From Azoarcus sp. L1K30 (GTDB lineage: Bacteria; Pseudomonadota; Gammaproteobacteria; Burkholderiales; Rhodocyclaceae): DNA of 64,000 bases. The position numbers and the translations under genes are program-made. The stretch is from contig NZ_JAGRRD010000001.1 in NCBI RefSeq assembly GCF_018122735.1, positions 1,141,622 through 1,205,621 of the forward strand, read 5' to 3'. Shown one piece after another: positions 1 through 64,000 of this stretch. Each line of letters begins with the position of its first letter. Position 1 is the first letter of the stretch. The notes under the pieces are model-generated. The model saw only the letters and a program-made list of their open reading frames with translations. It ran no database searches and was not told the origin of the DNA.

Positions 1-518
1 TCGTCATACATCGCACCGTAGACAGTCAGTCCCTTGAGCGGATGAATCTCACCCGTTCCACCCGAGAAGGTGTTGGGAATCGCACGACTGCCCGAGCTCG
101 ACAGCAACATGCTCTTGTGCAGCTGACGACCATACTTTGCATTCAGCAGGTCCTGATATTTGAACTTGACGAAGGCCTGACCGACCTTGCCAAACGAGTC
201 CTGGATGTCGCCGCCGTGGTCGACCGAGAGCACATCGGCGGTAACGCGGCCACTCGAGCCCAGACGGGTCACGCTGTAACCGGAGAGCCCGAAACCGACC
301 ATGTCAGCGAAATACGGCGATTCATAGTTCAGTTGCAGACCCAGGCCCGACTGGCTGCGATCATTCAGACCATTCTCGTAGTCTCGGTCGAAATAGATGC
401 CTCGAACCTTCATTTCGAGCGAATGGCCTTCCAGCTCTGCCGCAGTTGCGACGCCGGAGATCATCGCACTCCCGAGCAGCACCTGCACCAACAGTGTTGA
501 AATCCTCTTCTGTTTCAT
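1..518 (-). CDS. OprD-family outer-membrane porin, N-terminal part (runs off the window)
   Basis: Outer-membrane beta-barrel channel, probably for uptake of small carboxylates. The first ~26 residues are a signal peptide (basic start MKQKR, hydrophobic core, Ala-rich cleavage region ending ATAAELEG). The mature part has alternating barrel-like strands and the OprD-type stretch NAKYGRQLHKSMLLSSSGSR, followed by IPNTFSGG. AAGGAG lies upstream of the ATG at 516-518. The 3' part is outside the window. It is the last visible gene of the minus-strand tricarballylate/itaconate-type block, so an entry port for that substrate is plausible, but a 276-base gap with room for its own promoter separates it from the isomerase gene. 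The family call is fairly secure; the substrate is inferred from position only. Confidence 0.75.
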   Translation of the reverse strand, partial: MKQKRISTLLVQVLLGSAMISGVATAAELEGHSLEMKVRGIYFDRDYENGLNDRSQSGLGLQLNYESPYFADMVGFGLSGYSVTRLGSSGRVTADVLSVDHGGDIQDSFGKVGQAFVKFKYQDLLNAKYGRQLHKSMLLSSSGSRAIPNTFSGGTGEIHPLKGLTVYGAMYD

Positions 519-794
519 GTTGTCTCCTTGGTTATTTGGGGCTGCTATCGCAGCGCTGCGGACAAGAACAAGCACCCGTCGTCGTCGCAACAAGGCAAAG
601 TATGGACAACTGCTTTAATGCTTGGAAATGCAATGGATGCAGTCATTAATGCGTATTTCGCATCAGACAGCATTCGCGTGCACGGCATGTGATCGGGCAT
701 GGTCCCGCACTGATCGTTGCCCAAGTGCTACCCTGCCCGACCCGGTCGCCGAGCGAGGTGTGGCGCCCACTGCCGTTCACGGCCGATGCGTGGC
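519..794. other. Intergenic leader of the porin gene
   Basis: No credible gene is seen here. The stretch is locally more AT-rich near 600-680 than its surroundings and probably carries the porin promoter. No clear terminator for the isomerase gene was found. Confidence 0.4.
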
Positions 795-1898
795 TCAGAC
801 CTGGGAGGGGGCCTCGCTTGCGGCCACCGGTACGTGCACATGGCCAATGAACAGGGGCCGCGCAGTACGCACCAGTCCGGCGACCGCGAACGCGGGGTTC
901 TCCGCCGTGGCGTCAGCTGCTGGCTGCATGCGAATGCTGAGCGCGCCTGCCGGATGTTCGATGGTAATGAGGTTCGGGTCGGCTTCACTGCGTCTCGCAT
1001 AGCGTGCGGGCACCGTGCCCTCGATGCTTGAGGCGGCCGCAAGACACAACGCCCCGGTCACGGCGAAGGCCGAATGGCAGGTCCATGGCGTGAAATACCG
1101 CGACGCGATGCTGCCATCGCGTTCGGGCGTGGCGACAAGGGCGATCTTGGGCAGCACCGACGCGCTGACGTCGCCCAGACCGGCGCGGCGGCCGATTTCA
1201 AGCCGGATCTTCTCCAATCGGGCTTTCAGATCGATATCGCCGTCGAGCACCTGTTTCGACTCATGGCCGGTGCGGCCGAGCGATTCGGCAGCCACGAACA
1301 CCAGCGGGGATGCAAAGTCGATGCAGGTGACCTCGATCCCGTCGACGACATCGACCCGGCTTCCGGTAGGAAAGAGCTTGCCGGTCTTGGCGCCCGCAGC
1401 GTCGAGAAAGTTGAGCACGATAGGCGCACCGCCGCCGGGCACACCGTCGATGCGGGTATCGCCTTCGTAAGTCACCTTGCCACCCGGCGTCTGCACGATG
1501 GCTTCGACGACCTTGCCGGTGTTGCGGTTGAGAATGCGCAGCGTGGTCACCGGATCGCTGGCCTTCACCAGACCGTTCTCGATGGCGTAGGGCCCGACTC
1601 CGGCGAGCATGTTGCCGCAGTTGGGCATGGTGTCCACGGTCGATTGATCGATCGAGACCTGCGCAAACAGATATTCGATGTCGATCCCTTCACGCGAAGA
1701 CGGACTCACGACGACGACCTTGCTCGTCAGCGTATCGCCGCCGCCAATTCCATCCACCTGGCGGATATGGGGCGAGCCCATCGCCGCAAGCAGGACACGG
1801 TCGCGCTCGCCGGGATCGGCGGGCAGATCACGGGCTTGAAAGTACGGGCCCTTCGAGGTCCCGCCGCGCATCAGGGTGCAGCAAATCGTCTTCAGCAT
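795..1898 (-). CDS. PrpF/GalD-family isomerase (4-oxalomesaconate tautomerase or aconitate delta-isomerase type)
   Basis: 367-residue cofactor-independent isomerase of the PrpF fold (two diaminopimelate-epimerase-like halves). The family shifts double bonds in tricarboxylic acids: GalD tautomerises 4-oxalomesaconate, PrpF isomerises methylaconitate, and fungal Adi1 interconverts cis- and trans-aconitate. Visible hallmarks are the N-terminal LMRGGTSKG, GIGGGDTLTSK, the active-site Cys in MPNCGNMLAGVGP (Cys94) and a second Cys in WTCHSAFAVTG. The start at 1898 (MLKTICC) matches family N-termini; a 25-residue upstream extension is rejected. No aromatic ring-cleavage gene is nearby, whereas tcuA and tcuB and a decarboxylase-like lyase are, so an aconitate isomerase role is favoured over gallate catabolism. 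The exact substrate is inferred. Confidence 0.8.
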   Translation of the reverse strand: MLKTICCTLMRGGTSKGPYFQARDLPADPGERDRVLLAAMGSPHIRQVDGIGGGDTLTSKVVVVSPSSREGIDIEYLFAQVSIDQSTVDTMPNCGNMLAGVGPYAIENGLVKASDPVTTLRILNRNTGKVVEAIVQTPGGKVTYEGDTRIDGVPGGGAPIVLNFLDAAGAKTGKLFPTGSRVDVVDGIEVTCIDFASPLVFVAAESLGRTGHESKQVLDGDIDLKARLEKIRLEIGRRAGLGDVSASVLPKIALVATPERDGSIASRYFTPWTCHSAFAVTGALCLAAASSIEGTVPARYARRSEADPNLITIEHPAGALSIRMQPAADATAENPAFAVAGLVRTARPLFIGHVHVPVAASEAPSQV

Positions 1899-2035
1899 GT
1901 TGTTCTCGTTCCGCCACGAAGATCGGCAATGCGCCATTTTCCGGCCGAACGACTTACACATGAAATGAAACAAACAGAAGGATTATTGCCATTTTCGCAT
2001 CACAGAAGCCGATATCGAAAAACAGGCCTGGGACC

Positions 2036-2992
2036 TCAATCCAGCAGGAATTGCCTTACGTGGGCGAAAGCCTCACCGAAATAGGACTCGTAGGTGTCGC
2101 GCTCAACGAAGCCCAGATGCGGCGTGGCCAGGACCTGCGGATGGCCGGCATACGCCCTTGCGCCCGCGGGTTCGTCCTCGAATACGTCGAGCGCCGCCTG
2201 GGCCGGACGTCCGCTGGCGAGCGCGGCGAGCAAGGCGCCCGGCGCGATCAGTTCGGCGCGGCTGGTGTTGACCAGCAGGCTGTCCTGCGGCATTGCCGTC
2301 AGGTCTTCGACGGTGACGACGTGGCGGGTGTCGGCATTGAGTCGAAGATGCAGGCTCACCACATCGGCGCAGGCGAAGAACGCACGGCGATCCGCGATGA
2401 AGGTGTGACCGGCCTGCTCCGCCGAGGCCCGCGAACCCTCGCGTCCATGCACCACCACTTTCATGCCGAAGGCCTTGCCGAAGGATGCGACCCGCGCGCC
2501 GATCTTGCCGTGCGCCCACACACCGAGCGTTCGCCCATGCAGCGAACGTCCGAGGCGCTCATTCTCGATCCGGTCTTCGCTACGCTGCCATACGCCCGCC
2601 GCAAGCAGGCTGGCGTATGGCACGACCCGGCGCGACGCGGCCAGAATGAGCGACCAGGTGAGCTCGGCCGGTGCGATCGGGTTGCCGGTGCCATCCCGCA
2701 CTTCGATGCCATGCCGTTTGCAGGCTTCGAGATCGATGCAGCCGGACAGCCTGCCGGTCTGAACGATGAGCTTGAGCTCGGGCAAGGCCTCGATCACCGC
2801 CGCGGTGATCGAACTCCGTTCACGAATCAGCACCAGGCAGCGCGTGCCGCGCAATGCCTCGATGAGCTCGGCCTCGTCGTCGATGTGCGCCGTGAGCACA
2901 TTGAGCTCGGCGCAGACACCATCGAGAATTCGCGCGGCATCGAGTTTTGCGACAATGCCCTGGTAGTCGTCCAGCACAGTGACTGTCGTCAT
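2036..2992 (-). CDS. D-isomer-specific 2-hydroxyacid dehydrogenase family protein
   Basis: 318-residue NAD(P)-dependent dehydrogenase of the D-2-hydroxyacid (phosphoglycerate dehydrogenase-like) family. The N-terminal catalytic half (1-~100), the Rossmann domain and the C-terminal catalytic segment are all present, with the expected Arg (VNTSRAELI), Glu (FEDEPAG) and His (ATPHLGF). The nucleotide-binding loop reads WAHGKIG, so the first Gly of GxGxxG is Ala. Its start overlaps the MFS stop by four bases (ATGA), indicating translational coupling. It sits in the tcu block, where it might reduce a 2-oxo acid or oxidise a hydroxy acid derived from the substrate. The substrate cannot be read from the sequence. 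Confidence 0.85.
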   Translation of the reverse strand: MTTVTVLDDYQGIVAKLDAARILDGVCAELNVLTAHIDDEAELIEALRGTRCLVLIRERSSITAAVIEALPELKLIVQTGRLSGCIDLEACKRHGIEVRDGTGNPIAPAELTWSLILAASRRVVPYASLLAAGVWQRSEDRIENERLGRSLHGRTLGVWAHGKIGARVASFGKAFGMKVVVHGREGSRASAEQAGHTFIADRRAFFACADVVSLHLRLNADTRHVVTVEDLTAMPQDSLLVNTSRAELIAPGALLAALASGRPAQAALDVFEDEPAGARAYAGHPQVLATPHLGFVERDTYESYFGEAFAHVRQFLLD

Positions 2993-4308
2993 GTTGCAGC
3001 CTTCCTTTGCCCGTTTGGCGTGATGTGTGTGATGCCGAGCTCGGCATACAGGGGACGCAGATGAACCCGCAGGCGCTCCAGCCCGAAGCGGAAACGCAAT
3101 GCCACCAGCAGCAGCAAAACGCCTGCTGCAAGCAGCGTCATCTCCGGCCCGGCGCGCTCGGCGACCCAGCCAGCAACCAACCCGCCCGCAGCCGCCGCAC
3201 CGAGATTGGCTGCGGTGTAGAGCGCCAGCACCCGTCCGCGCAAACCCGTGGGCAGAATCGTCTGCAGAATCGTGTTGGTCGACGCGTTCCCGGCAATCAT
3301 GCCGAAACCGAGCAGAAACAGCAGCATGCACGCGAGCCAAACCGCATCGGTGAGCGCGAAACCGGTCAACGCGCACGCGGCGAGCAGATTTGCACTCGCG
3401 ATGGTCCCCGTCAGACCCCGCACCGACTGCCGGGTCACCAGATACAGCGAGGCGCACAGTGCGCCCGCGCCCGCACTGCCCAGTAGCGCGCCGAGCATGT
3501 CCGGCCCGCCATGAAATACGTCGCGTGCGAACGCCGGCATCATCGGCAGATAGCTGGCGGCAAAGAAATTGAGCAAGGCCACCTGCAGCAACAGACCGCC
3601 CACCGGAATGCTGTTGCGCACATAGTCGAAGCCCTCGCGCAGTGCGGAGCCAAACGGCATCGGGCGCGGACGCTCGAAGGGACTGTCGATGCTCACTAAG
3701 GCAAGGATCACGCCAACGAAGGACAGACCGTTTACGGCGAAGCAGAAGGCCTCCGAGCTGAGCCCCAGCAGCATGCCCGCGAGCGGAGGCCCGATGAAGC
3801 GGGCAACGTTGAAGGTCAGCGCGTTGAGCGCAATCGCATTCGGGATGTCCTCCCGCTTCGCTACCAGTTGCCCTGCCAGCGCGTGGCGCAGGGGCGCATC
3901 GAAGCTGTTGAGCACTCCGAGCACGGCCGCAGCGATCAGGATCACCCAGGGCCGAATCAGGTCGAGATAGGTCATTGCAGCCAACGCCACCGCCTGCACG
4001 AGCATCAGGCTCTGTATGACGATCATCAGCCGTTTGCGGTCGGCGCGGTCGATGATGATGCCCGCAAACGGCGCCAGCACGAGTTGCGGCGCCTGACTCA
4101 GGAAGGCGACCCCGCCGAGCAATGCGGTAGAGCCCGTGAGCCGATACACCAGCCAGCCCAGCGCAACCTGCTGAATCCAGGTACCCAGCAGCGATAGGGA
4201 CTGCCCGAGAAAGTAGCGACGATATGAGCGGCTTTGTAGCGCGCGCCAGGACGATCTGCGGGGCGAATCCGTTCGCGCAGGCAGCGGATCGTCCCGGCGC
4301 GCGGTCAT
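2989..4308 (-). CDS. MFS transporter, EntS-like (MFS_3) family
   Basis: 439-residue inner-membrane protein with about 12 hydrophobic segments. The N-terminus carries the characteristic [19 protein letters not shown], and the first intracellular loop has DRADRKRL. The family usually exports siderophores, drugs or metabolites by proton antiport. Overlaps of four bases with tcuB upstream and with the dehydrogenase downstream make it part of a tight operon. In Salmonella the third tcu gene, tcuC, is also an MFS protein but a citrate-type importer; this one is of a different MFS branch, so transport of tricarballylate is only a guess from position. A close paralogue lies at 17887-19155. Confidence 0.85.
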
Positions 4309-5474
4309 GACTCGCTACCCACGCCAACCGGATTCGGCTGACGCTTCTCGATGGCCCACTTCAACAGGGCGGCGCTGCGGTAGAAGCCATGACCGAACTT
4401 GCCATAGGGCATGGTCAGGAAGAAGGCCATCACCACGCCCAGATGCACCGCCAGCAGCAGGCCCATCGCCCCCGTCTCACGCCCGGCAAGGAGCGCCAGT
4501 CCGGTCAGGCTGACCATGAAAAGCAGCACGATGAAAGCCCGATCCATCGGTTTCTGTGCCGCGTCGCCATGCTCGGGATGACGCTTCAGGTTGAGCCACA
4601 GCAGCCCTGCAGGTCCGATCAGCAGGCCGATCCCACCCACTGTGCCGAGCAGTACCGGCAAGCTGGTGTAATCGTAGGGCGCCTCCCAGCCGAAGAAATA
4701 GTGGTACGCGGTGGCCAGGCTGGTCGCTGCGAAGCACAGCATGAAGCCGTAGAAAGTGAAATGGTGGAATCGACGTCGCCACAAGGTGAAGGCGTCGTCC
4801 TCGTTGTTGCATCCCAGCCCGTGTCCGCCATCCAGGTACTTCAGCCGCAGCACGTCCTGCGTGGTTTCCGCGATCGCGGCACCGCTCGCACTGCCGGGTG
4901 CGACCTCGCGCCAGAAACGCGCTACCCCGATACCGAGCGCCAGCACTGCGAACAGGAACACCGGTACGAACATGCCCGCCAACAGGTTGTGCGGAAAAAT
5001 GGCGTAGAAATCACCCGCCAGCGGCGCATGAAAGAGACCGCCCTTGAGCACCATGGCCAGCACCAGGAACAGTGCCAGACCACCCGCCAACGCCATCGCT
5101 ACGGTAACCCCGTTGTTTCGGTACAGCTTGCCGAAACCGGCCGGCCAGGCGTAATCGGAGTAGGTCGTCGCCCTCACCTTCGCCATCGCCTGTGGCACGT
5201 TCACCGCAAACTCGTGCGGCGGTGCGTATTGGCAGGCGTGCAGACAGGCACCACAGTTATGGCACAGGTTGGCGAGGTAATGCACATCGGCCGGCTCGAA
5301 CGTCAGGCGACGGGTCATGGCCGGAAACACCGCGCAAAATCCTTCGCAATAGCGGCACGCATTGCAGATCTGCATGATGCGCCCGACTTCCTCCTCGGCC
5401 GCACTGGCGATCGGGATCACCCGCCCCATGGCCAGTTCGCTTGCCTCTTGCGCCAGTGCTTCAAGCCGCTGCAT
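4305..5474 (-). CDS. tcuB: Tricarballylate utilisation iron-sulfur membrane protein TcuB
   Basis: 389-residue membrane electron-transfer protein that, as shown for Salmonella TcuB, reoxidises the FAD of TcuA and passes electrons to the quinone pool. Two ferredoxin-like [4Fe-4S] motifs are visible: Cys37/40/43/47 ([11 protein letters not shown]) and Cys71/74/77/81 ([11 protein letters not shown]). About six membrane helices follow, with His residues suitable for haem or quinone sites ([17 protein letters not shown]). It overlaps the 3' end of tcuA by 14 bases. Length and architecture match the family closely. Confidence 0.92.
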
Positions 5475-6888
5475 GTTCCACTCCCTTCTTCAGTGCCGCC
5501 GCTGCAGCATGGGCGCCGGCAATGCGGCCGAACGCGGTTCCGATGGTCATTCCGACACCGGCGGTATAGCCCTTCCCCAGCACGTTGCCGGCCATCATCT
5601 CGCCCGCGACGAACAGGTTGGCGCTGGGCACGCCGGAAAAATGCACGGCCGCCGCCTCATTCACCTTCAGTCCGAGGTAGGTGAAGGTGATGCCGGGTCT
5701 GAGCGCGTAGCCACGGAACGGCGGCTTGTCGATGGGCAAGGCCCAGTGCGTCTTTGCCGGTGCGAGGCCCTCGGTGTGGCAGTCGTCGAGCACGGTGTGA
5801 TCGAAGCGGCCGATGCGGCAGGCGGCGTTGTACTCGCGCACGGTCCGCACGAAGGTCGCCTCGTCGAGACCGAGCTTGCGCGCCAACTCCTCGAGCGTGT
5901 TGGCGGTCTCGCCCGGAAATACCGGCGGCATGAAGCGCCCGTTGGCCTTGGCGTCGATCACCGAAAACCCGATCTGCCCCGGCTGCTGCGCCACCAGGCG
6001 CCCCCAGATCGCGTAGCGTTTGGGCCAGAAGTCCTCACCCTCGTCGTAGAAGCGCTCGGCGTTGCGATTGACCACGATGCCCAGCGACACGCAGTCGATG
6101 CGGGTGCAGATCCCGCCGTCGTATTGCGGTGCGCGTGCATCGATGGCCACGCAGTGCGACTGCGACGGATCGCCTATGCTGTCGGCGCCTGCATCAATCA
6201 TGAACTTGAGCAGCACACCACGGTTGAAGCGGGTACCGCGGATGGCAAAGTTGTCCGCCGGCCACTCGCCGTCGGCATTCTGCCCCCAGGCCTCGCGCAG
6301 CCATTCGCGGTTCGACTCGAAACCGCCCGCGGCCATCACGCAGGCACGGGCGGCGATGCGCTCGGTGCCGACCCAGGCCGCACGGAATTCGCCGTTCTCG
6401 AGCTCGAGCCGTTCGACGGGTGCGTTGTACCGGACCTGCACGCCCAACGCCTCGGCGCTGCGGTAGTAGGCATTCACCAGCGCCTTGCCGCCGCCCATGA
6501 AGAAGGCGTTGGTGCGCGACAGATGCAGCGTACCCGACAGCGAGGGCTGGAAATTCACACCGTGCTTGCGCATCCAGTCGCGACAGCGCGACGACTCGCG
6601 GATCGCCAGGCGCGCCAGCTTCTCGTCGGTGATGCCGCCGGTGACCTTGAGCAGGTCCTCCCAGAACTCCTGTTCCGGATAGGCCCCGGTCAGCACGTCC
6701 TGGGGCGCGTCATGCATGCAGCGCAGATTGCGGGTATGGGCCGAGTTGCCCCCACGCCATTCGCGCGGTGCCGCTTCCAGCAGCAGCACCGAGGCCCCCG
6801 CTTCACGGGCAACCAGCGCGGCACACAGCGCGGCATTGCCGCCACCGATCACCAGCACATCCACGCTGTTCGAATTCAATTCAGTCAT
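5461..6888 (-). CDS. tcuA: FAD-dependent tricarballylate dehydrogenase TcuA
   Basis: 475-residue flavoprotein of the fumarate-reductase/succinate-dehydrogenase FAD family. In Salmonella, TcuA oxidises tricarballylate to cis-aconitate. The N-terminal dinucleotide-binding motif [17 protein letters not shown] is followed by an acidic strand end (LLLEAAP). The C-terminal region has the FAD loop [18 protein letters not shown]. The start at 6888 (MTELNSN) is preferred because AGGAG lies nine bases upstream; an upstream ATG at 6918 would add ten unconserved residues. It is followed directly by tcuB, and the LysR gene lies 110 bases upstream on the same strand. Confidence 0.92.
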
Positions 6889-6998
6889 TTCAAGCACTCC
6901 TGTGTCCCTGGGCGCCACGCTGATTCGGGTCCGGCGCCTGCGGTGATCGAACTATCTCGCGGACACGGGCGCCAACCCAAAGCCGGTCCGAGATTCGG

Positions 6999-7931
6999 CT
7001 ATCTCGAATCGAGATGGGCGAGATCCACCCCACGCCAGTCGCCGTTCTCGACCAGCTGACGCACCCGCTTCACGAGCAGGGCACGCGTTGCGAGCACAGC
7101 AGGCGACATTTCATCTTCGGACAGGCTGCACAGCAGATTCGGCCGTGACAGACCGGCATCACCCAGCTCCACCCAGCGCAGGCGGGTGTCGGCCTCGGGC
7201 TGGCGGGCGAGTGCCGCCCAAGGCTGCATGGTGGCACCGATGTCATGGCGCACCATGTCCATCAGGACGTACAGCGAATCCACCTCGGCGACGATATTCG
7301 GTGACACCTGACACGCACTGAACGCACTGTCGATCACCCGCCTCAGACCATGGCGATGGGTCGGTAGCACCAGCGGCATGTCCTTCAGATCGGCGAGACG
7401 GGATGGCAGCGGCGACTCGGCGGTTGCACTGCGAATCAGCAACAGGCGCTCGTTCAACAATGGCCGCACGCTCCAGCGTCGGCCACGCTCGCCGTCGAAC
7501 AACACGGCCATGTCGAGCTCCCGCGCATTGAGCATCTGGCCGAGATGGCCGGACATCGCCTCGACCAGACGGATGCGGATCTCCGGGTACTGTGCCCGCA
7601 TCGCCTCGATCAACGCAAAGCCTAGAACGCCTGCACTCGTTGGCGCCAGCCCCACGCTGACCACGCCCGACAGGCGCGAGGCCTGCGCGGCGTGCGCCGC
7701 CTCTTCGGCATGGCGCAGACTGAGTTGCGCATGGGCGACGAAGGCCAGCCCGGCCTCGGTCGGTTCGACCCCCCAGCTCGTTCGCTGCAGCAGGCGGGTG
7801 CTCAGCTCGCTCTCCAGCTTCTGGATCTGCAGACTGATGGCAGACTGGGCAACGCCGAGATCGAGCGCGGCCTGACTGATACTGCCGAGCTCGACCGTGC
7901 GCAACAAATAGCGCAACTGCCTGAGTTCCAT
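6999..7931 (-). CDS. LysR-family transcriptional regulator (TcuR-like by context)
   Basis: 310-residue LysR-type regulator. The N-terminal winged helix-turn-helix (residues 1-60) includes SISQAALDLGVAQSAISLQI and QKLESELSTRLLQR. A periplasmic-binding-protein-like effector domain follows (about 90-295). In Salmonella the neighbouring LysR protein TcuR activates tcuABC in response to tricarballylate. Here the gene lies between the lyase gene and tcuA, all on the minus strand, so it may control the whole block. The family call is certain; the name tcuR is inferred from position. Confidence 0.88.
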   Translation of the reverse strand: MELRQLRYLLRTVELGSISQAALDLGVAQSAISLQIQKLESELSTRLLQRTSWGVEPTEAGLAFVAHAQLSLRHAEEAAHAAQASRLSGVVSVGLAPTSAGVLGFALIEAMRAQYPEIRIRLVEAMSGHLGQMLNARELDMAVLFDGERGRRWSVRPLLNERLLLIRSATAESPLPSRLADLKDMPLVLPTHRHGLRRVIDSAFSACQVSPNIVAEVDSLYVLMDMVRHDIGATMQPWAALARQPEADTRLRWVELGDAGLSRPNLLCSLSEDEMSPAVLATRALLVKRVRQLVENGDWRGVDLAHLDSR

Positions 7932-8130
7932 CGCTCAAGACTCCATGTGTGTACTCAGTTCTCGCTGAGAATCGCCACCTGCGCCAGCTCGTCGCCGGGC
8001 GCCTCGCCGGACCGGGCCGGCACCTCATCGCGGATGGAATCGGCCCGCGCGCCAAGCCCCGGATCGACCAGGGTTGGACAATCCAGCTGCCAGCGGGCGA
8101 GGCGCTCGACGAGAGAGAAGCCGGCCTCCA

Positions 8131-9489
8131 TCAGGACGGCCGGCCTGCCGCGCGGGCAAGCACCTTGTCCACCATCACGCCCGCCTGACCCAGGTAGTTC
8201 GCCGGATCGCACAGCTTTGCCAGCGCCGCGCGGTCGAGATGAACGTTGATCTCAGGGTGATCGGCCAGGATGTCGAGCAGCGGACGGTTGGTCCGGATCG
8301 CTTCGCGACACAGGTCATACACCAGGTCGTGCGCATATTCGCGACCGATGTAGGGGCCGAGGCCCATCATCACCGCTTCGGACATCACCAGGCCGTTGGT
8401 CAGGTCGATGTTGGCGCGCATGTTGCCCTCGTCCACTTCCAGCCCTTCGAGCACGAAACGTGTCTGCTTGAGCGCTCCGGCGAGCAGGCAGAAGGCTTCG
8501 GGCAAGGCGATCCATTCGATCTCCCACGGACCGGTCGAACGTTCGTGGTCGGCGATCATCGCGTCCATCAGTGCAGCCGCGTGCTGACGCACCACCGACA
8601 CCGACGCGTGGATATAGCAGCTGGAGATCGGGTTACGCTTCTGCGGCATGGTGCTGCTCGAACCGCGCCCCGGTGCGAACGGCTCATACACTTCGGCGAC
8701 TTCGTGCTGCATCATCAGCTTCACGTCCATCGCGATCTTGCCCAGCGAGCCGCCGACCAGACCGAGAAAGGCGCCGACTTCCGCAATCGTGTCGCGCACG
8801 GTGTGCCAGGCAATGTCAGGCTGCGCCAGGCCCAGTTCGGCCATCAGGCCCGCCTGGGTTTCCATGGCCCCGGTTTCGATCGAGGCCAGCGTGCCGCAGG
8901 CGCCGCCAAATTCGCCCATCAGCACGCGCGGACGCAACTGGGCCAGACGCTCGCGGTGACGCTCGATGCCCGCGAGGATGGCTGCGGTCTTGAAGCCGAA
9001 GGTCACCGGAATCGCCTGCTGCAGGTTGCTGCGTCCGATCACGGGGGTGTCACGGTAGCGGCTGGACAGCGACACCAGCGCGTCGGAAATGCCCTTGAGC
9101 TCACCGTCGATGATCTCCAGACCTTCGCGGATCTGCATCACGGTGGCGGTATCGGTGATGTCCTGGGTGGTCGCGCCCCAATGGCAGAACTCACCGAGCT
9201 TGTCGCGGCACAGCGCGTTGAGCTGGGAGACGACGCCCAGCACCGGATAGCCGATGCGCTCGGTCTGCTCGCGCAGCTTGTCCATGTCGATCTTGTCGAT
9301 GTCGCAGTTGCGGACGATTTCGTCGGCGGCCTCCTGCGGGATGATGCCGAGACGGCCCTGCACGACCGCGAGTGCGCGCTCGATGTCGAGGTATTTCTCG
9401 GTCCGGTTGCGGTCCGACCACACCTCGCGCATGGCGTCGGTGCTGAAGATGTTGCCGAAGATCTGCGAGTCGATGATGCTGGCGCCCAT
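8131..9489 (-). CDS. Fumarase/aspartase-superfamily lyase, 3-carboxymuconate-cycloisomerase/adenylosuccinate-lyase group
   Basis: 452-residue homotetrameric-type lyase of the class II fumarase superfamily. The signature GSSSTMPQKRNPI (residues 276-288) and upstream HWGATTQDITDTA (103-115) and GRSNLQQAIPVTFG place it in the branch containing PcaB (3-carboxy-cis,cis-muconate cycloisomerase) and adenylosuccinate lyase. Neither pcaC/pcaD nor purine-synthesis genes are near, and the gene sits between the CitE-like lyase and tcuA. The fungal trans-aconitate decarboxylase Tad1 belongs to the same branch, so decarboxylation of aconitate to itaconate is a good alternative function. GGAG precedes the ATG at 9489. 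The family call is firm; the reaction is unproven. Confidence 0.85.
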   Translation of the reverse strand: MGASIIDSQIFGNIFSTDAMREVWSDRNRTEKYLDIERALAVVQGRLGIIPQEAADEIVRNCDIDKIDMDKLREQTERIGYPVLGVVSQLNALCRDKLGEFCHWGATTQDITDTATVMQIREGLEIIDGELKGISDALVSLSSRYRDTPVIGRSNLQQAIPVTFGFKTAAILAGIERHRERLAQLRPRVLMGEFGGACGTLASIETGAMETQAGLMAELGLAQPDIAWHTVRDTIAEVGAFLGLVGGSLGKIAMDVKLMMQHEVAEVYEPFAPGRGSSSTMPQKRNPISSCYIHASVSVVRQHAAALMDAMIADHERSTGPWEIEWIALPEAFCLLAGALKQTRFVLEGLEVDEGNMRANIDLTNGLVMSEAVMMGLGPYIGREYAHDLVYDLCREAIRTNRPLLDILADHPEINVHLDRAALAKLCDPANYLGQAGVMVDKVLARAAGRPS

Positions 9490-9548
9490 GATGGATGCTC
9501 CTCAAATTCTGTGTCTGTATATGGAAATGTGTTGGGTCGTCGTGGTGC

Positions 9549-10364
9549 TCAACCGTGGGCGCTGCGCGCGAGAATGGCCTGCGCCTTGAGCACCACGGGT
9601 CGGTCGATCATTTTTCCGTCGAGTTGAACCGCCCCCTCGCCGCTTCTTGCGGCCTCCAGCACGCGTTCCGCCCATTGCCGCTCCTCGGCGGACGGCAGGC
9701 AGGCGGCGTGGATCACCGCCACCTGCCTGGGGTGGATGCACAACTTGGCGCCGAAGCCGAAGGTCCGCGCGAAGGCCAGGTCGGCCCGGATGCGGGCCTC
9801 GTCGTCCAGCGTCGGCGTAACGCCTGCCACCGGTGCGGCGATGTCGGCACACCGCGATGCGATGGCGATCCGCGAGGACGGATAGATCAGCCCGAGTTCG
9901 TCGCCGGACAGATCGAGATCGACGCCGTAGTCGAGGGTGCCGAAGACCAGTCGCTGCACCCTGCCGGCCGCAGCGATTCGGTCCACGTTGGCCACGCCAC
10001 GTGCGGACTCGATCAGCGGCAGCACCTTCAGCGCCGGACCGGTGGCGCCGACCAGCGCGTCGACCTGTTCCGCCAACTCGACCTTGGGCAGCATCACGTG
10101 GACGATGTCGAGTGCCTTCATCAAGGCCGCGTCGTCGGCAAAACACGCCGAGTTCGCATCGTTGATGCGGACCACGACGCGCGCGGCCGCCTCCGGGTGC
10201 GCGGTGATCCAGTCCGCAATCGCGTTTCGGGCCAGCGCCTTGTCGGCCGGCGCGACGGCGTCTTCGAGGTCGAGCACGATGGCGCCTGCCCCTGCGGCAC
10301 TGGCCTTGTCGAAGCGTTCCGGACGGTTGCCCGGAACGAACAGATAGGTGATCGGGAGTGTCAT
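9549..10364 (-). CDS. CitE-like CoA-ester lyase, probable (S)-citramalyl-CoA lyase
   Basis: 271-residue HpcH/HpaI-CitE TIM-barrel protein. It has the N-terminal LFVPGNRPERFDKA, the Mg-binding acidic pair region LDLEDAVAPADK, the Arg in VVRINDANS, LPLIESARGV and the C-terminal KLCIHPRQV. Such enzymes cleave citramalyl-, malyl- or citryl-CoA; with an adjacent CoA-transferase and MaoC-type hydratase this fits Ccl of itaconate degradation, giving acetyl-CoA and pyruvate. No citrate lyase CitD/CitF genes are present, which argues against a citrate lyase subunit. The CoA-transferase gene ends 20 bases upstream. Confidence 0.85.
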   Translation of the reverse strand: MTLPITYLFVPGNRPERFDKASAAGAGAIVLDLEDAVAPADKALARNAIADWITAHPEAAARVVVRINDANSACFADDAALMKALDIVHVMLPKVELAEQVDALVGATGPALKVLPLIESARGVANVDRIAAAGRVQRLVFGTLDYGVDLDLSGDELGLIYPSSRIAIASRCADIAAPVAGVTPTLDDEARIRADLAFARTFGFGAKLCIHPRQVAVIHAACLPSAEERQWAERVLEAARSGEGAVQLDGKMIDRPVVLKAQAILARSAHG

Positions 10365-10384
10365 CGCATGCCTCCTGCGCGCAC

Positions 10385-11566
10385 TCAGATCACACCAGCG
10401 CTTTTGAGCGCAGCGATGCGATCTTCCGGGTAGCCCAAGCCGGCCAGAATGGCGGCACTGTGCTCGCCCAGTGCCGGCACCGGATCCATCCGCGGCTCAC
10501 ATTCTTCCCACGACCCCGGCGGCAGCAGCGCGGGCACGACCCCGGCCGAGGTCCCCACTTCGCGCCAGCGCTTGCGCGCCTTGAGCTGGGGGTGATCCCA
10601 TACGGCGTGCATGTCATTCACATGGGCATTTGCAATCTGGGCCGCTTCAAGCCGCTCGATCACCTGTTCGGATGTCAGGCTGGCGAAGGCATCGACGATG
10701 ATCTGGCGCAGTTCGACACGCGCCGCGCTGCGCTTCGAGTTGCTCGAGAAGCGAGCTTCCGAGGCCAGGCCGGGCTGCAGCAGCACCTTGTCGCAGAAGG
10801 CCGCCCACTCGCGCTCGTTCTGCAGACCGAGCATCACGACTTTGCCGTCGCCCGCCGGGAACGGACCATAGGGGTAAATCGTGGCGTGGCTTGCGCCGGT
10901 ACGCGGCGGCGGCGACGCACCGTCGAAGGCGTAATACAGCGGATACGTCGTCCATTCCACCAGGCTCTCGAGCATCGAGATGTCGAGGTGCTGACCACGA
11001 CCTGTCTTCTGGCGCTGCAGCAGCGCCGCAAGAATGCTGGAGAAGGCGTACATGCCGGCCGAAATGTCCGCTATCGAAGGGCCGGCCTTCGACGGCTCAT
11101 CCTCGGTTCCGGTGACCGACAGGAAGCCCGATTCGCTCTGGATCAGCAGGTCGTAGGCCTTCTTGTCACGATAGGGGCCATCACTGCCATACCCCGAAAT
11201 ATCGCAGACGATGATCTCGGGCTTGAGCGCCGACAGTTCGGCATACGACAGTCCGAGCCGCGCTGCCGCGCCGGGCGCCAGGTTCTGCACCACGACATCG
11301 GCCTCTTCGACGATCAGGCGTTTGAGGATGATCTGGGCTTCGGCGTCCTTGACGTCCAGCGTCAGGCTTTCCTTGGAGCGGTTGGTCCACACGAAGTGCG
11401 AGGCCAGGCCGCGTACGCGCTCATCGTAGCCGCGGGCGAAGTCGCCCACACCAGGGCGTTCGACCTTGATCACTCGAGCCCCCAGATCCGCCAATTGGCG
11501 GGTAGCAAACGGCGCCGCGATCGCGTGTTCGAGGGTAACAACGGTAATGCCTTCCAACGGTCTCAT
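10385..11566 (-). CDS. CaiB/BaiF (family III) CoA-transferase, probable itaconate/mesaconate CoA-transferase
   Basis: 393-residue family III CoA-transferase. Typical features are the N-terminal MRPLEGITVVTLEHAIAAPF with ATRQLADLGARVIKVE, the conserved Asp in PSIADISAGMYA, GRGQHLDISMLESL and a C-terminal HVNDMHAVWDHPQL. It would move CoA from a donor such as succinyl-CoA to a C5 dicarboxylate. Sandwiched between a CitE-like lyase and a MaoC-like hydratase, it corresponds to Ict (Rip1) of the Pseudomonas/Yersinia itaconate pathway. A related arrangement is also used for mesaconate, so the precise acid is open. Confidence 0.85.
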   Translation of the reverse strand: MRPLEGITVVTLEHAIAAPFATRQLADLGARVIKVERPGVGDFARGYDERVRGLASHFVWTNRSKESLTLDVKDAEAQIILKRLIVEEADVVVQNLAPGAAARLGLSYAELSALKPEIIVCDISGYGSDGPYRDKKAYDLLIQSESGFLSVTGTEDEPSKAGPSIADISAGMYAFSSILAALLQRQKTGRGQHLDISMLESLVEWTTYPLYYAFDGASPPPRTGASHATIYPYGPFPAGDGKVVMLGLQNEREWAAFCDKVLLQPGLASEARFSSNSKRSAARVELRQIIVDAFASLTSEQVIERLEAAQIANAHVNDMHAVWDHPQLKARKRWREVGTSAGVVPALLPPGSWEECEPRMDPVPALGEHSAAILAGLGYPEDRIAALKSAGVI

Positions 11567-11576
11567 TTTCTGTTCC

Positions 11577-12422
11577 TCACTTGATCACCGCGGTGGCTTC
11601 CATCGTCAGCCAGCCTTCGTGATCCTTGGCCCACAGACGGAAGGTCTTGCCGTCGGCCTGAGGCTCGCCGCAGACGAAGAAGTGATTGATGTCGAAGACC
11701 GGGCGCACGGCGCGGAACGCGTAGCTGGCCAGTTCGGCATCGGGCAACTGGTGACGCAGCAGGTCGAGCAGCATGGTGGCGACCATCGGGCCATGCACGA
11801 TCAGGCCGGGATAGCCCTCGACCTCGGTCACGTACTTGCGGTCGTAATGAATGCGGTGGCCGTTGAAGGTGAGTGCCGAGTAGCGGAACAGCAGCACGTC
11901 GTCCGGCACCCACTTCTTCTCCCAGGCGGAGGTGGCCGGTGCGGCCTTGGGCGGCGGTGCGACGTCGTCGGGCCTGGCTGCTTCGCGATAGACGATGTCG
12001 TGAAACTCGGTCAGTGCGATGTCGGTGTCGCCTTCGCGGCGGATCTCGTGACGCACCTTGACGAACACCAGCGGGCCAGTGCGACCGCTCTTTTCGCTCA
12101 CGTCGTGGATGGTCGAAGTGCGCGTCATCACGTCGCCAATGCGCAGCGGCTTGTGAAAAGTGAATTGGCTGCCGGCCCACATGCGCCGCGGCAGTGGCAC
12201 CGGCGGCAGGAAACCGCCGCGCTTGGCGTGACCGTCCGGCCCGATCTCGGACTGGCGGTGCAGCGGCAGAAAGTACAGCCAGTGCCACAGTCCGGGCAGC
12301 GGCGTGCCGACAGCCGGGCGTTGTGCCGGGCGGTCGAAGGTGGCCGACAAGGCGGCGTACGGGGTGGCGGTGGCGATGTCGGAGACTTCTTCCGAGCGGC
12401 CGATCCAGTCCTTGAGATTCAT
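11577..12422 (-). CDS. MaoC/FAS1-like hydratase, probable itaconyl-CoA or mesaconyl-C4-CoA hydratase
   Basis: 281-residue double hot-dog protein. The C-terminal half has the diagnostic stretch FRYSALTFNGHRIHYDRKYV followed by EGYPGLIVHGPMVATML; the Asp/His hydratase residues lie in this region. The N-terminal half is a FAS1-like dehydratase domain. The family includes mesaconyl-C4-CoA hydratase of the 3-hydroxypropionate cycle and Ich (Rip2) of itaconate degradation, both of which form citramalyl-CoA. It stops ten bases before the CoA-transferase start. The start at 12422 (MNLKDWIG) is chosen because the 32-residue upstream extension is unlike the family. Confidence 0.85.
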   Translation of the reverse strand: MNLKDWIGRSEEVSDIATATPYAALSATFDRPAQRPAVGTPLPGLWHWLYFLPLHRQSEIGPDGHAKRGGFLPPVPLPRRMWAGSQFTFHKPLRIGDVMTRTSTIHDVSEKSGRTGPLVFVKVRHEIRREGDTDIALTEFHDIVYREAARPDDVAPPPKAAPATSAWEKKWVPDDVLLFRYSALTFNGHRIHYDRKYVTEVEGYPGLIVHGPMVATMLLDLLRHQLPDAELASYAFRAVRPVFDINHFFVCGEPQADGKTFRLWAKDHEGWLTMEATAVIK

Positions 12423-12487
12423 GTCTGTTTCTCCGTTTGCGCTGAGATGGGTTCGGGCGCCCCGCTGCCTGGCAGCAGGGCGTTCGA

Positions 12488-13771
12488 TCACATCATTCCA
12501 AGGGTTTTGGGCAGCCACAGGCTGAGCGGCGGGTAGTAGGTGACGACCGCGAGGAAGACCAGCATGGTCAGCAGCCAGGGGCTGACGGCCTTGCTCATGT
12601 CGGTCAACCCGAGCTTGCTGATGCCGCTGGCAACATAGAGGTTGAGGCCGACCGGCGGGGTGATCATGCCGATCTCCATGTTCACCGTGATGATGATGCC
12701 GAAGTGGACCGGGTCGATGCCGAGACTCATCGCAATCGGGAACAGGATCGGCGCCAGAATCAGGATGATCGACGCAGGTTCCATGAAGTTGCCCGCGATC
12801 AGCAGCATCACGTTGGCGATCAGCAGGAAGGCGATCGGGCCCACGCCACTGGAGATCAGGCTCTCCGACATTGCCTGCGGGATCTGCTCGCTGGTCAGCA
12901 GGAAGGAGAACAGCACCGCATTGGTGATGATGTAGAGCAGCATTGCCGACAGGTTGGCCGATGACAGCAGCACCTTCTTCAGATCACTCAGGCGCAGATC
13001 CTTGTAGATGAAGGTGGCGACCACGAAGGCATACACGGCACTCATCGCCGCCGCCTCGGTTGCGGTGAAAAGGCCGGAGTAGATACCGCCCATCACCACC
13101 ACGATCAGCATCAGACCCCAGATCGATTCGCGGAAGGCCTTGACGCGCTGTCCCCAGGTGGCGCGCTCGGCACGCGGATACTTGTTCTTCTTGGCGATCC
13201 ACCAGGTGGTGAAGAGCAGCATGCTGGCCAGCACCAGGCCAGGCATGACGCCCGCCATGAACAGCGCACCGATCGAACTGTTGGTCGAGACCGCGTACAT
13301 CACCATCGCGATCGACGGCGGAATCAGAATACCGAGACCACCGGCAGAGGCGACAACGCCCGCGCCGTACTTCTTCGGATACCCCGCCTTGACCATCGCC
13401 GGCAGCAAAATGGAGCCGATCGCCACGACGGTGGCCGGGCTCGAACCCGACACCGCGGCGAACAACGAGCACGCCACCACCGCGCTCAGTCCCAGGCCAC
13501 CCGGCAGGTGGCCGACCATCGAGGTGGCGAACGCGATCATCCGCCGCGCCACCCCGCCGTGAGTCAGGAAGTTACCGGCCAGAATGAAGAAGGGCACGGC
13601 CATGATCTCGAACTTCTCGATCCCGGTGAACAGCTTGAGGGCGACGCTCTCGATGGGCACATCGCTCATGAAGAAGAGGAAGCTCAATACGCTGAGGCCA
13701 AGCGAAATCGAGATCGGCATGCCGGTGATCATCAAGCCCAGCAACAGCACGAAAATAATGGTGGCGTTCAT
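12488..13771 (-). CDS. dctM: TRAP transporter large permease DctM
   Basis: 427-residue, about 12-helix inner-membrane subunit of a tripartite ATP-independent periplasmic transporter. It begins MNATIIFVLLLGLMITGMPI and carries family motifs GSSPATVVAIGSI, SAGGLGILIPPSIAMV and PPVGLNLYVASG. It overlaps dctQ by four bases (ATGA at 13768-13771). Position at the head of the block suggests import of a di- or tricarboxylate. The expected periplasmic binding protein gene is missing upstream (see the fragments near 14.55 kb). Confidence 0.93.
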   Translation of the reverse strand: MNATIIFVLLLGLMITGMPISISLGLSVLSFLFFMSDVPIESVALKLFTGIEKFEIMAVPFFILAGNFLTHGGVARRMIAFATSMVGHLPGGLGLSAVVACSLFAAVSGSSPATVVAIGSILLPAMVKAGYPKKYGAGVVASAGGLGILIPPSIAMVMYAVSTNSSIGALFMAGVMPGLVLASMLLFTTWWIAKKNKYPRAERATWGQRVKAFRESIWGLMLIVVVMGGIYSGLFTATEAAAMSAVYAFVVATFIYKDLRLSDLKKVLLSSANLSAMLLYIITNAVLFSFLLTSEQIPQAMSESLISSGVGPIAFLLIANVMLLIAGNFMEPASIILILAPILFPIAMSLGIDPVHFGIIITVNMEIGMITPPVGLNLYVASGISKLGLTDMSKAVSPWLLTMLVFLAVVTYYPPLSLWLPKTLGMM

Positions 13772-14457
13772 TTCTTGTCTCCCGCCTTGCGCTCCGCATC
13801 CGGACCGAGATCTCGCGGATAGAGGTCGCTGGCGTTCGGGAATTCGATGTTCTCTTCGTCATCCACCGTCGTCTCGTCCATGCCATCGACATGTCCGTGA
13901 TCGTGATGCGGCAACTCGCCGGTACGGATGAATGACAGACAGACCTGGAGGAAACGGAAACACATCAGGCCAGAACCGAGCGGAATGGCGGAATAGACGA
14001 TCCACGTCTGCCATTCGAGATCGACCGTCATCGGACCTTCCATCACCTCGCTCGTATCGAGCCCGAAGAAGTTGTAGAAGGCGTAATGCGCACCGTTCTC
14101 CCACACGAATCGCCCGCCGAGGGTGGCGATGATTCCGGTGAAGAGCGCGCCGGCCAGCAGACCGAAAATGATGAACTTGTAGCGGTTGCGGTCGGACAGG
14201 CGGTTGATCAGCACATCGACGCCGACGTGAATGCCCGTCCTGACGCCATAGGCCGCGCCAAACTTGGCCATCCACACGAACAGGATGATCGTGAGCTCCT
14301 GCGCCCATGACATGTTGATCGAAAGCAGCCAGTCCTGCAGGCCGGGAATGGCAAGCCCGGAGGCATACCGGTGTACGACCGCGGCGAAGGTAATCACCGT
14401 CGCTGCGCCGATGAGGAGCGTAATGAGCCACTCCTCCAGCTGATCGAGGAATTTCAT
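13768..14457 (-). CDS. dctQ: TRAP transporter small permease DctQ
   Basis: 229-residue four-helix membrane protein. The family hallmark is in the central part: SWAQELTIILFVWMAKFGAA and GIHVGVDVLINRLS. The C-terminal tail is unusually acidic and His-containing (PHHDHGHVDGMDE) and longer than in many DctQ proteins. The start at 14457 has GGAG upstream. The open frame extends further up to 14637, but only because an etfA fragment happens to be in frame; that extension is not part of dctQ. Confidence 0.9.
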   Translation of the reverse strand: MKFLDQLEEWLITLLIGAATVITFAAVVHRYASGLAIPGLQDWLLSINMSWAQELTIILFVWMAKFGAAYGVRTGIHVGVDVLINRLSDRNRYKFIIFGLLAGALFTGIIATLGGRFVWENGAHYAFYNFFGLDTSEVMEGPMTVDLEWQTWIVYSAIPLGSGLMCFRFLQVCLSFIRTGELPHHDHGHVDGMDETTVDDEENIEFPNASDLYPRDLGPDAERKAGDKK

Positions 14458-14528
14458 TGGAATCTCCGCGTGAAAATGGGTGCGGCGGGCGGGGCGCATG
14501 CCGCACCCGCCGCACGCCGCGAGGATGA

Positions 14529-14560
14529 TTACTTGGCGCAGGCCGTCGCTGCCCAGCGCC
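14529..14560 (-). pseudogene. Probable 3' remnant of a TRAP substrate-binding protein gene (dctP)
   Basis: Reading minus strand in the frame that ends with TAA at 14529-14531 gives the short tail RRWAATACAK, which resembles the basic C-terminus of DctP proteins. It sits exactly where dctP would be expected, 71 bases before dctQ. Upstream of about 14555 the sequence becomes etfA-like in another frame. The remnant is too short for homology to be certain; position is the main argument. Confidence 0.35.
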
Positions 14561-14637
14561 GCGGCTGCGGTGACGGTGTTGAGGGTGGCCGCCTTGATGG
14601 TCTGGTTGTCGTGTTCAGCAATGACGAGAATGGACAT
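14551..14637 (-). pseudogene. etfA: 5' fragment of electron-transfer flavoprotein alpha subunit gene (etfA), truncated
   Basis: The first ~29 codons read MSILVIAEHDNQTIKAATLN, then TVTAAAALG, which is the standard N-terminus of EtfA. After the LG the expected continuation (GGDIHVLVAG-like) is lost and the frame runs into the dctQ leader. The start codon lies one base after the etfB stop, the normal etfB-etfA arrangement. About 280 residues of EtfA, including the FAD domain, are absent from this locus. Confidence 0.75.
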
Positions 14638-14638
14638 A

Positions 14639-15388
14639 TCAGATCACCTTCGCTTCGTTCTTGAGTTTGTCGACCAGCTGGGCCACGTCGGCCACGCGTA
14701 CCCCGGCGCTGCGCTTGGGCGGCTCGGACACTTTGAGCGTCGCGAGGCGCGGCGCCACATCGACGCCCAGATCGGCCGGCTTCACGGTCTCGAGCGGCTT
14801 TTTCTTCGCCTTCATGATGTTGGGCAGCGTGGCGTAGCGCGGCTCATTGAGGCGAAGGTCGGTGGTCACCACCGCCGGCAGCTTGATCGACAGCGTCTCC
14901 AGCCCGCCGTCGATCTCGCGCATCACCTTGGCATGCCCGTCTTCGAGCGTGAGCTTGGAGGCGAAGGTCGCCTGCGCCCAGCCGTTGAGCGCGGCCAGCA
15001 TCTGGCCGGTCTGGTTGGCGTCGTCGTCGATGGCCTGCTTGCCGCAGATCACCAGCGTCGGGCCTTCCTTGTCGCACACCGCCTTGAGCAGCTTGGCCAC
15101 CGCCAGCGGCTGCAGCTCGACATCGGTCTCGACCAGGATCCCGCGGTCCGCACCGATGGCCATCGCCGCGCGCAGCGTCTCCTGGCATGCGCTCACCCCG
15201 CAGCTCACCGCCACCACCTCGGTGGCCACGCCCGCTTCCTTCAGACGCACCGCTTCTTCCACCGCGATCTCGTCGAACGGGTTCATGCTCATCTTGACGT
15301 TGGCAATATCCACGCCGCTGCCGTCCGCCTTCACACGGACCTTCACGTTGTAGTCAACCACGCGTTTGACCGGGACCAGAATCTTCAC
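14639..15388 (-). CDS. etfB: Electron transfer flavoprotein beta subunit EtfB
   Basis: 249-residue AMP-binding subunit of the ETF that carries electrons from acyl-CoA dehydrogenases to ETF:quinone oxidoreductase. It begins [19 protein letters not shown] and has the ETF-beta signature region [20 protein letters not shown] and [12 protein letters not shown]. The only start in frame with the family N-terminus is GTG at 15388, where related genes use ATG; a junction with frmA sequence lies immediately upstream, so the native promoter and RBS appear lost. With etfA cut short next door, this copy probably cannot form a functional ETF unless a second etfA exists elsewhere. Confidence 0.85.
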
Positions 15389-15394
15389 GAGTGA

Positions 15395-15715
15395 ATCGGC
15401 AACAAGAAGGTCATGCGCTCCGCGCTGGAGTGTGGCCATAAGGCTGGGGTTGAGTCGACCACCATCGGCGTGGCGGGTGCCGGCGAAGAAATCCCCCCCC
15501 GCCCCTTCCAGCTCGTGACCGGCCGCGTGTGGCGCGGCTCGGCCTTCGGCGGTGTTCGGGGCCGTACCGAACTGCCGGGCTATGTCGCCAGGGCGCAAGC
15601 GGGCGAAATCCCGCTCGACACCTTCATCACCCATACCATGGGGCTGGAGGACATCAACAAGGCTTTCGACCTGATGCACGAAGGTAAGAGCATTCGCACC
15701 GTAATCCGGTTCTGA
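15395..15715 (+). pseudogene. frmA: 3' fragment of S-(hydroxymethyl)glutathione dehydrogenase gene (frmA/adhC)
   Basis: The plus-strand reading [20 protein letters not shown], then [19 protein letters not shown] and [10 protein letters not shown]-stop matches the last ~105 residues of glutathione-dependent class III alcohol dehydrogenase. The N-terminal two thirds (zinc sites and most of the Rossmann domain) are missing: a TGA stands in frame at 15392 and etfB sequence begins at 15388 on the other strand. The stop is two bases before fghA, the usual partner gene, so the native frmA-fghA operon has lost its 5' part here. An ATG at 15413 could give a 100-residue product, unlikely to be active. 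Confidence 0.75.
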
Positions 15716-15717
15716 CG

Positions 15718-16566
15718 ATGAGCGCCGCCATCGAGCAGATTGGTGCCAACCGCAGCTTCGGCGGTTGGCACAAGCGCTTCCGACACGCCTCCACCACACT
15801 CGGCTGCGACATGGTGTTTGCCGTGTATTTGCCACCGCAGGCCGAGCAAGGCCCGGTGCCGGTGCTGTACTGGCTATCCGGACTGACCTGCAACGACGAG
15901 AACTTCATGCAGAAGGCCGGTGCGCAGCGGATGGCTGCCGCACTCGGCATCGCCATCGTCGCGCCGGACACCAGCCCGCGCGGCACCGATGTCCCGGGCG
16001 ACCCCGACGGTGCGTGGGACTTCGGACTCGGCGCAGGCTTCTACGTTAACGCCACCGCCGCCCCCTATGACCGTCACTACCGCATGTACGACTATGTGGT
16101 GAGCGAACTGCCGGCGCTGGTAGAGGCCAGCCTGCCCGTCACCCCGGTACGGGGCATTTCCGGACATTCCATGGGCGGACACGGCGCCCTGGTCTGCGCG
16201 CTCAGAAACCCGGGGCGCTATCGCTCGGTATCGGCCTTTGCGCCAATCTGCCACCCGATGGACTGCCCCTGGGGACAAAAAGCCTTCTCGGGCTACCTCG
16301 GCACCAAGCGGGAAGACTGGAAGGCGTGGGACGCAACCGAACTCATTGCCACCGCCGGCGAGCGCCTGCCGATTCTTGTCGATCAAGGCGAGGCCGACGG
16401 GTTCCTCGCCGAACAACTCAAACCCGAGGCTCTGCGCGAGGCCTGCGCGGCGGCAGGTCACCCGCTCACGCTTCGATTGCAGCCCGGCTACGACCACAGC
16501 TATTACTTCATCGCCAGCTTCATCGAAGACCATTTGCAACATCACGCAGCCGCATTGCGGCGTTGA
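15718..16566 (+). CDS. fghA: S-formylglutathione hydrolase
   Basis: 282-residue esterase-D-type alpha/beta hydrolase that releases formate and glutathione in formaldehyde detoxification. The nucleophile elbow [10 protein letters not shown] gives Ser151; Asp227 (DQGEADGF) and His260 (GYDHSYYF) complete the triad. The oxyanion-hole motif [11 protein letters not shown] is present, with the usual Cys. It starts two bases after the frmA remnant. With frmA broken, expression and pathway function of this copy are uncertain although the gene itself is intact. Confidence 0.93.
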
Positions 16567-16586
16567 TCGAACGACAACGCAGAAAC

Positions 16587-16615
16587 AATGACGCCGGGCA
16601 AGACCCGGCGTCATT
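16587..16615. terminator. Strong hairpin between convergent fghA and aminotransferase genes
   Basis: A perfect 12-bp stem (AATGACGCCGGG at 16587-16598, CCCGGCGTCATT at 16604-16615) closes a five-base loop CAAGA. It lies between two convergent genes. There is no clear T-run on either side, so it may act as a bidirectional but imperfect terminator or as a 3'-end stabiliser. Confidence 0.65.
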
Positions 16616-16635
16616 CCGTTGAGATCAAACCAAAC

Positions 16636-17817
16636 TCAGACTTTCAACAAACCATCGAGCATCGCGATCATCTGATCGATTTCGGCGTCGGAGACCGTCA
16701 GCGACGGCATGAAACGCAGCAGGTTCGGACGTGGCGAATTGAGCAGCAGCCCCGTCGGTGCCGCGTCGAGCGCCGCCTTCACCAGCGCCGGACCACGATC
16801 GCGGTCCAGCACCAGCGCACGCAGCAGACCCACCCCGCGCTCGCCCCCGAGTCCGTGCCCCTGCGACAGTTCGTTCAGGCGCCGCGACAGATATTCGCCA
16901 CGTGCGCACACCGCATCCATGAACCCCGGCGAAATCAGGCGCCGCATGACAGCGACACCCACCGCACTGATCAACGGATTGCCGTTGTAAGTGCCACCCT
17001 GGTCGCCGGGCTCGAAACAGCTCACCGACTCGGTTGCCATCAGCGCTGCCAGCGGCACGCCGCCACCAATGCCTTTGCCCAGCGTCATGATGTCCGGCTC
17101 GATGCCGGCATGCTGGTGGGCAAACAGGCGCCCGGTGCGTCCCATGCCCGACTGGACTTCGTCGACGATCAACAGGATGCCGTGCTTTCGCGTCAGCTCG
17201 CGCAAGCCCGTCATGAATACGGGATCGGCTGGAATCACCCCGCCCTCGCCCTGCACCGGCTCCAGCATCACCGCCACGGTGTCGGGGCAGATCAGCGCCT
17301 CGACCGAATCCAGGTCATTGAGTCTGGCCTTCGGAAAACCAGGCACCTGCGGTGCGTAAAGCGTATCCCAGCCCGGCTTGCCCGACGCCGACATGGTAGC
17401 GAGCGTGCGGCCGTGGAAGGAATGGTCGAAAGTGATGATCTGCCATGCACCCTTGCGATTCAGCTTTCCCCATTTGCGTGCGAGCTTGATCGCACCTTCA
17501 TTGGCCTCGGCACCCGAGTTGGCGAAGAACACCCGATCGAGCGATGAGTGCGCAGTGAGCAGTCCGGCCAGTTCGATCATCGGCCCGTTGAAGAACGCCG
17601 GACTGGGGTTGATCAGTTTTGCCGACTGGGCGACCAGCGCATCGCGGATCTCGGCCGGCGCATGCCCCAGGCAATTCACTGCCCAGCCCTGGATGAAGTC
17701 CAGGTAGGCCTTCCCAGTCGAATCGAACAGCCACGACCCCTCACCGCGCTCGAACAGGATTTCCGGGCGCTGAGTGATGAACATCAGGGCATCCGAATCG
17801 AACTCACCATACCTCAT
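16636..17817 (-). CDS. argD: Class III aminotransferase, acetylornithine aminotransferase type
   Basis: 393-residue PLP enzyme of the class III (ArgD/GabT) family. It contains [17 protein letters not shown], the HSFHGRT motif, [23 protein letters not shown] with its PLP-interacting Asp, and TLGKGIGGG with the Schiff-base Lys. The N-terminal [20 protein letters not shown] fits acetylornithine transaminase of beta-proteobacteria, which transfers the amino group between N-acetylornithine and 2-oxoglutarate in arginine synthesis. The ATG at 17817 has GGAG seven bases upstream; the GTG at 17823 is less likely. It is monocistronic. A succinylornithine or other omega-aminotransferase role cannot be excluded. 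Confidence 0.83.
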
Positions 17818-17886
17818 TGACACTCTCCACGAATAAAAACGATTGCTGAAACATCCACCATCATCCTGCCACGCACGCCTTTCACC

Positions 17887-19155
17887 TCAATGACCGTCGC
17901 CCGCGCGCAGTCCGACCTCGACCCGCAGCCGTCCAACGATGCGCAAGGTCCAGATGAAAAAGACGGCCAGCAGGATACCCTCGACCAGCATCGCCAGTTG
18001 CACGCCGACACGCGCCGCCAGCAGGCCTGCAAGCAGCCCCCCAATCGCATCGAAGCCGAAGCGGGTCGAACTGAAAAACGACACGACCCGGCCGCGCAAG
18101 TGATCGGGGGCCATGCTTTGCAGCAACATATTGACGCCGACATTGCAGATCGAAATGCCGAAGCCGACCGCCGCCATCGACGGCAGTGCCACATACAGCA
18201 TGTCGTTGTGCGAAAACGCCAGCAGCCCCAGCGCGCTCAGGCAAGCCCCTGCGATGACAACCTTGATCAGTTCCAGCACCCCTTTTCGCGTCGCCAGAAA
18301 CACGGTACCGACGAACGCACCGGCGCCGGCCGCTCCCCACAGCCAGCCGAGCATGCGCGCATCACCGCCAAACACGTCCTTGGCAAACACCGGCAGCAGC
18401 ACGGCGTAGCTCGACGCGGTGATATTCACCGTCGCCAGCACGAAGATCAACATTCGCACGGGGTATTCCGACCACACGTAGCGCAGCCCTTCCTGGAACA
18501 CCTGCCCCATCGTCCCCGACGCACGCGGCACCTCACCCACGCGGATGCGGCTGACGCCGAACGCAAGCGCCGCAAACGACACCGCGTTCATCGCGAAACA
18601 AAAGGCCTCGGACGTCAGCCCGAGAATCAGCCCGGCAAGCGGCGGCCCGAGAAAGCGCCCTGAATTGAACAGCATGGCATTGAGCGCGAGCGCGTTGGGC
18701 AAGTCCTGGCGGCTGCCCACAAATACGCCGATCTGGGACTGCCGCAACGGTGCATCGAACGCATTGAGCACCCCCAGCGTGACCGACATGGCGACGATCA
18801 GATGAGGCCCGATCGCATCGAGCGCGGTGAGTACCGACAGGACAGTCGCCTGCAAGGCCAGCAGGCCTTGTACCAGGATCAGCAGACGCCGTTTGTCGCG
18901 ACGATCAATCCACGCCCCGGCCAACGGTCCGATCACCAGCATCGGCAACAGCGCCGCAAATGTCGTCACGCCCAACAACGCCACTGAACCGGTCAGCCGG
19001 TAGATCAGCCACGACAGCGCCACCTGCTGGATCCACGACCCCAGCACGGACACCGCCTGACCGAAAAAGTAATAGCGATAGTTGCGATGGGCGAGCGCCC
19101 GCATCGAGGCCGGCCATGCCCGGCCACTAGGCGACAACGGCGCGGACGTGCTCAT
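17887..19155 (-). CDS. MFS transporter, EntS-like (MFS_3) family
   Basis: 422-residue, 12-helix inner-membrane transporter. The N-terminus FFGQAVSVLGSWIQQVALSW is followed by LIYRLTGSVALLG and DRRDKRRLL in the first cytoplasmic loop. It is a clear paralogue of the MFS gene at 2989-4308, sharing most landmark residues (for example GVLNAFDAPLRQ versus [12 protein letters not shown]). The start at 19155 (MSTSAPL) follows GGAGG; an upstream ATG at 19206 is not needed. It is not in an obvious operon, and its substrate is unknown. Confidence 0.87.
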   Translation of the reverse strand: MSTSAPLSPSGRAWPASMRALAHRNYRYYFFGQAVSVLGSWIQQVALSWLIYRLTGSVALLGVTTFAALLPMLVIGPLAGAWIDRRDKRRLLILVQGLLALQATVLSVLTALDAIGPHLIVAMSVTLGVLNAFDAPLRQSQIGVFVGSRQDLPNALALNAMLFNSGRFLGPPLAGLILGLTSEAFCFAMNAVSFAALAFGVSRIRVGEVPRASGTMGQVFQEGLRYVWSEYPVRMLIFVLATVNITASSYAVLLPVFAKDVFGGDARMLGWLWGAAGAGAFVGTVFLATRKGVLELIKVVIAGACLSALGLLAFSHNDMLYVALPSMAAVGFGISICNVGVNMLLQSMAPDHLRGRVVSFFSSTRFGFDAIGGLLAGLLAARVGVQLAMLVEGILLAVFFIWTLRIVGRLRVEVGLRAGDGH

Positions 19156-19280
19156 GCCGCCACCTCCGCGCGACGCCGCACGGGCAGCATGCGTGCCCGC
19201 AAACACCCTTTATCGCCCGCCGTACCCACAATCGGCCCTACTTGCCCCAGATCAGCCACCCGCACTCCCGCTGCACGCCC

Positions 19281-19319
19281 GAAAAACACACAGGCCAGTC
19301 ATCGAGACTGGCCTGTGTG
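19281..19319 (-). terminator. Rho-independent terminator of icd
   Basis: On the minus strand a perfect 14-bp stem (19306-19319 with 19287-19300, arms CACACAGGCCAGTC and its complement) and a five-base loop are followed by TTTTTC (19286-19281). It lies 65 bases after the icd stop and is the best-formed terminator in the window. Confidence 0.85.
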
Positions 19320-19336
19320 CGATAACAACCCATCCC

Positions 19337-19375
19337 CGCGGTGGCAGACAGGACGCTGTCCCGTCTGCCACCGCG
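19337..19375. terminator. Second hairpin downstream of icd
   Basis: A 13-bp perfect stem (CGCGGTGGCAGAC at 19337-19349, complement at 19363-19375) has a small GGAC/GTCC inner stem in its loop. It sits between the icd stop and the T-tailed terminator. No T-run follows it, so it may instead protect the icd mRNA 3' end. Confidence 0.6.
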
Positions 19376-19384
19376 ATCGAGCAC

Positions 19385-21622
19385 TCAACCCTGCACAGCG
19401 CTCAAGATGCTGTTGAGCGTGGCACTCGGGCGCATCACCGCGGCACATTTATCGGCATCGGCCATGTAGTAGCCACCGATATCGACGGCCTTGCCCTGCA
19501 CCGCTTTGAGTTCCTCGTTGATTTTCGCCTCGTTCTCGGTCAGCGCCTTGGCCAGCGGCGCGAAGTACGCCTTCAGCTCGGCGTCGTCGGTCTGCTCGGC
19601 CAACGCCTGCGCCCAGTACATTGCCAGGTAGAACTGGCTACCGCGATTGTCGAGCTCGCCAGTACGCGGCGAAGGCGACTTGTTGTTGTCGAGCAGCTTG
19701 CCGGTCGCGGCATCGAGCGTCTTGGCCAGGACCTTGGCCTTGTTGTTGCCTGTCTTGATCCCCAGCTCTTCCAGCGACACAGCCAAGGCGAGGAATTCAC
19801 CAAGCGAATCCCAGCGCAGATGGTTCTCTTCGACCAGCTGCTTGACGTGTTTCGGCGCCGATCCGCCGGCACCGGTCTCGTACATGCCGCCACCGGCCAT
19901 CAGCGGCACGATGGACAGCATCTTGGCCGAGGTGCCCAGTTCCATGATCGGGAACAGGTCGGTCAGGTAGTCGCGCAGAATGTTGCCGGTCACCGAGATC
20001 GTGTCCAGACCGCGAATTACGCGCTCGAGCGTATAACGCATGGCGCGAACCTGCGACATGTGCTGGATATCGAGTCCGGTGGTGTCATGATCCTTGAGGT
20101 ACAGCTCGACCTTCTTGATCAGTTCTGCCTCGTGCGGACGATAGGGGTCGAGCCAGAAGATCGCGGGCATGCCGGAGTTGCGCGCACGGGTCACGGCCAG
20201 CTTCACCCAGTCGCGGATCGGCGCGTCCTTGACCTGGCACATGCGCCAGATGTCACCCGCCTCGACGTTCTGCGACAGCAGCACTTCACCGGTTTCGAGA
20301 TCGACGATATTGGCGACGCCGTCTTCCGGGATCTCGAAGGTCTTATCGTGTGAACCATACTCCTCGGCCTGCTGCGCCATCAGGCCCACGTTGGGTACCG
20401 TACCCATGGTTACCGGGTCGAAATTGCCATTGGTCTTGCAGAAGTTGATCATCTCCTGGTAGATGCGGGCGAAGGTGGACTCCGGCATCACAGCCTTGCA
20501 GTCGTACTGCTTGCCGTCAGTGCCCCACATCTTGCCGCCGGAGCGGATCATCGCCGGCATCGACGCATCGACGATGATGTCGTTGGGCGAGTGGAAGTTG
20601 GTAATGCCCTTGGCCGAATCGACCATCGCCAGTTCGGGGCGGTGCTCATGGCAGGCATGGAGGTCGCGGATGATCTCGTCGCGCTTGGACTCGGGCAGGG
20701 TTGCAATCTTGTCGTACAGATTGACCATGCCGTTATTCACGTTTACGCCCAGTTCATCGAACAGTGCGCCGTGCTTCTCGAAAGCGTCGCGGTAGTAGAT
20801 CTTGACGCAGTGACCGAAGACGATCGGGTGCGACACCTTCATCATCGTCGCCTTCACGTGCAGCGAAAACAGCACACCGGTCTTGCGTGCGTCTTCGATC
20901 TGCTCTTCGTAGAAGTCACACAGCGCCTTCTTGCTCATGAACATGCTGTCGATGATCTCGCCATCGAGCAGCGAAATCTTCGGCTTGAGCACGATGTTCT
21001 TGCCGCTCTTGGTCGTCAGCTCCATCTTCACGTCGCGGGCCCTGTCGAGGGTCATGGATTTCTCGCCGTGATAGAAGTCGCCGTGCTTCATGTGCGACAC
21101 GTGGGTACGCGACGCCTGGCTCCACGGCTGCATCGAATGCGGATTCTTGCGCGCGTAGTTCTTGACCGCTGCGGGCGCGCGACGATCCGAGTTACCTTCG
21201 CGCAGCACCGGGTTCACCGCGGAACCGAGACACTTGCCGTAGCGTGCCTTGATGGCCTTTTCCTCGTCGGTCTTCGGACTTTCCGGGAAATCGGGGATCT
21301 TGTAGCCCTTCGATTGCAGCTCCTTGATCGCAGCAGTCAGCTGGGAAACCGAAGCACTGATGTTGGGCAGCTTGATGATGTTGGTATCGGGCTGAAGGGT
21401 CAGCTTGCCCAGTTCCGACAAGGTATGCGGCACCCGCTGCTCTTCTGTCAGATACTCGGGAAACTCGGCGAGAATGCGGGCCGCCACGGAAATGTCGGCT
21501 TCGGCGACTTCAATGCCTGCCGGCCCTGCGAAGCTGCGGATAATGGGTAGGAACGCACACGTGGCGAGGAACGGCGCCTCATCCGTGAGCGTGTAGATGA
21601 TCTTCGATTTCCCTGCAACCAT
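19385..21622 (-). CDS. icd: NADP-dependent isocitrate dehydrogenase, monomeric type
   Basis: 745-residue monomeric IDH converting isocitrate plus NADP+ to 2-oxoglutarate, CO2 and NADPH in the TCA cycle. Its length matches the family (about 740) and is nearly double that of dimeric Icd. Landmarks are [40 protein letters not shown] with the substrate-binding Ser/Asn/Arg cluster, [20 protein letters not shown], and [18 protein letters not shown] near the coenzyme site. GGGAAGAG precedes the ATG. It is transcribed alone between a long leader and two terminators. Confidence 0.96.
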
Positions 21623-22101
21623 TTCTCTTCCCTCAGTTTTGATTTTCTAACGACGAGCAGATGACGACCCCCTGTCGTCACGCACGACTGCGCGAAGCTC
21701 CTTCGTGCCTACTCGAGATTCGCAGTCACGGAAAAAACGACGCATACAACTGTGCTGCATCGGACCAGCCCCCGGATACCGCAGCGCGATCACAACCGCG
21801 TGATTTTAGCGCCTGCAGGCCGGCCCATAAAGCAAAAATGCAACCAGCAGGTATGCAAAAAATAGCTGGCTCATGCACCAAACGGGGGCTTCGTCATGCC
21901 GAGACCGGGTGCCAATCACACGCTCCGATCCAGCATTGTGCCCCTGTGCAAGCGGTCCCGGCACGTTGCGCCAAGGATCAAGACCGCCGTCCACACGCCC
22001 GCCGGCAACAATTCGGCCACGGAACCTTAACAAAAAGTTCTTTTGCCCTCCCCCTGACGCCGTCGCTACACTCCGCCGACCTTTGATTCAGGCGACGTCC
22101 C
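21623..22101. other. Divergent promoter region between icd and the TRAP operon
   Basis: 479 bases without a supported gene. It must hold the icd promoter (minus) and the TRAP operon promoter (plus). A 7-bp hairpin (TGACGAC 21662-21668, GTCGTCA 21674-21680) lies in the icd leader. An AT-rich patch around 21830-21860 could be part of a promoter. A minus-strand reading that ends in a hydrophobic stretch (about 21806-21870) was judged too weak to call. Confidence 0.5.
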
Positions 22102-23043
22102 GTGCCCTTTGCAAGCCCCGTTGGCCGGCTCACGCACCACATCCGCAATCTTCTCCTGCCGCTATCGCTGGTCATCGCCGTTTCCGGCTGCTCGGTGCAG
22201 CAACTCGCGGTCGACCGACTTGGCGATGCACTCGCCGCCGGTGGCGACGTCTTCGCCCAGGATGACGATCCCGAACTGATTCGCGATGCCAGCCCGTTTT
22301 CGCTGAAGCTGATCGAGACCCTGCTGTCTGAGCGCCCACGCCATGCCGGCCTTCTGCTTGCTGCCAGCCGCGGTTTCACCCAGTACGCCTACGCCTTCGT
22401 GCAGCAACAGGCGGACGAAACCGAAGCCCAGGACCTGGATCGCGCCTTTGCGCTGCGCGAGCGTGCCTGCAAGCTCTACCGGCGCGCCCGCGACTACGGT
22501 CTGACGGGTCTCGACGTCCGGCATCCAGGTGTGGTCGCCAGCCTGCGCGCCTCACCGCAGGCTGCGGTAGCGCAGTTTGGCAGAGGCGACGTCGCCCAGC
22601 TCTACTGGACCGGCGCAGCCTGGGCCGCGATGATCAGCCTGTCCAAGGACGATCCGGACGCCGTCGCCGACCTGCCACTCGTGAGCGCCCTCCTCGACCG
22701 CGCGCTCGCGCTCGACGCCGATTTCGACGCCGGCGCGCTGCACACGCTGATGATCAGCTACGAGATGGCGCGCACCGATGGGCTCGGCGACCGCGCCGCG
22801 CGTGCCCGCGAGCACTATCGCCAGGCCGTGGAACTTACCGGCGGGCGCCAGGCCGGCCCGCATGTAGCGCTGGCCGAGGCCATCGCGCTTGCGCAACAGG
22901 ATCGGGCAGGCTTCGTTCGCGCGCTCGACGCCGCACTGGCGGTCGATGCCGCCGCCGCGCCCCGATGGCAAGTCGCAAACCTCGTCAGCCAGCGGCGCGC
23001 CCGCTGGCTCCTCAGCCAGATCGACACGCTTTTCGTGGACTAG
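22102..23043 (+). CDS. TRAP transporter-associated lipoprotein TatT-like
   Basis: 313-residue protein with a lipoprotein signal: hydrophobic helix ending LVIAVSGCSVQQ, with lipobox Cys at about residue 33. The rest is helical and TPR-like (for example ALHTLMISYEMARTDGLGDR and DALAAGGDVF). This is the TatT (TRAP-associated TPR) family, whose Treponema member forms a ring that docks the DctP protein. The start is GTG at 22102. The next gene, dctP, begins three bases after the stop, which supports the assignment. Confidence 0.82.
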   Translation: MPFASPVGRLTHHIRNLLLPLSLVIAVSGCSVQQLAVDRLGDALAAGGDVFAQDDDPELIRDASPFSLKLIETLLSERPRHAGLLLAASRGFTQYAYAFVQQQADETEAQDLDRAFALRERACKLYRRARDYGLTGLDVRHPGVVASLRASPQAAVAQFGRGDVAQLYWTGAAWAAMISLSKDDPDAVADLPLVSALLDRALALDADFDAGALHTLMISYEMARTDGLGDRAARAREHYRQAVELTGGRQAGPHVALAEAIALAQQDRAGFVRALDAALAVDAAAAPRWQVANLVSQRRARWLLSQIDTLFVD

Positions 23044-23045
23044 TC

Positions 23046-24083
23046 ATGCGCTCACAACGTTCATCGTTTTCTCCCGCCTTCTCCATCCTCAGGCTCGGGC
23101 TGCTCGCGCTCGGCCTCTGCCTCGGCGCCGCCAGCGCCCACGCCGACCCGGTGAAACTGCGTCTGGGCACCCTTGCGCCAAAGAACTCGCTCTATCACCG
23201 CGTGCTGCTCGAAATGGGCGATGCCTGGAAAAAAGCGCAAGGCGACGGCTCCGGCATCACGATCTTCACCGACGGCGCCCAGGGCGGCGAGACCGATACG
23301 GTGAAGCGCATGCGTATCGGACAACTCAACGGTGGCCTGCTGTCGGTGGTCGGCCTGCGCGAGATCGAGCCCTCGGTATCAGCGCTGCAGACCATGCCGT
23401 TAATGTTCCGAAACTGGGACGAGGTCGACTACGTGCGCGAGAAAATGCGCCCGTCCATCGAAAAGAAGTTCTACGACAAGGGTTACGTCGTACTGTCGTG
23501 GGGGGATGCCGGCTGGGTGCGCTTCTTCTCCCGCGAGGCGGCAACGCATCCCGCCGATTTCAAGGCCATGAAGATGTTCACCTGGGCGGGCGAGCCTGAA
23601 CAGATGGAAATCATGAAGGCACTGGGCTATCAACCGGTCTCGCTCGAAACCTCGGACATTCTTCCGGCGCTGCAGACCGGACTGATCGACGTCGTGCCAG
23701 CCACGCCCTACTACGCGCTGGCGGCACAGTTCAACGGCCCGGCACCCCATATGCTCGACCTTGACTGGGCGCCCATCGTCGGCGCACTGGTCGTCACCCG
23801 CAAGGCCTGGGATGCGATGAGTCCGGCGGGCCAGAACACGCTGCGCGAGGCGGCCGCCAGCGCGGGCGACAAGATGCGCGCCAACGCCCGCATCGAAGTG
23901 GATGAAGCCGTCGCCGCCATGATCAAGCGTGGCCTCAAGGTCACACCGCTCACCCCCGAACTGGAGGCCGAATGGCGCCGCTTCGCTGCCGGCATCTATC
24001 CGCAGATCCGCGGCAAGCTGGTGCCGGCCGACACCTTCGACGAGGTCAGCCGATTCCTCGCCGAATACCGTTCCCGGAAGTAA
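23046..24083 (+). CDS. dctP: TRAP transporter substrate-binding protein DctP
   Basis: 345-residue periplasmic solute-binding protein. It has a signal peptide (LRLGLLALGLCLGAASAHA) and starts its mature part DPVKLRLGTLAPKNS. Family landmarks are FTDGAQGGETDTVKRMRIGQ, the conserved Arg region VGLREIEPS, DAGWVRFFS and LQTGLIDVVPATPYYALA. The ATG at 23046 is right after the TatT stop. The variant binding-site motif (RIGQLNGGLLS) resembles TatT-linked systems rather than classical C4-dicarboxylate DctP, so the ligand is unknown; it may be a hydrophobic or larger organic acid. Confidence 0.9.
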   Translation: MRSQRSSFSPAFSILRLGLLALGLCLGAASAHADPVKLRLGTLAPKNSLYHRVLLEMGDAWKKAQGDGSGITIFTDGAQGGETDTVKRMRIGQLNGGLLSVVGLREIEPSVSALQTMPLMFRNWDEVDYVREKMRPSIEKKFYDKGYVVLSWGDAGWVRFFSREAATHPADFKAMKMFTWAGEPEQMEIMKALGYQPVSLETSDILPALQTGLIDVVPATPYYALAAQFNGPAPHMLDLDWAPIVGALVVTRKAWDAMSPAGQNTLREAAASAGDKMRANARIEVDEAVAAMIKRGLKVTPLTPELEAEWRRFAAGIYPQIRGKLVPADTFDEVSRFLAEYRSRK

Positions 24084-24229
24084 TCGGGACAGGCCCCCTC
24101 ATCCACCGGCAGCGCTGAATCCAGGGTTCCGCGGCGGCGGATCGCGGCCACCTGACCCACGCCGCGCCAGCGCGCCAGACCTTTGCCTACAGGACGCGCC
24201 AACGGCGCCCTCACCCATCCCCCACGACC

Positions 24230-26068
24230 ATGAAAACCACCCCTACCCCGATCTATGATGCGCCCTCCGAACGCACGGGCCACTGGTGGCGCCTGCACCG
24301 GGGCGAAGATGTGGTCCTGTCGCTGGTGCTGGGCGCGATGGTGCTGCTGCCCTTGATCGAAATCCTGCTGCGCAGCATGCTTTCGGTCGGCATCGCCAAT
24401 GCCGCCACGCTCGTCCAGCATGGGGTGCTCATGGTCGGCATGCTGGGGGCTGCGGTGGCGGCGCGGGAAGGACGACTGCTGGCAATGGGCGGGCTCGCCA
24501 GCGCGCTTCCCGCGCCGCTGCAGAGGCCGGCACGCATGTTCGCCGCCGCAGTAGCGATGGCGGTGAGCGCCACGCTGGCGGACGCCAGCCTCGCCTTTGT
24601 CGCCGTCGAGCGTGAAGGCGGCAATCTGCTGGCCTACGGCGTACCGCTGTGGTGGGCACAGGCCGTCATGCCATTGGGGTTTGCGTTGATCGCGGTGCGC
24701 ATTGCCGTGAGGAGCGGCGAAACGCCGCGTGCGCGATTCGTGACTGTCGCGCTCGCCGCCGGACTCTGGCTGCTGGCGCAGGCGGCCGGCAGCGGCGTGA
24801 CCACGCCCGGGTTGATACTGGTCCTCTTCGCCGCGGCCCTCGGCGCGCCGGTATTCATGGTTCTCGGCGGCGCAGCACTTGCATTGTTCGCAGGCGACGG
24901 CCTGCCACTTGCCGCGATTCCGCTCAATCACTACCAACTGACGGTCAATCCGTCGCTGCCGGCCATCCCGCTGTTCACATTGGCGGGTTACTTTCTTGCC
25001 GAAGGTGGCGCCCCGAACCGGCTCATTCGGGTCTTTCGCGCGCTGTTCGGCCGTTTCCGCGGTAGTGCCGCCGTCGTCACCGTGCTGCTCACCGCCTTCT
25101 TCACGTCATTTACCGGTGCCTCGGGCGTGACCATCCTTGCGCTCGGCGGACTGCTGATGCCCTTGCTGGCGGGGGTGCGCTATCCGGAACGCGCCGGCAT
25201 CGGCCTGATCACCAGCGGCAGTTCACTCGGCGTGCTGATCCCGCCCGCGTTGCCCTTGATCCTGTACGCCATCATCGCCCGGCAACCCATTGAAACGATG
25301 CTGCTCGCAGCCGTCCTGCCGGCCATGGCCATGACCACCTTGCTGATGCTTCTCGGGATATGGCGACAACCGAAGGAAGCCTGCGGCGATCGCGTTGACC
25401 GTGGCGAAACCCTCGCCGCGGTCAACGCCGCCAAGTGGGAACTGGCGATTCCGCTGGTCACCTTCGGCGGCCTTGCCAGCGGCTTGGTGACGCCGACGGA
25501 AACCGCCGCGCTGACCGCCCTTTACGCCTTCTTCATCGAGGTCGTGATCTACCGCGACCTCTCGCTCCGCCGCGACGTGCCGCGCGTGATGACCGAATGC
25601 GGCCTGCTCGTCGGCGGCATCATCCTCATCCTGGGCATGGCGCTCGGCTTCACCAACTACCTGATCGACGCCCAGATCACGGAACAGGTGTCGGACTGGG
25701 TCCAATCCAGCATCACCTCTCCCTGGGTGTTCCTGCTCGCGCTCAACCTCGTCCTGCTGCTGGTGGGCGCGTTCATGGACATCTTCTCCGCCATCATCGT
25801 CGTCACCCCGCTGATCGTACCGATCGGCAAAGCCTTCGGCATCGACCCGGTACATCTTGGCATCATCTTCCTTGCCAACATGGAACTGGGCTTCCTCACG
25901 CCGCCCGTGGGAATGAACCTGTTCTTCGCCTCCTACCGATTCGGCAAACCGGTCGGCGAGGTAGCGCGAGCCGTTCTGCCCGCCCTCGCCGTGCTGGGAG
26001 CGGGCGTGCTGCTGATCACTTACTGGCCAGCGTTGTCGCTCTTTCTGCCGAGGCTTGTCGCGCACTGA
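24230..26068 (+). CDS. dctM: TRAP transporter fused DctQM permease
   Basis: 612-residue fusion of small and large TRAP permeases. Residues 1-~180 are a DctQ-like four-helix part (ATLVQHGVLMVGMLGAAVA). Residues ~190-612 are DctM, with PAIPLFTLAGYFLAEGGAPN, TGASGVTILALGGLLMP, GSSLGVLIPPALPL and TPPVGMNLFFASYRFG. It lies 146 bases after dctP, in the same operon. Together with TatT and DctP it is a complete tripartite transporter, unlike the system at 12.5-14.5 kb, which lacks its binding protein. Confidence 0.93.
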   Translation: MKTTPTPIYDAPSERTGHWWRLHRGEDVVLSLVLGAMVLLPLIEILLRSMLSVGIANAATLVQHGVLMVGMLGAAVAAREGRLLAMGGLASALPAPLQRPARMFAAAVAMAVSATLADASLAFVAVEREGGNLLAYGVPLWWAQAVMPLGFALIAVRIAVRSGETPRARFVTVALAAGLWLLAQAAGSGVTTPGLILVLFAAALGAPVFMVLGGAALALFAGDGLPLAAIPLNHYQLTVNPSLPAIPLFTLAGYFLAEGGAPNRLIRVFRALFGRFRGSAAVVTVLLTAFFTSFTGASGVTILALGGLLMPLLAGVRYPERAGIGLITSGSSLGVLIPPALPLILYAIIARQPIETMLLAAVLPAMAMTTLLMLLGIWRQPKEACGDRVDRGETLAAVNAAKWELAIPLVTFGGLASGLVTPTETAALTALYAFFIEVVIYRDLSLRRDVPRVMTECGLLVGGIILILGMALGFTNYLIDAQITEQVSDWVQSSITSPWVFLLALNLVLLLVGAFMDIFSAIIVVTPLIVPIGKAFGIDPVHLGIIFLANMELGFLTPPVGMNLFFASYRFGKPVGEVARAVLPALAVLGAGVLLITYWPALSLFLPRLVAH

Positions 26069-26114
26069 AGAGACGGGATACAGCGGGCCGACTGCGCCCA
26101 CCCTTCACGCCCCT

Positions 26115-27182
26115 TCAGCGCACCGCCGCCAGGCCGCCGAATCCGACCGGATTCCCTTGGACATCGACGACCGACGTCAGCGCCCGATAGGCCTTTGCCT
26201 GGACGCGATCGGGCAGACGCACGAAGGCGCCGCGGGCCACCAGCTCGTCGCCATGCAGAAACGCCCAGGTGAAGAAATCCACCACCTGACGGGCACGCGC
26301 AGGCTCGCGACTGCGACGCTCGAGCAAGACAAAAGTCCCCATTGTCAACGGCCAGCTGCGCGCACCAGGCATGTCGGTCAGGCTGGACGAGAACTCGCCG
26401 GTCGCGGGCCAGGCACTGGCCGCAAGTGCAGCCGCAAATGCCTCCGCACTCGCGCCCACGAAGCGTCCTTCACGATTTCGCAACTGGACCCCGCGCAAGC
26501 CCCTGTCTACCACATAGCTGAAATCCACATATCCGATCGCGCCACGCGTTGCGGCCACGAGACGTGCCATCTCGCCACTGCCCTTTGCCCGCATGACCTC
26601 GCCGGCCCAGTCGAACTTCGATGCCACCCCGTAGCGGCTGCGCCATTCGTCGCTGACCTTGGACAGATAGTCGGAGAAATTGTGCGTCGTACCCGAACCG
26701 TCGCTCCGCACGACCCGCAGGATCGGCAGATCGGGCAGACTTACGCCCGGATTCAGCGCGGCAAGCCGCGGGGCATTCCAGCGTGCGATACGGCCAAGGA
26801 AGATGTCAGCAAGCGCCGCGCCATCGAGGCGCACGGCCACCTGATCGGGCAGCGGCAGATTGACCACAGGGACGGCGCCCGTGACCATGGTCGGGAACAC
26901 CACCAGTGTCGCGCCGGGATTCTGCCGGTCGTCCGGCACCACGTCACTTGCACCAAAATCGACCGATCCTTCCTTGATCCGGGCCAGACCGGCGGACGAC
27001 CCCACCGGGTCGTACCGAATCGACGTGCCGCCGATATCGGCATAGGCCTGCGCCCAGGACCCGTACACCAGGCTCGCTGCGGATGATCCGGCCCCCGCAA
27101 GCACCGACGCGGGAAACGCGTTGGTCGGAAGCATGACGGATAGGATGAGCACACAATTGAGCAACAGGGAATGAACGCGCAT
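26115..27182 (-). CDS. PstS-like phosphate-binding protein
   Basis: 355-residue periplasmic protein with a signal peptide (LLLNCVLILSVMLPTNAFPA). The mature part begins with the PstS motif VLAGAGSSAASLVYGSW and has RYDPVGSSAGLARIKEGSVDF, GASDVVPDD and the phosphate-ligand loop RSDGSGTTHNFSDYL. It would bind inorganic phosphate, but no pstC, pstA, pstB or phoU gene is adjacent, so it is either an accessory PstS or a sensor. It converges on the TRAP operon and diverges from the CYTH gene. Confidence 0.85.
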   Translation of the reverse strand: MRVHSLLLNCVLILSVMLPTNAFPASVLAGAGSSAASLVYGSWAQAYADIGGTSIRYDPVGSSAGLARIKEGSVDFGASDVVPDDRQNPGATLVVFPTMVTGAVPVVNLPLPDQVAVRLDGAALADIFLGRIARWNAPRLAALNPGVSLPDLPILRVVRSDGSGTTHNFSDYLSKVSDEWRSRYGVASKFDWAGEVMRAKGSGEMARLVAATRGAIGYVDFSYVVDRGLRGVQLRNREGRFVGASAEAFAAALAASAWPATGEFSSSLTDMPGARSWPLTMGTFVLLERRSREPARARQVVDFFTWAFLHGDELVARGAFVRLPDRVQAKAYRALTSVVDVQGNPVGFGGLAAVR

Positions 27183-27390
27183 TCGGAACCTCGCGGTGAA
27201 GACGGAAGGGCCGCGATTCTAGTCATTAAGTAATACATCCATGAGACAGTCGGGCACGCCCGCCCCTTCCCAAGTCTCCACCGGGCACGGGGTTCTGAGC
27301 ACGCGCTGCCAGACTGATCGGTATCAATACGCCCGCACACCGATCTGCTAGAATCCATTCCCTCAAAAGTAAGTGCAGCGGTCACCCAAC

Positions 27391-27939
27391 ATGGCACTCG
27401 AAATCGAGCGCAAGTTTCTCGTGCGCGACATCGGATTTCTGCATGATGCCCATGGCGACAAGATCGTCCAGGGTTATGTCGCGAAGGAACCCGGCGCGAT
27501 GAGCACGCGGGTCAGGATACGTGCGGATCAGGCCTTTCTGACCATCAAGGGGCCGCGTCTCGGCATCACCCGCGACGAATTCGAATACCGCATTCCCGTT
27601 GCCGATGCGCTGCGCATGCTGTCGGCACATTGCGGCGAGCGCATCGTCCGCAAGACGCGCTACCTGGTGCCATTTCAGTCCCAGCTTTTCGAAGTGGACG
27701 TATTCCACGGCAATCATGCCGGCCTGGTCATGGCCGAAATCGAATTGCCGGATGAACACACGCCGATCGAATTGCCCCGATGGATCGGCGAAGAGGTGAC
27801 GCACGATCCACGCTTCGGCAATTTCTGCCTCGCACAAACTCAACAGATTCCCGAGAACATCCGCCTTCACCCGTGGCCCGGCGGCGTCCACGAAATGGCC
27901 GGGGTCACGGCGGACGGCGCTTCACCCTGCCGCCTGTAA
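27391..27939 (+). CDS. CYTH-domain protein (triphosphate tunnel metalloenzyme)
   Basis: 182-residue CYTH protein. The signature ExExK is visible at the start (LEIERKFLVRD), followed by paired basic/acidic strands (STRVRIRADQAFLTIKG, EFEYRIPVADAL, RIVRKTRYLVPF, FEVDVFHG, VMAEIELPDE) that line the tunnel. Single-domain bacterial members hydrolyse inorganic triphosphate or act on adenylate-like substrates. The start at 27391 is the ATG immediately before the ExExK motif. The last ~20 residues are beyond the conserved domain. Confidence 0.88.
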   Translation: MALEIERKFLVRDIGFLHDAHGDKIVQGYVAKEPGAMSTRVRIRADQAFLTIKGPRLGITRDEFEYRIPVADALRMLSAHCGERIVRKTRYLVPFQSQLFEVDVFHGNHAGLVMAEIELPDEHTPIELPRWIGEEVTHDPRFGNFCLAQTQQIPENIRLHPWPGGVHEMAGVTADGASPCRL

Positions 27940-27969
27940 GCGCAGCCACCGCTCGCCCACCCTCCAATT

Positions 27970-30423
27970 TCAGCGCTTGAGCACCCCATTGCCTGCGGTC
28001 ATCAGATCGACCAGGGCAGCATACGCCAGAGGCCTGCTAAACAGATAGCCTTGCCCTCCCTCACAACCGAGCTTCCGCAACTCGAGCGCCTGTTCGCGCC
28101 TTTCAATGCCCTCGACGATGATCTGCAGGCGTAGCGAACGCGCGAGCCCGACGATTGCCCTCACGATCTCAATCCCTTCCGGATTTTCGGGGAGATGAGA
28201 GATGAAGGAGCGATCGATCTTGATGCGATCGATCGGGAGATTGCACAGCACACTGAGCGACGAGTACCCGGTACCGAAATCGTCGATGCTGACCGAAATC
28301 CCAAGATTCTTGAGATTGTTGAGAACCTCGCGGCTTCGCTCGATGACCTGCAGTGTGCTTTCGGTAATTTCCAGTTCCAGCCACGCTGAGGGAAAGCCGG
28401 TGCGCGTCAGGGTATCGCATACCGACTGGACGAAGTCGTCGCGCATGAACTCACGAACCGATACGTTGACTGCGAGCCGCAGTTGCCGACCGCACCTGTC
28501 CTTCAAGCCGAGGATGTCCGAGCAAGCGCGTTCGAGCACCCAACTGCCCAGGCTATCGATGATGCCACTCTCCTCGGCAACGGGGATGAACCTTGCCGGC
28601 TCGATCATCCCGTGTTCGGGATGCAACCAACGCACCAGCGCCTCGACCCCGACAATGTGTCCGCTTCCCAGTTCGATCTGAGGCTGATAGTGGAGCAGAA
28701 GATGATCCTCTTCGATCGCGCGCCGCAGCCCCTGCTCCATGGCGAGTCTTTCATTACTGCGTGCGGCCATCTCCGGAGAATAGAATTGATACCGGTTGCG
28801 GCCGGCCGCCTTCGCGGAGTACATGGCAATATCGGCAGCACGCATCAGTTCCAGGCGGTCGACACCGTTATCGGGATAGATTGCGATACCGATGCTTCCC
28901 GACACGGTGATTGCGTCATTTCCCAAGGTCAACGGCGCGCCGACCGTCTGCAGGATCTTCTGCGCGAGATCGGCGGCATACTCGGGACTTGAACCACCGG
29001 CGAGCACGACGAACTCGTCGCCGCCGAGTCGCGCCACGGTATCCGCGCCGCGCAGCGCGCTGCGCAACCGGGCTGCCACGACTCGCAGCAATTCGTCCCC
29101 CAGTGAATGGCCAAGGGTGTCATTGACGACCTTGAAGTTATCAAGATCCAGAAACAGCAACAGGCACACTTGCTGCTCGCGGTGTGCCACCTCGATGGCC
29201 TGCTCGAGCCGGTCGTCGAAAAGCAGGCGGTTGGGCAGGCCGGTCAGCGGATCATGATGCGCCAGATGATGGAGTTTCGCTTCGGCGACATGCATTTCGC
29301 TGACATCGGAAAAGGCGATGACATAGTTGCTGACACGACCTGCGGCATTTCTGATCACACTCATGCTCTGCCATGCCGGGAAACGATCACCATTGCGCCG
29401 ATGGCATACCACCTCGCCTTGCCAGTAACTCTCGTCGCCTGCATCGAGTGCGTCGAAGAAGCCGGCGCCACGCTGTCCGAAGCGGCGCACCCGCAGCAGA
29501 AGGTCGGCCTCGAAACCGCGCGCCTCATCCTCACGAAAACCGGTAATGCGGGTAAAGGCCGGATTCACCGCAACGATGCAGCGTTGCGCGTTGGCAATGA
29601 GAATGGCCTCAGCCGCAGTATGAAACACAACACTCGACTGGCGCAGTCTGTCCTCGGTGCGATGGCGCTCGCTAACGTCCTGCAGGACACCGACCACCCG
29701 TCGCACGCCCTTGGCGCCGGCATGCGCTTTCACATTGGCCTCGACGAAATGTGGTCCACCATTGTTCTGCGCGGTGCGAAACTCGATACGCGCGGCCTCG
29801 CCGCCTTCAAGCGCGTGATTCAGTTGCGCAACGACTCGGTCGCGGTCGTCCTCATGTACACGGGCCAGAAAAACGTTCTCCCACGACTCATCGATCGGCA
29901 TCACTCGGTCGCCGAACATGGCCCTGAGATGACCATCACCAACCATGCGATCCGTTTGCGGGAACCATTCGAAAACCCCGAGCAGAGCCGCATCCATCGC
30001 GAGCTTGAGACGCAACTCGCTTTTTTCCACAGAAACTTCGACTTCCCGCCGCGCCAACGCCATCTGGATCGAAGCGTGCAGCTCGCGGATGTCCCAAGGC
30101 TTCACGAGATAGCCAAACGGACGGCTGTCGAGCGCCCTACGCAGCGTGTCCTCCTCCGCAAAAGCCGTCAGATAGATGACGGGGATCTGGTGCACCGCCT
30201 GGATCTCCGTGGCGGCCTGCACCCCATCCATAACCCCCTCGAGGTGAATATCCATCAGTACCAGGTCGGGCGCGACCTCGGCCACGCAACTCAATGCCTT
30301 CTCGCCACTACCGACCATTGCGCCCACTTGATATCCAAGGGACTGGAGCTGATTCTTCAGATCGAAGGCAACCACGCGTTCGTCCTCCACCAGCATGAGC
30401 TTGACCGGCTTGATTTCGTTCAT
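27970..30423 (-). CDS. Response regulator with PAS-PAS-GGDEF-EAL domains
   Basis: 817-residue cyclic-di-GMP regulator. The receiver domain (about 6-120) has phospho-acceptor Asp58 in LMDIH and Lys108 (YLVKPW). Two PAS domains follow (about 135-255 and 262-380). The diguanylate cyclase domain (about 388-548) has an intact GGDEF at 467-471 and an RxxD inhibitory site (R458-D461). The EAL domain (about 565-810) keeps EALVRW, NVSVREF, DDFGTGYSS and EGIE, so phosphodiesterase residues also look intact. It overlaps the upstream kinase gene by four bases (ATGA), so the two proteins form a matched pair. Net output (synthesis or breakdown) cannot be told from sequence. Confidence 0.93.
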   Translation of the reverse strand: MNEIKPVKLMLVEDERVVAFDLKNQLQSLGYQVGAMVGSGEKALSCVAEVAPDLVLMDIHLEGVMDGVQAATEIQAVHQIPVIYLTAFAEEDTLRRALDSRPFGYLVKPWDIRELHASIQMALARREVEVSVEKSELRLKLAMDAALLGVFEWFPQTDRMVGDGHLRAMFGDRVMPIDESWENVFLARVHEDDRDRVVAQLNHALEGGEAARIEFRTAQNNGGPHFVEANVKAHAGAKGVRRVVGVLQDVSERHRTEDRLRQSSVVFHTAAEAILIANAQRCIVAVNPAFTRITGFREDEARGFEADLLLRVRRFGQRGAGFFDALDAGDESYWQGEVVCHRRNGDRFPAWQSMSVIRNAAGRVSNYVIAFSDVSEMHVAEAKLHHLAHHDPLTGLPNRLLFDDRLEQAIEVAHREQQVCLLLFLDLDNFKVVNDTLGHSLGDELLRVVAARLRSALRGADTVARLGGDEFVVLAGGSSPEYAADLAQKILQTVGAPLTLGNDAITVSGSIGIAIYPDNGVDRLELMRAADIAMYSAKAAGRNRYQFYSPEMAARSNERLAMEQGLRRAIEEDHLLLHYQPQIELGSGHIVGVEALVRWLHPEHGMIEPARFIPVAEESGIIDSLGSWVLERACSDILGLKDRCGRQLRLAVNVSVREFMRDDFVQSVCDTLTRTGFPSAWLELEITESTLQVIERSREVLNNLKNLGISVSIDDFGTGYSSLSVLCNLPIDRIKIDRSFISHLPENPEGIEIVRAIVGLARSLRLQIIVEGIERREQALELRKLGCEGGQGYLFSRPLAYAALVDLMTAGNGVLKR

Positions 30424-31478
30424 GATGCTCTCCTGGACGACGGCATACTGGGAAACCTGAGGGCAAAGCGCGCACCCGGACCACTTCCGAGCGAAAAGTC
30501 GCCACCGAGCTGCTCTGCCAGCAGGGGCACGAGTTGCAAACCCAGCGACTTCACGTTTTCCAGGTCAAAACCTGCGGGCAATCCCACCCCATCGTCAGCG
30601 ACGACTAGCTCAAGCGCGTCGGCGACTGCATGCAACTCAATACGGACCTCTCCCGAGCGCCCCCCCACAAATGCATGCTTGAATGCATTTGTCACCAGCT
30701 CGGTCACGATCAGCCCGCAAGGCACAGCACGCTCGAGATCGAGAGAAAGCGGCCCTGTCGGCATCACTGTACGCAAGGAAATGCGCACGCTGTCCTCGCG
30801 ATAGCTTCCCAGCAGCAACTGCGCGAGTCGATCCAGATATTCTCCCAGATCAATTCGTGAGTAGTCCTTCCCCTCATAGAGCAACTGATGCGTCAAGGCC
30901 ATTGCGCGCAGTCGATTCTGGCTCTCGGCCAGAACCGACTTCAAGCGCGCGTCGGAGGTGTGCGAAGCCTGAAGGTTGAGCAGGCTGGAGACCACCTGAA
31001 GGTTGTTCTTGACGCGATGGTGTACCTCGTTGAGCAAGGCCGTCTTCTCGTTGAGCGCGCGCTCGAGCTTTTGCTGCGCTCGGTGACGCTCGGTGATGTC
31101 GACGATGGAGGCAAGCACCATCACGCCATCGTCGGTCTCGATCGGATTGAGCCCGATCTCCACCGGGAACTCACTTCCGTCTCGGTGTCGTGCATACAGA
31201 TCGCGCCCGCTTCCCATCGGTCTTGGATGAGGATCGGCGAAGAACCCCTCCCGGTAGGCAGGGTGGTGGGTCGAAAGGTGTCCAGGAATGAGCTTTTCAA
31301 CGGACTGTCCGAGCAACTCCTGGCGCGGATAGCCAAATACCCGTTCCGCCTGCGCATTGATCAACACGATACGCCCCTTGCGGTCGACCATCACCATTGC
31401 AGTCGGAGCCCACTCGACAACCCGTCTGAACGAGCCCTCACCGGTCGGCGGCATGCTTGCTGGCAATGCATCGTTCAT
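30420..31478 (-). CDS. PAS-domain sensor histidine kinase, HisKA_2 type
   Basis: 352-residue soluble kinase. The N-terminal PAS domain (about 15-130) reads VVEWAPTAMVMVDRKGRIVL. The HisKA_2 phospho-acceptor box is LLNEVHHRVKNNLQVVSSL with His153. The ATP-binding domain has VTELVTNAFKHAF (N box), VVADDGVGLP (G1) and SLGLQLVPLLAEQL. Kinases of this class often pair with AmiR/ANTAR-like receivers such as the one encoded downstream (LMLVEDERVVAFDLKNQL). No membrane segment is seen, so the signal is probably cytoplasmic. Confidence 0.92.
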   Translation of the reverse strand: MNDALPASMPPTGEGSFRRVVEWAPTAMVMVDRKGRIVLINAQAERVFGYPRQELLGQSVEKLIPGHLSTHHPAYREGFFADPHPRPMGSGRDLYARHRDGSEFPVEIGLNPIETDDGVMVLASIVDITERHRAQQKLERALNEKTALLNEVHHRVKNNLQVVSSLLNLQASHTSDARLKSVLAESQNRLRAMALTHQLLYEGKDYSRIDLGEYLDRLAQLLLGSYREDSVRISLRTVMPTGPLSLDLERAVPCGLIVTELVTNAFKHAFVGGRSGEVRIELHAVADALELVVADDGVGLPAGFDLENVKSLGLQLVPLLAEQLGGDFSLGSGPGARFALRFPSMPSSRRAS

Positions 31479-31641
31479 TATTCACCTCGAGTCCTGCCAA
31501 GTATCCCAAGTCTAGCCCATCCGCAATCGGCGCGTTGCACCGGAGTGTTTCGCCAATTGATTGGACGGGGGCAGACCTGCGTGGTTCCTCCCGCTGGAGA
31601 ACTCCCAGCACAGCCTAGGACAGGCTTTCAGTACCCCGAAC

Positions 31642-31830
31642 CTAGCGCTCTTGCGGGCCACCGCGCAATAGCACTGAGGCACCAACAGCCGCGACCAGCG
31701 CAGCCACCAGGAATCTGCTCGCCGTGGTTTGCGCACTGATAAACGCCTTGAACGGTTCATGCAGCTCGTCATCGCTCCGTTCCAGCGCAGGCTTGTGGCA
31801 CTGTGCACGCAACCTTTCATTCTTGGTCAT
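31642..31830 (-). CDS. Small hypothetical protein with one C-terminal membrane segment
   Basis: 62-residue frame starting MTKNERLRAQ, with a charged N-terminal half (ERSDDELHEPFKAF) and a hydrophobic C-terminal stretch ASRFLVAALVAAVGASVLL followed by basic residues. The pattern is that of a small tail-anchored inner-membrane protein. A weak purine-rich site (GGCGGAAC) precedes the ATG. No family is recognised, and the call rests on composition only. Confidence 0.4.
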   Translation of the reverse strand: MTKNERLRAQCHKPALERSDDELHEPFKAFISAQTTASRFLVAALVAAVGASVLLRGGPQER

Positions 31831-32140
31831 TGGTCAGTTCCGCCTTCAAGCGTCCGGCGCCGCCACGCAGCGGCGGACGACAGGATTCATTGACGGGAAT
31901 TGCGAGGCATCATGCTCGCTTCCCAAGCAAGTCGAAGACTCGACTATCCTCCGACAATGCTCGATCGCCTCAGAGAACACTGACTGGCCGTGGGCCTGAG
32001 CCTGATCGGATCCGGATCGCTGCGCGCGGCACGACTGCTCGACCGGTGCGAGCTGAAATTGCGGCCGATGATCTCCGCGCTGCGCCGTTGGCTAAACAAA
32101 TGGCTCGGCTGAATGCGATCCGGCTCGCCTTGGGCAGCAT
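31831..32140. other. Intergenic stretch before the carboxypeptidase 3' end
   Basis: No confident gene. A plus-strand reading from about 31990 to 32112 ends RRWLNKWLG-stop and could be a short peptide, but it has no RBS or recognisable relation. No strong terminator was seen. Confidence 0.35.
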
Positions 32141-33637
32141 TCAATGCCCACCCCATCCCAGATAGCGTGCGCCGAGGTGTGCCTTGAGGTGGGACGGATC
32201 GAGTTCGTTCCCACTCACCCGACGCACCAGCTCGAGGGTTTCCCACCTGCTCGCCTGCGACCAGATCTGTGCTTGCAGCCAGTCAAAAATCGGCTTCAGC
32301 CTGCCGTTGGCAATGCACTCTTCGGGGCCCTCGAGGTCGCGGCGCAGGCTGACGAACCACTGCGCCGCGTACATTGCGCCCAGTGCATAGCTGGGAAAAT
32401 AGCCGAATGCGCCCTTGGCCCAGTGGATATCCTGCATGCAGCCATCGCGAAAATCCCCTCGGGTATCGACCCCTAGCAGGCGCATCATCTTCTCGTCCCA
32501 CAGCGCCGGAATGTCCCCGGCCTCGATCTCGCCGCCGATCAGGTCGCGCTCGATCTCATAGCGGAGGATGATGTGCGCCGGATAGCTCAGTTCGTCGGCC
32601 GCCACACGAATGGGCCCGGGTGCGACGCGCGTCATCAGCCGGTACAGGTTGTCGACATCGAAGCCGGCCCTGTCACCGAAATGGGCGCCGAGCATGGGCG
32701 CCAGCACACCGGCAAACGCCCGGCTACGCCCGATCTGCATTTCGACGAACAGGCTTTGGCTTTCGTGGATGGCAAACGAGCGCGGGCGACCGAGCGGCTG
32801 CTCCAGCCACTCCCTGGGCAGCCCCTGAGCGTAACGTCCGTGCCCGCACTCGTGGAGTGTGCCATTGAGCGCTTGGAGAAAATCATCCTCGCGATAGCGG
32901 ACCGTGATTCGCACATCCTCGGGCACGCCACCCGTGAAGGGATGCGCACTTTCGTCCAGCCGGCCCGCATTGAAATCGAAACCCAGCGTGCCAGCCAGCG
33001 CCCTGCACAGTTCGCGCTGAGCGGCGAGCGGAAATGGGCCGGCGGGCGCAATCGCCGGCGCCCGCTCCTGCATCGCCATTGCCGCCGTGACCATGTCAGG
33101 CAGCCAGCCCTGCAGCCCGTCGAACATCCGATCGAGCACGTCCATCCGCATCCCGGGCTCGTAGCGTTCGATCAATGCATCGTAGGGCGCAAGCCCGGTG
33201 CGATCGGAAAGCCGGAGCGCTTCCTCGCGCGCAAGGCGAAGCACTTCGCCGAAGTTCTCCATGAAGCCCGGCCAGTCATTGGCCGGGCGCTGATCACGCC
33301 AGGCGTGCTCGCATTGAGCCGTCGCCTGAGCACTCGCCGCAATGAGACTCTCGGGCAGCGCACTGGCCTCGAGCCAGTCACGCCGGATTTCGCGCAGATT
33401 CGCCCGCTGCAATGCATCCAGCGGCTCGTCCTCCGCCTGGCTGATCAAGCCGGCCAGTCGGGGCTGACGGCGCAAACCGTGGATCAGGCGACGAAATTCG
33501 GCCTCCGCAGCAGTTCGCGCCCTGCTGCCCCCGGGCGGCATCATTGCACTGCGATCCCACGCCAGGATCGACTCGACATGGCCCAGCCGGTATAGCTGCG
33601 CGTAAATCGACTGCAGTTCCGAATAGGCTGAGAACAT
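32141..33637 (-). CDS. Carboxypeptidase Taq family (M32) metallopeptidase
   Basis: About 498-residue zinc carboxypeptidase that removes C-terminal residues from peptides, in the cytoplasm. The HExxH zinc site is HECGH (about residues 262-266), with the downstream Glu in IHESQSLFVE and the M32 motifs DVRITVRYREDDF, RYEIERDLIGGEI and QDIHWAKGAFGYFPSYALGA. The start at 33637 (MFSAYSEL) is preferred because AAGGAG lies 11 bases upstream; the ATG at 33646 leaves only two bases. It stands alone between two unrelated genes. Confidence 0.93.
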   Translation of the reverse strand: MFSAYSELQSIYAQLYRLGHVESILAWDRSAMMPPGGSRARTAAEAEFRRLIHGLRRQPRLAGLISQAEDEPLDALQRANLREIRRDWLEASALPESLIAASAQATAQCEHAWRDQRPANDWPGFMENFGEVLRLAREEALRLSDRTGLAPYDALIERYEPGMRMDVLDRMFDGLQGWLPDMVTAAMAMQERAPAIAPAGPFPLAAQRELCRALAGTLGFDFNAGRLDESAHPFTGGVPEDVRITVRYREDDFLQALNGTLHECGHGRYAQGLPREWLEQPLGRPRSFAIHESQSLFVEMQIGRSRAFAGVLAPMLGAHFGDRAGFDVDNLYRLMTRVAPGPIRVAADELSYPAHIILRYEIERDLIGGEIEAGDIPALWDEKMMRLLGVDTRGDFRDGCMQDIHWAKGAFGYFPSYALGAMYAAQWFVSLRRDLEGPEECIANGRLKPIFDWLQAQIWSQASRWETLELVRRVSGNELDPSHLKAHLGARYLGWGGH

Positions 33638-33719
33638 GGGAAGCATTACTCCTTCTTGATTTCACGTCGGACCACCCGGCGGTGGGTTGCCGAACCGGAA
33701 ACGCATTGCGCGGCCGGCG

Positions 33720-34751
33720 TTACCGGGTAAGCGTCACCAGCACGGCAATTGCGTAAATGAGCAGCACCAGAAAACTCTCGAAGCCGATGTTGGCAATACC
33801 GCGCTTTTCCCGCCTTACCAAACCCATCAGCAGCACACCAGTCTGCAGCAAGCCGACACTGACGAGGAAGGCCTGGTGCAGACTGACGGCGTGCAGGATC
33901 GAGCCACTGCGGTAGGCGACGTCCGACACGGCTACGAACAGCGTGTCGAACACGTTGCCGCCGATGATGTCACCGACCGCGAGCGTGAGCGCGCCCTGTT
34001 TCACTGCGGCGATCGCCGTCACCAGTTCGGGCAACGAGGTCGCAACCGCAGTGAACACGCCGCCAAGTGCCGACTCCGAGAGCCCGGTTTGCCTGGCCAG
34101 CGCCATGCCGCTGCGCGCAAGAAGCCACCCGGCAACCCCGACCAGGGCTGCGAGCACCCCGAATTCGATCCACAGGCGGGAAAAGCCCCTGAATTGCCGC
34201 GTACCCTGCGGCGCTTCGCTTCGTGTCTCCACCGTCTGACGCGGCAACCACATCGGCTTCGAGTACGCATGGGATACGAGCTGCAAACCGCCGACGTAAG
34301 CCAAAGGCAGCATGAGCGACACCGGATGCACGTCCAGAACCGTCATGTCCGGCCCGGTCATTCCGATCAGGATCAGCGCCAACATGCAGACCAGCATGGC
34401 CCCCTGCATGATGTTTGCCGCCGAGGCGGCCGCATGCTCGAGGTTGGCGCGCGGGTAGGCGATATCGGCAATCGCCAGAAAGGCCGTTTGCGCGGCGATA
34501 CCACCGAGCGCATTGGCCACGGCGATGTCTGCAAAACCGTTCGAAGCCGCAGTGATCGAGGTCACCGATCCCGGCAGCGAGGTTGTCGCCCCGAGAAAGA
34601 CGGCCCCGGTCACCGCCTGCCCCAAACCGGTCCGTTCGGCAATCCGTCCGGCGACACTTGCCAACCGCCAGCCGCCAATGCCGATCAGTAGCGTGGTCAC
34701 GGCAAACAGGGCCACGTTGCCCCATAGCGGCATGTTGCTGGCGGCATTCAT
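33720..34751 (-). CDS. Sodium/calcium exchanger family (CaCA) membrane antiporter
   Basis: 343-residue inner-membrane protein with ten predicted helices in two inverted repeats. The alpha repeats read GAVFLGATTSLPGSVTSI (first half) and GGVFTAVATSLPELVTAI (second half), with downstream GGIAAQTAFLAIADI and GGNVFDTLFVAVSD. The second repeat keeps the ion-binding Glu (LPELVT); in the first the Glu is replaced by Gly (LPGSVT), so ion coupling may differ from that of classical YrbG. The likely function is Ca2+ or other cation/H+ or Na+ antiport. Confidence 0.87.
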   Translation of the reverse strand: MNAASNMPLWGNVALFAVTTLLIGIGGWRLASVAGRIAERTGLGQAVTGAVFLGATTSLPGSVTSITAASNGFADIAVANALGGIAAQTAFLAIADIAYPRANLEHAAASAANIMQGAMLVCMLALILIGMTGPDMTVLDVHPVSLMLPLAYVGGLQLVSHAYSKPMWLPRQTVETRSEAPQGTRQFRGFSRLWIEFGVLAALVGVAGWLLARSGMALARQTGLSESALGGVFTAVATSLPELVTAIAAVKQGALTLAVGDIIGGNVFDTLFVAVSDVAYRSGSILHAVSLHQAFLVSVGLLQTGVLLMGLVRREKRGIANIGFESFLVLLIYAIAVLVTLTR

Positions 34752-34827
34752 CCGCGGCCTGCGTTCTCGCGACGGCCCTCACGCCTGGGGAGCAGCGAGC
34801 CTGGCGCAAGAGCTCGCACCATCGCGC

Positions 34828-35316
34828 TCACTGTTTCGAGTCGTCGGCGTATTCCTGCTCGGCCTTCTCCCACCCGGTGCGCAAGGCCCGGTATGCCTTC
34901 GAGAACCCGGCCTTCGTGTGCTCCCACGCCGCGGCGCTGCTGTTCTTGAGCCCGCCGTACCACTCGGCCACTTCGACCCGCTCGCGCTGCAACGCGCGCA
35001 GCGATTGCCGGGCCTTCTCACGCGCGGCCGCATCCATACGGCCCCATTTTTTCTCGATTCTTGCCTGCATCGTTTCGATACGGCCATCGATCGAATCCAG
35101 CGCAGCCTTGGCCTTTGCCGCAGCCTCGTCGCGCTTGTCGACCGTGTAGTCCTTGATCGCATCTGCAGCGTCGATGACCTCGTGACGGACCTCTTTTGCG
35201 GTGGTCTGATCATTCGCCATCTTTCCTGAGTCATTCCCCGCCGCGAGTGCCAACGATGGAAATGCAAGCGCAACAGCGGTCGCAAGAACAGTCAGGCTTT
35301 TCATCTGATGATTCAT
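34828..35316 (-). CDS. Exported coiled-coil stress protein (sll1863-like)
   Basis: 162-residue protein with a signal peptide (MKSLTVLATAVALAFPSLALAAG), so it acts in the periplasm. The mature part is highly charged and helical (AKAKAALDSIDGRIETMQAR, EKKWGRMDAAAREK) and ends with aromatic-rich amphipathic repeats (AAWEHTKAGFSKAYRALRTG, WEKAEQEYADDS). The C-terminal pattern also occurs in the smaller gene upstream at 35390-35677, so the two appear to be related and probably co-transcribed. AAAAGGGGAAAAG precedes the start at 35316. The biochemical role is unknown; relatives are linked to stress responses. Confidence 0.75.
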   Translation of the reverse strand: MNHQMKSLTVLATAVALAFPSLALAAGNDSGKMANDQTTAKEVRHEVIDAADAIKDYTVDKRDEAAAKAKAALDSIDGRIETMQARIEKKWGRMDAAAREKARQSLRALQRERVEVAEWYGGLKNSSAAAWEHTKAGFSKAYRALRTGWEKAEQEYADDSKQ

Positions 35317-35389
35317 CTTTTCCCCCTTTTCGGTCGTCGGAAGTGAATGCCCGAACCGGACGTACCGGCGCGGACGCGTGATCGGCGCC

Positions 35390-35677
35390 CTACTTGAAGC
35401 GCGATCGAGCCGAATCGACCGCTTCGCCGACCGCGTCCCAAGCACGTTCCACCCCGGCCTTCATGTCTTGCCACGCGCCCTCGCCGGCGCTCTTCATTTC
35501 GTCCAGTTTCTGCCGCGCTTCGCTGCGCTTGTGGCGCAAGGCCTCGATCTGCTCCAGGTAGCCGGCACGCGCCTTGGCTTCGGCAACGTCTGCCTTTGCC
35601 GACAGCACGTCGATCTCGGCACTCCATTGATCCAGTTTTGCTTGCATGCGCTCAATGTATTCTTTCTTGTCGCTCAT
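35390..35677 (-). CDS. Small coiled-coil protein, sll1863 stress-response family
   Basis: 95-residue, almost entirely helical cytoplasmic protein (MSDKKEYIERMQAKLDQWSA). Heptad-like charged repeats (SAKADVAEAKARAGYLEQIE) are followed by AWQDMKAGVERAWDAVGEAV, which mirrors the tail of the exported protein downstream. Good RBS (AAGGAGACAGGA) before the ATG. The family is widespread in beta- and gammaproteobacteria and cyanobacteria, and its exact function is not established. Confidence 0.8.
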   Translation of the reverse strand: MSDKKEYIERMQAKLDQWSAEIDVLSAKADVAEAKARAGYLEQIEALRHKRSEARQKLDEMKSAGEGAWQDMKAGVERAWDAVGEAVDSARSRFK

Positions 35678-36383
35678 TCCTGTCTCCTTATTCCGTGAGT
35701 TTGCCGACGACGGAACCCGTCGTCGGTCAGGCAGCCGGATTCGCCGCGTACGTCATTTCACCGGATCCGACAGGGCATCGATCGAGTGACACAGACCCGC
35801 CCGATAACGCCGTCAGGCGCCACACGGTCGCGAACCCGCCGATGCATTTCAGTCCATGCGGTTCATGCACCGGCTTAAGGTTGAACCCTGCGCTAAGTGA
35901 GAGTTCAATCCGGTTCAAACTCATCTACCGACTTTCACCTGACATCCATCCATGCTCGTGCCATAGCCTGGCAGTAAGAACAAAGGGTGCATGCAGGCGC
36001 CTCCACCGCCGCAAATTCGAACGTGGCAGGCAGGCCGCGACGGCCCGATCCGGGCGGGCAGCCGCATTCGGCGCGGGTGACATCGGCATTGGACAGGCGC
36101 GATCGAATTGCATCGTGAAGCCCTTCAGGGGAACGGCGCGCGCCGAACGTCGTCACATTTTCCATGCGCCCGCCGCAGGGTGGCAGTCGATACGCTCGCC
36201 ATAAGAACGAAGCAGATCGCGACACGGATCGAGAGGCCGCACACGCGTTGGCGTGGCGGGCGGGCGGCATGATCGTGGCCCCGGTGCTGCACTGAGGACG
36301 GCAGCCGTCGCGCACCTGCATGTGCGGATGCAGCGCCCTGACCGGCACACGTTGAACTGCCGGATGGATAAAGGAGATTTGAG
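35678..36383. other. 706-base intergenic region without a supported gene
   Basis: Several overlapping short frames exist on both strands, none with a convincing start or composition. It probably carries the promoter for the stress-protein pair (minus) and the leader of the sorbosone-dehydrogenase-like gene (plus). An AT-richer patch with the repeated words GGTTGAACC and GGTTCAAAC lies near 35878-35921. AAAGGAG at the right edge is the RBS of the next gene. Confidence 0.4.
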
Positions 36384-37772
36384 ATGATCATGCTTCGCCC
36401 CACCGTAACGAATGTAATCGTCTCGTGCCTTGCGCTACTAGCGCTCGGCGGGTGCCTCAAACGTGACGCCCTGCGTGAAAGCACCAGCGAACCGGCGCGC
36501 ATGTCGCCCGAGAGCACTCAGGGTCACACTCCACGCAGCGGGTTCGGCCCGGATCCCCGACTGCCCACAGCCGATACTTCGCTGATTCCGACGGTGAACA
36601 TTGCTCGCGCAGTCGGATGGGCCGACGGCGACCAACCACGGGCTGCGAAGGGCAAGCGCGTGACTCGCTTCGCCGACGGTCTGCGGCACCCTCGATGGCT
36701 GTACGTTCTGCCCAACGGCGATGTGCTGGTCGCGGAGAGCAACGCGCCGCACTATCCCGGCGGCGCATCGGGCATCAAGGCGTGGATCGTCAGGCAGGTA
36801 AAGTCCATCGCTGGCGCGGGCGATGCGAGTGCCGACCGCATCACCCTGCTCAGGGACGTCGACGGTGACGGCAAGCTCGACGAGCGCCATGTATTTCTGG
36901 ACCGGCTGCAGTCGCCCTTCGGCATGACCCTCGTCGGCAACACCCTGTATGTGGCCAACGCGGATGCAGTGGTGAAATTCCCCTACCAGACGGGCCAGAC
37001 CCGGATCACGGCAGCGCCGGTCAAGGTTGCCGACCTGCCCGGCGGCCCGATCAACCATCACTGGACCAAGAACGTGATCGCGAGCGCAGACGGCCGCAGG
37101 CTGTACGTCGCCATCGGCTCCAACAGCAACATTGCCGAGAATGGTTTCGACGCGGAGCGCGGCAGGGCTGCGATATGGGAGGTCGACGCCGACAGCGGCG
37201 CACACCGCATCTTCGCTTCCGGGCTGCGCAATCCGGTGGGGCTGACCTGGGTCGGCGACACCTTGTGGACCTCGGTCAACGAGCGTGACGGTTTGGGCGA
37301 CGATTTGGTGCCCGACTACATGACGTCAGTGCAGCGCGGCGGCTTCTACGGTTGGCCCTACAGCTATTTCGGCCAGCACACCGACAACCGGGTCGAGCAG
37401 CGCGAACCCGAACGGGTCGCAACGGCAATCAAGCCGGATTACGCGCTGGGCGCGCACACGAGCTCGCTCGGACTGGCCTATACCGATGGCAAGGATGCAC
37501 TGGCGATTTTCGGTGCCGGCATGGTGGTCGGTCAGCACGGTTCATGGAACCGCTCGGTTCACAGCGGATACGAGGTGATCTTCATCCCGTTCGCGAACGG
37601 CAAGCCGGCAGGGCTGCCGCGAACGATCCTGAGCGGATTCCTGAGCGCGGAAGGTACCGCGTATGGTCGTCCGGTCGGCGTGGCCTTCGACAGGCAAGGC
37701 GCACTGCTGGTGGCCGACGACGTCGGCAATACCGTGTGGCGGGTCAGCGCCGTCGATGCCGGCACGCGCTGA
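36384..37772 (+). CDS. L-sorbosone dehydrogenase / PQQ-type soluble glucose dehydrogenase-like lipoprotein
   Basis: 462-residue beta-propeller protein. The N-terminus is a lipoprotein signal ending LALLALGGCLKRD (Cys at about 26). The propeller has typical blades: LRHPRWLYVLPNGDVLVAES, RLQSPFGMTLVGNTLYVANA, NHHWTKNVIASADGRRLYVA and ASGLRNPVGLTWVGDTLWTS, with VGQHGSWNRSVHSGYEVIF near the catalytic His region. Relatives oxidise sugars or aldehydes with PQQ in the periplasm; many members have no proven substrate. It is monocistronic, with AAGGAG nine bases before the start. Confidence 0.85.
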   Translation: MIMLRPTVTNVIVSCLALLALGGCLKRDALRESTSEPARMSPESTQGHTPRSGFGPDPRLPTADTSLIPTVNIARAVGWADGDQPRAAKGKRVTRFADGLRHPRWLYVLPNGDVLVAESNAPHYPGGASGIKAWIVRQVKSIAGAGDASADRITLLRDVDGDGKLDERHVFLDRLQSPFGMTLVGNTLYVANADAVVKFPYQTGQTRITAAPVKVADLPGGPINHHWTKNVIASADGRRLYVAIGSNSNIAENGFDAERGRAAIWEVDADSGAHRIFASGLRNPVGLTWVGDTLWTSVNERDGLGDDLVPDYMTSVQRGGFYGWPYSYFGQHTDNRVEQREPERVATAIKPDYALGAHTSSLGLAYTDGKDALAIFGAGMVVGQHGSWNRSVHSGYEVIFIPFANGKPAGLPRTILSGFLSAEGTAYGRPVGVAFDRQGALLVADDVGNTVWRVSAVDAGTR

Positions 37773-37810
37773 GACCGACGCAAAGGACACGGCCACGCCA
37801 AGGCCTCGAC

Positions 37811-38323
37811 CTAACTAACGGTCTTCTCCTTGTACGCGCCAACGGCCGCTTCGATTGTCTCCTCGGCAAAAATGGTTTCGGCCGCGCTGCGGGTGTCAGC
37901 AAGCAGAACGACCTGACCACTGGCAACCGCATCCCGGGCAAGTGCCGAGAACTTCTCACTGTCCTTCTGCGCGCCTGCAGCAGCACCGATCAAGCCTCCA
38001 AGGGTGGCGCCCCAGCCCAGCATGGCAAGCGGCGCAATCAACGGACTGGCAACGAACAGACTGACATTCGCGGCGGTCAGAACGAACTGCCCGATCGCGC
38101 CGACACCGGCGCCGACGGTCGCACCAATCGCCCCGTCCACCGCAACATCTGCGAGTACATCGCCCGACTGCGGCTTGGACGGTTCGTCGAGCCGCGACGA
38201 GTCCTTCTCGAATACATGCACACGGTCACTGGGCAGTCCCCAATCGAGCAGTTTGGCAGCAACCATCATGGCGCTTTCGCGATTGGCAAAGAAGCCGGAT
38301 ACGTAGTGGCGATCGTCACTCAT
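37811..38323 (-). CDS. General stress protein 17M-like / glycine-zipper hypothetical protein
   Basis: 170-residue protein. The N-terminal ~40 residues (SGFFANRESAMMVAAKLLDW) form an alpha/beta YflT-like domain. The middle is a long glycine-zipper hydrophobic region (GAIGATVGAGVGAIGQFVLT and LAMLGWGATLGGLIGAAAG) able to insert in membrane. The C-terminal part is again soluble (ALARDAVASGQVVLLADTRS). AAGGAG lies eight bases before the ATG at 38323. A stress-related role is suggested by the family and by the neighbouring stress genes; no mechanism is known. Confidence 0.7.
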   Translation of the reverse strand: MSDDRHYVSGFFANRESAMMVAAKLLDWGLPSDRVHVFEKDSSRLDEPSKPQSGDVLADVAVDGAIGATVGAGVGAIGQFVLTAANVSLFVASPLIAPLAMLGWGATLGGLIGAAAGAQKDSEKFSALARDAVASGQVVLLADTRSAAETIFAEETIEAAVGAYKEKTVS

Positions 38324-38754
38324 GTGAATCTCCTTGGCGGGAGGAGCATGAGACGCTGTGCCCGGGCTCCGCGAACGGTGCCGCGGCACGCGGTACTCGC
38401 TTGCACACCCTGGAACCGTGCATGGTTCAGGCGTCCACCGCTGCAGGATCGCTTCAAGCAATGCGGTCCGCGTTCGTCCTGCCTGTCGACTCGATTACCC
38501 TCCCACCTGTTCGTTGATTAACGGTTGGCCGGACGCGAGCACCCTCACTCGTCGGAAACGCGTCGGCAACGAGAGTTCCCTCGCCGCCCTGCTAGCTGAC
38601 GAATACGATGCCACCCGACCGGATGCGCGCTAACCACACCCCCTTGATCAACCGTGTGATCGAGCGGCGCACGCAAAGCAGACACGCTCAGAATGGCGCA
38701 TGATGACGCCGTGGCAATCATGGGGGCACAGATGCCACCCAGGCGCGAGGCACG
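38324..38754. other. Intergenic region without a supported gene
   Basis: 431 bases in which only short, poorly composed frames occur. Probably holds promoters for the stress protein on the left and the small gene plus SRAP gene on the right. Confidence 0.4.
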
Positions 38755-39042
38755 ATGACAAACCGAATCAGCATCCCGGCGAGTGAAGTCCGGCCGGATG
38801 ACCATCTGTACGACGGTCCGGGCACCAATGCCCACCCCACTTTCCAGTGGGAAACCATCACCGCGGCAAGCCTGGTGGACGGGCTGGTGCGACTGACCGT
38901 TGGCCGCCTCGAACCACCGAACAACGAATTCTGGTTCGAGCCCGACGAAGTCGTAACCGTCATTCGCTATCCCGTCGCCGGGCCCGACAAGCCTGCAGCA
39001 AAGCCCGACCACAAGCACGGTCGCGGCCACAGACACGGCTAA
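38755..39042 (+). CDS. Conserved small hypothetical protein upstream of the SRAP gene
   Basis: 95-residue soluble protein (MTNRISIPASEVRPDDHLYD). The first ~75 residues look like a small beta-rich domain (FQWETITAASLVDGLVRLTV, EFWFEPDEVVTVIRYP), and the tail is Lys/His-rich (HKHGRGHRHG), which could bind metal or nucleic acid. It ends 24 bases before the SRAP gene and is probably co-transcribed. No family is recognised. Confidence 0.55.
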   Translation: MTNRISIPASEVRPDDHLYDGPGTNAHPTFQWETITAASLVDGLVRLTVGRLEPPNNEFWFEPDEVVTVIRYPVAGPDKPAAKPDHKHGRGHRHG

Positions 39043-39066
39043 GATCTCGACGAAGGAGGTGGCACC

Positions 39067-39765
39067 ATGTGCGGTCGATATGCGCTCTACGGGCCTCGCT
39101 CCCGCCTCTATGATCAGTTCGACATTGTCGACGATGATGTCGATGAAAAGCCGCGCGACATGCCCGTCGATCCGTTCTCTAGCTACAACATCGCCCCATC
39201 CCAGTCGCCACCGGTTATCCGCACGCGCCCGGGCGCCGCACGCGAGCTGATCCGGGCGCGCTGGGGCCTGTTGCCCAGTTGGGTGCAAGACCCCGGGAAG
39301 CTGGCTCAACCGATCAATGCGAAGATCGAGACGGCGGCAGAAAAGCCGATGTTCCGGCACGCGTTCAGGAAGTCGCGAGTGATCGTCCCGGCCTCGGGAT
39401 TTTATGAGTGGCGGCCCGGCCCCGACTTCAAGCAGCCGTTCTTCGTTCGCCCTGCCGGCGAACAGCTGTTCGGCTTTGCCGCCCTGCTCGAGCATTGGGC
39501 CGGTACCGACGGCCCGCTGCTTACCTTCGCCATTCTCACCACTGCCGCGAATGAGTTGATGCGCCCGATCCACGACCGGATGCCGGTCATACTTCAGCCT
39601 GACGATTACGCCGCCTGGCTTGATCCCGGCATCACCGATGCGCAGATTGTGCACGAGCTGGCAGGTCAGTTCCCGCCGGAGCAGATGGCGCTCCATCCGG
39701 TGAACCGGGCGGTTGGCAATCCACGGTCACAAGGGCCGGGACTCATCGAGCCCGTCGAGATCTAG
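39067..39765 (+). CDS. yedK: SOS response-associated peptidase (SRAP), YedK/HMCES family
   Basis: 232-residue protein that protects abasic sites in single-stranded DNA by forming a DNA-protein crosslink. The catalytic Cys2 is exposed after Met removal (MCGRYALYGP). The other active-site residues are visible: Asn85 (QPINAKIET), Glu114 (ASGFYEW) and His169 (RPIHDRMPVIL), matching Cys2, Asn75, Glu105 and His160 of E. coli YedK. AAGGAGG lies just before the ATG. No SOS box was seen close upstream. Confidence 0.93.
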   Translation: MCGRYALYGPRSRLYDQFDIVDDDVDEKPRDMPVDPFSSYNIAPSQSPPVIRTRPGAARELIRARWGLLPSWVQDPGKLAQPINAKIETAAEKPMFRHAFRKSRVIVPASGFYEWRPGPDFKQPFFVRPAGEQLFGFAALLEHWAGTDGPLLTFAILTTAANELMRPIHDRMPVILQPDDYAAWLDPGITDAQIVHELAGQFPPEQMALHPVNRAVGNPRSQGPGLIEPVEI

Positions 39766-39858
39766 GCGTATGCCGCGATGCCAATCAATTCCGGATAGCG
39801 CATGATGCACGCGCGCCCATCTGCAACCTTCCATCAAGCGCGTCATCGAGTGATAAAA

Positions 39859-40050
39859 ATGATACGAACGTACCTTGTCGTCTTCCTTGCCATTGCCGGC
39901 TTTGCTGTAACGCAAGCGCACGCCCAGTGCTCATTCGGGAGTTCGAGGGCTGACGAAACCCTGGAGCATGGCGGTGGTTGCCGGAAGAGCTCGCCCCCTG
40001 GGCAGTGTTGCCATTTGGACAATCGGACCGGGACTGTTCATTGCCACTGA
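39859..40050 (+). CDS. Small secreted cysteine-rich protein
   Basis: 63-residue frame starting MIRTYLVVFLAIAGFAVTQAHA, a good signal peptide, followed by a ~41-residue mature part with five Cys (QCSFGSSRADETLEHGGGCR then KSSPPGQCCHLDNRTGTVHC) and a final His. The CxCC/His arrangement could bind metal or form disulfides in the periplasm. An ATG further upstream (39802) would spoil the signal peptide. The function is unknown. Confidence 0.55.
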   Translation: MIRTYLVVFLAIAGFAVTQAHAQCSFGSSRADETLEHGGGCRKSSPPGQCCHLDNRTGTVHCH

Positions 40051-40258
40051 TGGTCAGTCATCACATCGCTTGCGGAGCTGGTTCTCCGTTGGCCCGCCCA
40101 CGCGATTGTCTGGCGAATCCGACGTGATTGACTTCGCTGCCTCTCACCTGTTCGGTCCTCAGTCGGCATAACATGCAGTCGTCGGCAACGCTCCGATCAG
40201 TGCGAATTGTCGCCGTGCATCAGCCGGAACGCTTCCAGGAAATCTTGAGCGCTGCTGT

Positions 40259-41146
40259 CTAGATTCTTGAATGTGCTGCACGCAGTTCCGCCAGGAATGC
40301 ATCGCGAAGCAAATTGGGTTGAGCGTCCTTGTGCGTAATGGCCATGAATGGCGTATGAAAGAAGAGACTCGCTGGCAACAGGGGCCGCATTCTGTTCTCC
40401 CCCACCCATCGCTGTGCAAACTGCTCCGGCACAAAGCCGATGTACTTCCCGCTCAGAATCAAGGTGGTCACGCCTTCAATCTTGTTCGTCCGAGCAGCCG
40501 GACTCTTATCCGGGAAGAGCGCCTGAAACCTGGCATTGAGCGTATAGCCCGGAACAACGAAATCCTGAGCCTTGATCAAATCGATACTCAGGTCCGCATC
40601 TGCGACATGAAAGATGTCATGCCCTGCCCCACAGTAGAGAAACAGCGTCTCATCATACAGATGGCAATACTGCACTGCTGGCAGTTGGTGATGAAACGGA
40701 ATGACACCAACGAGCGCACGTCCCTCAATAACGGCACGCTCCACCTCATTCGGCGAACCGACATTTAGCTCAATCCTGACGTCCGGTCCAATCTCGCGAA
40801 ATCGAGCCAGCGCAAGGCTGGTATGAGCGTTTGTGTCGGCAACCATATCGTCGGTCAAGCTCAAGGTGAGTGTCCCCACCAGCCGGCTATGGGCAGCGTT
40901 GACCGCGGTGCGAAAGCGTTCGAGATCCGAGAACAACTGCAGTGTGGCCTCGTACACAACACGGCCGTGGTCCGTAAGCATGAAGCCCGACCGCCCCCGC
41001 ATGCACAGTCTTAGGTCCAGCCTGATCTCCAGATCTTTCATATAGCGACTGATCGCTGAACGCCCGACGTTCAACTCGACCTCGGCTGCGGAAAAACCGC
41101 CGCATTCCACCACCGTTCGAAACACTCTCAACAAGTGGATATCCAT
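40259..41146 (-). CDS. LysR-family transcriptional regulator of the ureohydrolase locus
   Basis: 295-residue LysR-type regulator. The N-terminal HTH is MDIHLLRVFRTVVECGGFSA with AAEVELNVGRSAISRYMKDL and EIRLDLRLCMRGRSGFMLTD. The start at 41146 is chosen because GGAAGG lies eight bases upstream and the helix-turn-helix begins at once, as is usual; longer starts (41197, 41218) would run into the operator-like palindrome. It is transcribed divergently from the ureohydrolase-symporter genes, the classical LysR layout, and probably activates them in response to a guanidino compound. Confidence 0.88.
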   Translation of the reverse strand: MDIHLLRVFRTVVECGGFSAAEVELNVGRSAISRYMKDLEIRLDLRLCMRGRSGFMLTDHGRVVYEATLQLFSDLERFRTAVNAAHSRLVGTLTLSLTDDMVADTNAHTSLALARFREIGPDVRIELNVGSPNEVERAVIEGRALVGVIPFHHQLPAVQYCHLYDETLFLYCGAGHDIFHVADADLSIDLIKAQDFVVPGYTLNARFQALFPDKSPAARTNKIEGVTTLILSGKYIGFVPEQFAQRWVGENRMRPLLPASLFFHTPFMAITHKDAQPNLLRDAFLAELRAAHSRI

Positions 41147-41213
41147 GTCGCTGACCTTCCCATAGAGGCCTTTTCGCTTGGCTGATTTTGTTTCCATGTT
41201 TGTTATCCAAATG

Positions 41214-41236
41214 TTCAATAAAAATCATTTATTGAA
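41214..41236. promoter_or_regulatory. Palindromic LysR-type operator candidate
   Basis: Perfect inverted repeat TTCAATAAA (41214-41222), spacer AATCA, TTTATTGAA (41228-41236). It contains the T-N11-A core typical of LysR sites (T41219 to A41231) and lies between the divergent LysR and ureohydrolase genes, about 70 bases from the LysR start and 95 from the ureohydrolase start. Confidence 0.6.
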
Positions 41237-41330
41237 ACATACGCTCACGCAGATACTTTTTCCACGCCGGAATCGCACGCTCCGCGAAAAACCGTCGGAT
41301 CCGTTCAACCAAATCTGCCAAAGGCGACAC

Positions 41331-42302
41331 ATGTCTGCGAAAAAGATCCTTTACACCCCTACTCCCTCGGAAATCGTACCGCGCTTCGCGGGCCTTTCCA
41401 CTTTCATGCGGCTTCCATATCTGCCACCAAGTGAGGCGGCTTTCGCCGATATCGGCTTGATCGGCGTGCCGTGGGATGGCGGCACGACCAACCGACCCGG
41501 CGCACGCCACGGGCCTCGCCAAGTGCGCGAGTTGTCCTCGCTCATGCGCAATTACCATCCGGCCCTGCGGATGAGCCCCTACGAGTTGGCCAATTGTGTG
41601 GACTTGGGAGATGCACCAGTTAATCCGGTCAGCATCGACGATACGATCCAGATGATCGAGACCTTCTATCGCGACGTCGTCAGCCGCGGCATCGCACCGT
41701 TGTCTGCCGGTGGCGATCATTTGGTAAGCCTGCCGATTCTCCGGGCGCTCGCGCATCAGCACGGAACGATGGGCATGGTTCATTTCGATGCCCACACCGA
41801 CACCTGGGACACCTACTTCGGCGATTACAGGTACACCCATGGCACGCCGTTTCGCCGCGCAATCGAAGAGGGAGTGCTCGATCCGAAGCGCACCGTCCAG
41901 ATCGGCATCCGCGGCGGCGTATACGACGCGAACGATGGCGACTGGGGACTTGAGCAGGGTATCCGCGTAATCACCATTGAGGAATACAACGACCTGGGGC
42001 CGGACGCAGTGATCGCAGAAGCTCGACGCGTCGTCGGTGATGGTCTCACTTACGTGACCTTCGACGTGGATGCGCTGGATCCAGTCTATGCCCCCGGTAC
42101 CGGCACACCTGAGATCGGTGGTCTGAACACCTTTGACTGCCAAAAGATGCTACGTGGCCTACGTGGTCTCAATCTGGTCGGGGGAGACGTTGTCGAAGTG
42201 TCGCCGCCCTTCGACCCCAGTGGCAATACCGCGCTGGTCGGGGCAACGATGATGTTCGAGATCCTCTGCGTTCTCGCCGACTCGCTGAACCAACAAAAAT
42301 AA
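41331..42302 (+). CDS. Ureohydrolase, agmatinase/guanidinobutyrase family
   Basis: 323-residue arginase-fold enzyme that hydrolyses a guanidino group to urea and an amine. All binuclear Mn-site residues are present: His130 (GGDHLVSL), Asp153/His155/Asp157 (HFDAHTDT), and Asp245/Asp247 (TFDVDALDP). The AGTRFGP-like loop reads NRPGARHGPRQVR. Agmatine, 4-guanidinobutyrate, 3-guanidinopropionate and guanidine itself are possible substrates; the linked SSS importer suggests an exogenous one. The ATG at 41331 has AAAGG upstream; the earlier ATG at 41178 overlaps the operator and is rejected. Confidence 0.88.
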   Translation: MSAKKILYTPTPSEIVPRFAGLSTFMRLPYLPPSEAAFADIGLIGVPWDGGTTNRPGARHGPRQVRELSSLMRNYHPALRMSPYELANCVDLGDAPVNPVSIDDTIQMIETFYRDVVSRGIAPLSAGGDHLVSLPILRALAHQHGTMGMVHFDAHTDTWDTYFGDYRYTHGTPFRRAIEEGVLDPKRTVQIGIRGGVYDANDGDWGLEQGIRVITIEEYNDLGPDAVIAEARRVVGDGLTYVTFDVDALDPVYAPGTGTPEIGGLNTFDCQKMLRGLRGLNLVGGDVVEVSPPFDPSGNTALVGATMMFEILCVLADSLNQQK

Positions 42303-42383
42303 ATCTCATGCCAGGCGGAACTGATCCGGACCCTGTTCCTGCAGCCCGCCAGCGCAATGATCCAAACTCCAAAGGAGCCTCCC

Positions 42384-43793
42384 ATGAATATCGATGTCAT
42401 CATCGTGATTGGATATTTCGTACTGATGCTGGTGTGCGGCTTTGTAGCAATGCGAAAGCTGACCTCTACGGCCGACTATCTTGTTGCCGATCGAAACTTG
42501 CCCTACTGGGTGTTTTTCCCCTGTCTTTCAACTGTGATCCTTGGCGGCGGCTCCACGTTCGGGTCTGCATCCCAGAGCTTTCAGCATGGTCTATCGGGTG
42601 CATGGATTACGCTCATGTTCGGACTCGGGGTCGTTACGGTCGGCTTGGGGTTCGCTGGAAAACTCGCCAAACTGAAGGTCTTCACGCTGAGCGAAATGCT
42701 TGAGCGCCGCTATGCGCATGGGACACGTTATGTCAGCGCGATCATTGCTGCCATCTATTCAACGCTGATCTCCGTGGTTCAGATCGTTGCGCTTGGTGCC
42801 GTATTGAAAGCACTCCTCGGATGGGATCTGGCAACCGGCATTGTCGTGGGTGGCGTCGTAACAATGGCCTACACACTCATTGGAGGCATGATCGCAATCA
42901 CGATTACGGATTTCATCCAGTTCATCCTGATGACGGTCGGTGTCGCGCTACTGATCCCAGCCGGAATTGATGCGGCTGGCGGTGTTGCGGCAGTCAAGGC
43001 GGCTGTTCCCGAGGAGTTTCTGACCCTCACCAACATCAGCGGCAGCCGGTTGCTGGGGCTGTTTCTGTCTCTGTACCTTGGCATCATGATTGGACAGGAC
43101 ATCTGGCAACGGATCTTCACCGCAAAGAACGAAAGCGTCGCAAGATTCGGCTCGATCTCGGCCGGGATCTATTCCATTGGCTGGGGTGCAGCCATGGGTG
43201 TCTGCGGAGTCCTTGCCTACGTCCTGCTTCCCAATCTGGACTCACCGCAAGACGCACTGCCGGAACTGGTAGTCAAAGTGATGCCCGCTGGCTTGAGCGG
43301 AATCGTGCTCGCCGCACTGATGTCCGCGTTGATGTCGACGGTCAGCTCGACCGTACTGGCTTCGGCCACGCTCATTACGAACGACCTGCTCAAGCCTGTA
43401 CTCGGGTTCGATGAACAAAAAGAGCTCGCAGTATCACGTTGGGTTACCGCAGTCGTCAGCGTGGCGGTCATCGTTCTTGCGATTTTCATCGGCGACGTCT
43501 TTGTCGCACTCGATACGGCTTACTCGTACCTGTCAGGCTGCCTGTTCGTGCCGATCATGGCCGCTCTCTTCTGGAAGAAGGCAACTTGGCAGGGTGCAAT
43601 CAGCTCGATTCTGGCGAGCGGAGTCATCGTCAGCTTCTGTCTGGCAAAGTTTGGTGCGGCTGCTTCAGAACCCGTCGTATACGGCATCCTATCGAGCGCG
43701 ATGATCATGGGATTGGTCAGTGCGTTCGTCGGAGGGCCACAGCCGAGCGACCTTATTGAGTGGGAAAAGGATCGCGTTGATGCAAATGCATAA
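42384..43793 (+). CDS. Sodium:solute symporter (SSS family)
   Basis: 469-residue importer with 12-13 membrane helices. Family features are YLVADRNLPYWVFFPCLSTV, STFGSASQSFQHGLSGAW, the sodium-site helix LSGIVLAALMSALMSTVSST and QDIWQRIFTAKNE. AAAGGAG lies eight bases before the ATG at 42384. Coupled to the ureohydrolase gene (82 bases apart), it most likely imports its guanidino substrate, as transporters do in Pseudomonas guanidinopropionate clusters. Confidence 0.88.
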   Translation: MNIDVIIVIGYFVLMLVCGFVAMRKLTSTADYLVADRNLPYWVFFPCLSTVILGGGSTFGSASQSFQHGLSGAWITLMFGLGVVTVGLGFAGKLAKLKVFTLSEMLERRYAHGTRYVSAIIAAIYSTLISVVQIVALGAVLKALLGWDLATGIVVGGVVTMAYTLIGGMIAITITDFIQFILMTVGVALLIPAGIDAAGGVAAVKAAVPEEFLTLTNISGSRLLGLFLSLYLGIMIGQDIWQRIFTAKNESVARFGSISAGIYSIGWGAAMGVCGVLAYVLLPNLDSPQDALPELVVKVMPAGLSGIVLAALMSALMSTVSSTVLASATLITNDLLKPVLGFDEQKELAVSRWVTAVVSVAVIVLAIFIGDVFVALDTAYSYLSGCLFVPIMAALFWKKATWQGAISSILASGVIVSFCLAKFGAAASEPVVYGILSSAMIMGLVSAFVGGPQPSDLIEWEKDRVDANA

Positions 43794-43833
43794 GGTCAAT
43801 CAATAACACGAAGCGCACCAGCGCTTCGACGGC

Positions 43834-43868
43834 TACGGGCGGCTCACTGATTGGCAGAGCCGCCCGTA
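43834..43868. terminator. Hairpin after the symporter gene
   Basis: A 12-bp stem (TACGGGCGGCTC 43834-43845, GAGCCGCCCGTA 43857-43868) with an 11-base loop. A smaller GAAGCG/CGCTTC stem (43810-43827) precedes it. No T-run follows, so this may be a Rho-dependent or partial terminator. Confidence 0.5.
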
Positions 43869-44205
43869 TGTGAAGGATCTCCAATCGACGAAAGCTCATT
43901 GGACGATCACTTGAGCGTCAAGGCGCCCAGATTCAGACCTGGTGCCGCCGAACGTATCTCTCCGATATCTCACTCGAACCGCTTCCCCCTTTCCGGTCGA
44001 GTGCATGAAACGCCCCGCCACACATCTGATCACCAGACACGCAGATGCCACTCTGATCGATCTCTGCCGCATGACCTTCGGAAGTCAGTCGGTTCGAGTG
44101 ACAATTGATGCGCTTCCTTGCCAAGAGCTGCGCTGTTTATCTCTCGCCACTAGACACTGTGAAAATGGATGTCGGATTTTCTGTTCCTCTTCTGGCGAGC
44201 GCGAA
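43869..44205. other. Intergenic region between convergent units
   Basis: About 340 bases with no supported gene, between the symporter hairpin and the 3' end of the ankyrin gene. Short frames on both strands lack RBS and composition support. Confidence 0.4.
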
Positions 44206-44913
44206 TCAGGGATTGCTCCGTGCGCCCTCCAGGATCTTCACCATCTCCACGTAGCCACGCTGCCTGGCCAGCATCAGGGGCGTGTTGCCGTGGCGATCGG
44301 CAAGTTGCAGGTTGGCACCCGCATCGACCAAGGCGCGTAACGTAGCCTGGTGGCGTGGGCCGCCATCGCCCAACACGACGGCTTCGATGGCTGCGGTCCA
44401 GTGCAGGTTATTGACGTGGTCGAGCGGCGCGCCTGCGACAATCAGCTGGCGTACGATGCCGTCGTGGCCGAGATGGGCAGCTGCGATCAGCGCAGTGCCG
44501 TCGTAACGGCTGGTGGTCAATCTTGCGCTGGCACCGAGCGCGAGCAGCAGGCGCAGGCTGTCTTCGTCGTCAGCTACGGCAGCAATGGTCACGGCATCGT
44601 AACGATCGTCTTCCAGCAGCCCCGGATCGGCCCCGGCTTGCATCAACATCTTGATGACCTCGCGCTGCCGGGCATAGGTCGCCACATGGAGTGGTGTGCG
44701 GCCATAGAGGTCGCGGATATTCAGGTCGGCCTTGTCGGCAATGCCTCTCTGGATGGCGCCCACGTCACCGTGCTGGGCGGCAGCGTGCAGACCTCGGTAT
44801 TGGGCGATTTCGCCAGCCGATGGCGGTATCTGGGCCTGTACTGTCGGTGCGAGCATGAGCGCTGCACCGGCAGCGAGACTGAATATGATTCGCTGGATGC
44901 ATACGCTCACCAT
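44206..44913 (-). CDS. Secreted ankyrin-repeat protein
   Basis: 235-residue protein with a signal peptide (IIFSLAAGAALMLAPTVQA) and five or six ankyrin repeats, for example LNIRDLYGRTPLHVATYARQ, RYDAVTIAAVADDEDSLRLL, TSRYDGTALIAAAHLGHDGI and LADRHGNTPLMLARQRGYVE. Ankyrin repeats mediate protein contacts, here in the periplasm. The start at 44913 follows GAGGAG and lies nine bases after the haem-binding-like gene, so the two are co-transcribed. The partner is unknown; the neighbour is the first candidate. Confidence 0.85.
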   Translation of the reverse strand: MVSVCIQRIIFSLAAGAALMLAPTVQAQIPPSAGEIAQYRGLHAAAQHGDVGAIQRGIADKADLNIRDLYGRTPLHVATYARQREVIKMLMQAGADPGLLEDDRYDAVTIAAVADDEDSLRLLLALGASARLTTSRYDGTALIAAAHLGHDGIVRQLIVAGAPLDHVNNLHWTAAIEAVVLGDGGPRHQATLRALVDAGANLQLADRHGNTPLMLARQRGYVEMVKILEGARSNP

Positions 44914-44921
44914 GCTTCTCC

Positions 44922-45413
44922 TCAGCGCAGGTAATCCTTGACCTTGTCGAGTGCGGCGACGGCGCATTGCTCGTCCAGGTGTCCGCCTGGCGCGCCGCCG
45001 ATGCCGACTGCGCCGATAACCTCATTCCCGACCTTGACCGGAACGCCGCCGCCGAGCAGCAGGAAGCCAGGGATGTTGCCAAGGGTGGCCGCGCCGGGAT
45101 TCTTCTGCGAGGCCTCCAGCATGGCCGAAGTGTTGTTCTTCGCAGAGGCAGACGTAAAGGCCTTTTGCTGGCTGGCACCCAAGGTATGGGGACCGGCGGT
45201 GTCTGCGCGCTGCACGGCGCTCACATTACCTGCCCGGTCAACCACGGTCACGGCAACGTTGTAACCGTTGGCGGCACAGGCGGCAATGGCAGCACTGGCA
45301 ATCTGGTTGGCGAGCTCGAGCGACATGTTCTTTTCGCTGCGCACAGCGTCGGCATGGGCGGTGACGGCAACGGATGCGAGTACGACAGCGGCAAGTTTGC
45401 GCAGTTGGGTCAT
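44922..45413 (-). CDS. Secreted haem-binding-like protein, GlcG/HbpS (DUF336) family
   Basis: 163-residue protein with a signal peptide (LRKLAAVVLASVAVTAHA) and a single GlcG/HbpS domain: ELANQIASAAIAACAANGYN, VAVTVVDRAGNVSAVQRADT, KAFTSASAKNNTS, NIPGFLLLGGGVPVKVGNEV and IGAVGIGGAPGGHLDEQCA. Streptomyces HbpS binds haem and signals to a histidine kinase; here a two-component system is encoded immediately upstream, which is a suggestive parallel. GAGGAG precedes the ATG at 45413. Confidence 0.88.
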   Translation of the reverse strand: MTQLRKLAAVVLASVAVTAHADAVRSEKNMSLELANQIASAAIAACAANGYNVAVTVVDRAGNVSAVQRADTAGPHTLGASQQKAFTSASAKNNTSAMLEASQKNPGAATLGNIPGFLLLGGGVPVKVGNEVIGAVGIGGAPGGHLDEQCAVAALDKVKDYLR

Positions 45414-45505
45414 GGTGTTCTCCTCGATATTGGTGCTTCGATAAATCGTGAGGGAACTATAGGGGGACCCGGCCCCGCGGGGCATTCGGGCCAATACGCG
45501 GCGAC

Positions 45506-45523
45506 CTCCGTAAAACTACGGAG
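45506..45523. promoter_or_regulatory. Inverted repeat before the haem-binding-like gene
   Basis: CTCCGTA (45506-45512), AAAC, TACGGAG (45517-45523): a perfect 7-bp inverted repeat about 93 bases upstream of the haem-binding-like start, overlapping the stop codon of the response regulator gene. Position and symmetry fit a binding site for that LuxR-type regulator, but it lacks a T-run and is not a terminator. Function inferred. Confidence 0.4.
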
Positions 45524-46151
45524 TCGCGCTATCGTCTGCCTCGACCAGCGCTGCGTACTGGCGGATGAGTTGCGCGAGCGAATCAGCCTGCAGCTTGGCA
45601 AAGAGATTGGCCCGATGTGTTTCGACAGTGCGCGGCGAGACTTCCAGCGCGCGGCCAATTTCCTTGTTGGTCAGACCGGCGATGATCAGATCCAGCACCT
45701 CGTGTTCGCGCTCCGAGAGCTGTTGATAGCGTTCTCGCGCCAGGCGGTCGGCCTGATGGCGATGCCGCGACTGCACGTGCCGGCGAACCGACTGCTGCAA
45801 GGTGTCGATCAACAACTCGTCATTGACCGGCTTTTCGAGGAATTCAGCGGCACCTGCCTTGAAGGCACGCCGACAGAGATCGACCGTGCCATGGCCGGTG
45901 AGCATGATCACCGGCTGATCCACCCCTTGCGCGATCAGTTGCTCCAGCACCGTCATACCGCTGATTCCGGGCATGCGGATATCGAGCACGATGGCACCGA
46001 TGCTCTCCCGATCGAAATCGCGGATGAACGCTTCCGGCCTGGCCCAGGTGTGCACGCGCAGGCCGACCGTGCCGATCAGCAATGCCAGGCCATCGCGCAC
46101 GGCGGCATCGTCATCGACCAGATGGATCAAGGGCGAAAGCGGCACGCTCAT
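45516..46151 (-). CDS. FixJ/NarL-type response regulator
   Basis: 211-residue two-domain regulator. The receiver (1-~120) has the acidic pocket LVDDDAAVRD, phospho-acceptor Asp57 (VLDIRMPG), Thr in MLTGHG and Lys in FLEKPVN. The C-terminal LuxR HTH (about 140-205) has LSEREHEVLDLIIAGLTNKE and IGRALEVSPRTVETHRANLF. The start codon shares one base with the kinase stop (TGATG), so the kinase and regulator are translated together. Probable target: the haem-binding-like/ankyrin operon downstream. Confidence 0.92.
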   Translation of the reverse strand: MSVPLSPLIHLVDDDAAVRDGLALLIGTVGLRVHTWARPEAFIRDFDRESIGAIVLDIRMPGISGMTVLEQLIAQGVDQPVIMLTGHGTVDLCRRAFKAGAAEFLEKPVNDELLIDTLQQSVRRHVQSRHRHQADRLARERYQQLSEREHEVLDLIIAGLTNKEIGRALEVSPRTVETHRANLFAKLQADSLAQLIRQYAALVEADDSATP

Positions 46152-47641
46152 CAATTACGCTCCCGAATCACCAGTGGCAAGGTCAGGCAGAACGCGGCAC
46201 CGCCCTCCGCAAGATTAGCCGCATCGATGCGCCCGCCCATACCCGTGGCAAGCGTTTCGCACAGGCTCAGCCCAAGACCCAGCCCGTTCTCCTTGGTCGA
46301 GAAAAACGGTTCGAACAGGTGCGGCAACGCCTCCGGCGGAATGCCAGGACCGCCATCTGCAATCGTCAGCCGTGCCACGCTATCCTCCGCCTCGATCTGC
46401 AAAGCGAGCCGGCGGGCAGGTACCGGAGTATCCGCCATTGCCTGCAGCGCGTTTATCAGCAGATTGTGGATGATCTGCTCCAGCGCCACCGGGTCCGCCT
46501 GCACCTGCAAGACGGCATCACCGTCCAGCGCAGGTTTGAGACCGAGGCGGTCGGTTTCGGCCTGCAGCAGGGCGAGCACATTGCGTACGGCGGCATACAG
46601 ATTGACGGGCTCCATCCGCTCGGCCAGGCCTGGGCGTTCAATCGCCCGACGCAGGCGGGACAATACCTCGGCGGCACGGCGGGCCTGGCCGACGGCCTGG
46701 GTCATGGCGTAACGCGCGGTGTCGAGATCGGGGGGCTCGCTATTGAGCAAGCGACTGGCTGCCTGGGCGTTGGCCGAGACGGCCGCCAGTGGCTGATTGA
46801 GTTCATGCGCCAGGCCGGCTGCCAGCTCGCCGAGCGTGTTCAGACGCGCGATCTGACCGAAACGCAGCATCTCTTCGGCGCGCTGGCGGGCCCGTCGCTG
46901 CACCTGCAGCCAGGCAAGCAGGCCGCACAATGCAGCGCAACCCAGCCACCACAAGACCAGCCGCCCCCAAGGCAGGCTGCGCCAGCCGAGCTGGCGGCTG
47001 ACCGCGACAGTGAAAGGTTGACTGTCGGCCGCGATCGTCTTGCTGAAGCTGAGGCGCTGGACCAACGCGCCGCCTTCATGCACCACGCCCGGTGATACAA
47101 CTATTTCCTGATCGTCCAATTGCAGGACGACACGGACCGGGCTGTCCTGCCGCGGCAACGGCCATTCGTCCCACGGCACCATTGAATGAATGTCGATTTC
47201 GAGCGCGTAGCTGGCCGGGCGGGCCGCGAGCACGAGCCAGTAGTGTCCTGCGCTGGCGTCGATAGCGGTCAGCACGGCATGGCGCTGCCGTTGCGATTCA
47301 GCTGCCGCTGCGGCCAGCGCGACCGGCAATCTTCCATCCCGGGGAGCGGCCGTCATCCACCGCTCTACGCGAAGAATCTGCGAATATACCGCGGGCAACC
47401 TTTGTGCCGCCTGCTCCGCGGCATTCTGCCCTCCCGGCTGAAGCAGCGCCAGGGTTGCGAGGATGGCCTCGTGCTGCACGGCGCGCTGGCTGAGCAGGCG
47501 GTGGATGATGCGAGCATCCGTCTGGAAGGCATCTTCGTGCCGGGCATGGCTGGCAACCACTTCGATACCGCTGGCAACCAGCGAGAGCGAAAGCCAGAGC
47601 ACGACAAATGGCAGGAACACGCGACGTCTCATGAGCGACAT
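46151..47641 (-). CDS. Membrane sensor histidine kinase
   Basis: 496-residue kinase. A signal-anchor helix (VFLPFVVLWLSLSLVASGI) and a second helix (about 228-246, LVLWWLGCAALCGLLAWLQV) enclose a ~195-residue periplasmic sensor domain. The HisKA box GLAHELNQPLAAVSANAQA has His279. The ATPase domain has IIHNLLINALQAM (N), IADGGPGIP (G1), FEPFFSTKENGLGLGLSL (F/G2). The NtrB/FixL-like phospho-acceptor fits the FixJ-like partner encoded next. The signal might be delivered by the secreted haem-binding-like protein. Confidence 0.92.
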   Translation of the reverse strand: MSLMRRRVFLPFVVLWLSLSLVASGIEVVASHARHEDAFQTDARIIHRLLSQRAVQHEAILATLALLQPGGQNAAEQAAQRLPAVYSQILRVERWMTAAPRDGRLPVALAAAAAESQRQRHAVLTAIDASAGHYWLVLAARPASYALEIDIHSMVPWDEWPLPRQDSPVRVVLQLDDQEIVVSPGVVHEGGALVQRLSFSKTIAADSQPFTVAVSRQLGWRSLPWGRLVLWWLGCAALCGLLAWLQVQRRARQRAEEMLRFGQIARLNTLGELAAGLAHELNQPLAAVSANAQAASRLLNSEPPDLDTARYAMTQAVGQARRAAEVLSRLRRAIERPGLAERMEPVNLYAAVRNVLALLQAETDRLGLKPALDGDAVLQVQADPVALEQIIHNLLINALQAMADTPVPARRLALQIEAEDSVARLTIADGGPGIPPEALPHLFEPFFSTKENGLGLGLSLCETLATGMGGRIDAANLAEGGAAFCLTLPLVIRERN

Positions 47642-47787
47642 TGGCGGCGAAGAACCCCCAATTTACCTGCAAACGTCCATCGAGAGTCATTCTCTCAAGG
47701 ATCGGAGACTCAATCACTACCCCGTTGCACGCCAAGACCACTCGCGATGCGCAAGGTTGAGTGGTTGTAGCGTTCAGGCACTTCCAG

Positions 47788-48078
47788 TCAGAACCAGCAA
47801 AAGAGAATGCTGTAGTCGAGCTGCTCACAAAATTGCCGATCCGAACGAATCGAATAGAGCACGATCAGCAATTGCCCCTTGAGCAAGCGCTCGGGCGGGA
47901 TCGACGGGCGGCCGACACTCGAGTACAGCACACCCACATCTGCCGAAATGGCGGCGAGCGCTCGATCAGCCAACTTCTTCACCCGCCCCAACGGATGATC
48001 CACGGGCACGCGCGACTCTGGCGAAAAGCAATGGAACATCGAGGACTGAGGATCGAGTTGGCCGCGCATCGCTTTCAA
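47788..48078 (-). pseudogene. Truncated IS5-family transposase (DUF772 N-terminal part)
   Basis: 96-residue fragment starting MKAMRGQLDPQSSMFHCFSP and containing GRPSIPPERLLKGQLLIVLY and SIRSDRQFCEQLDYSILF, the conserved N-terminal domain of IS5-type transposases. A stop follows where the intact proteins continue with RWF plus about 300 residues holding the DDE catalytic domain. No terminal inverted repeat or target duplication was found, so this is a decayed insertion remnant. Confidence 0.8.
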
Positions 48079-48171
48079 GACGGGAGGTTTGGGAATGCAT
48101 CTATGACAATCAATTCGACTGTTCGTTCACTGAGTTTTGCATCAACCCGATAACTAGCACAGATCGTCACC

Positions 48172-49347
48172 CTATTCGACACTACAAACATAGAAATTTC
48201 TGGATGGAGGCGGACGGTGCGGCAATGCGCGTTCCTGTTCAATAACTGCACTCGCATCAGACATAGAGTTATCGAGAATATTCGTCGCAACAACTGCCGC
48301 CCCTTTTGACCGGGCAGCCTCTGCTTCCACAAGTCCACCGAGAACAATGCTCTTTGCTTTCCCAAAAAGCCTTATCTCCTCTTCATCACGATCAGAAACA
48401 GTGAAATCAGGTCCTTTCTCCTTTAGAGCACTGATGGCAGCCTCTTCCTTCCTTAGCATCTCATTTGGACTGGAAGCCCTAGCCCCCAACTCAGATACAT
48501 ACTCACCCCGTTTATCTGCACCTTTTGGATTATCCGCTATATTTTTCCGCCACATCTCTACAGCCTTTTCATGCTCATATAGGCTTGATAAAAATTGAGA
48601 CAACGCACTCCGTCTACTTTCTGCAGCAGATTTCGACATCGAATCTATTATTTCACTCCATCTATCAATTTCTCGCCTAGCATAGACAACTTTTGTCTGG
48701 TACTGCACCTCATCACTTTCATCTTTAATCTTGGAATAAGCCATGTTCGCGGTCACTCTTTCCGCCATGCTCTTAGCCTTCATAAGACTCTTTACAGCCT
48801 CTTCAAGCCTTCCCGCATCACTATCAGATTCAGCAAGCGAAAATATACTCCGAATCTTCCTGTCGATTTCTGGGCATATTTTTGATCCATCTTGTATTTT
48901 AAATTTCTCATACGCAACACTTGCTTCGTCGCGCCACATATCATAATTCAAAATGAGAGATGGATTATTGTAGGACCGAGAGATCCCCAAGAAACCTAAG
49001 TAGTCAGGCATTCTTATATAAAAAAAAGATACCACAGCAAAAGGAAGAAAAATAAATAGAAATAAATTCCCCGCGATTGGAGCATACTTCCGATGATCGG
49101 CAAGCCGCAGTAACCATCCTCGCAGCAAGATAAACGGCGCTGAAACATGCCGCCCAAAAACTGTTCGGTTCAGTCCCACCAAGTAACTTCTCGGATTCCA
49201 AAAATGGAATTCACTCGAATCGTCGTCTTTCATTCCACACCCATAGCAGGCTGATGCAAAAACCGGCGACATCGCGCCAGTACTGAGATTCAGACCGAAT
49301 TTCGTCGTGGCATCTTTTTCGGAAACGACCTTCGCGTTGTTTTTCAA
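48172..49347 (-). CDS. AT-rich orphan membrane protein
   Basis: 391-residue protein of unknown family. Residues ~88-112 form one clear membrane helix (NLFLFIFLPFAVVSFFYIRM); a Cys pair (ACYGCGMKDDD) lies near residues 33-38. The C-terminal ~250 residues are charged and helical, with repeat-like segments (EIDRKIRSIFSLAESDSDAG, EEAVKSLMKAKSMAERVTAN, FLSSLYEHEKAVEMWRKNIA) that resemble TPR or coiled coil. Base composition is visibly more AT-rich than in neighbouring genes, and codons are atypical, pointing to horizontal acquisition. It lies between the transposase fragment and the SOS-boxed gene. No function is assigned. Confidence 0.65.
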   Translation of the reverse strand: MKNNAKVVSEKDATTKFGLNLSTGAMSPVFASACYGCGMKDDDSSEFHFWNPRSYLVGLNRTVFGRHVSAPFILLRGWLLRLADHRKYAPIAGNLFLFIFLPFAVVSFFYIRMPDYLGFLGISRSYNNPSLILNYDMWRDEASVAYEKFKIQDGSKICPEIDRKIRSIFSLAESDSDAGRLEEAVKSLMKAKSMAERVTANMAYSKIKDESDEVQYQTKVVYARREIDRWSEIIDSMSKSAAESRRSALSQFLSSLYEHEKAVEMWRKNIADNPKGADKRGEYVSELGARASSPNEMLRKEEAAISALKEKGPDFTVSDRDEEEIRLFGKAKSIVLGGLVEAEAARSKGAAVVATNILDNSMSDASAVIEQERALPHRPPPSRNFYVCSVE

Positions 49348-49534
49348 TTGCCTTCATGGCCGCAACGGCGGCCGCGAAGGCTTGTTTGTGCGCCTGCGCT
49401 CATGCCTTTACTGAGGTGCCCTACGTTTTCCGCCTTCCAAGCGGTCGTCCTTATGCTGCTTCAGCGGACTACACCGCAATGAACAGGTGAGTTTGCCGGG
49501 TGCTTACTTTGTACAAGCGAAGCGTCTGGCGCTC

Positions 49535-49870
49535 CTACCGACCGTAGTTGTCGCCCATCACCTCACACCACCACTCTTGCGCGAACTGGATGCGCTCGCC
49601 GCTGGTTGAGTCGAACTGAAAGCCCCGAAGCCATAGCCCCTTGGGTGTGATCCGCAGAAGTTCTACATCGAAGAGCACCGGCAAGAGTGGGCGCTTGCCC
49701 GACATGCCGTAACGCTCCCAGATGGTAGCCATCCGCCTCGGTCGGTTGTCGGCAACGCCCTGCGTGACAAGTTCGAGCGTGAGCGTGCCGGACACCCCGG
49801 CATCGGCTCGGCATTCCTCACGAGTGCGACGGACACCAGCTTGCAGAAGCTGGACTAGACGGACCTGCAT
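49535..49870 (-). CDS. Hypothetical protein behind a LexA-type SOS box
   Basis: 111-residue protein (MQVRLVQLLQAGVRRTREEC), basic at the N-terminus, with a compact C-terminal half (LLPVLFDVELLRITPKGLWL, RGFQFDSTSGERIQFAQEWW). No family is recognised. The start is 14 bases from a palindrome fitting the LexA operator, so transcription is probably induced by DNA damage. Genes of this type are often carried by mobile elements inserted at tRNAs, and a tRNA-Thr lies 224 bases upstream. Confidence 0.6.
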   Translation of the reverse strand: MQVRLVQLLQAGVRRTREECRADAGVSGTLTLELVTQGVADNRPRRMATIWERYGMSGKRPLLPVLFDVELLRITPKGLWLRGFQFDSTSGERIQFAQEWWCEVMGDNYGR

Positions 49871-49883
49871 GGCGGCTTAAGAT

Positions 49884-49903
49884 AACTGTATGGATGTACA
49901 GTT
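49884..49903. promoter_or_regulatory. LexA/SOS box
   Basis: CTGTATGGATGTACAG (49886-49901) fits the CTG-N10-CAG consensus, and the flanking bases extend the palindrome to AACTGTA...TACAGTT. It lies just upstream of the gene starting at 49870. Confidence 0.7.
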
Positions 49904-49953
49904 TAAGCCCTGAGTTCAGACTTTGGTAGAGCAGGCCCGCCCCCTATCCTCGC

Positions 49954-50036
49954 GGATCTGGTTGCCGTTCGCTGTGGATCTGGTTGCCGCTCCCGGAAGC
50001 GTGAGATTCAGCCTAACGGCAACCAAACGGCAACCA
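49954..50036. repeat. Four copies of TGGTTGCCG, two direct and two inverted
   Basis: TGGTTGCCG occurs at 49959-49967 and 49981-49989 (each inside the longer direct repeat GGATCTGGTTGCCG at 49954 and 49976). Its reverse complement CGGCAACCA occurs at 50017-50025 and 50028-50036. The block lies between the SOS-boxed gene and tRNA-Thr. It may be a protein-binding array (for example recombinase arm sites) or an insertion scar. Confidence 0.7.
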
Positions 50037-50048
50037 AACCCCAGAAAG

Positions 50049-50078
50049 CAAAAAGGCCAACCCCGGAGGATTGGCCTA
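50049..50078 (-). terminator. Terminator of tRNA-Thr
   Basis: Stem AGGCCAA (50054-50060) with TTGGCCT (50071-50077), read on the minus strand and followed by TTTTGC, 16 bases after the tRNA 3' end. Confidence 0.75.
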
Positions 50079-50093
50079 AGTGCTTGAAACGTT

Positions 50094-50169
<76 letters not shown>

Positions 50170-50254
50170 GAAGAGCGCGGAGAATACAACAGGTCGCTGC
50201 GGCGTTCAAGCCTTTGACGGCGCAAAAACGTGATTTCGGCGTTTCCCGCATCGT

Positions 50255-51421
50255 TCACATCAACTTGGCCGCCTCCGGTGCGCGCTGGTAGCCCCAGATG
50301 GACTGCCAGTCGTAGGGCGGCAGGCGTGGCTGGTCGTCGTGGGCGTAGCCCTGGATGCGGCAGTCGCGCGGGCCGATGCGGCGCGGGCGTGGCACGTGCT
50401 GGGGGCGGCCCTTGGTGTCTAGAAAGGCCAGCACTTCGCGTGGCGTACCATCGGCCTCGGCCGAACGGCGGCTGATGATGCCCATCTCGCCATTGGACAG
50501 GCGCACCACGCTGCCGGGCGGGAAACTGCCGAGCCGGCCCATGAGCAATCGGGCCAGGATGTGGTCGAGGCGTTCGAGATCGGGGCCGAATACATGTTGC
50601 AGCAGACGCTGCGGGTCGCGCGCCTGATGCAGGCTCCAGAACAGCGGCCCGCGGCGTTTGCGCTCACGCAAACGGGCGGCGAGTACGTCTGCCACACGCA
50701 CCATGCGCGCATGCAGCGAGATTCCGGTACGGCTCAGTCCGGAAGGATAGCCGCTACCGTCGAAGGCCTCGTGATGCTGGCGCACGGCCGTCAGCCATGT
50801 TTCGGGAAGGCTGCCAAGCTTCTCGAGCAGCTGGGCGGCCAGTTCGGGATGTGCGTCGATCGCCTCGCGCGCTTCGGTGTCGGGCTGCCCGGCATGGGCA
50901 AACATCCGGTCGTGCAGGCGCAGGCTGCCGAGGTTCATGGTCAGGGCAGCGCCGATCAGCGTAATACTCTCCTGACGAGAAAAGCCGTGCGCGGCCGCGA
51001 GCTCTGCGGCAAAAAGGGCGGCGAGGACGGCATGGCACACGCTGGGGCGATCATACTGTTCCATGCGTGCGAATCCGATACATGCATCGGGATCCAGCAT
51101 CCAGGTCTTGTAGGTTTCGGTGGCGAGTGAAACGAAGTCGTCGGCACTCACCGGCTGTCCGCCGACGAGCAATTCGTCGAGCATGGCCAGGGCATTGCCG
51201 ATGTCGCGCAAGACCTTGAGCGGCTCCGCGTCCGACACGCGCATGGCCTGAGTCGCACGGCAGTACAGACGGCGCTCGCCATAGCCGGCGATCATCAGGG
51301 GGCTGATCTCCACCCCTTCGCGCAGCAGCAGCGTGCCCCGTACATCGAAAAGATCACAGGGCGCCGGTTGCCCGATCAATCCGGGCGGCAAGGCCACCGG
51401 GCGCAGAATCGAGTCGACCAT
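50255..51421 (-). CDS. HD-GYP-like protein with degenerate HD dyad
   Basis: 388-residue cytoplasmic protein. Residues ~140-275 align with HD-GYP phosphodiesterases: the GYP signature is intact (HHEAFDGSGYPSGL), as is the metal-site region HARMVRVADVLAARLRERK. However, where HDIGK should stand the protein reads MNLGSL, so the HD metal ligands are missing. The N-terminal ~100 residues (GTLLLREGVEISPLMIAGYG) match the domain usually preceding HD-GYP, and the C-terminal part is a beta-rich extension. It is probably a c-di-GMP-binding sensor or another regulatory protein rather than an active phosphodiesterase. The ATG at 51421 is chosen over an unsupported 66-residue extension. Confidence 0.85.
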   Translation of the reverse strand: MVDSILRPVALPPGLIGQPAPCDLFDVRGTLLLREGVEISPLMIAGYGERRLYCRATQAMRVSDAEPLKVLRDIGNALAMLDELLVGGQPVSADDFVSLATETYKTWMLDPDACIGFARMEQYDRPSVCHAVLAALFAAELAAAHGFSRQESITLIGAALTMNLGSLRLHDRMFAHAGQPDTEAREAIDAHPELAAQLLEKLGSLPETWLTAVRQHHEAFDGSGYPSGLSRTGISLHARMVRVADVLAARLRERKRRGPLFWSLHQARDPQRLLQHVFGPDLERLDHILARLLMGRLGSFPPGSVVRLSNGEMGIISRRSAEADGTPREVLAFLDTKGRPQHVPRPRRIGPRDCRIQGYAHDDQPRLPPYDWQSIWGYQRAPEAAKLM

Positions 51422-51716
51422 CGCAGTTCTCCATGAATGCCGGCAAGCCATCAGTAGCCCGCCTCCATCGTGACAAGTGCGAGATTCATGCCAGCACGCG
51501 CAAGTGCCCGGCAAGGCCGTGTTCACGCCCTTGTTATGGCACACCCGGTGGCGCCCTGCCCTGTTTGCCGTTGCCGGCTTGCCGCCTGGCCGGCAGATCT
51601 TGCCGTTCGCTGCGGCCACATTTGCTGCAGTGCATATGGCTTATTGCCAATCTTCGGGTTTCGCGACACGCGATGGACCTTAAACTGCGGTCAACTCAAG
51701 TTCAGGAGAGGTACGC

Positions 51717-52067
51717 ATGGGACGACTCACCACACACGTGCTCGACACAGCCAACGGCAGACCGGGCGCCGGCATTGCGGTCACGGTCTTTCGCCTCGAC
51801 GGCACCCGCCGGGAGCTTGCCCGCGCTACGACCAATCACGACGGCCGCTGTGACCAGCCGCTGCTGGAGGGCGCCGTCTTTGAAGCGGGCCGGTACGAGA
51901 TCATATTCGGCGCGGGTGACTATTTTCGCGGCATCGATCCAACGCTGCCCGACCCTCCGTTCGTAGACGAAGTGGTCTTGCGCTTCGGCGTCGCCGACCC
52001 TGCCGCGCACTACCATGTCCCGCTCCTGGTCTCACCGTGGAGCTATTCGACCTACCGCGGCAGTTGA
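51717..52067 (+). CDS. uraH: 5-hydroxyisourate hydrolase
   Basis: 116-residue transthyretin-related enzyme that opens 5-hydroxyisourate to OHCU after urate oxidation. The N-terminal motif LTTHVLDTANGRPG has catalytic His7; Arg44 (NHDGRC) and the C-terminal signature HYHVPLLVSPWSYSTYRGS are present. No signal peptide, so it is cytoplasmic. AGGAG precedes the start. It lies 34 bases before puuD, in one operon. The next enzyme, OHCU decarboxylase (uraD), is not in the window. Confidence 0.95.
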   Translation: MGRLTTHVLDTANGRPGAGIAVTVFRLDGTRRELARATTNHDGRCDQPLLEGAVFEAGRYEIIFGAGDYFRGIDPTLPDPPFVDEVVLRFGVADPAAHYHVPLLVSPWSYSTYRGS

Positions 52068-52101
52068 TCGGACCATTGCCGGAAAACAAAGCGACAGAAC
52101 C

Positions 52102-53295
52102 ATGGAAAGCTACCTTCTCGACTGGGCGAACCTGCTCGTGCGCTGGCTCCACCTCATCGCAGGCATTGCCTGGATCGGCGCTTCCTTTTACTTCGTGATG
52201 CTGGATACCTCGCTGCGCCCGCCGAAGAAACCCGAAGACGCCAAGCGCGGCGTATTCGGTGAACTGTGGGGCGTGCACGGGGGCGGCTTCTACTGCAGCC
52301 AGAAGTTCCTTACCGGCCCCAAGGACGAGCCGCTTACCATGGACCTGCACTGGTCGAAATGGGAGGCCTACACGACCTGGCTGTCCGGCATGGGCATGCT
52401 GGCCATTGTCTATTGGGTGGGGGCATCGAGTTACCTGATCGACAAGCAGGTGATGGTGTTGACGCCCGGCATGGCCATCCTCGCCTCGGTCACCACGCTT
52501 GTTGCCGGCTGGGCCATATACGACTTGCTGTGTCGCAACCTGATGGGTCGCGATGCCTTGCTGGCCGGGCTGGTTTTCATCCTGGTGATGGCGGGCAACT
52601 GGCTATTGCACCAGCTCTTCTCCGCCCGCGGTGCCTACATTCATGTCGGCGCGATGCTTGGCACCATCATGGCCGCCAACGTCTTCTTCCACATCATTCC
52701 CGGGCAGAAGCGGATGGTGGCGCAGATCCGCGCGGGTCAGCCGGTGGACCCGCGTCCTGGCATGGTGGGCAAGCAGCGCTCGGTGCACAACACCTACTTC
52801 ACGCTGCCGGTGCTGTTCATCATGATCAGCAATCACTACCCCATGACCTACGCCAACAAGTACGGCTGGCTGATTCTGGCGGTGATGATGATTGCCGGCG
52901 TGCTGATCCGGCAGTTCTTCGTGCTGCGCCATCGCGGCCAGCTGAAATGGTGGCTGCCCGCCGCCGGCGTGGCCCTGATCGGGCTGCTGATCGTACTGAT
53001 GGCCCCCAAGCCCGTGAATGCCGATGGCGACAAGGTCGGCTTCGAGTCGGTGCGGGCGGTGGTGCAGAAGCGCTGCATTGCCTGCCACGCGGCGCAGCCC
53101 ACATGGGAAGGTTTCGCCCAGCCCCCCAAGGGCGTCATGCTCGAAACGCCCGAAGAAATCGGCCAGCACGCCGCAAAAATGGCGGAAACGGTGGCCAGCG
53201 GCTACATGCCGCTGGCCAACCTGACGCAGATCACCGACGAAGAGCGCGCACTCATCGCCACCTGGTTTGCCCAGGGTGCCCGGACAGACGACTGA
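52102..53295 (+). CDS. puuD: Membrane-bound cytochrome c urate oxidase PuuD
   Basis: 397-residue protein with about eight N-terminal helices (MESYLLDWANLLVRWLHLIA, GIAWIGASFYFVMLDTSLR) carrying His residues for the membrane part, and a C-terminal class I cytochrome c domain: CIACH at 325-329 with distal Met369 (GYMPLAN). PuuD-type enzymes oxidise urate to 5-hydroxyisourate and pass electrons to the respiratory chain instead of making H2O2. The ATG at 52102 begins the conserved N-terminus. Confidence 0.94.
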   Translation: MESYLLDWANLLVRWLHLIAGIAWIGASFYFVMLDTSLRPPKKPEDAKRGVFGELWGVHGGGFYCSQKFLTGPKDEPLTMDLHWSKWEAYTTWLSGMGMLAIVYWVGASSYLIDKQVMVLTPGMAILASVTTLVAGWAIYDLLCRNLMGRDALLAGLVFILVMAGNWLLHQLFSARGAYIHVGAMLGTIMAANVFFHIIPGQKRMVAQIRAGQPVDPRPGMVGKQRSVHNTYFTLPVLFIMISNHYPMTYANKYGWLILAVMMIAGVLIRQFFVLRHRGQLKWWLPAAGVALIGLLIVLMAPKPVNADGDKVGFESVRAVVQKRCIACHAAQPTWEGFAQPPKGVMLETPEEIGQHAAKMAETVASGYMPLANLTQITDEERALIATWFAQGARTDD

Positions 53296-53400
53296 ACGCT
53301 CGCAAGAACCTGAACACCACTTCCCGACTGTGTAGCCTGTGCGGGCAGCACTGATCCGGCGCAGCTCGTGCCCGACGCCAACGGCCGCGCAAAAGGCAAA

Positions 53401-53436
53401 TGGGCGGTCCGCTGGCTGAAACCGGCCGACCGCCCA
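53401..53436. terminator. Bidirectional hairpin between convergent puuD and puuE
   Basis: A 9-bp stem TGGGCGGTC (53401-53409) with GACCGCCCA (53428-53436). On the minus strand it is followed by the T-rich TTTGCCTTTTGC. Confidence 0.6.
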
Positions 53437-53454
53437 ATAGAACCCACCCTTTCA

Positions 53455-54381
53455 TCAGCGCTGTGGGTGGTGTTCGATCCAGTGACGCGCGACATCCACG
53501 CGGCGGCATACCCACACGCGATCATGCTTCTCGATGTGGTCTAGGAAACGCTGCAGCGCACGGAAACGCCCCGGACGACCGAGCAGGCGGCAGTGCATGC
53601 CCACACTCATCATGGCCGGACGTTCTTCGCCTTCGGCGTACATCACGTCGAAGGCGTCGCGCAGGTACTCGAAGAACTCGTCGCCGTGGGAGAAGCCCTG
53701 CGGCAGCGAGAAGCGCATGTCGTTGGTGTCGAGCGTGTAGGGAACGATCAGATGCGGCGTGGTGCTACCGTCGGTTTTCTCGACCTGGGTCCAGAACGGC
53801 AGATCGTCGCCGTAGTAGTCGGAGTCGTACAGAAAGCCGCCGTAGTCCGCGACCAGGCGCCGGGTGTTCGGGGAGTCGCGGCCGGTATACCAGCCCAGCG
53901 CACGTTCGCCGGTCAGGCGCTCGATGATCTCCATGCCGATTCGCATGTGCTCGCGCTCGGTGGCTTCATCCACACTCTGGTAATGGATCCAGCGCCAACC
54001 GTGGCAGGCGATCTCGTGTCCAAGTTCGCGAAAGGCAGCGGTCAGCTCGGGATGACGTTCGAGGGCCATCGACACACCGAACACCGTCAAGGGCAGGCCG
54101 CGACGCTCGAACTCACGCAGGATGCGCCATACGCCTACCCGCGAGCCGTATTCGTAAATGCCTTCCATCGACATGTGGCGCTCGGGGTAGCTGGCCGCGT
54201 TGAACAACTCTGACAGAAACTGCTCGCTGCCGGTGTCGCCATGGAGCACGCAGTTCTCTCCGCCCTCCTCGTAGTTCAGCACGAACTGTACCGCCACCCG
54301 GGACTGACCCGGCCAGTTGGCATGCGGCGGGTTGCGACCGTAGCCGATAAGGTCGCGGGGGTAGTTCGAATCAGGCTTCAT
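53455..54381 (-). CDS. puuE: Allantoinase, polysaccharide-deacetylase type
   Basis: 308-residue NodB-fold allantoinase that hydrolyses allantoin to allantoate. The N-terminus DLIGYGRNPPHANWPGQSRV and the motifs VQFVLNYEEGGENCVLHGD, ERHMSMEGIYEYGSRVGVWR and HEIACHGWRWIHYQ are diagnostic; PuuE lacks the metal dependence of classical AllB. GGAGAAC precedes the ATG at 54381. It heads the 3' end of the minus-strand ureide cluster, directly after the permease gene. Confidence 0.94.
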   Translation of the reverse strand: MKPDSNYPRDLIGYGRNPPHANWPGQSRVAVQFVLNYEEGGENCVLHGDTGSEQFLSELFNAASYPERHMSMEGIYEYGSRVGVWRILREFERRGLPLTVFGVSMALERHPELTAAFRELGHEIACHGWRWIHYQSVDEATEREHMRIGMEIIERLTGERALGWYTGRDSPNTRRLVADYGGFLYDSDYYGDDLPFWTQVEKTDGSTTPHLIVPYTLDTNDMRFSLPQGFSHGDEFFEYLRDAFDVMYAEGEERPAMMSVGMHCRLLGRPGRFRALQRFLDHIEKHDRVWVCRRVDVARHWIEHHPQR

Positions 54382-54441
54382 GACGGGTTCTCCACGCACA
54401 CCGGCAGCAGTGCCCCTTCAGGGCACCTGCACGTCGGCAGA

Positions 54442-55827
54442 TCAGTTTTCGCAGAAGCGCTTGCAAGCGCGCCAGTTCTTCATCAACAACCAGTAGCTGA
54501 GGCCGGCTGGCACCAGGCTGGCATACCAGGATACCGAGGAGAAGCTCAGCGCAACGCCAGCGCCGATGAGCGAGGCCACGATGCCGGCGTAGTTCACGCC
54601 ACGATAAGGGCCGTTCTCATCGTACAGCTTGCCCAGATCGAGTGTGCGCCGGCGGATGATGTAGTAATCGACGACCAGTACCGCGAAGATCGGCCCCAGG
54701 AATGCCGAATAGGTCTGCACAAAAATCTGCAGGCCGGCTGCGGACTCATCCTTGACCAGTTCCCACGGAAAGGTGCCGAAGGCGAGCAGCCCCACGATGA
54801 TCGCCGAACTGCGAAACGACAGCTTGAACACGTCCATCAGCACATAGGTTGGCGGCACCACGTTGTTGAGCACGTTGGTGGTGACCTGCGCGAAGGTGAT
54901 GAAGAGCAGCGTCGCAATCAGCAGCGGCTTGTTGTCGACCGCGCTGGAGAACACCTGGATCGGATCGGCCACACCGGTCGCACCCGATACCATCAGCCCG
55001 ATCAGCCCCATGAACAAGGTGCAGGGCAGGATGGACATGGCGTAGATCGTGGTCAGGGGCGCACGGCGCACGCCCTTCTCAAGCTCGCGTGCATAGTCGC
55101 TGACGTTGAGCATCATGGTGCTGTAGATGCCGAGGAAGAGCATGGTCGCGCCCCAGAACGGCAGCCCCCAGGTGCCTTCGATGTTGACCAGCCGTTCGGT
55201 GATGACATCGCCGTACTTTTCGATGACACTGAAGAACATGTAGGTCAGCGACACCAGGATGAAGCCGCTGCCGATATTCTCCAGCCACTTGATGCCCTGA
55301 AAACCGAGCACTGACAGGCCGATCTGCAGGAACTGGAACACGACGAACCAGAACACCAGATTGTCGAAGCCGAACAGGGAAGCCGATACCGCGTTGAGCG
55401 CCCCTGCCCCGACCCAGCTCTGAAAGCCATACCAGACGATGGCCGGCACTGCCCGCACCAGCCCCGGAAACTTGGTTCCGGAAAAACCGAAGGCCGAGCG
55501 CGCCTGCACCACGAAGGGAATGCCGTATTTGTAGCCCGCGGCGCCGTTGATGGCCAGCGCGATACCGATCACGAAGCAGCCGACCGCAATGGCAACGGTG
55601 GCCTGCAACAGATTCAGCGTACCGACGATACTCGAGCCCATGGCGAAGGTGCCGATTGACACACAACCGCCGAACCACGCCAGCAGATAAGACCACTTGC
55701 CCATGATGCGGGTCTGCTGCGGTGCCAGTGACTCTTCGCCCAGACCCTTGGCATGGTCGGTCGTATCCGTGGGCACGCTGCCCGCCTGCAGGCCGGGGGC
55801 ACGGATCGCCTCGGTATTGCTTGTCAT
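54442..55827 (-). CDS. NCS1-family nucleobase/allantoin permease
   Basis: 461-residue cation symporter with 12 helices. Typical NCS1 features are the N-terminal AWFGGCVSIGTFAMGSSIV, the substrate helix IPFVVQARSAFGFSGTKFPG, AIVWYGFQSWVGAGALNAVS and a later NVLNNVVPPTYVLMDVFKL. The start ATG at 55827 has AGGAG seven bases upstream. Gene context (allantoinase on one side, racemase on the other) suggests allantoin, hydantoin or urate import; NCS1 specificity cannot be read reliably from sequence. Confidence 0.9.
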   Translation of the reverse strand: MTSNTEAIRAPGLQAGSVPTDTTDHAKGLGEESLAPQQTRIMGKWSYLLAWFGGCVSIGTFAMGSSIVGTLNLLQATVAIAVGCFVIGIALAINGAAGYKYGIPFVVQARSAFGFSGTKFPGLVRAVPAIVWYGFQSWVGAGALNAVSASLFGFDNLVFWFVVFQFLQIGLSVLGFQGIKWLENIGSGFILVSLTYMFFSVIEKYGDVITERLVNIEGTWGLPFWGATMLFLGIYSTMMLNVSDYARELEKGVRRAPLTTIYAMSILPCTLFMGLIGLMVSGATGVADPIQVFSSAVDNKPLLIATLLFITFAQVTTNVLNNVVPPTYVLMDVFKLSFRSSAIIVGLLAFGTFPWELVKDESAAGLQIFVQTYSAFLGPIFAVLVVDYYIIRRRTLDLGKLYDENGPYRGVNYAGIVASLIGAGVALSFSSVSWYASLVPAGLSYWLLMKNWRACKRFCEN

Positions 55828-55921
55828 GGTCAATCTCCTTTGTCTGTCGGGTTTGCGGTGCGCGCACCGCGAGGTCTCACGCTTGCGACGCCACTGTTCT
55901 GTGCAGGGCTATCGCCGATGT

Positions 55922-56653
55922 TCATGCGCTCAGGTAATCAAAGCGCCCGGTGAATTGCTTCGGGCGCGGGAAGGCGAGATCGCCGTGCTTGCTCGTTCTC
56001 AACCCAAGTCCGACGAGGGATTCGGCCAGCTTCACGGCCGCGGTCACGCCCTCGACGATCGGCAAGCCGACCGCGTCTCGGATCTGCTCGGTCAGGTCGG
56101 CCATGCCGCCACAACCGAGCACGATCGCGCCGACACCGTCTTCATCACGCGCCCGGCGGCACTCTTCGATGATGCGCTCGAGCGCACAGGCGCCGTCATC
56201 CTCCAGATCGAGCACCGGGACTTCTGCCGCCCGAACGCGCCGGCAGTGGTGGGCAAAACCATAGCTCTGCAGCAGATGCTCGGCGATGATGCAGGTGCGA
56301 CCGAGCGTGGTCACGATCGAGAAGCGCGTGCTGATCAGGGTGGCGAGATGAAAAGCCGCTTCGGCAATGCCGATGACCGGCGCACGGGTCAGCTCGCGGG
56401 CGGCGAGCAGGCCGGGGTCGCCAAAACACGCGATGATGTAGGCATCGATGTTCTCCTTCTCGCCGCGGCGGATCTCCTCGAGTACGCCGACCGCGCTGAT
56501 CGCCTCGTCGAAGTGGCTTTCGATCGATACCGGACCCGCGAGTGGATTGCAGGCCGAGGTCCGCGTACCGGCTGCGGCCACCCGCAGGGCTGCTTCACCG
56601 ATCTTCGCGGTCATGCTCGCCGTGGTGTTAGGGTTGATGAGCCTGATATGCAT
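55922..56653 (-). CDS. Asp/Glu/hydantoin racemase family, probable allantoin racemase
   Basis: 243-residue racemase. It begins MHIRLINPNTTASMTAKIGE; the paired catalytic Cys residues are visible in IIACFGDPGLLAAREL and VLGCGGMADLTEQ. Family members (HyuA, HpxA) interconvert hydantoin or allantoin enantiomers, so this would let the pathway use both forms made by spontaneous decay. It lies between the GntR regulator and the permease, same strand. Confidence 0.88.
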   Translation of the reverse strand: MHIRLINPNTTASMTAKIGEAALRVAAAGTRTSACNPLAGPVSIESHFDEAISAVGVLEEIRRGEKENIDAYIIACFGDPGLLAARELTRAPVIGIAEAAFHLATLISTRFSIVTTLGRTCIIAEHLLQSYGFAHHCRRVRAAEVPVLDLEDDGACALERIIEECRRARDEDGVGAIVLGCGGMADLTEQIRDAVGLPIVEGVTAAVKLAESLVGLGLRTSKHGDLAFPRPKQFTGRFDYLSA

Positions 56654-56706
56654 CTGCTGCTATTCTCCTGAATGTTTCATGTCCGCAGGTTGATGGGCGT
56701 TGTCGA

Positions 56707-57468
56707 TCAGCGTTGACGGCGCTGGCGCTGCGCCACGTCATCGAGAATTCGGCGCAGGTCGGGCGCTGCAGGATTTTCTTCGAGCAGCACGACGCTGCGC
56801 TCCACTTCCCGCAAGTGGCGCTCCGTCCACTCGCGCGCACCCTCGGCATCGCCCGCCGCAATCAGATCGAGCACGTCGTGGTGCTCGGTATGGCGGCAAC
56901 TGCCCGACATTGGCGAGCCATAGGTGGCAATCACCAGCGACGAGCGCGAAACCAGTCCGGCGAGAATGTCGCTGATGGTGTCGTTGCCGGACAGGCGGAT
57001 CAGCGCAACGTGGAACTCGCCCGACAGAAAGATGGATTCGCGGCGATCGCCGCGCGCTTCGGCCTCCTGCTCACGCCGCACAATGTCACGCAACTCGTCG
57101 AGCTTTGCGGGCGTCGCCCGGGCCACTACCTGCGCAATAGCACCGCACTCCACGATGCGACGCGCGGCGAAAATATCCCGCGCCTCCTTGACCGTTGGCT
57201 GTGCCACGGTGGCGCCGCGGTTCAGACGGATGTCGACCAGACGTTCGTAGGCCAGGCGCTGAAGCACCTTGCGGATACTGGTGCGGCTGACGGCAAAGGC
57301 CTCGGCCAGCGTATCTTCCGGCAGCTTGGTTCCGGGCTCGAGATGGTTCTCGACGATGGCCGCGTAAAGGTTGCGGTAGATCGCCTCATCGCGCCCGCTA
57401 CCGGTCACGGTCTCTTCACCCTGAAGCGCCCCCAGATCAATCGGCGATCGTTTCTTGTTCAAGTCCAC
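56707..57468 (-). CDS. GntR-family (FadR/FCD) regulator of ureide catabolism
   Basis: About 250-residue regulator. The winged HTH (about 25-95) has EAIYRNLYAAIVENHLEPGT, KLPEDTLAEAFAVSRTSIRK and VLQRLAYERLVDIRLNRGAT. The C-terminal FCD domain keeps the metal-binding Asp/His residues (GEFHVALIRLSGN, HTEHHDVLDLIAAGDAEGAR). The start is ambiguous: GTG 57468 or TTG 57462 (GGAG eight bases upstream of the TTG) fit better than ATG 57546, which lies inside the operator palindrome. Divergently placed to allantoicase and upstream of the racemase/permease/allantoinase genes, it probably represses both units until an ureide is present. Confidence 0.85.
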   Translation of the reverse strand: MDLNKKRSPIDLGALQGEETVTGSGRDEAIYRNLYAAIVENHLEPGTKLPEDTLAEAFAVSRTSIRKVLQRLAYERLVDIRLNRGATVAQPTVKEARDIFAARRIVECGAIAQVVARATPAKLDELRDIVRREQEAEARGDRRESIFLSGEFHVALIRLSGNDTISDILAGLVSRSSLVIATYGSPMSGSCRHTEHHDVLDLIAAGDAEGAREWTERHLREVERSVVLLEENPAAPDLRRILDDVAQRQRRQR

Positions 57469-57533
57469 ATCTCCATCGCGAACGGTCAAGTCCTCGGAGG
57501 ACTTCCTTGTCGAACAAAGTGTAGAGTCAGTTT

Positions 57534-57559
57534 GTACACAAAACAATATTTTTGTGTAC
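57534..57559. promoter_or_regulatory. Operator palindrome for the GntR regulator
   Basis: Perfect 10-bp arms GTACACAAAA (57534-57543) and TTTTGTGTAC (57550-57559) with a six-base AT spacer. It sits just upstream of the GntR gene in the divergent promoter region. Confidence 0.65.
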
Positions 57560-57993
57560 TCAATTTAACATTGAACTTGATTGAACAGACACCGACTGTC
57601 CTTGCGCTCCAAACACGCACCACCATGGACGTTTTCCCGCATTAATTCGGTGCGCCTGCACCGCAAGCAGGCGTTCATTGATGATCTTTGCGCCGCACTC
57701 GACCCGCCCGTGCCATTGGCGCAAAATACCTTTGCGCACGCATCGGCCTACTGTCCCGCCTGTGTCTCAATGAACTCCAGGCCTTCAGCAAAACTTTTTC
57801 GTATACAATTTTATTTACGCATAAATACAATACAGCCGTTACGCACTTGCACCGCAGTCGGTCCGAAACGGCTCACGCAGGGCACACATGGCGTACCGGC
57901 CCGCCATGTGCGGATGGCGGCATCAGCAGGTGCAGCACTCCCCACGATCAAGCACAGGGCGTCCACGGACCCCAAACAGAGGAGATTTCATCG
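57560..57993. other. Divergent regulatory region and allantoicase leader
   Basis: About 430 bases without a supported gene. An AT-rich patch at 57795-57830 holds GTATACAATTTTATTT and a partly mirrored ATAAATAC, plausible promoter and second operator elements for allantoicase. AGAGGAG at the right edge is the allantoicase RBS. Confidence 0.5.
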
Positions 57994-59040
57994 ATGGCCA
58001 GTCACACCCCCGGCGCCCCCGTCTTCGCTCAACCTGCCGATCTGCCCGAGTGGGCGCTTCGCTCGGTCGATCTCGCCAGCACTCGACTGGGGGCGAAGGC
58101 GCTGTTCGCTTCCGACGATTTCTTTGCCGAAGTCGCCCGCATGCTCAACCCCGAGCCGGCGCAGTTCGTGCCCGGCAAGTTCGACACCAACGGCAAGTGG
58201 ATGGATGGCTGGGAGTCGCGTCGCAAGCGCGTGGCAGGCCACGACTGGGCGCTGCTCAGGCTCGGCGTGAAGGGCGTGATCCGCGGTTTCGACGTCGATA
58301 CCAGCCACTTCACCGGCAACTACCCGCCGGCGGTCTCGATCGAGGCCTGCGTATCCGGTTCCGACGATGTCGAGGTGCTCAAGGCGGCGAGCTGGACCGA
58401 AATCCTGCCGGCAACGCCGCTCGGGCCGAACGCCCACCACCTGCTCGAATGCGCGAGCGACGCGGCGTGGACGCACCTGCGGGTCAACATCTTCCCCGAC
58501 GGCGGCATTGCCCGCCTGCGGGTGTATGGCCGCCCGGTGGGAGGGCTGGAGAATGCTGCGCCTGACACGCTGGTCGATCTGGTGGCGATGGAAAACGGCG
58601 GACGTGCGGTGTCGTGGAACGACGCGAGCTTCGGCTCATCGGCCGCTGCACTGATGCTGCCCGGCTCCGGCAAGAATATGGGCGATGGCTGGGAGACCCG
58701 CCGCCGCCGCGAGCCCGGCAACGACTGGTGCGTGCTCGAACTGGGCGCGCCCGGCACGATCGAGAAGATCGAGGTCGACACTGCCTTCTTCAAGGGCAAC
58801 TTCCCCGACCGCTGCTCGGTACAGGCAGCATTCGTGACCGGTGGCACCGACCGTTCGATCACCACCGAGAGCATGTTCTGGCACACCCTGCTACCCGAGC
58901 AGAAGCTGTCGGCGGATGCGCTCCACAGCTATGTCGACGAGCTGGTGAAGCTCGGCCCGGTGAGCCATGTGCGCTTCAACATCTTCCCCGACGGTGGCGT
59001 GTCGCGCCTGCGTCTGTGGGGCAAGGTCACAGCGAAGTAG
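57994..59040 (+). CDS. alc: Allantoicase
   Basis: 348-residue enzyme that splits allantoate to ureidoglycolate and urea. Two tandem galactose-binding-like allantoicase domains are visible as internal repeats: [20 protein letters not shown] / [40 protein letters not shown] / [20 protein letters not shown], and [19 protein letters not shown] / [19 protein letters not shown]. The ATG at 57994 has AGAGGAG upstream; a longer frame upstream is not coding. It is followed by allA after 14 bases. Confidence 0.96.
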
Positions 59041-59054
59041 GCGTGGACTGCATC

Positions 59055-59579
59055 ATGCCCCGCTCCCTTTCCGTGCTGCCCTTGCAGGTCGAGCCCCTCA
59101 GCCGCGAGGCCTTCGCGCCTTTCGGCGAGGTCATCGAAGCCAGCGACGCCGTGACGCGCTTCACCATCAACGCCGGCAACACCGAGCGTTATCACGATCT
59201 GGCGAACATCGAACCCGGTGCCGACGGCCGCGCGATCGTGTCCATCTTCCGCGGCCAGCCGCGCGCGCTGCCTTTTCGGGTCGAGATGATGGAGCGCCAT
59301 CCGCTGGCGAGCCAGGCCTTCATCCCGATGTCGGGCAAGCCCTACCTGGTGGTGGTGGCACCCGCGGGCGAGGTGCCGACGGCCGCGCAGCTGCGGGTAT
59401 TCTTGGCGCGTGGCGATCAGGGGGTGAACTACGCTACTGGCGTCTGGCACCACCCACTGCTCGCCCTTGGCGACGTGTGCGACTTCCTGGTGATCGACCG
59501 CGCCGGGCCGGGGCACAACTGCGACGAGATCCGACTCGACTGCGCCGGACTCATCGACAGCGCGGACGCTTCAATCTAG
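59055..59579 (+). CDS. allA: Ureidoglycolate lyase
   Basis: 174-residue cupin that converts ureidoglycolate to glyoxylate and urea. It has [24 protein letters not shown]-like [37 protein letters not shown] and the metal/substrate motif [16 protein letters not shown]. It starts at ATG 59055, 14 bases after the allantoicase stop; an in-frame GTG at 59043 is an alternative. It completes the route from allantoin to glyoxylate. Confidence 0.94.
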
Positions 59580-59586
59580 ACGGCAT

Positions 59587-59620
59587 CGCCACGCGTCCAG
59601 CGCACTCCGGGCGCGTGGCG
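59587..59620. terminator. Hairpin between convergent allA and the EamA gene
   Basis: A 9-bp stem CGCCACGCG (59587-59595) with CGCGTGGCG (59612-59620), seven bases after the allA stop. It lacks a T-run. Confidence 0.5.
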
Positions 59621-59640
59621 GGCCTGCCCTCACCCGGACC

Positions 59641-60534
59641 TCAAGCCTTTCGCCGGGCTTGCAGCAAGGGCCACAGGCTGGTCAGCGCCAGTGCCATCAC
59701 GATCAGCGCCATGCCGGAGAATTCTCCCGTGCTCGGCCGCTCACCCAGCTCGATCCAGCCCGCGAGTGCGCCGATCAGCGGGATGCCGAGCGCCGACAGT
59801 CCGGCCACGCCGGCAGGCAGATTTTGCAGCACGTAGAGCCACAGCAGCCATGCGAGACCTGTGGCGAACACCGCATTGAAAAACAGGGCGCCAAAGAAGT
59901 ACGGTGTCGGATCGATCGGCCGCGACGGCACCAGCACGGCCACCACACACAGCGCAAGGGCGCCGAACAGCATCTGCCAGGCGGTCATCGACAGCAGGTC
60001 GAAGTCATGGTCGCGCCGCATGCGCTTGGCCACCACCGTCGACAGCGCCCAGGTCAGACCACCGCCGACACCCAGCACATTGCCCATCACGCTGCCTGTC
60101 ATCGACCAGGGGTCAAGAATGAGCGCCAGCCCGAACGCCGCCACCGCGGTCGCAATCCACTGCACGCCACGTACGCGCTCACCAAGCAGCCACCACGCCA
60201 GCGGCATCAGCCAGAACGGCATGGTGTAGACCAGTATGGCTGTCTTGCCCGCACCGCCACTGACCAGCGCCCACTGAATCAATGCAGTAAACGTCGCCGT
60301 CTGCAACAGTCCGAGCAGCAGCAACTGGCGCGGCGCCACCGGACGCAGTGGCCGGCGTGAGATCAGCACCACGATGAACAGCGCTACCGCGGCAAGCAGT
60401 GTACGGATGGCGGAAAAATCGAAGGGATCGACGTAGCGGATCACCTGCTTCATCACCACCCAGTTGTAGCCCCAGATCAGCGACATCAACAGCAGCGCCA
60501 TGGCTGCCAGTCTGGCAGGACGAACCGAAAGCAT
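59641..60534 (-). CDS. EamA/DMT-family transporter
   Basis: 297-residue inner-membrane protein with ten helices in two EamA repeats (LLLMSLIWGYNWVVMKQVI in the first, GNVLGVGGGLTWALSTVVAK in the second). Members export amino acids, nucleobases or other metabolites. The start at 60534 (MLSVRPARL) marks the natural N-terminus; the frame extends upstream without coding character. It converges on allA, so a role in the ureide pathway is not implied. Confidence 0.87.
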   Translation of the reverse strand: MLSVRPARLAAMALLLMSLIWGYNWVVMKQVIRYVDPFDFSAIRTLLAAVALFIVVLISRRPLRPVAPRQLLLLGLLQTATFTALIQWALVSGGAGKTAILVYTMPFWLMPLAWWLLGERVRGVQWIATAVAAFGLALILDPWSMTGSVMGNVLGVGGGLTWALSTVVAKRMRRDHDFDLLSMTAWQMLFGALALCVVAVLVPSRPIDPTPYFFGALFFNAVFATGLAWLLWLYVLQNLPAGVAGLSALGIPLIGALAGWIELGERPSTGEFSGMALIVMALALTSLWPLLQARRKA

Positions 60535-60894
60535 TACATTACTCGCAAGAGCGGCGGACGCCCGCACATCAAACACAACCCGGGTCCGCTGAAAAAGGAA
60601 AGCCGGCACACGGCCGGCGCAGGAGATATCGTGTCTAGCATATCGAAAACGAGGCCCCAACGCCCATGACACTTTGACCGCGGAGCGCCGAGCCAGATGA
60701 CGCAGTGCGCTCCTTCGCCGATGAGGCCCAGCTTGCCCACAATGCAGTGACCTGACACCGTATCAACGCCTATGCTGCATACCGTGCCTTGCGATCATGC
60801 GCTGGGGAGTGTGCGGGCGCATGTCCGAACCGCCTGCCGACAGACTGGGATTGCGCGCGCAAGCCCACACGCACTTGAATGAGAAATCTGGACC
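60535..60894. other. Divergent intergenic region, EamA and hydroxypyruvate isomerase
   Basis: 360 bases without a supported gene. A GC-rich hairpin GCCGGC-ACACG-GCCGGC (60602-60618) is followed on the minus strand by TTTCCTTTTTC, which looks like a terminator or attenuator in the EamA leader. Confidence 0.45.
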
Positions 60895-61674
60895 ATGCCC
60901 AAGTTCACCGCCAATATCACCCTGCTGTTCAATGAGCACGACTTTCTGGACCGCTTCCAGGCTGCCGCCGATGCGGGATTCGAGGGCGTCGAATTTCAGT
61001 TTCCGTATGCCTTCGACAAGGACGCGGTCGCTGAGCGACTTGATAGCAGCGGCCTTCCACTGGTGCTGCACAACCTGCCCGCCGGAGACTGGGCTGCGGG
61101 CGAACGCGGCATTGCCTGCCATCCGGGGCGCACAGGCGAGTTCCAGGACGGCGTCGGGCTGGCCATCGACTATGCGCGCGCGCTCGGCTGCAAGCAGTTG
61201 AACTGCCTTGCCGGCATGGCGCCGGCCGGGGTTGCCGAAGACACCCTGCGCGCCACATTCGTACACAACCTGCGGTTCGCGGCGGCTCAACTCGAGCGGG
61301 CCGGCCTCCGACTGCTGATCGAACCGATCAACACCTTCGACATCCCGGGCTTTTACCTGAACCGCACCCGACAGGCACTCGACATCATCGACGAGGTCGG
61401 CGCCGACAATCTCTATCTGCAGTACGACATCTACCATGCCCAGCGAATGGAGGGCGAACTCGCCAATACCATCGCCCACGCCCTGCCCCGCATTGCCCAC
61501 ATGCAGCTGGCCGATACGCCCGGACGCCACGAACCGGGCAGCGGCGAGATCAATTTCCGCTGGCTGCTGCGGCACATCGATCAGCTCGGCTACGCGGGCT
61601 GGATCGGCTGCGAATACCTTCCCGCTGCAGGCACGGTGGCGGGCCTGGGCTGGATTCCGCGGCTTGCTGGCTGA
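60895..61674 (+). CDS. hyi: Hydroxypyruvate isomerase family TIM-barrel enzyme
   Basis: 259-residue xylose-isomerase-like barrel. The catalytic Glu143 (IEPINTFDIPGFY), Asp178, Gln204 and Glu240 (GCEYLP) are at the positions known for E. coli Hyi. It would interconvert hydroxypyruvate and tartronate semialdehyde, the step after glyoxylate carboligase in glyoxylate use, and so fits downstream of ureidoglycolate lyase; no gcl is in the window. A sugar-acid (2-oxo-tetronate) isomerase of the same family is the alternative. Confidence 0.88.
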   Translation: MPKFTANITLLFNEHDFLDRFQAAADAGFEGVEFQFPYAFDKDAVAERLDSSGLPLVLHNLPAGDWAAGERGIACHPGRTGEFQDGVGLAIDYARALGCKQLNCLAGMAPAGVAEDTLRATFVHNLRFAAAQLERAGLRLLIEPINTFDIPGFYLNRTRQALDIIDEVGADNLYLQYDIYHAQRMEGELANTIAHALPRIAHMQLADTPGRHEPGSGEINFRWLLRHIDQLGYAGWIGCEYLPAAGTVAGLGWIPRLAG

Positions 61675-61816
61675 TATCGTCCCGCCCGGCGGCTACACTG
61701 CCGACATGTCGACTGCCATGATGAGAACGCTCGACAAGCGGTTGAAGAAAATGCGGCATTTCCCCAGAACAAGCATCCCCGTGCGCCGGCAAACGGCACG
61801 ATAAAGGAGACCTCCC

Positions 61817-62239
61817 ATGCATCACCTTGCGCTCGATGTCGGCTCGTTCCACTTCATCGCCCGTCTGGAAAAAGCGGCCGCACCACATACCTGTGCGGCC
61901 TTCCTGCAGATGCTCCCCTACACCAATCACGTCATCCACTCGCGCTGGAGCGGTGAGGCGGTCTGGGTGCCGATGGGTGATTTCGATACCGGACTGGGAT
62001 TCGAAAACCACACCAACCACCCGTCACGCGGCGATGTCCTGCTCTACCCCGGCGGATTCTCCGAAACCGAAATCCTCTTCGCCTATGGCAGCAGTCAGTT
62101 TGCGAGCAAGATGGGGCAACTGGCGGGCAACCATTTCCTCACCGTGGTAGAGGGCACCGAGCAGTTGATGGAAATGGGCCGCAGCATTCTATGGAAAGGT
62201 GCGCAGACGATCACGTTCTCCGACCTCGGCGAACGCTGA
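61817..62239 (+). CDS. DUF3830 family protein
   Basis: 140-residue cyclophilin-like protein (HLALDVGSFHFIARLEKAAA, PHTCAAFLQMLPYTNHVIHS, RWSGEAVWVPMGDF). The family is common next to hydantoin, allantoin and amide catabolic genes and has no proven activity. AAAGGAGA precedes the ATG. It lies in a plus-strand run with the isomerase and the GlcG-like gene, all probably co-transcribed. Confidence 0.82.
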   Translation: MHHLALDVGSFHFIARLEKAAAPHTCAAFLQMLPYTNHVIHSRWSGEAVWVPMGDFDTGLGFENHTNHPSRGDVLLYPGGFSETEILFAYGSSQFASKMGQLAGNHFLTVVEGTEQLMEMGRSILWKGAQTITFSDLGER

Positions 62240-62285
62240 GGCCCATGACGGCCCCCGCGACACGGTTGCAACTCAGGAGACCCCG

Positions 62286-62699
62286 ATGAAAACGACACAT
62301 ATGTTGACCCTGGATGACGTCAGGCGCATCGCCGCGGCGGCCGAAGCTGAGGCCGTCGCCAACGGCTGGGCGGTGACCATCGCCATCTGCGATGCAGGCG
62401 GACATCCGATGTGGCTGCAGCGCATGGACGGTGCGCCGCTGATGAGCACGACGATCGCGCCGGAGAAGGCGCAGACCTGCGTACTCACCGGCAAGCCGAG
62501 CAAGGTGTACGAGGACATGGTAAACAACGGGCGCTATGCGGCGCTGAGACTGCCGGTCGTGCCGCTCGAAGGCGGCGAACCGATCATCATCGATGGTCTG
62601 GTGATAGGCGCGGTCGGCGTTTCGGGCGTGAAGGCCGGCGAGGATGCGATGGTCGCACGCGCAGGTGTCGCCGCACTCGGCCTGGACGCCGCAAGCTGA
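62286..62699 (+). CDS. GlcG/HbpS (DUF336) family protein, cytoplasmic
   Basis: 137-residue single-domain protein (MLTLDDVRRIAAAAEAEAVA) with AVTIAICDAGGHPMWLQRMD, TTIAPEKAQTCVLTGKPSKV and GAVGVSGVKAGEDAMVARAG. Unlike the copy at 44922-45413 it has no signal peptide. GlcG is a gene of the glycolate/glyoxylate operon in E. coli, matching the glyoxylate-producing context. GGAG precedes the ATG. Confidence 0.85.
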   Translation: MKTTHMLTLDDVRRIAAAAEAEAVANGWAVTIAICDAGGHPMWLQRMDGAPLMSTTIAPEKAQTCVLTGKPSKVYEDMVNNGRYAALRLPVVPLEGGEPIIIDGLVIGAVGVSGVKAGEDAMVARAGVAALGLDAAS

Positions 62700-62712
62700 G
62701 TCCGCGCCGCCC

Positions 62713-63627
62713 TCAGCGGCCGTCGGGGGCCGCCTCCAGCCAGTAATCGGCGCGACCGTAACACGACTTCAGATAGTCGATGAATGCCCGCACCCGCAGG
62801 GCCAGGTTTCGCCGGTGCGGAAACACCGCATGCACACCGTTGGCCGGCGCCGCAAAGTCGTCCAGCACCGACACCAGGCGGCCCGCACGCAGGTCGGCCG
62901 CCACCTCCCACAACGAGCGCCAGGCGAGACCCTCGCCGGCCACCGCCCACTCGTGAAGCACCGCACCATCATTGCACTCGAGACGGCCATCGACTTTCAC
63001 CATTACCGCATTACCGCCATCGTTGGCGAACTGCCATCCACGCTGTTGCCCGAGCGCCAGGCAGACATGATCGTGCAGGTCTGCCGGTGAAGCCGGCACG
63101 CCGTGCCGCGCCAGATAATCCGGACTGGCCACCACCACCCGCCGGTTCTCGGCGAGGCGCACCGATACCAGACTCGAATCGGCGAGGTCGCCCACCCGGA
63201 TCGCGCAGTCGATTCCCTCATTGACGAGATCGACCAGCCGGTCGGTGAGGTCCAGCGTGCAGGTCACATCGGGATTGGCGCGCAGGAAGTCGCGCACCAG
63301 TGGCGCCACATGGCGGCGCCCGAAGCCGGCCGGCGCGGAGACGCGCAAATGCCCGCTCGGCTTCACTCCGCCCAGCGTCACCGAGGCTTCGGCGTTGGAA
63401 AGGTCGTTGAGAATGCGCTGGCAGTCCTCGAGAAAGGCACTGCCTTCGAAGGTGAGCGTGATGCTGCGCGTGGTCCGCACCATCAACTTGACCCCGAGCC
63501 GATGCTCGAGCGCATCGAGCCGTCGCCCGATCACGGCCGGCGTCACCCCTTCTGCGCGCGCGGCTGCCGACAAACTGCCGCGAGTCGAGACGCTGACGAA
63601 GCTCTCGATTTGCTTGAGCTGATCCAT
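62713..63627 (-). CDS. LysR-family transcriptional regulator
   Basis: 304-residue regulator. The HTH region reads MDQLKQIESFVSVSTRGSLS, AAARAEGVTPAVIGRRLDAL and EHRLGVKLMVRTTRSITLTF; the effector domain includes SGHLRVSAPAGFGRRHVAPL. This is the GcvA/DsdC-like branch widespread in proteobacteria. It converges on the GlcG-like gene and diverges from the TauE-like gene; which one it controls is open. Confidence 0.9.
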   Translation of the reverse strand: MDQLKQIESFVSVSTRGSLSAAARAEGVTPAVIGRRLDALEHRLGVKLMVRTTRSITLTFEGSAFLEDCQRILNDLSNAEASVTLGGVKPSGHLRVSAPAGFGRRHVAPLVRDFLRANPDVTCTLDLTDRLVDLVNEGIDCAIRVGDLADSSLVSVRLAENRRVVVASPDYLARHGVPASPADLHDHVCLALGQQRGWQFANDGGNAVMVKVDGRLECNDGAVLHEWAVAGEGLAWRSLWEVAADLRAGRLVSVLDDFAAPANGVHAVFPHRRNLALRVRAFIDYLKSCYGRADYWLEAAPDGR

Positions 63628-63633
63628 TTTGTA

Positions 63634-63646
63634 CTTTTAGTAAAAG
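63634..63646. promoter_or_regulatory. LysR-site-like inverted repeat and promoter region
   Basis: CTTTTA-G-TAAAAG lies seven bases from the LysR start, in an AT-rich stretch that also holds TATATAAG (about 63678-63685). It is probably the divergent LysR/TauE promoter-operator. Confidence 0.45.
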
Positions 63647-63814
63647 ATAAAGTGATCATACCGCTTATTCTGTTTTATATAAGACTCCCATAGACTGCAG
63701 TGCATTCGGGGAGGAGACAAACCCCATCAACGACGCGGCGCTCCGGGGGCCTCCCCTTCCCCGGAGTAGCCAGCGCACCACCCCTTTCCCCATATCGCGA
63801 CATCCCGGCCCCCA

Positions 63815-64000
63815 ATGGAACTCATCGACATCGCCATCATTGCCATTGCCGCACTGGCCGCGGGTGCGGTGAATTCGGTCGCCGGCGGCGGCACCTTCTT
63901 CTCGTTTCCCGCGCTGCTCGCCATCGGCGTACCGCCGGTCGTTGCCAATGCGAGCAATTCGGTGTCGCTGTGGCCAGCCAGCCTGGCCGGTGCGTGGGCA
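63815..64000 (+). CDS. TauE/SafE (TSUP) sulfite/anion exporter family, N-terminal part
   Basis: The first 62 residues (MELIDIAIIAIAALAAGAVN, SVAGGGTFFSFPALLAIGVP, PVVANASNSVSLWPASLAGA) match the N-terminal repeat of TauE/SafE permeases, including the family motif AGGGTFFSFP. The gene runs off the window end. Confidence 0.85.
   Translation, partial: MELIDIAIIAIAALAAGAVNSVAGGGTFFSFPALLAIGVPPVVANASNSVSLWPASLAGAWA

Follow-up and report, generated by a model that had tools for sequence, protein, structure and literature searches.

The conversion of trans-aconitate to itaconate is known from Tad1 of the smut fungus Ustilago maydis. Tad1 decarboxylates trans-aconitate in vitro, and cis-aconitate was not converted in the assays described there (PMC4720413). 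It acts together with Adi1, a PrpF-family protein whose equilibrium is reported as 88:12 with the trans form favoured, and an anti-elimination decarboxylation scheme has been proposed for it (PMC4720413). The role known for Tad1 is biosynthetic (PMC4720413). Bacteria are described as using trans-aconitate through isomerisation to cis-aconitate (PMC11495376, PMC13188880), and the main text of the first of these contains 0 mentions of itaconate. The route from itaconate to acetyl-CoA and pyruvate has been tested genetically in Pseudomonas (PMC9875883). A 2025 paper left a second Cupriavidus necator cluster of similar layout without an assigned role (PMC12290011). In sugarcane and sweet sorghum, aconitic acid is given as the chief six-carbon acid to build up (PMC8871043). 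A literature search, which lay mostly outside the subscription journals and is no proof, brought up no report of a trans-aconitate decarboxylase in bacteria and showed the bacterial route only through an isomerase. Thus far, the enzyme type is known from a fungus, and a bacterial orthologue within a degradation operon was met in no paper found.

The window analyzed here is a stretch of 64,000 nucleotides from Azoarcus sp. L1K30. One of its genes is predicted from sequence comparison, with a probability of about 0.86, to encode a bacterial trans-aconitate decarboxylase (TAD), an orthologue of Tad1 located in a catabolic operon. This gene and its neighbors are all on the minus strand and are transcribed in the order DctQ-DctM-MaoC-CoA-transferase-lyase-TAD-LysR-TcuA-TcuB-MFS-dehydrogenase-PrpF-OprD, probably as a single transcript. 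They are listed in that order.

13768..14457, minus strand: TRAP small subunit DctQ (Pfam; presumed start at MKFLDQ)
12488..13771, minus strand: TRAP large subunit DctM (Pfam)
11577..12422, minus strand: MaoC-type itaconyl-CoA hydratase-like protein (PDB 8khg, itaconyl-CoA hydratase, 1.1e-70)
10385..11566, minus strand: class III (CaiB/BaiF) CoA-transferase, proposed itaconate CoA-transferase, 393 aa (Pfam CoA_transf_3, PDB)
9549..10364, minus strand: citramalyl-CoA lyase-like (CCL) protein of the CitE/RipC family, 271 aa (HpcH_HpaI; best PDB match 8khl/9nzb, acyl-CoA lyase)
8131..9489, minus strand: predicted trans-aconitate decarboxylase (TAD), 452 aa (PDB phmmer, trees, columns, PDB titles)
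6999..7931, minus strand: LysR-type regulator between TAD and the tcu genes (Pfam)
5461..6888, presumed start, minus strand: TcuA, tricarballylate dehydrogenase (NCBIfam NF006130, 770.8 bits, cut-off 369)
4305..5474, minus strand: TcuB, 4Fe-4S tricarballylate utilization protein (NCBIfam NF011607, 698 bits, cut-off 524)
2989..4308, minus strand: MFS transporter, MFS_3 (Pfam; NCBIfam EntS model under its cut-off)
2036..2992, minus strand: D-2-hydroxyacid dehydrogenase family protein (Pfam; presumed ATG start overlaps the end of the MFS gene)
795..1898, minus strand: PrpF-family isomerase, proposed aconitate (cis/trans) isomerase (Pfam PrpF, 384 bits; PDB)
1..593, minus strand: 5' part of an OprD-family porin gene that continues beyond the window (L174:2827-4215, Pfam OprD, 1.3e-36)

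The open reading frame of DctQ extends to 14637, and it carries in frame, up to that position, a piece that we take to resemble the start of etfA. The start of the MaoC gene was set at the ATG after a purine-rich stretch; its longest open reading frame starts at 12518.

The initial annotation had placed a lyase of the fumarase/aspartase superfamily at 8131-9489. This is confirmed by the open reading frame, which begins with ATG and has GAGGAG just 5' of it, by the Pfam domains Lyase_1 (9e-39) and ADSL_C (3e-22), and by the motifs HWGATTQD and GSSSTMPQKRNP (followed by I288). Relatives were sought in 84,980 species genomes with six peptide patterns taken from the window protein and matched exactly, a search that favors close relatives. 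There were 221 stretches that encode one, of which the best 80, at 76-96% identity, were kept. Three of these 80 were left out of the motif check for a stop within the translated match, and both motifs are unchanged in all 77 retained sequences. The stop-containing sequences L036, L069, L073, L086, and L122 were excluded from the motif list and the trees. One or both patterns are unmatched in the distant rows L089, L119, L120, L125, L137, L147, and L150. Because the best 80 of 221 loci lie at this level of identity, with the motifs unchanged in 77/77, chance can be ruled out for this reading frame.

The five Ustilago maydis Tad1 sequences in the PDB head the phmmer matches to the TAD protein (E 2.8e-157 to 1.8e-154, 518-527 bits). 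The alignment spans 438 residues and is gapless, with 245/438 identical, and the identity to Tad1 is 56-61% in nine bacterial enzymes compared. The runners-up are 3c8t, titled "fumarate lyase" (458 bits), and PcaB of P. putida, 1re5 (371). Acinetobacter PcaB (1q5n, 345), CreD (261), and PurB (at most 181 bits) score lower. The phylogeny foreseen in the initial annotation agrees with this ranking in that it places TAD with Tad1 and outside PcaB. For the first tree (IQ-TREE, LG+C20+F+G4, 76 rows), 24 close loci out of the 80 were combined with distant loci and with four chains from the PDB, and duplicates under two ids were partly omitted. In it, the window protein, the bacterial sequences of at least 76% identity, and Tad1 group together as a single clade (100/99). 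The branch of Tad1 is long. The 3c8t clade is sister to the TAD/Tad1 clade (95/83), and the PcaB proteins fall elsewhere. The TAD/Tad1 clade was recovered again (SH-aLRT 100) in a quick second tree, which has 38 rows and includes plasmid sequences; an isolated Komagataeibacter oboediens gene joins the clade there. AU tests on this second tree rejected both a grouping of the TADs with the 3c8t sister clade without Tad1 (p-AU 0.0008) and one of the TADs with PcaB that leaves out both Tad1 and the 3c8t clade (p-AU 0.002). The groups to be compared were chosen with the first tree already known, which flatters these p-values.

Residues that set TAD apart were sought as alignment columns conserved in at least 97% of 83 TAD rows plus Tad1 and present in at most 5% of 18 PcaB rows. 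There are 39 such columns, and 15 of them are likewise rare (5% or less) among the 14 sister-clade rows. These columns and the active-site candidates are as follows, numbered as in the window protein.

TAD/Tad1-only columns, 15: N28, V43, I79, L98, E100, T112, S154, N155, K257, S277, Y292, H294, I324, S370, Y385
Active-site candidates: S277 (Tad1 S320), S278/S279, R317 (Tad1 R360), S154/N155, T108/T112

The Komagataeibacter oboediens protein retains 10/15 of these columns. The positions T112, S154/N155, and S277 lie within the superfamily's three signature loops. S277 matches Tad1 S320, which was altered in PDB 9h4h, going by its title "Tad1_S320A". This position holds A in 14/14 sister rows and G in 18/18 PcaB rows. 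R317 matches Tad1 R360, and PDB 9h4g bears the title "R360A binding with trans-aconitate"; this Arg is invariant in all groups. Of the two, only S277 is diagnostic, the Arg being invariant in PcaB as well.

The gene might instead encode a fumarate-type lyase with another substrate, like the 3c8t sister clade, and the likeness to Tad1 would then be superficial. In favor of this, one fold is common to superfamily lyases of quite different substrates, and no bacterial group is nearer to TAD than the sister clade (95/83). This reading is quite improbable in view of the loops, where TAD has GSSST and the 3c8t-type sister clade has GASSTMPQK, with Ala at the position of S277, and where the sister clade has Thr-His in place of the Ser154-Asn155 of TAD and Tad1. 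The gene context of the sister clade also differs. On four plasmids it is GntR-lyase-symporter (dicarboxylate), with FumC in 2/4, and the AU test speaks against the grouping that this reading would need (p-AU 0.0008).

The AlphaFold model of TAD has a mean pLDDT of 78.6, with values below 50 in the active-site loops at 154-158, 276-284, and 314-320. The comparison of structures that had been proposed at the outset yields Tad1 as the best fold match (Z 41.1, rmsd 4.3, 434 aligned). It hardly sets Tad1 apart from other lyases and does not decide the matter: PcaB is nearly equal (39.3), 3c8t follows at 38.7, many superfamily members match, and the loops are of low pLDDT.

Some public records of close relatives name a different enzyme, 3-carboxy-cis,cis-muconate cycloisomerase (PcaB), and a plasmid gene of the TAD clade (H5) is labeled pcaB. 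Two others (H4 and H6) are labeled "adenylosuccinate lyase family protein". The NCBIfam models matched by the TAD protein are PcaB and PurB models, and no cut-off among them is reached: NF006554 gives 492 bits (cut-off 595), NF006500 416 (626), TIGR02426 343 (356), TIGR00928 290 (326), NF004631 216 (371), and NF006764 72 (446). No model for a trans-aconitate decarboxylase was among the matches of this protein in the June 2026 release of NCBIfam. The 492 bits with NF006554 and the label of H5 fit PcaB. Against these stand the three PcaB models under their cut-offs, the wrong clade, and loop residues of the form GSSS...Q where PcaB has GGSS...H. The genome as a whole contains five Lyase_1 genes: TAD, FumC-, AspA-, and ArgH-like genes (assigned from their Lyase_1 region), and a separate PurB (L167, C1:2418486-2419382, 483 bits with a cut-off of 446). 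Searched for intradiol dioxygenases (PF00775), it gave no hit at E of 0.001 or below; this family is present in 4/14 control genomes. Thus, the PcaB and PurB roles of TAD are very unlikely. A cycloisomerase of the PcaB type is hardly credible here. A second adenylosuccinate lyase is no more so: the ADSL_C domain and the labels of H4 and H6 would suit it, and it is contradicted by the scores of TIGR00928 (290 versus 326) and NF006764 (72 versus 446) and by the clear PurB elsewhere in the genome. The grounds for rejecting both identities came from motifs, genome content, and curated models, with the tree added for PcaB. No placement within a true PcaB or PurB clade was found, PcaB being judged by the tree and PurB by the curated models.

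The reading of the gene as a trans-aconitate decarboxylase also draws on its neighbors. The MaoC-type protein has two PDB sequences only at E of 0.001 or below, one of them the itaconyl-CoA hydratase 8khg, and no curated NCBIfam model matched it. The best NCBIfam model of the CoA-transferase is succinate-glutarate CoA-transferase at 251.5 bits with a cut-off of 750, and no curated cut-off is reached. The best model for the CCL protein is RipC, the lyase of itaconate degradation. The name was kept at citramalyl-CoA lyase-like because the RipC score, 151 bits, is below the cut-off of 375. The PrpF protein passes the NCBIfam model for 4-oxalomesaconate tautomerase (497.7 bits, cut-off 440), and its role as an aconitate isomerase is therefore a guess. 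The genome has a further PrpF copy at C1:330 kb. A LysR gene directly follows TAD, in the same orientation, in 11 clustered loci. The initial annotation had described tricarboxylate genes upstream and itaconate genes downstream of the lyase. Both kinds of genes are present as described, and "upstream" and "downstream" fit the pathway and not the transcription, as the itaconate genes are transcribed before TAD and the tricarballylate genes after it. Its statement that protocatechuate and purine genes are absent nearby is borne out, with neither found among the neighbors scanned (window 1-15394).

Conservation of this gene set was explored in the best 80 of 221 loci. In the 70 of them that extend 4 kb or more upstream, MaoC was found in 65, the CoA-transferase in 61, and CCL in 53. 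All three are found in 51/70 and at least one in 66/70; at least one is missing within reach in 19/70, and all three in 4/70. Flanks of 8 kb or more to both sides are available for 51 of the best 80. PrpF shares the strand of TAD in 40 of these 51, and TcuA and TcuB each occur in 14. From these counts, the core is TAD with the itaconate genes, mostly with PrpF, and TcuAB is an add-on. CCL is the sole missing gene in L031, L032, L040, L041, L058, L067, L070, L074, and L084. MaoC is missing in L026, the CoA-transferase in L056, and both the CoA-transferase and CCL in L042, L054, L055, and L077. The loci without any of the three are L029 and L038 (each with a PrpF-TctC fusion), L060 (with an AMP-binding acyl-CoA synthetase), and L024, where nothing relevant was seen near TAD. 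In L029, a PrpF fusion lies 3 bp before TAD, a pairing that resembles the fungal adi1-tad1 pair. In genome G407 (L146), TAD is accompanied by a DctP-type binding protein, and no module gene was found within 19 kb.

Uptake genes for tricarboxylates or dicarboxylates (TctC, TctA, DctP, DctA, OprD) are recurrent neighbors. Unbiased clustering of the neighboring reading frames caught many antisense frames in this G+C-rich DNA and served only for recurrent families. On annotated plasmids of Bradyrhizobium sp. CB82 and Variovorax sp. SRS16, the order is MaoC-CoA-transferase-CoA ester lyase-"adenylosuccinate lyase family protein", with DctA adjoining. Applied regardless of strand, on flanks of mostly 7-9 kb each side, this match test found none of MaoC, CoA-transferase, CCL, PrpF, and TcuA in any of the sister-clade (0/13) or PcaB-clade (0/6) loci. 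Deeper loci have a distant CoA-transferase (28%) in 2/10. The argument of the initial annotation from one missing step holds across genera, as TAD is accompanied by PrpF and by genes of the itaconyl-CoA-hydratase-, CoA-transferase-, and lyase-like kinds. Its proposal of a bacterial trans-aconitate decarboxylase is supported by the Tad1 clade, the residues, and the gene context, and appears probable on these grounds.

The operon might serve mainly to detoxify trans-aconitate or to form itaconate deliberately, and not for growth, with TAD still a decarboxylase of the Tad type. The biosynthetic role known for Tad1 would fit this, as would the loci L029 and L038, where TAD is found with PrpF only, others where the CoA-transferase or CCL is absent nearby, and the inhibition of aconitase by trans-aconitate (PMC4720413). 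Such a purpose is nevertheless unlikely, given at least one itaconate-degradation-like gene in 66/70 and all three in 51/70 (from the best 80 of 221), and given TctC, TctA, DctP, DctA, and OprD uptake genes that recur as neighbors.

Orthology, conserved residues, and a conserved gene set can be read from these comparisons; the enzyme activity, the roles of PrpF, the physiological substrate, and the steps of the mechanism are what we infer from them. In the catabolic reading, trans-aconitate would enter through OprD and the TRAP transporter, or through other tricarboxylate carriers in relatives. It could also be formed from cis-aconitate by the PrpF isomerase. TcuA reportedly yields cis-aconitate, going by the title of a reference, and in some bacteria with TcuAB tricarballylate would be oxidized to it first. 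TAD would protonate the double bond of trans-aconitate and expel a carboxylate as CO2, giving itaconate. The CoA-transferase would convert itaconate to itaconyl-CoA, the MaoC protein would hydrate this to citramalyl-CoA, and the CitE-like lyase would split citramalyl-CoA into acetyl-CoA and pyruvate. The benefit may be that trans-aconitate is disposed of with neither aconitase nor fumarase required, both of which it inhibits (PMC4720413).

The gene is present in 3/4 genomes of the same genus and is surrounded there by the module (L142-L144). With an identity of at least 76% required, it was found in 6/61 near relatives (own genome included), in 1/398 genomes of the phylum (the window's own), and in 7/249 genomes of one family. 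This distribution is patchy, as for a transferable catabolic unit. Phage records contain no close relative, with 7 records at E of 1e-40 or below, all under 60% identity. A wider reading is tentative and somewhat less probable than its opposite. It combines an aconitase-free bacterial route, from tricarballylate or trans-aconitate through the antimicrobial itaconate to acetyl-CoA and pyruvate, with a derivation of the smut adi1-tad1 pair from a bacterial PrpF-TAD operon by gene transfer, by which catabolism would have been turned into itaconate production.

If the catabolic reading is true, trans-aconitate use in bacteria would have a second route next to that through an isomerase, which was published in 2024, and itaconate would be a normal bacterial intermediate outside infection. 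The pathway would close a gap, each single enzyme type in it being already known. Genes labeled "adenylosuccinate lyase family" or pcaB (H4-H6) would gain a function, and perhaps so would the Cupriavidus necator cluster layout set aside in the 2025 itaconate paper. A large number of bacterial enzymes (the nine compared are 56-61% identical to Tad1) could become available for making itaconate from plant tricarboxylates.

Several known systems share parts of this locus. PcaB (1re5, 1q5n) has its superfamily and fold in common with TAD; it differs in an identity of 40-42%, in H at the Q283 position and G at S277, and in its clade. The tar system of Bacillus velezensis FZB42, with the aconitate isomerase TarA and the importer TarB, likewise concerns bacterial use of trans-aconitate and includes an isomerase of the PrpF superfamily (PMC11495376). 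It differs in that trans-aconitate is converted to cis-aconitate for the TCA cycle, with no decarboxylase described in that paper. Tricarballylate utilization is represented by TcuA and TcuB, both above their curated cut-offs. Here, however, these are joined to TAD and the itaconate genes, and only in 14/51 well-flanked TAD loci. The ict-ich-ccl genes of Pseudomonas aeruginosa and Cupriavidus necator correspond in their CoA-transferase, itaconyl-CoA hydratase, and citramalyl-CoA lyase reactions (PMC9875883, PMC12290011), whereas that pathway is described as beginning at itaconate or methylsuccinate, without a decarboxylase. The Cupriavidus locus L079 (11.2 kb) contains MaoC, CoA-transferase, and TAD, with no CCL match, and its layout is that of the Cupriavidus necator cluster in PMC12290011, the two being likened by layout only. 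Tad1 (PDB 9h3i, 9h4e, 9h4g, 9h4h, 9xb2) is the closest of all, with 56% identity over 438 residues without a gap, the same clade, and TAD-only columns in common that include Tad1 S320 and Y335/H337. It works with the PrpF-family Adi1, and PrpF is a frequent neighbor of bacterial TAD. Tad1, however, is fungal and biosynthetic, serving itaconate production, whereas the TAD of the window is bacterial and lies amid itaconate-degradation-like genes.

In four loci (L042, L054, L055, and L077), a single itaconate gene of the three, encoding the MaoC-type itaconyl-CoA hydratase-like protein, was found beside TAD, the proposed trans-aconitate decarboxylase gene, with a gap of 28-503 bp. Thus, the hydratase and TAD are suggested to be the tightest pair. 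In L060, the position held by itaconate genes in other loci, immediately before TAD, is taken by another gene.

L060:7330-9372, AMP-binding acyl-CoA synthetase

The operon is split between two places in the window's own genome (G000). LysR, PrpF, and DctP lie at 329-332 kb of contig C1, and the genes from DctQ onward are in the window. L007 and L015 each possess a single run of PrpF, DctQ, DctM, and MaoC.

G000:C1:329000-332400 (L173), separate operon part, LysR-PrpF-DctP
Window 14404-15562, breakpoint region

The breakpoint is a mosaic of four elements: a copy with 81% identity to the stretch 3' of dctP, a piece that resembles the start of etfA, etfB, and an adhC-like piece. Stretches of 49-51 bp from it were found again, identical, at other sites, some of which adjoin masked sequence.

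Among the 54 TAD loci where PrpF has a long match, 32 have a PrpF reading frame of 674-760 aa. Some of these genes encode a fusion in which the PrpF isomerase continues in frame into a TctC-type tricarboxylate-binding domain; in three loci, Pfam confirmed both domains.

L072:8846-10936, PrpF-TctC fusion
L029:7862-9997, PrpF-TctC fusion
L038:6408-8885, PrpF-TctC fusion

Further TAD loci also have this fusion. The arrangement is odd, as a binding-protein domain is placed after an isomerase that is presumably cytosolic.

The sister-clade lyase (PDB 3c8t type, loop GASSTMPQK) has a GntR regulator on one side and a dicarboxylate symporter on the other in all four annotated plasmids examined (L159, L161, L162, and L163). 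FumC adjoins next in two of these loci, and three of the four genes are labeled pcaB. The protein is perhaps an uncharacterized lyase that releases fumarate from an imported acid.

A conjugative plasmid of Komagataeibacter oboediens carries a single Tad-like gene with mobile elements on both sides.

L158:8001-9422, Tad-like gene

The encoded protein possesses the GSSST loop and is 55% identical to the window protein and 53.5% to Tad1 of Ustilago maydis.
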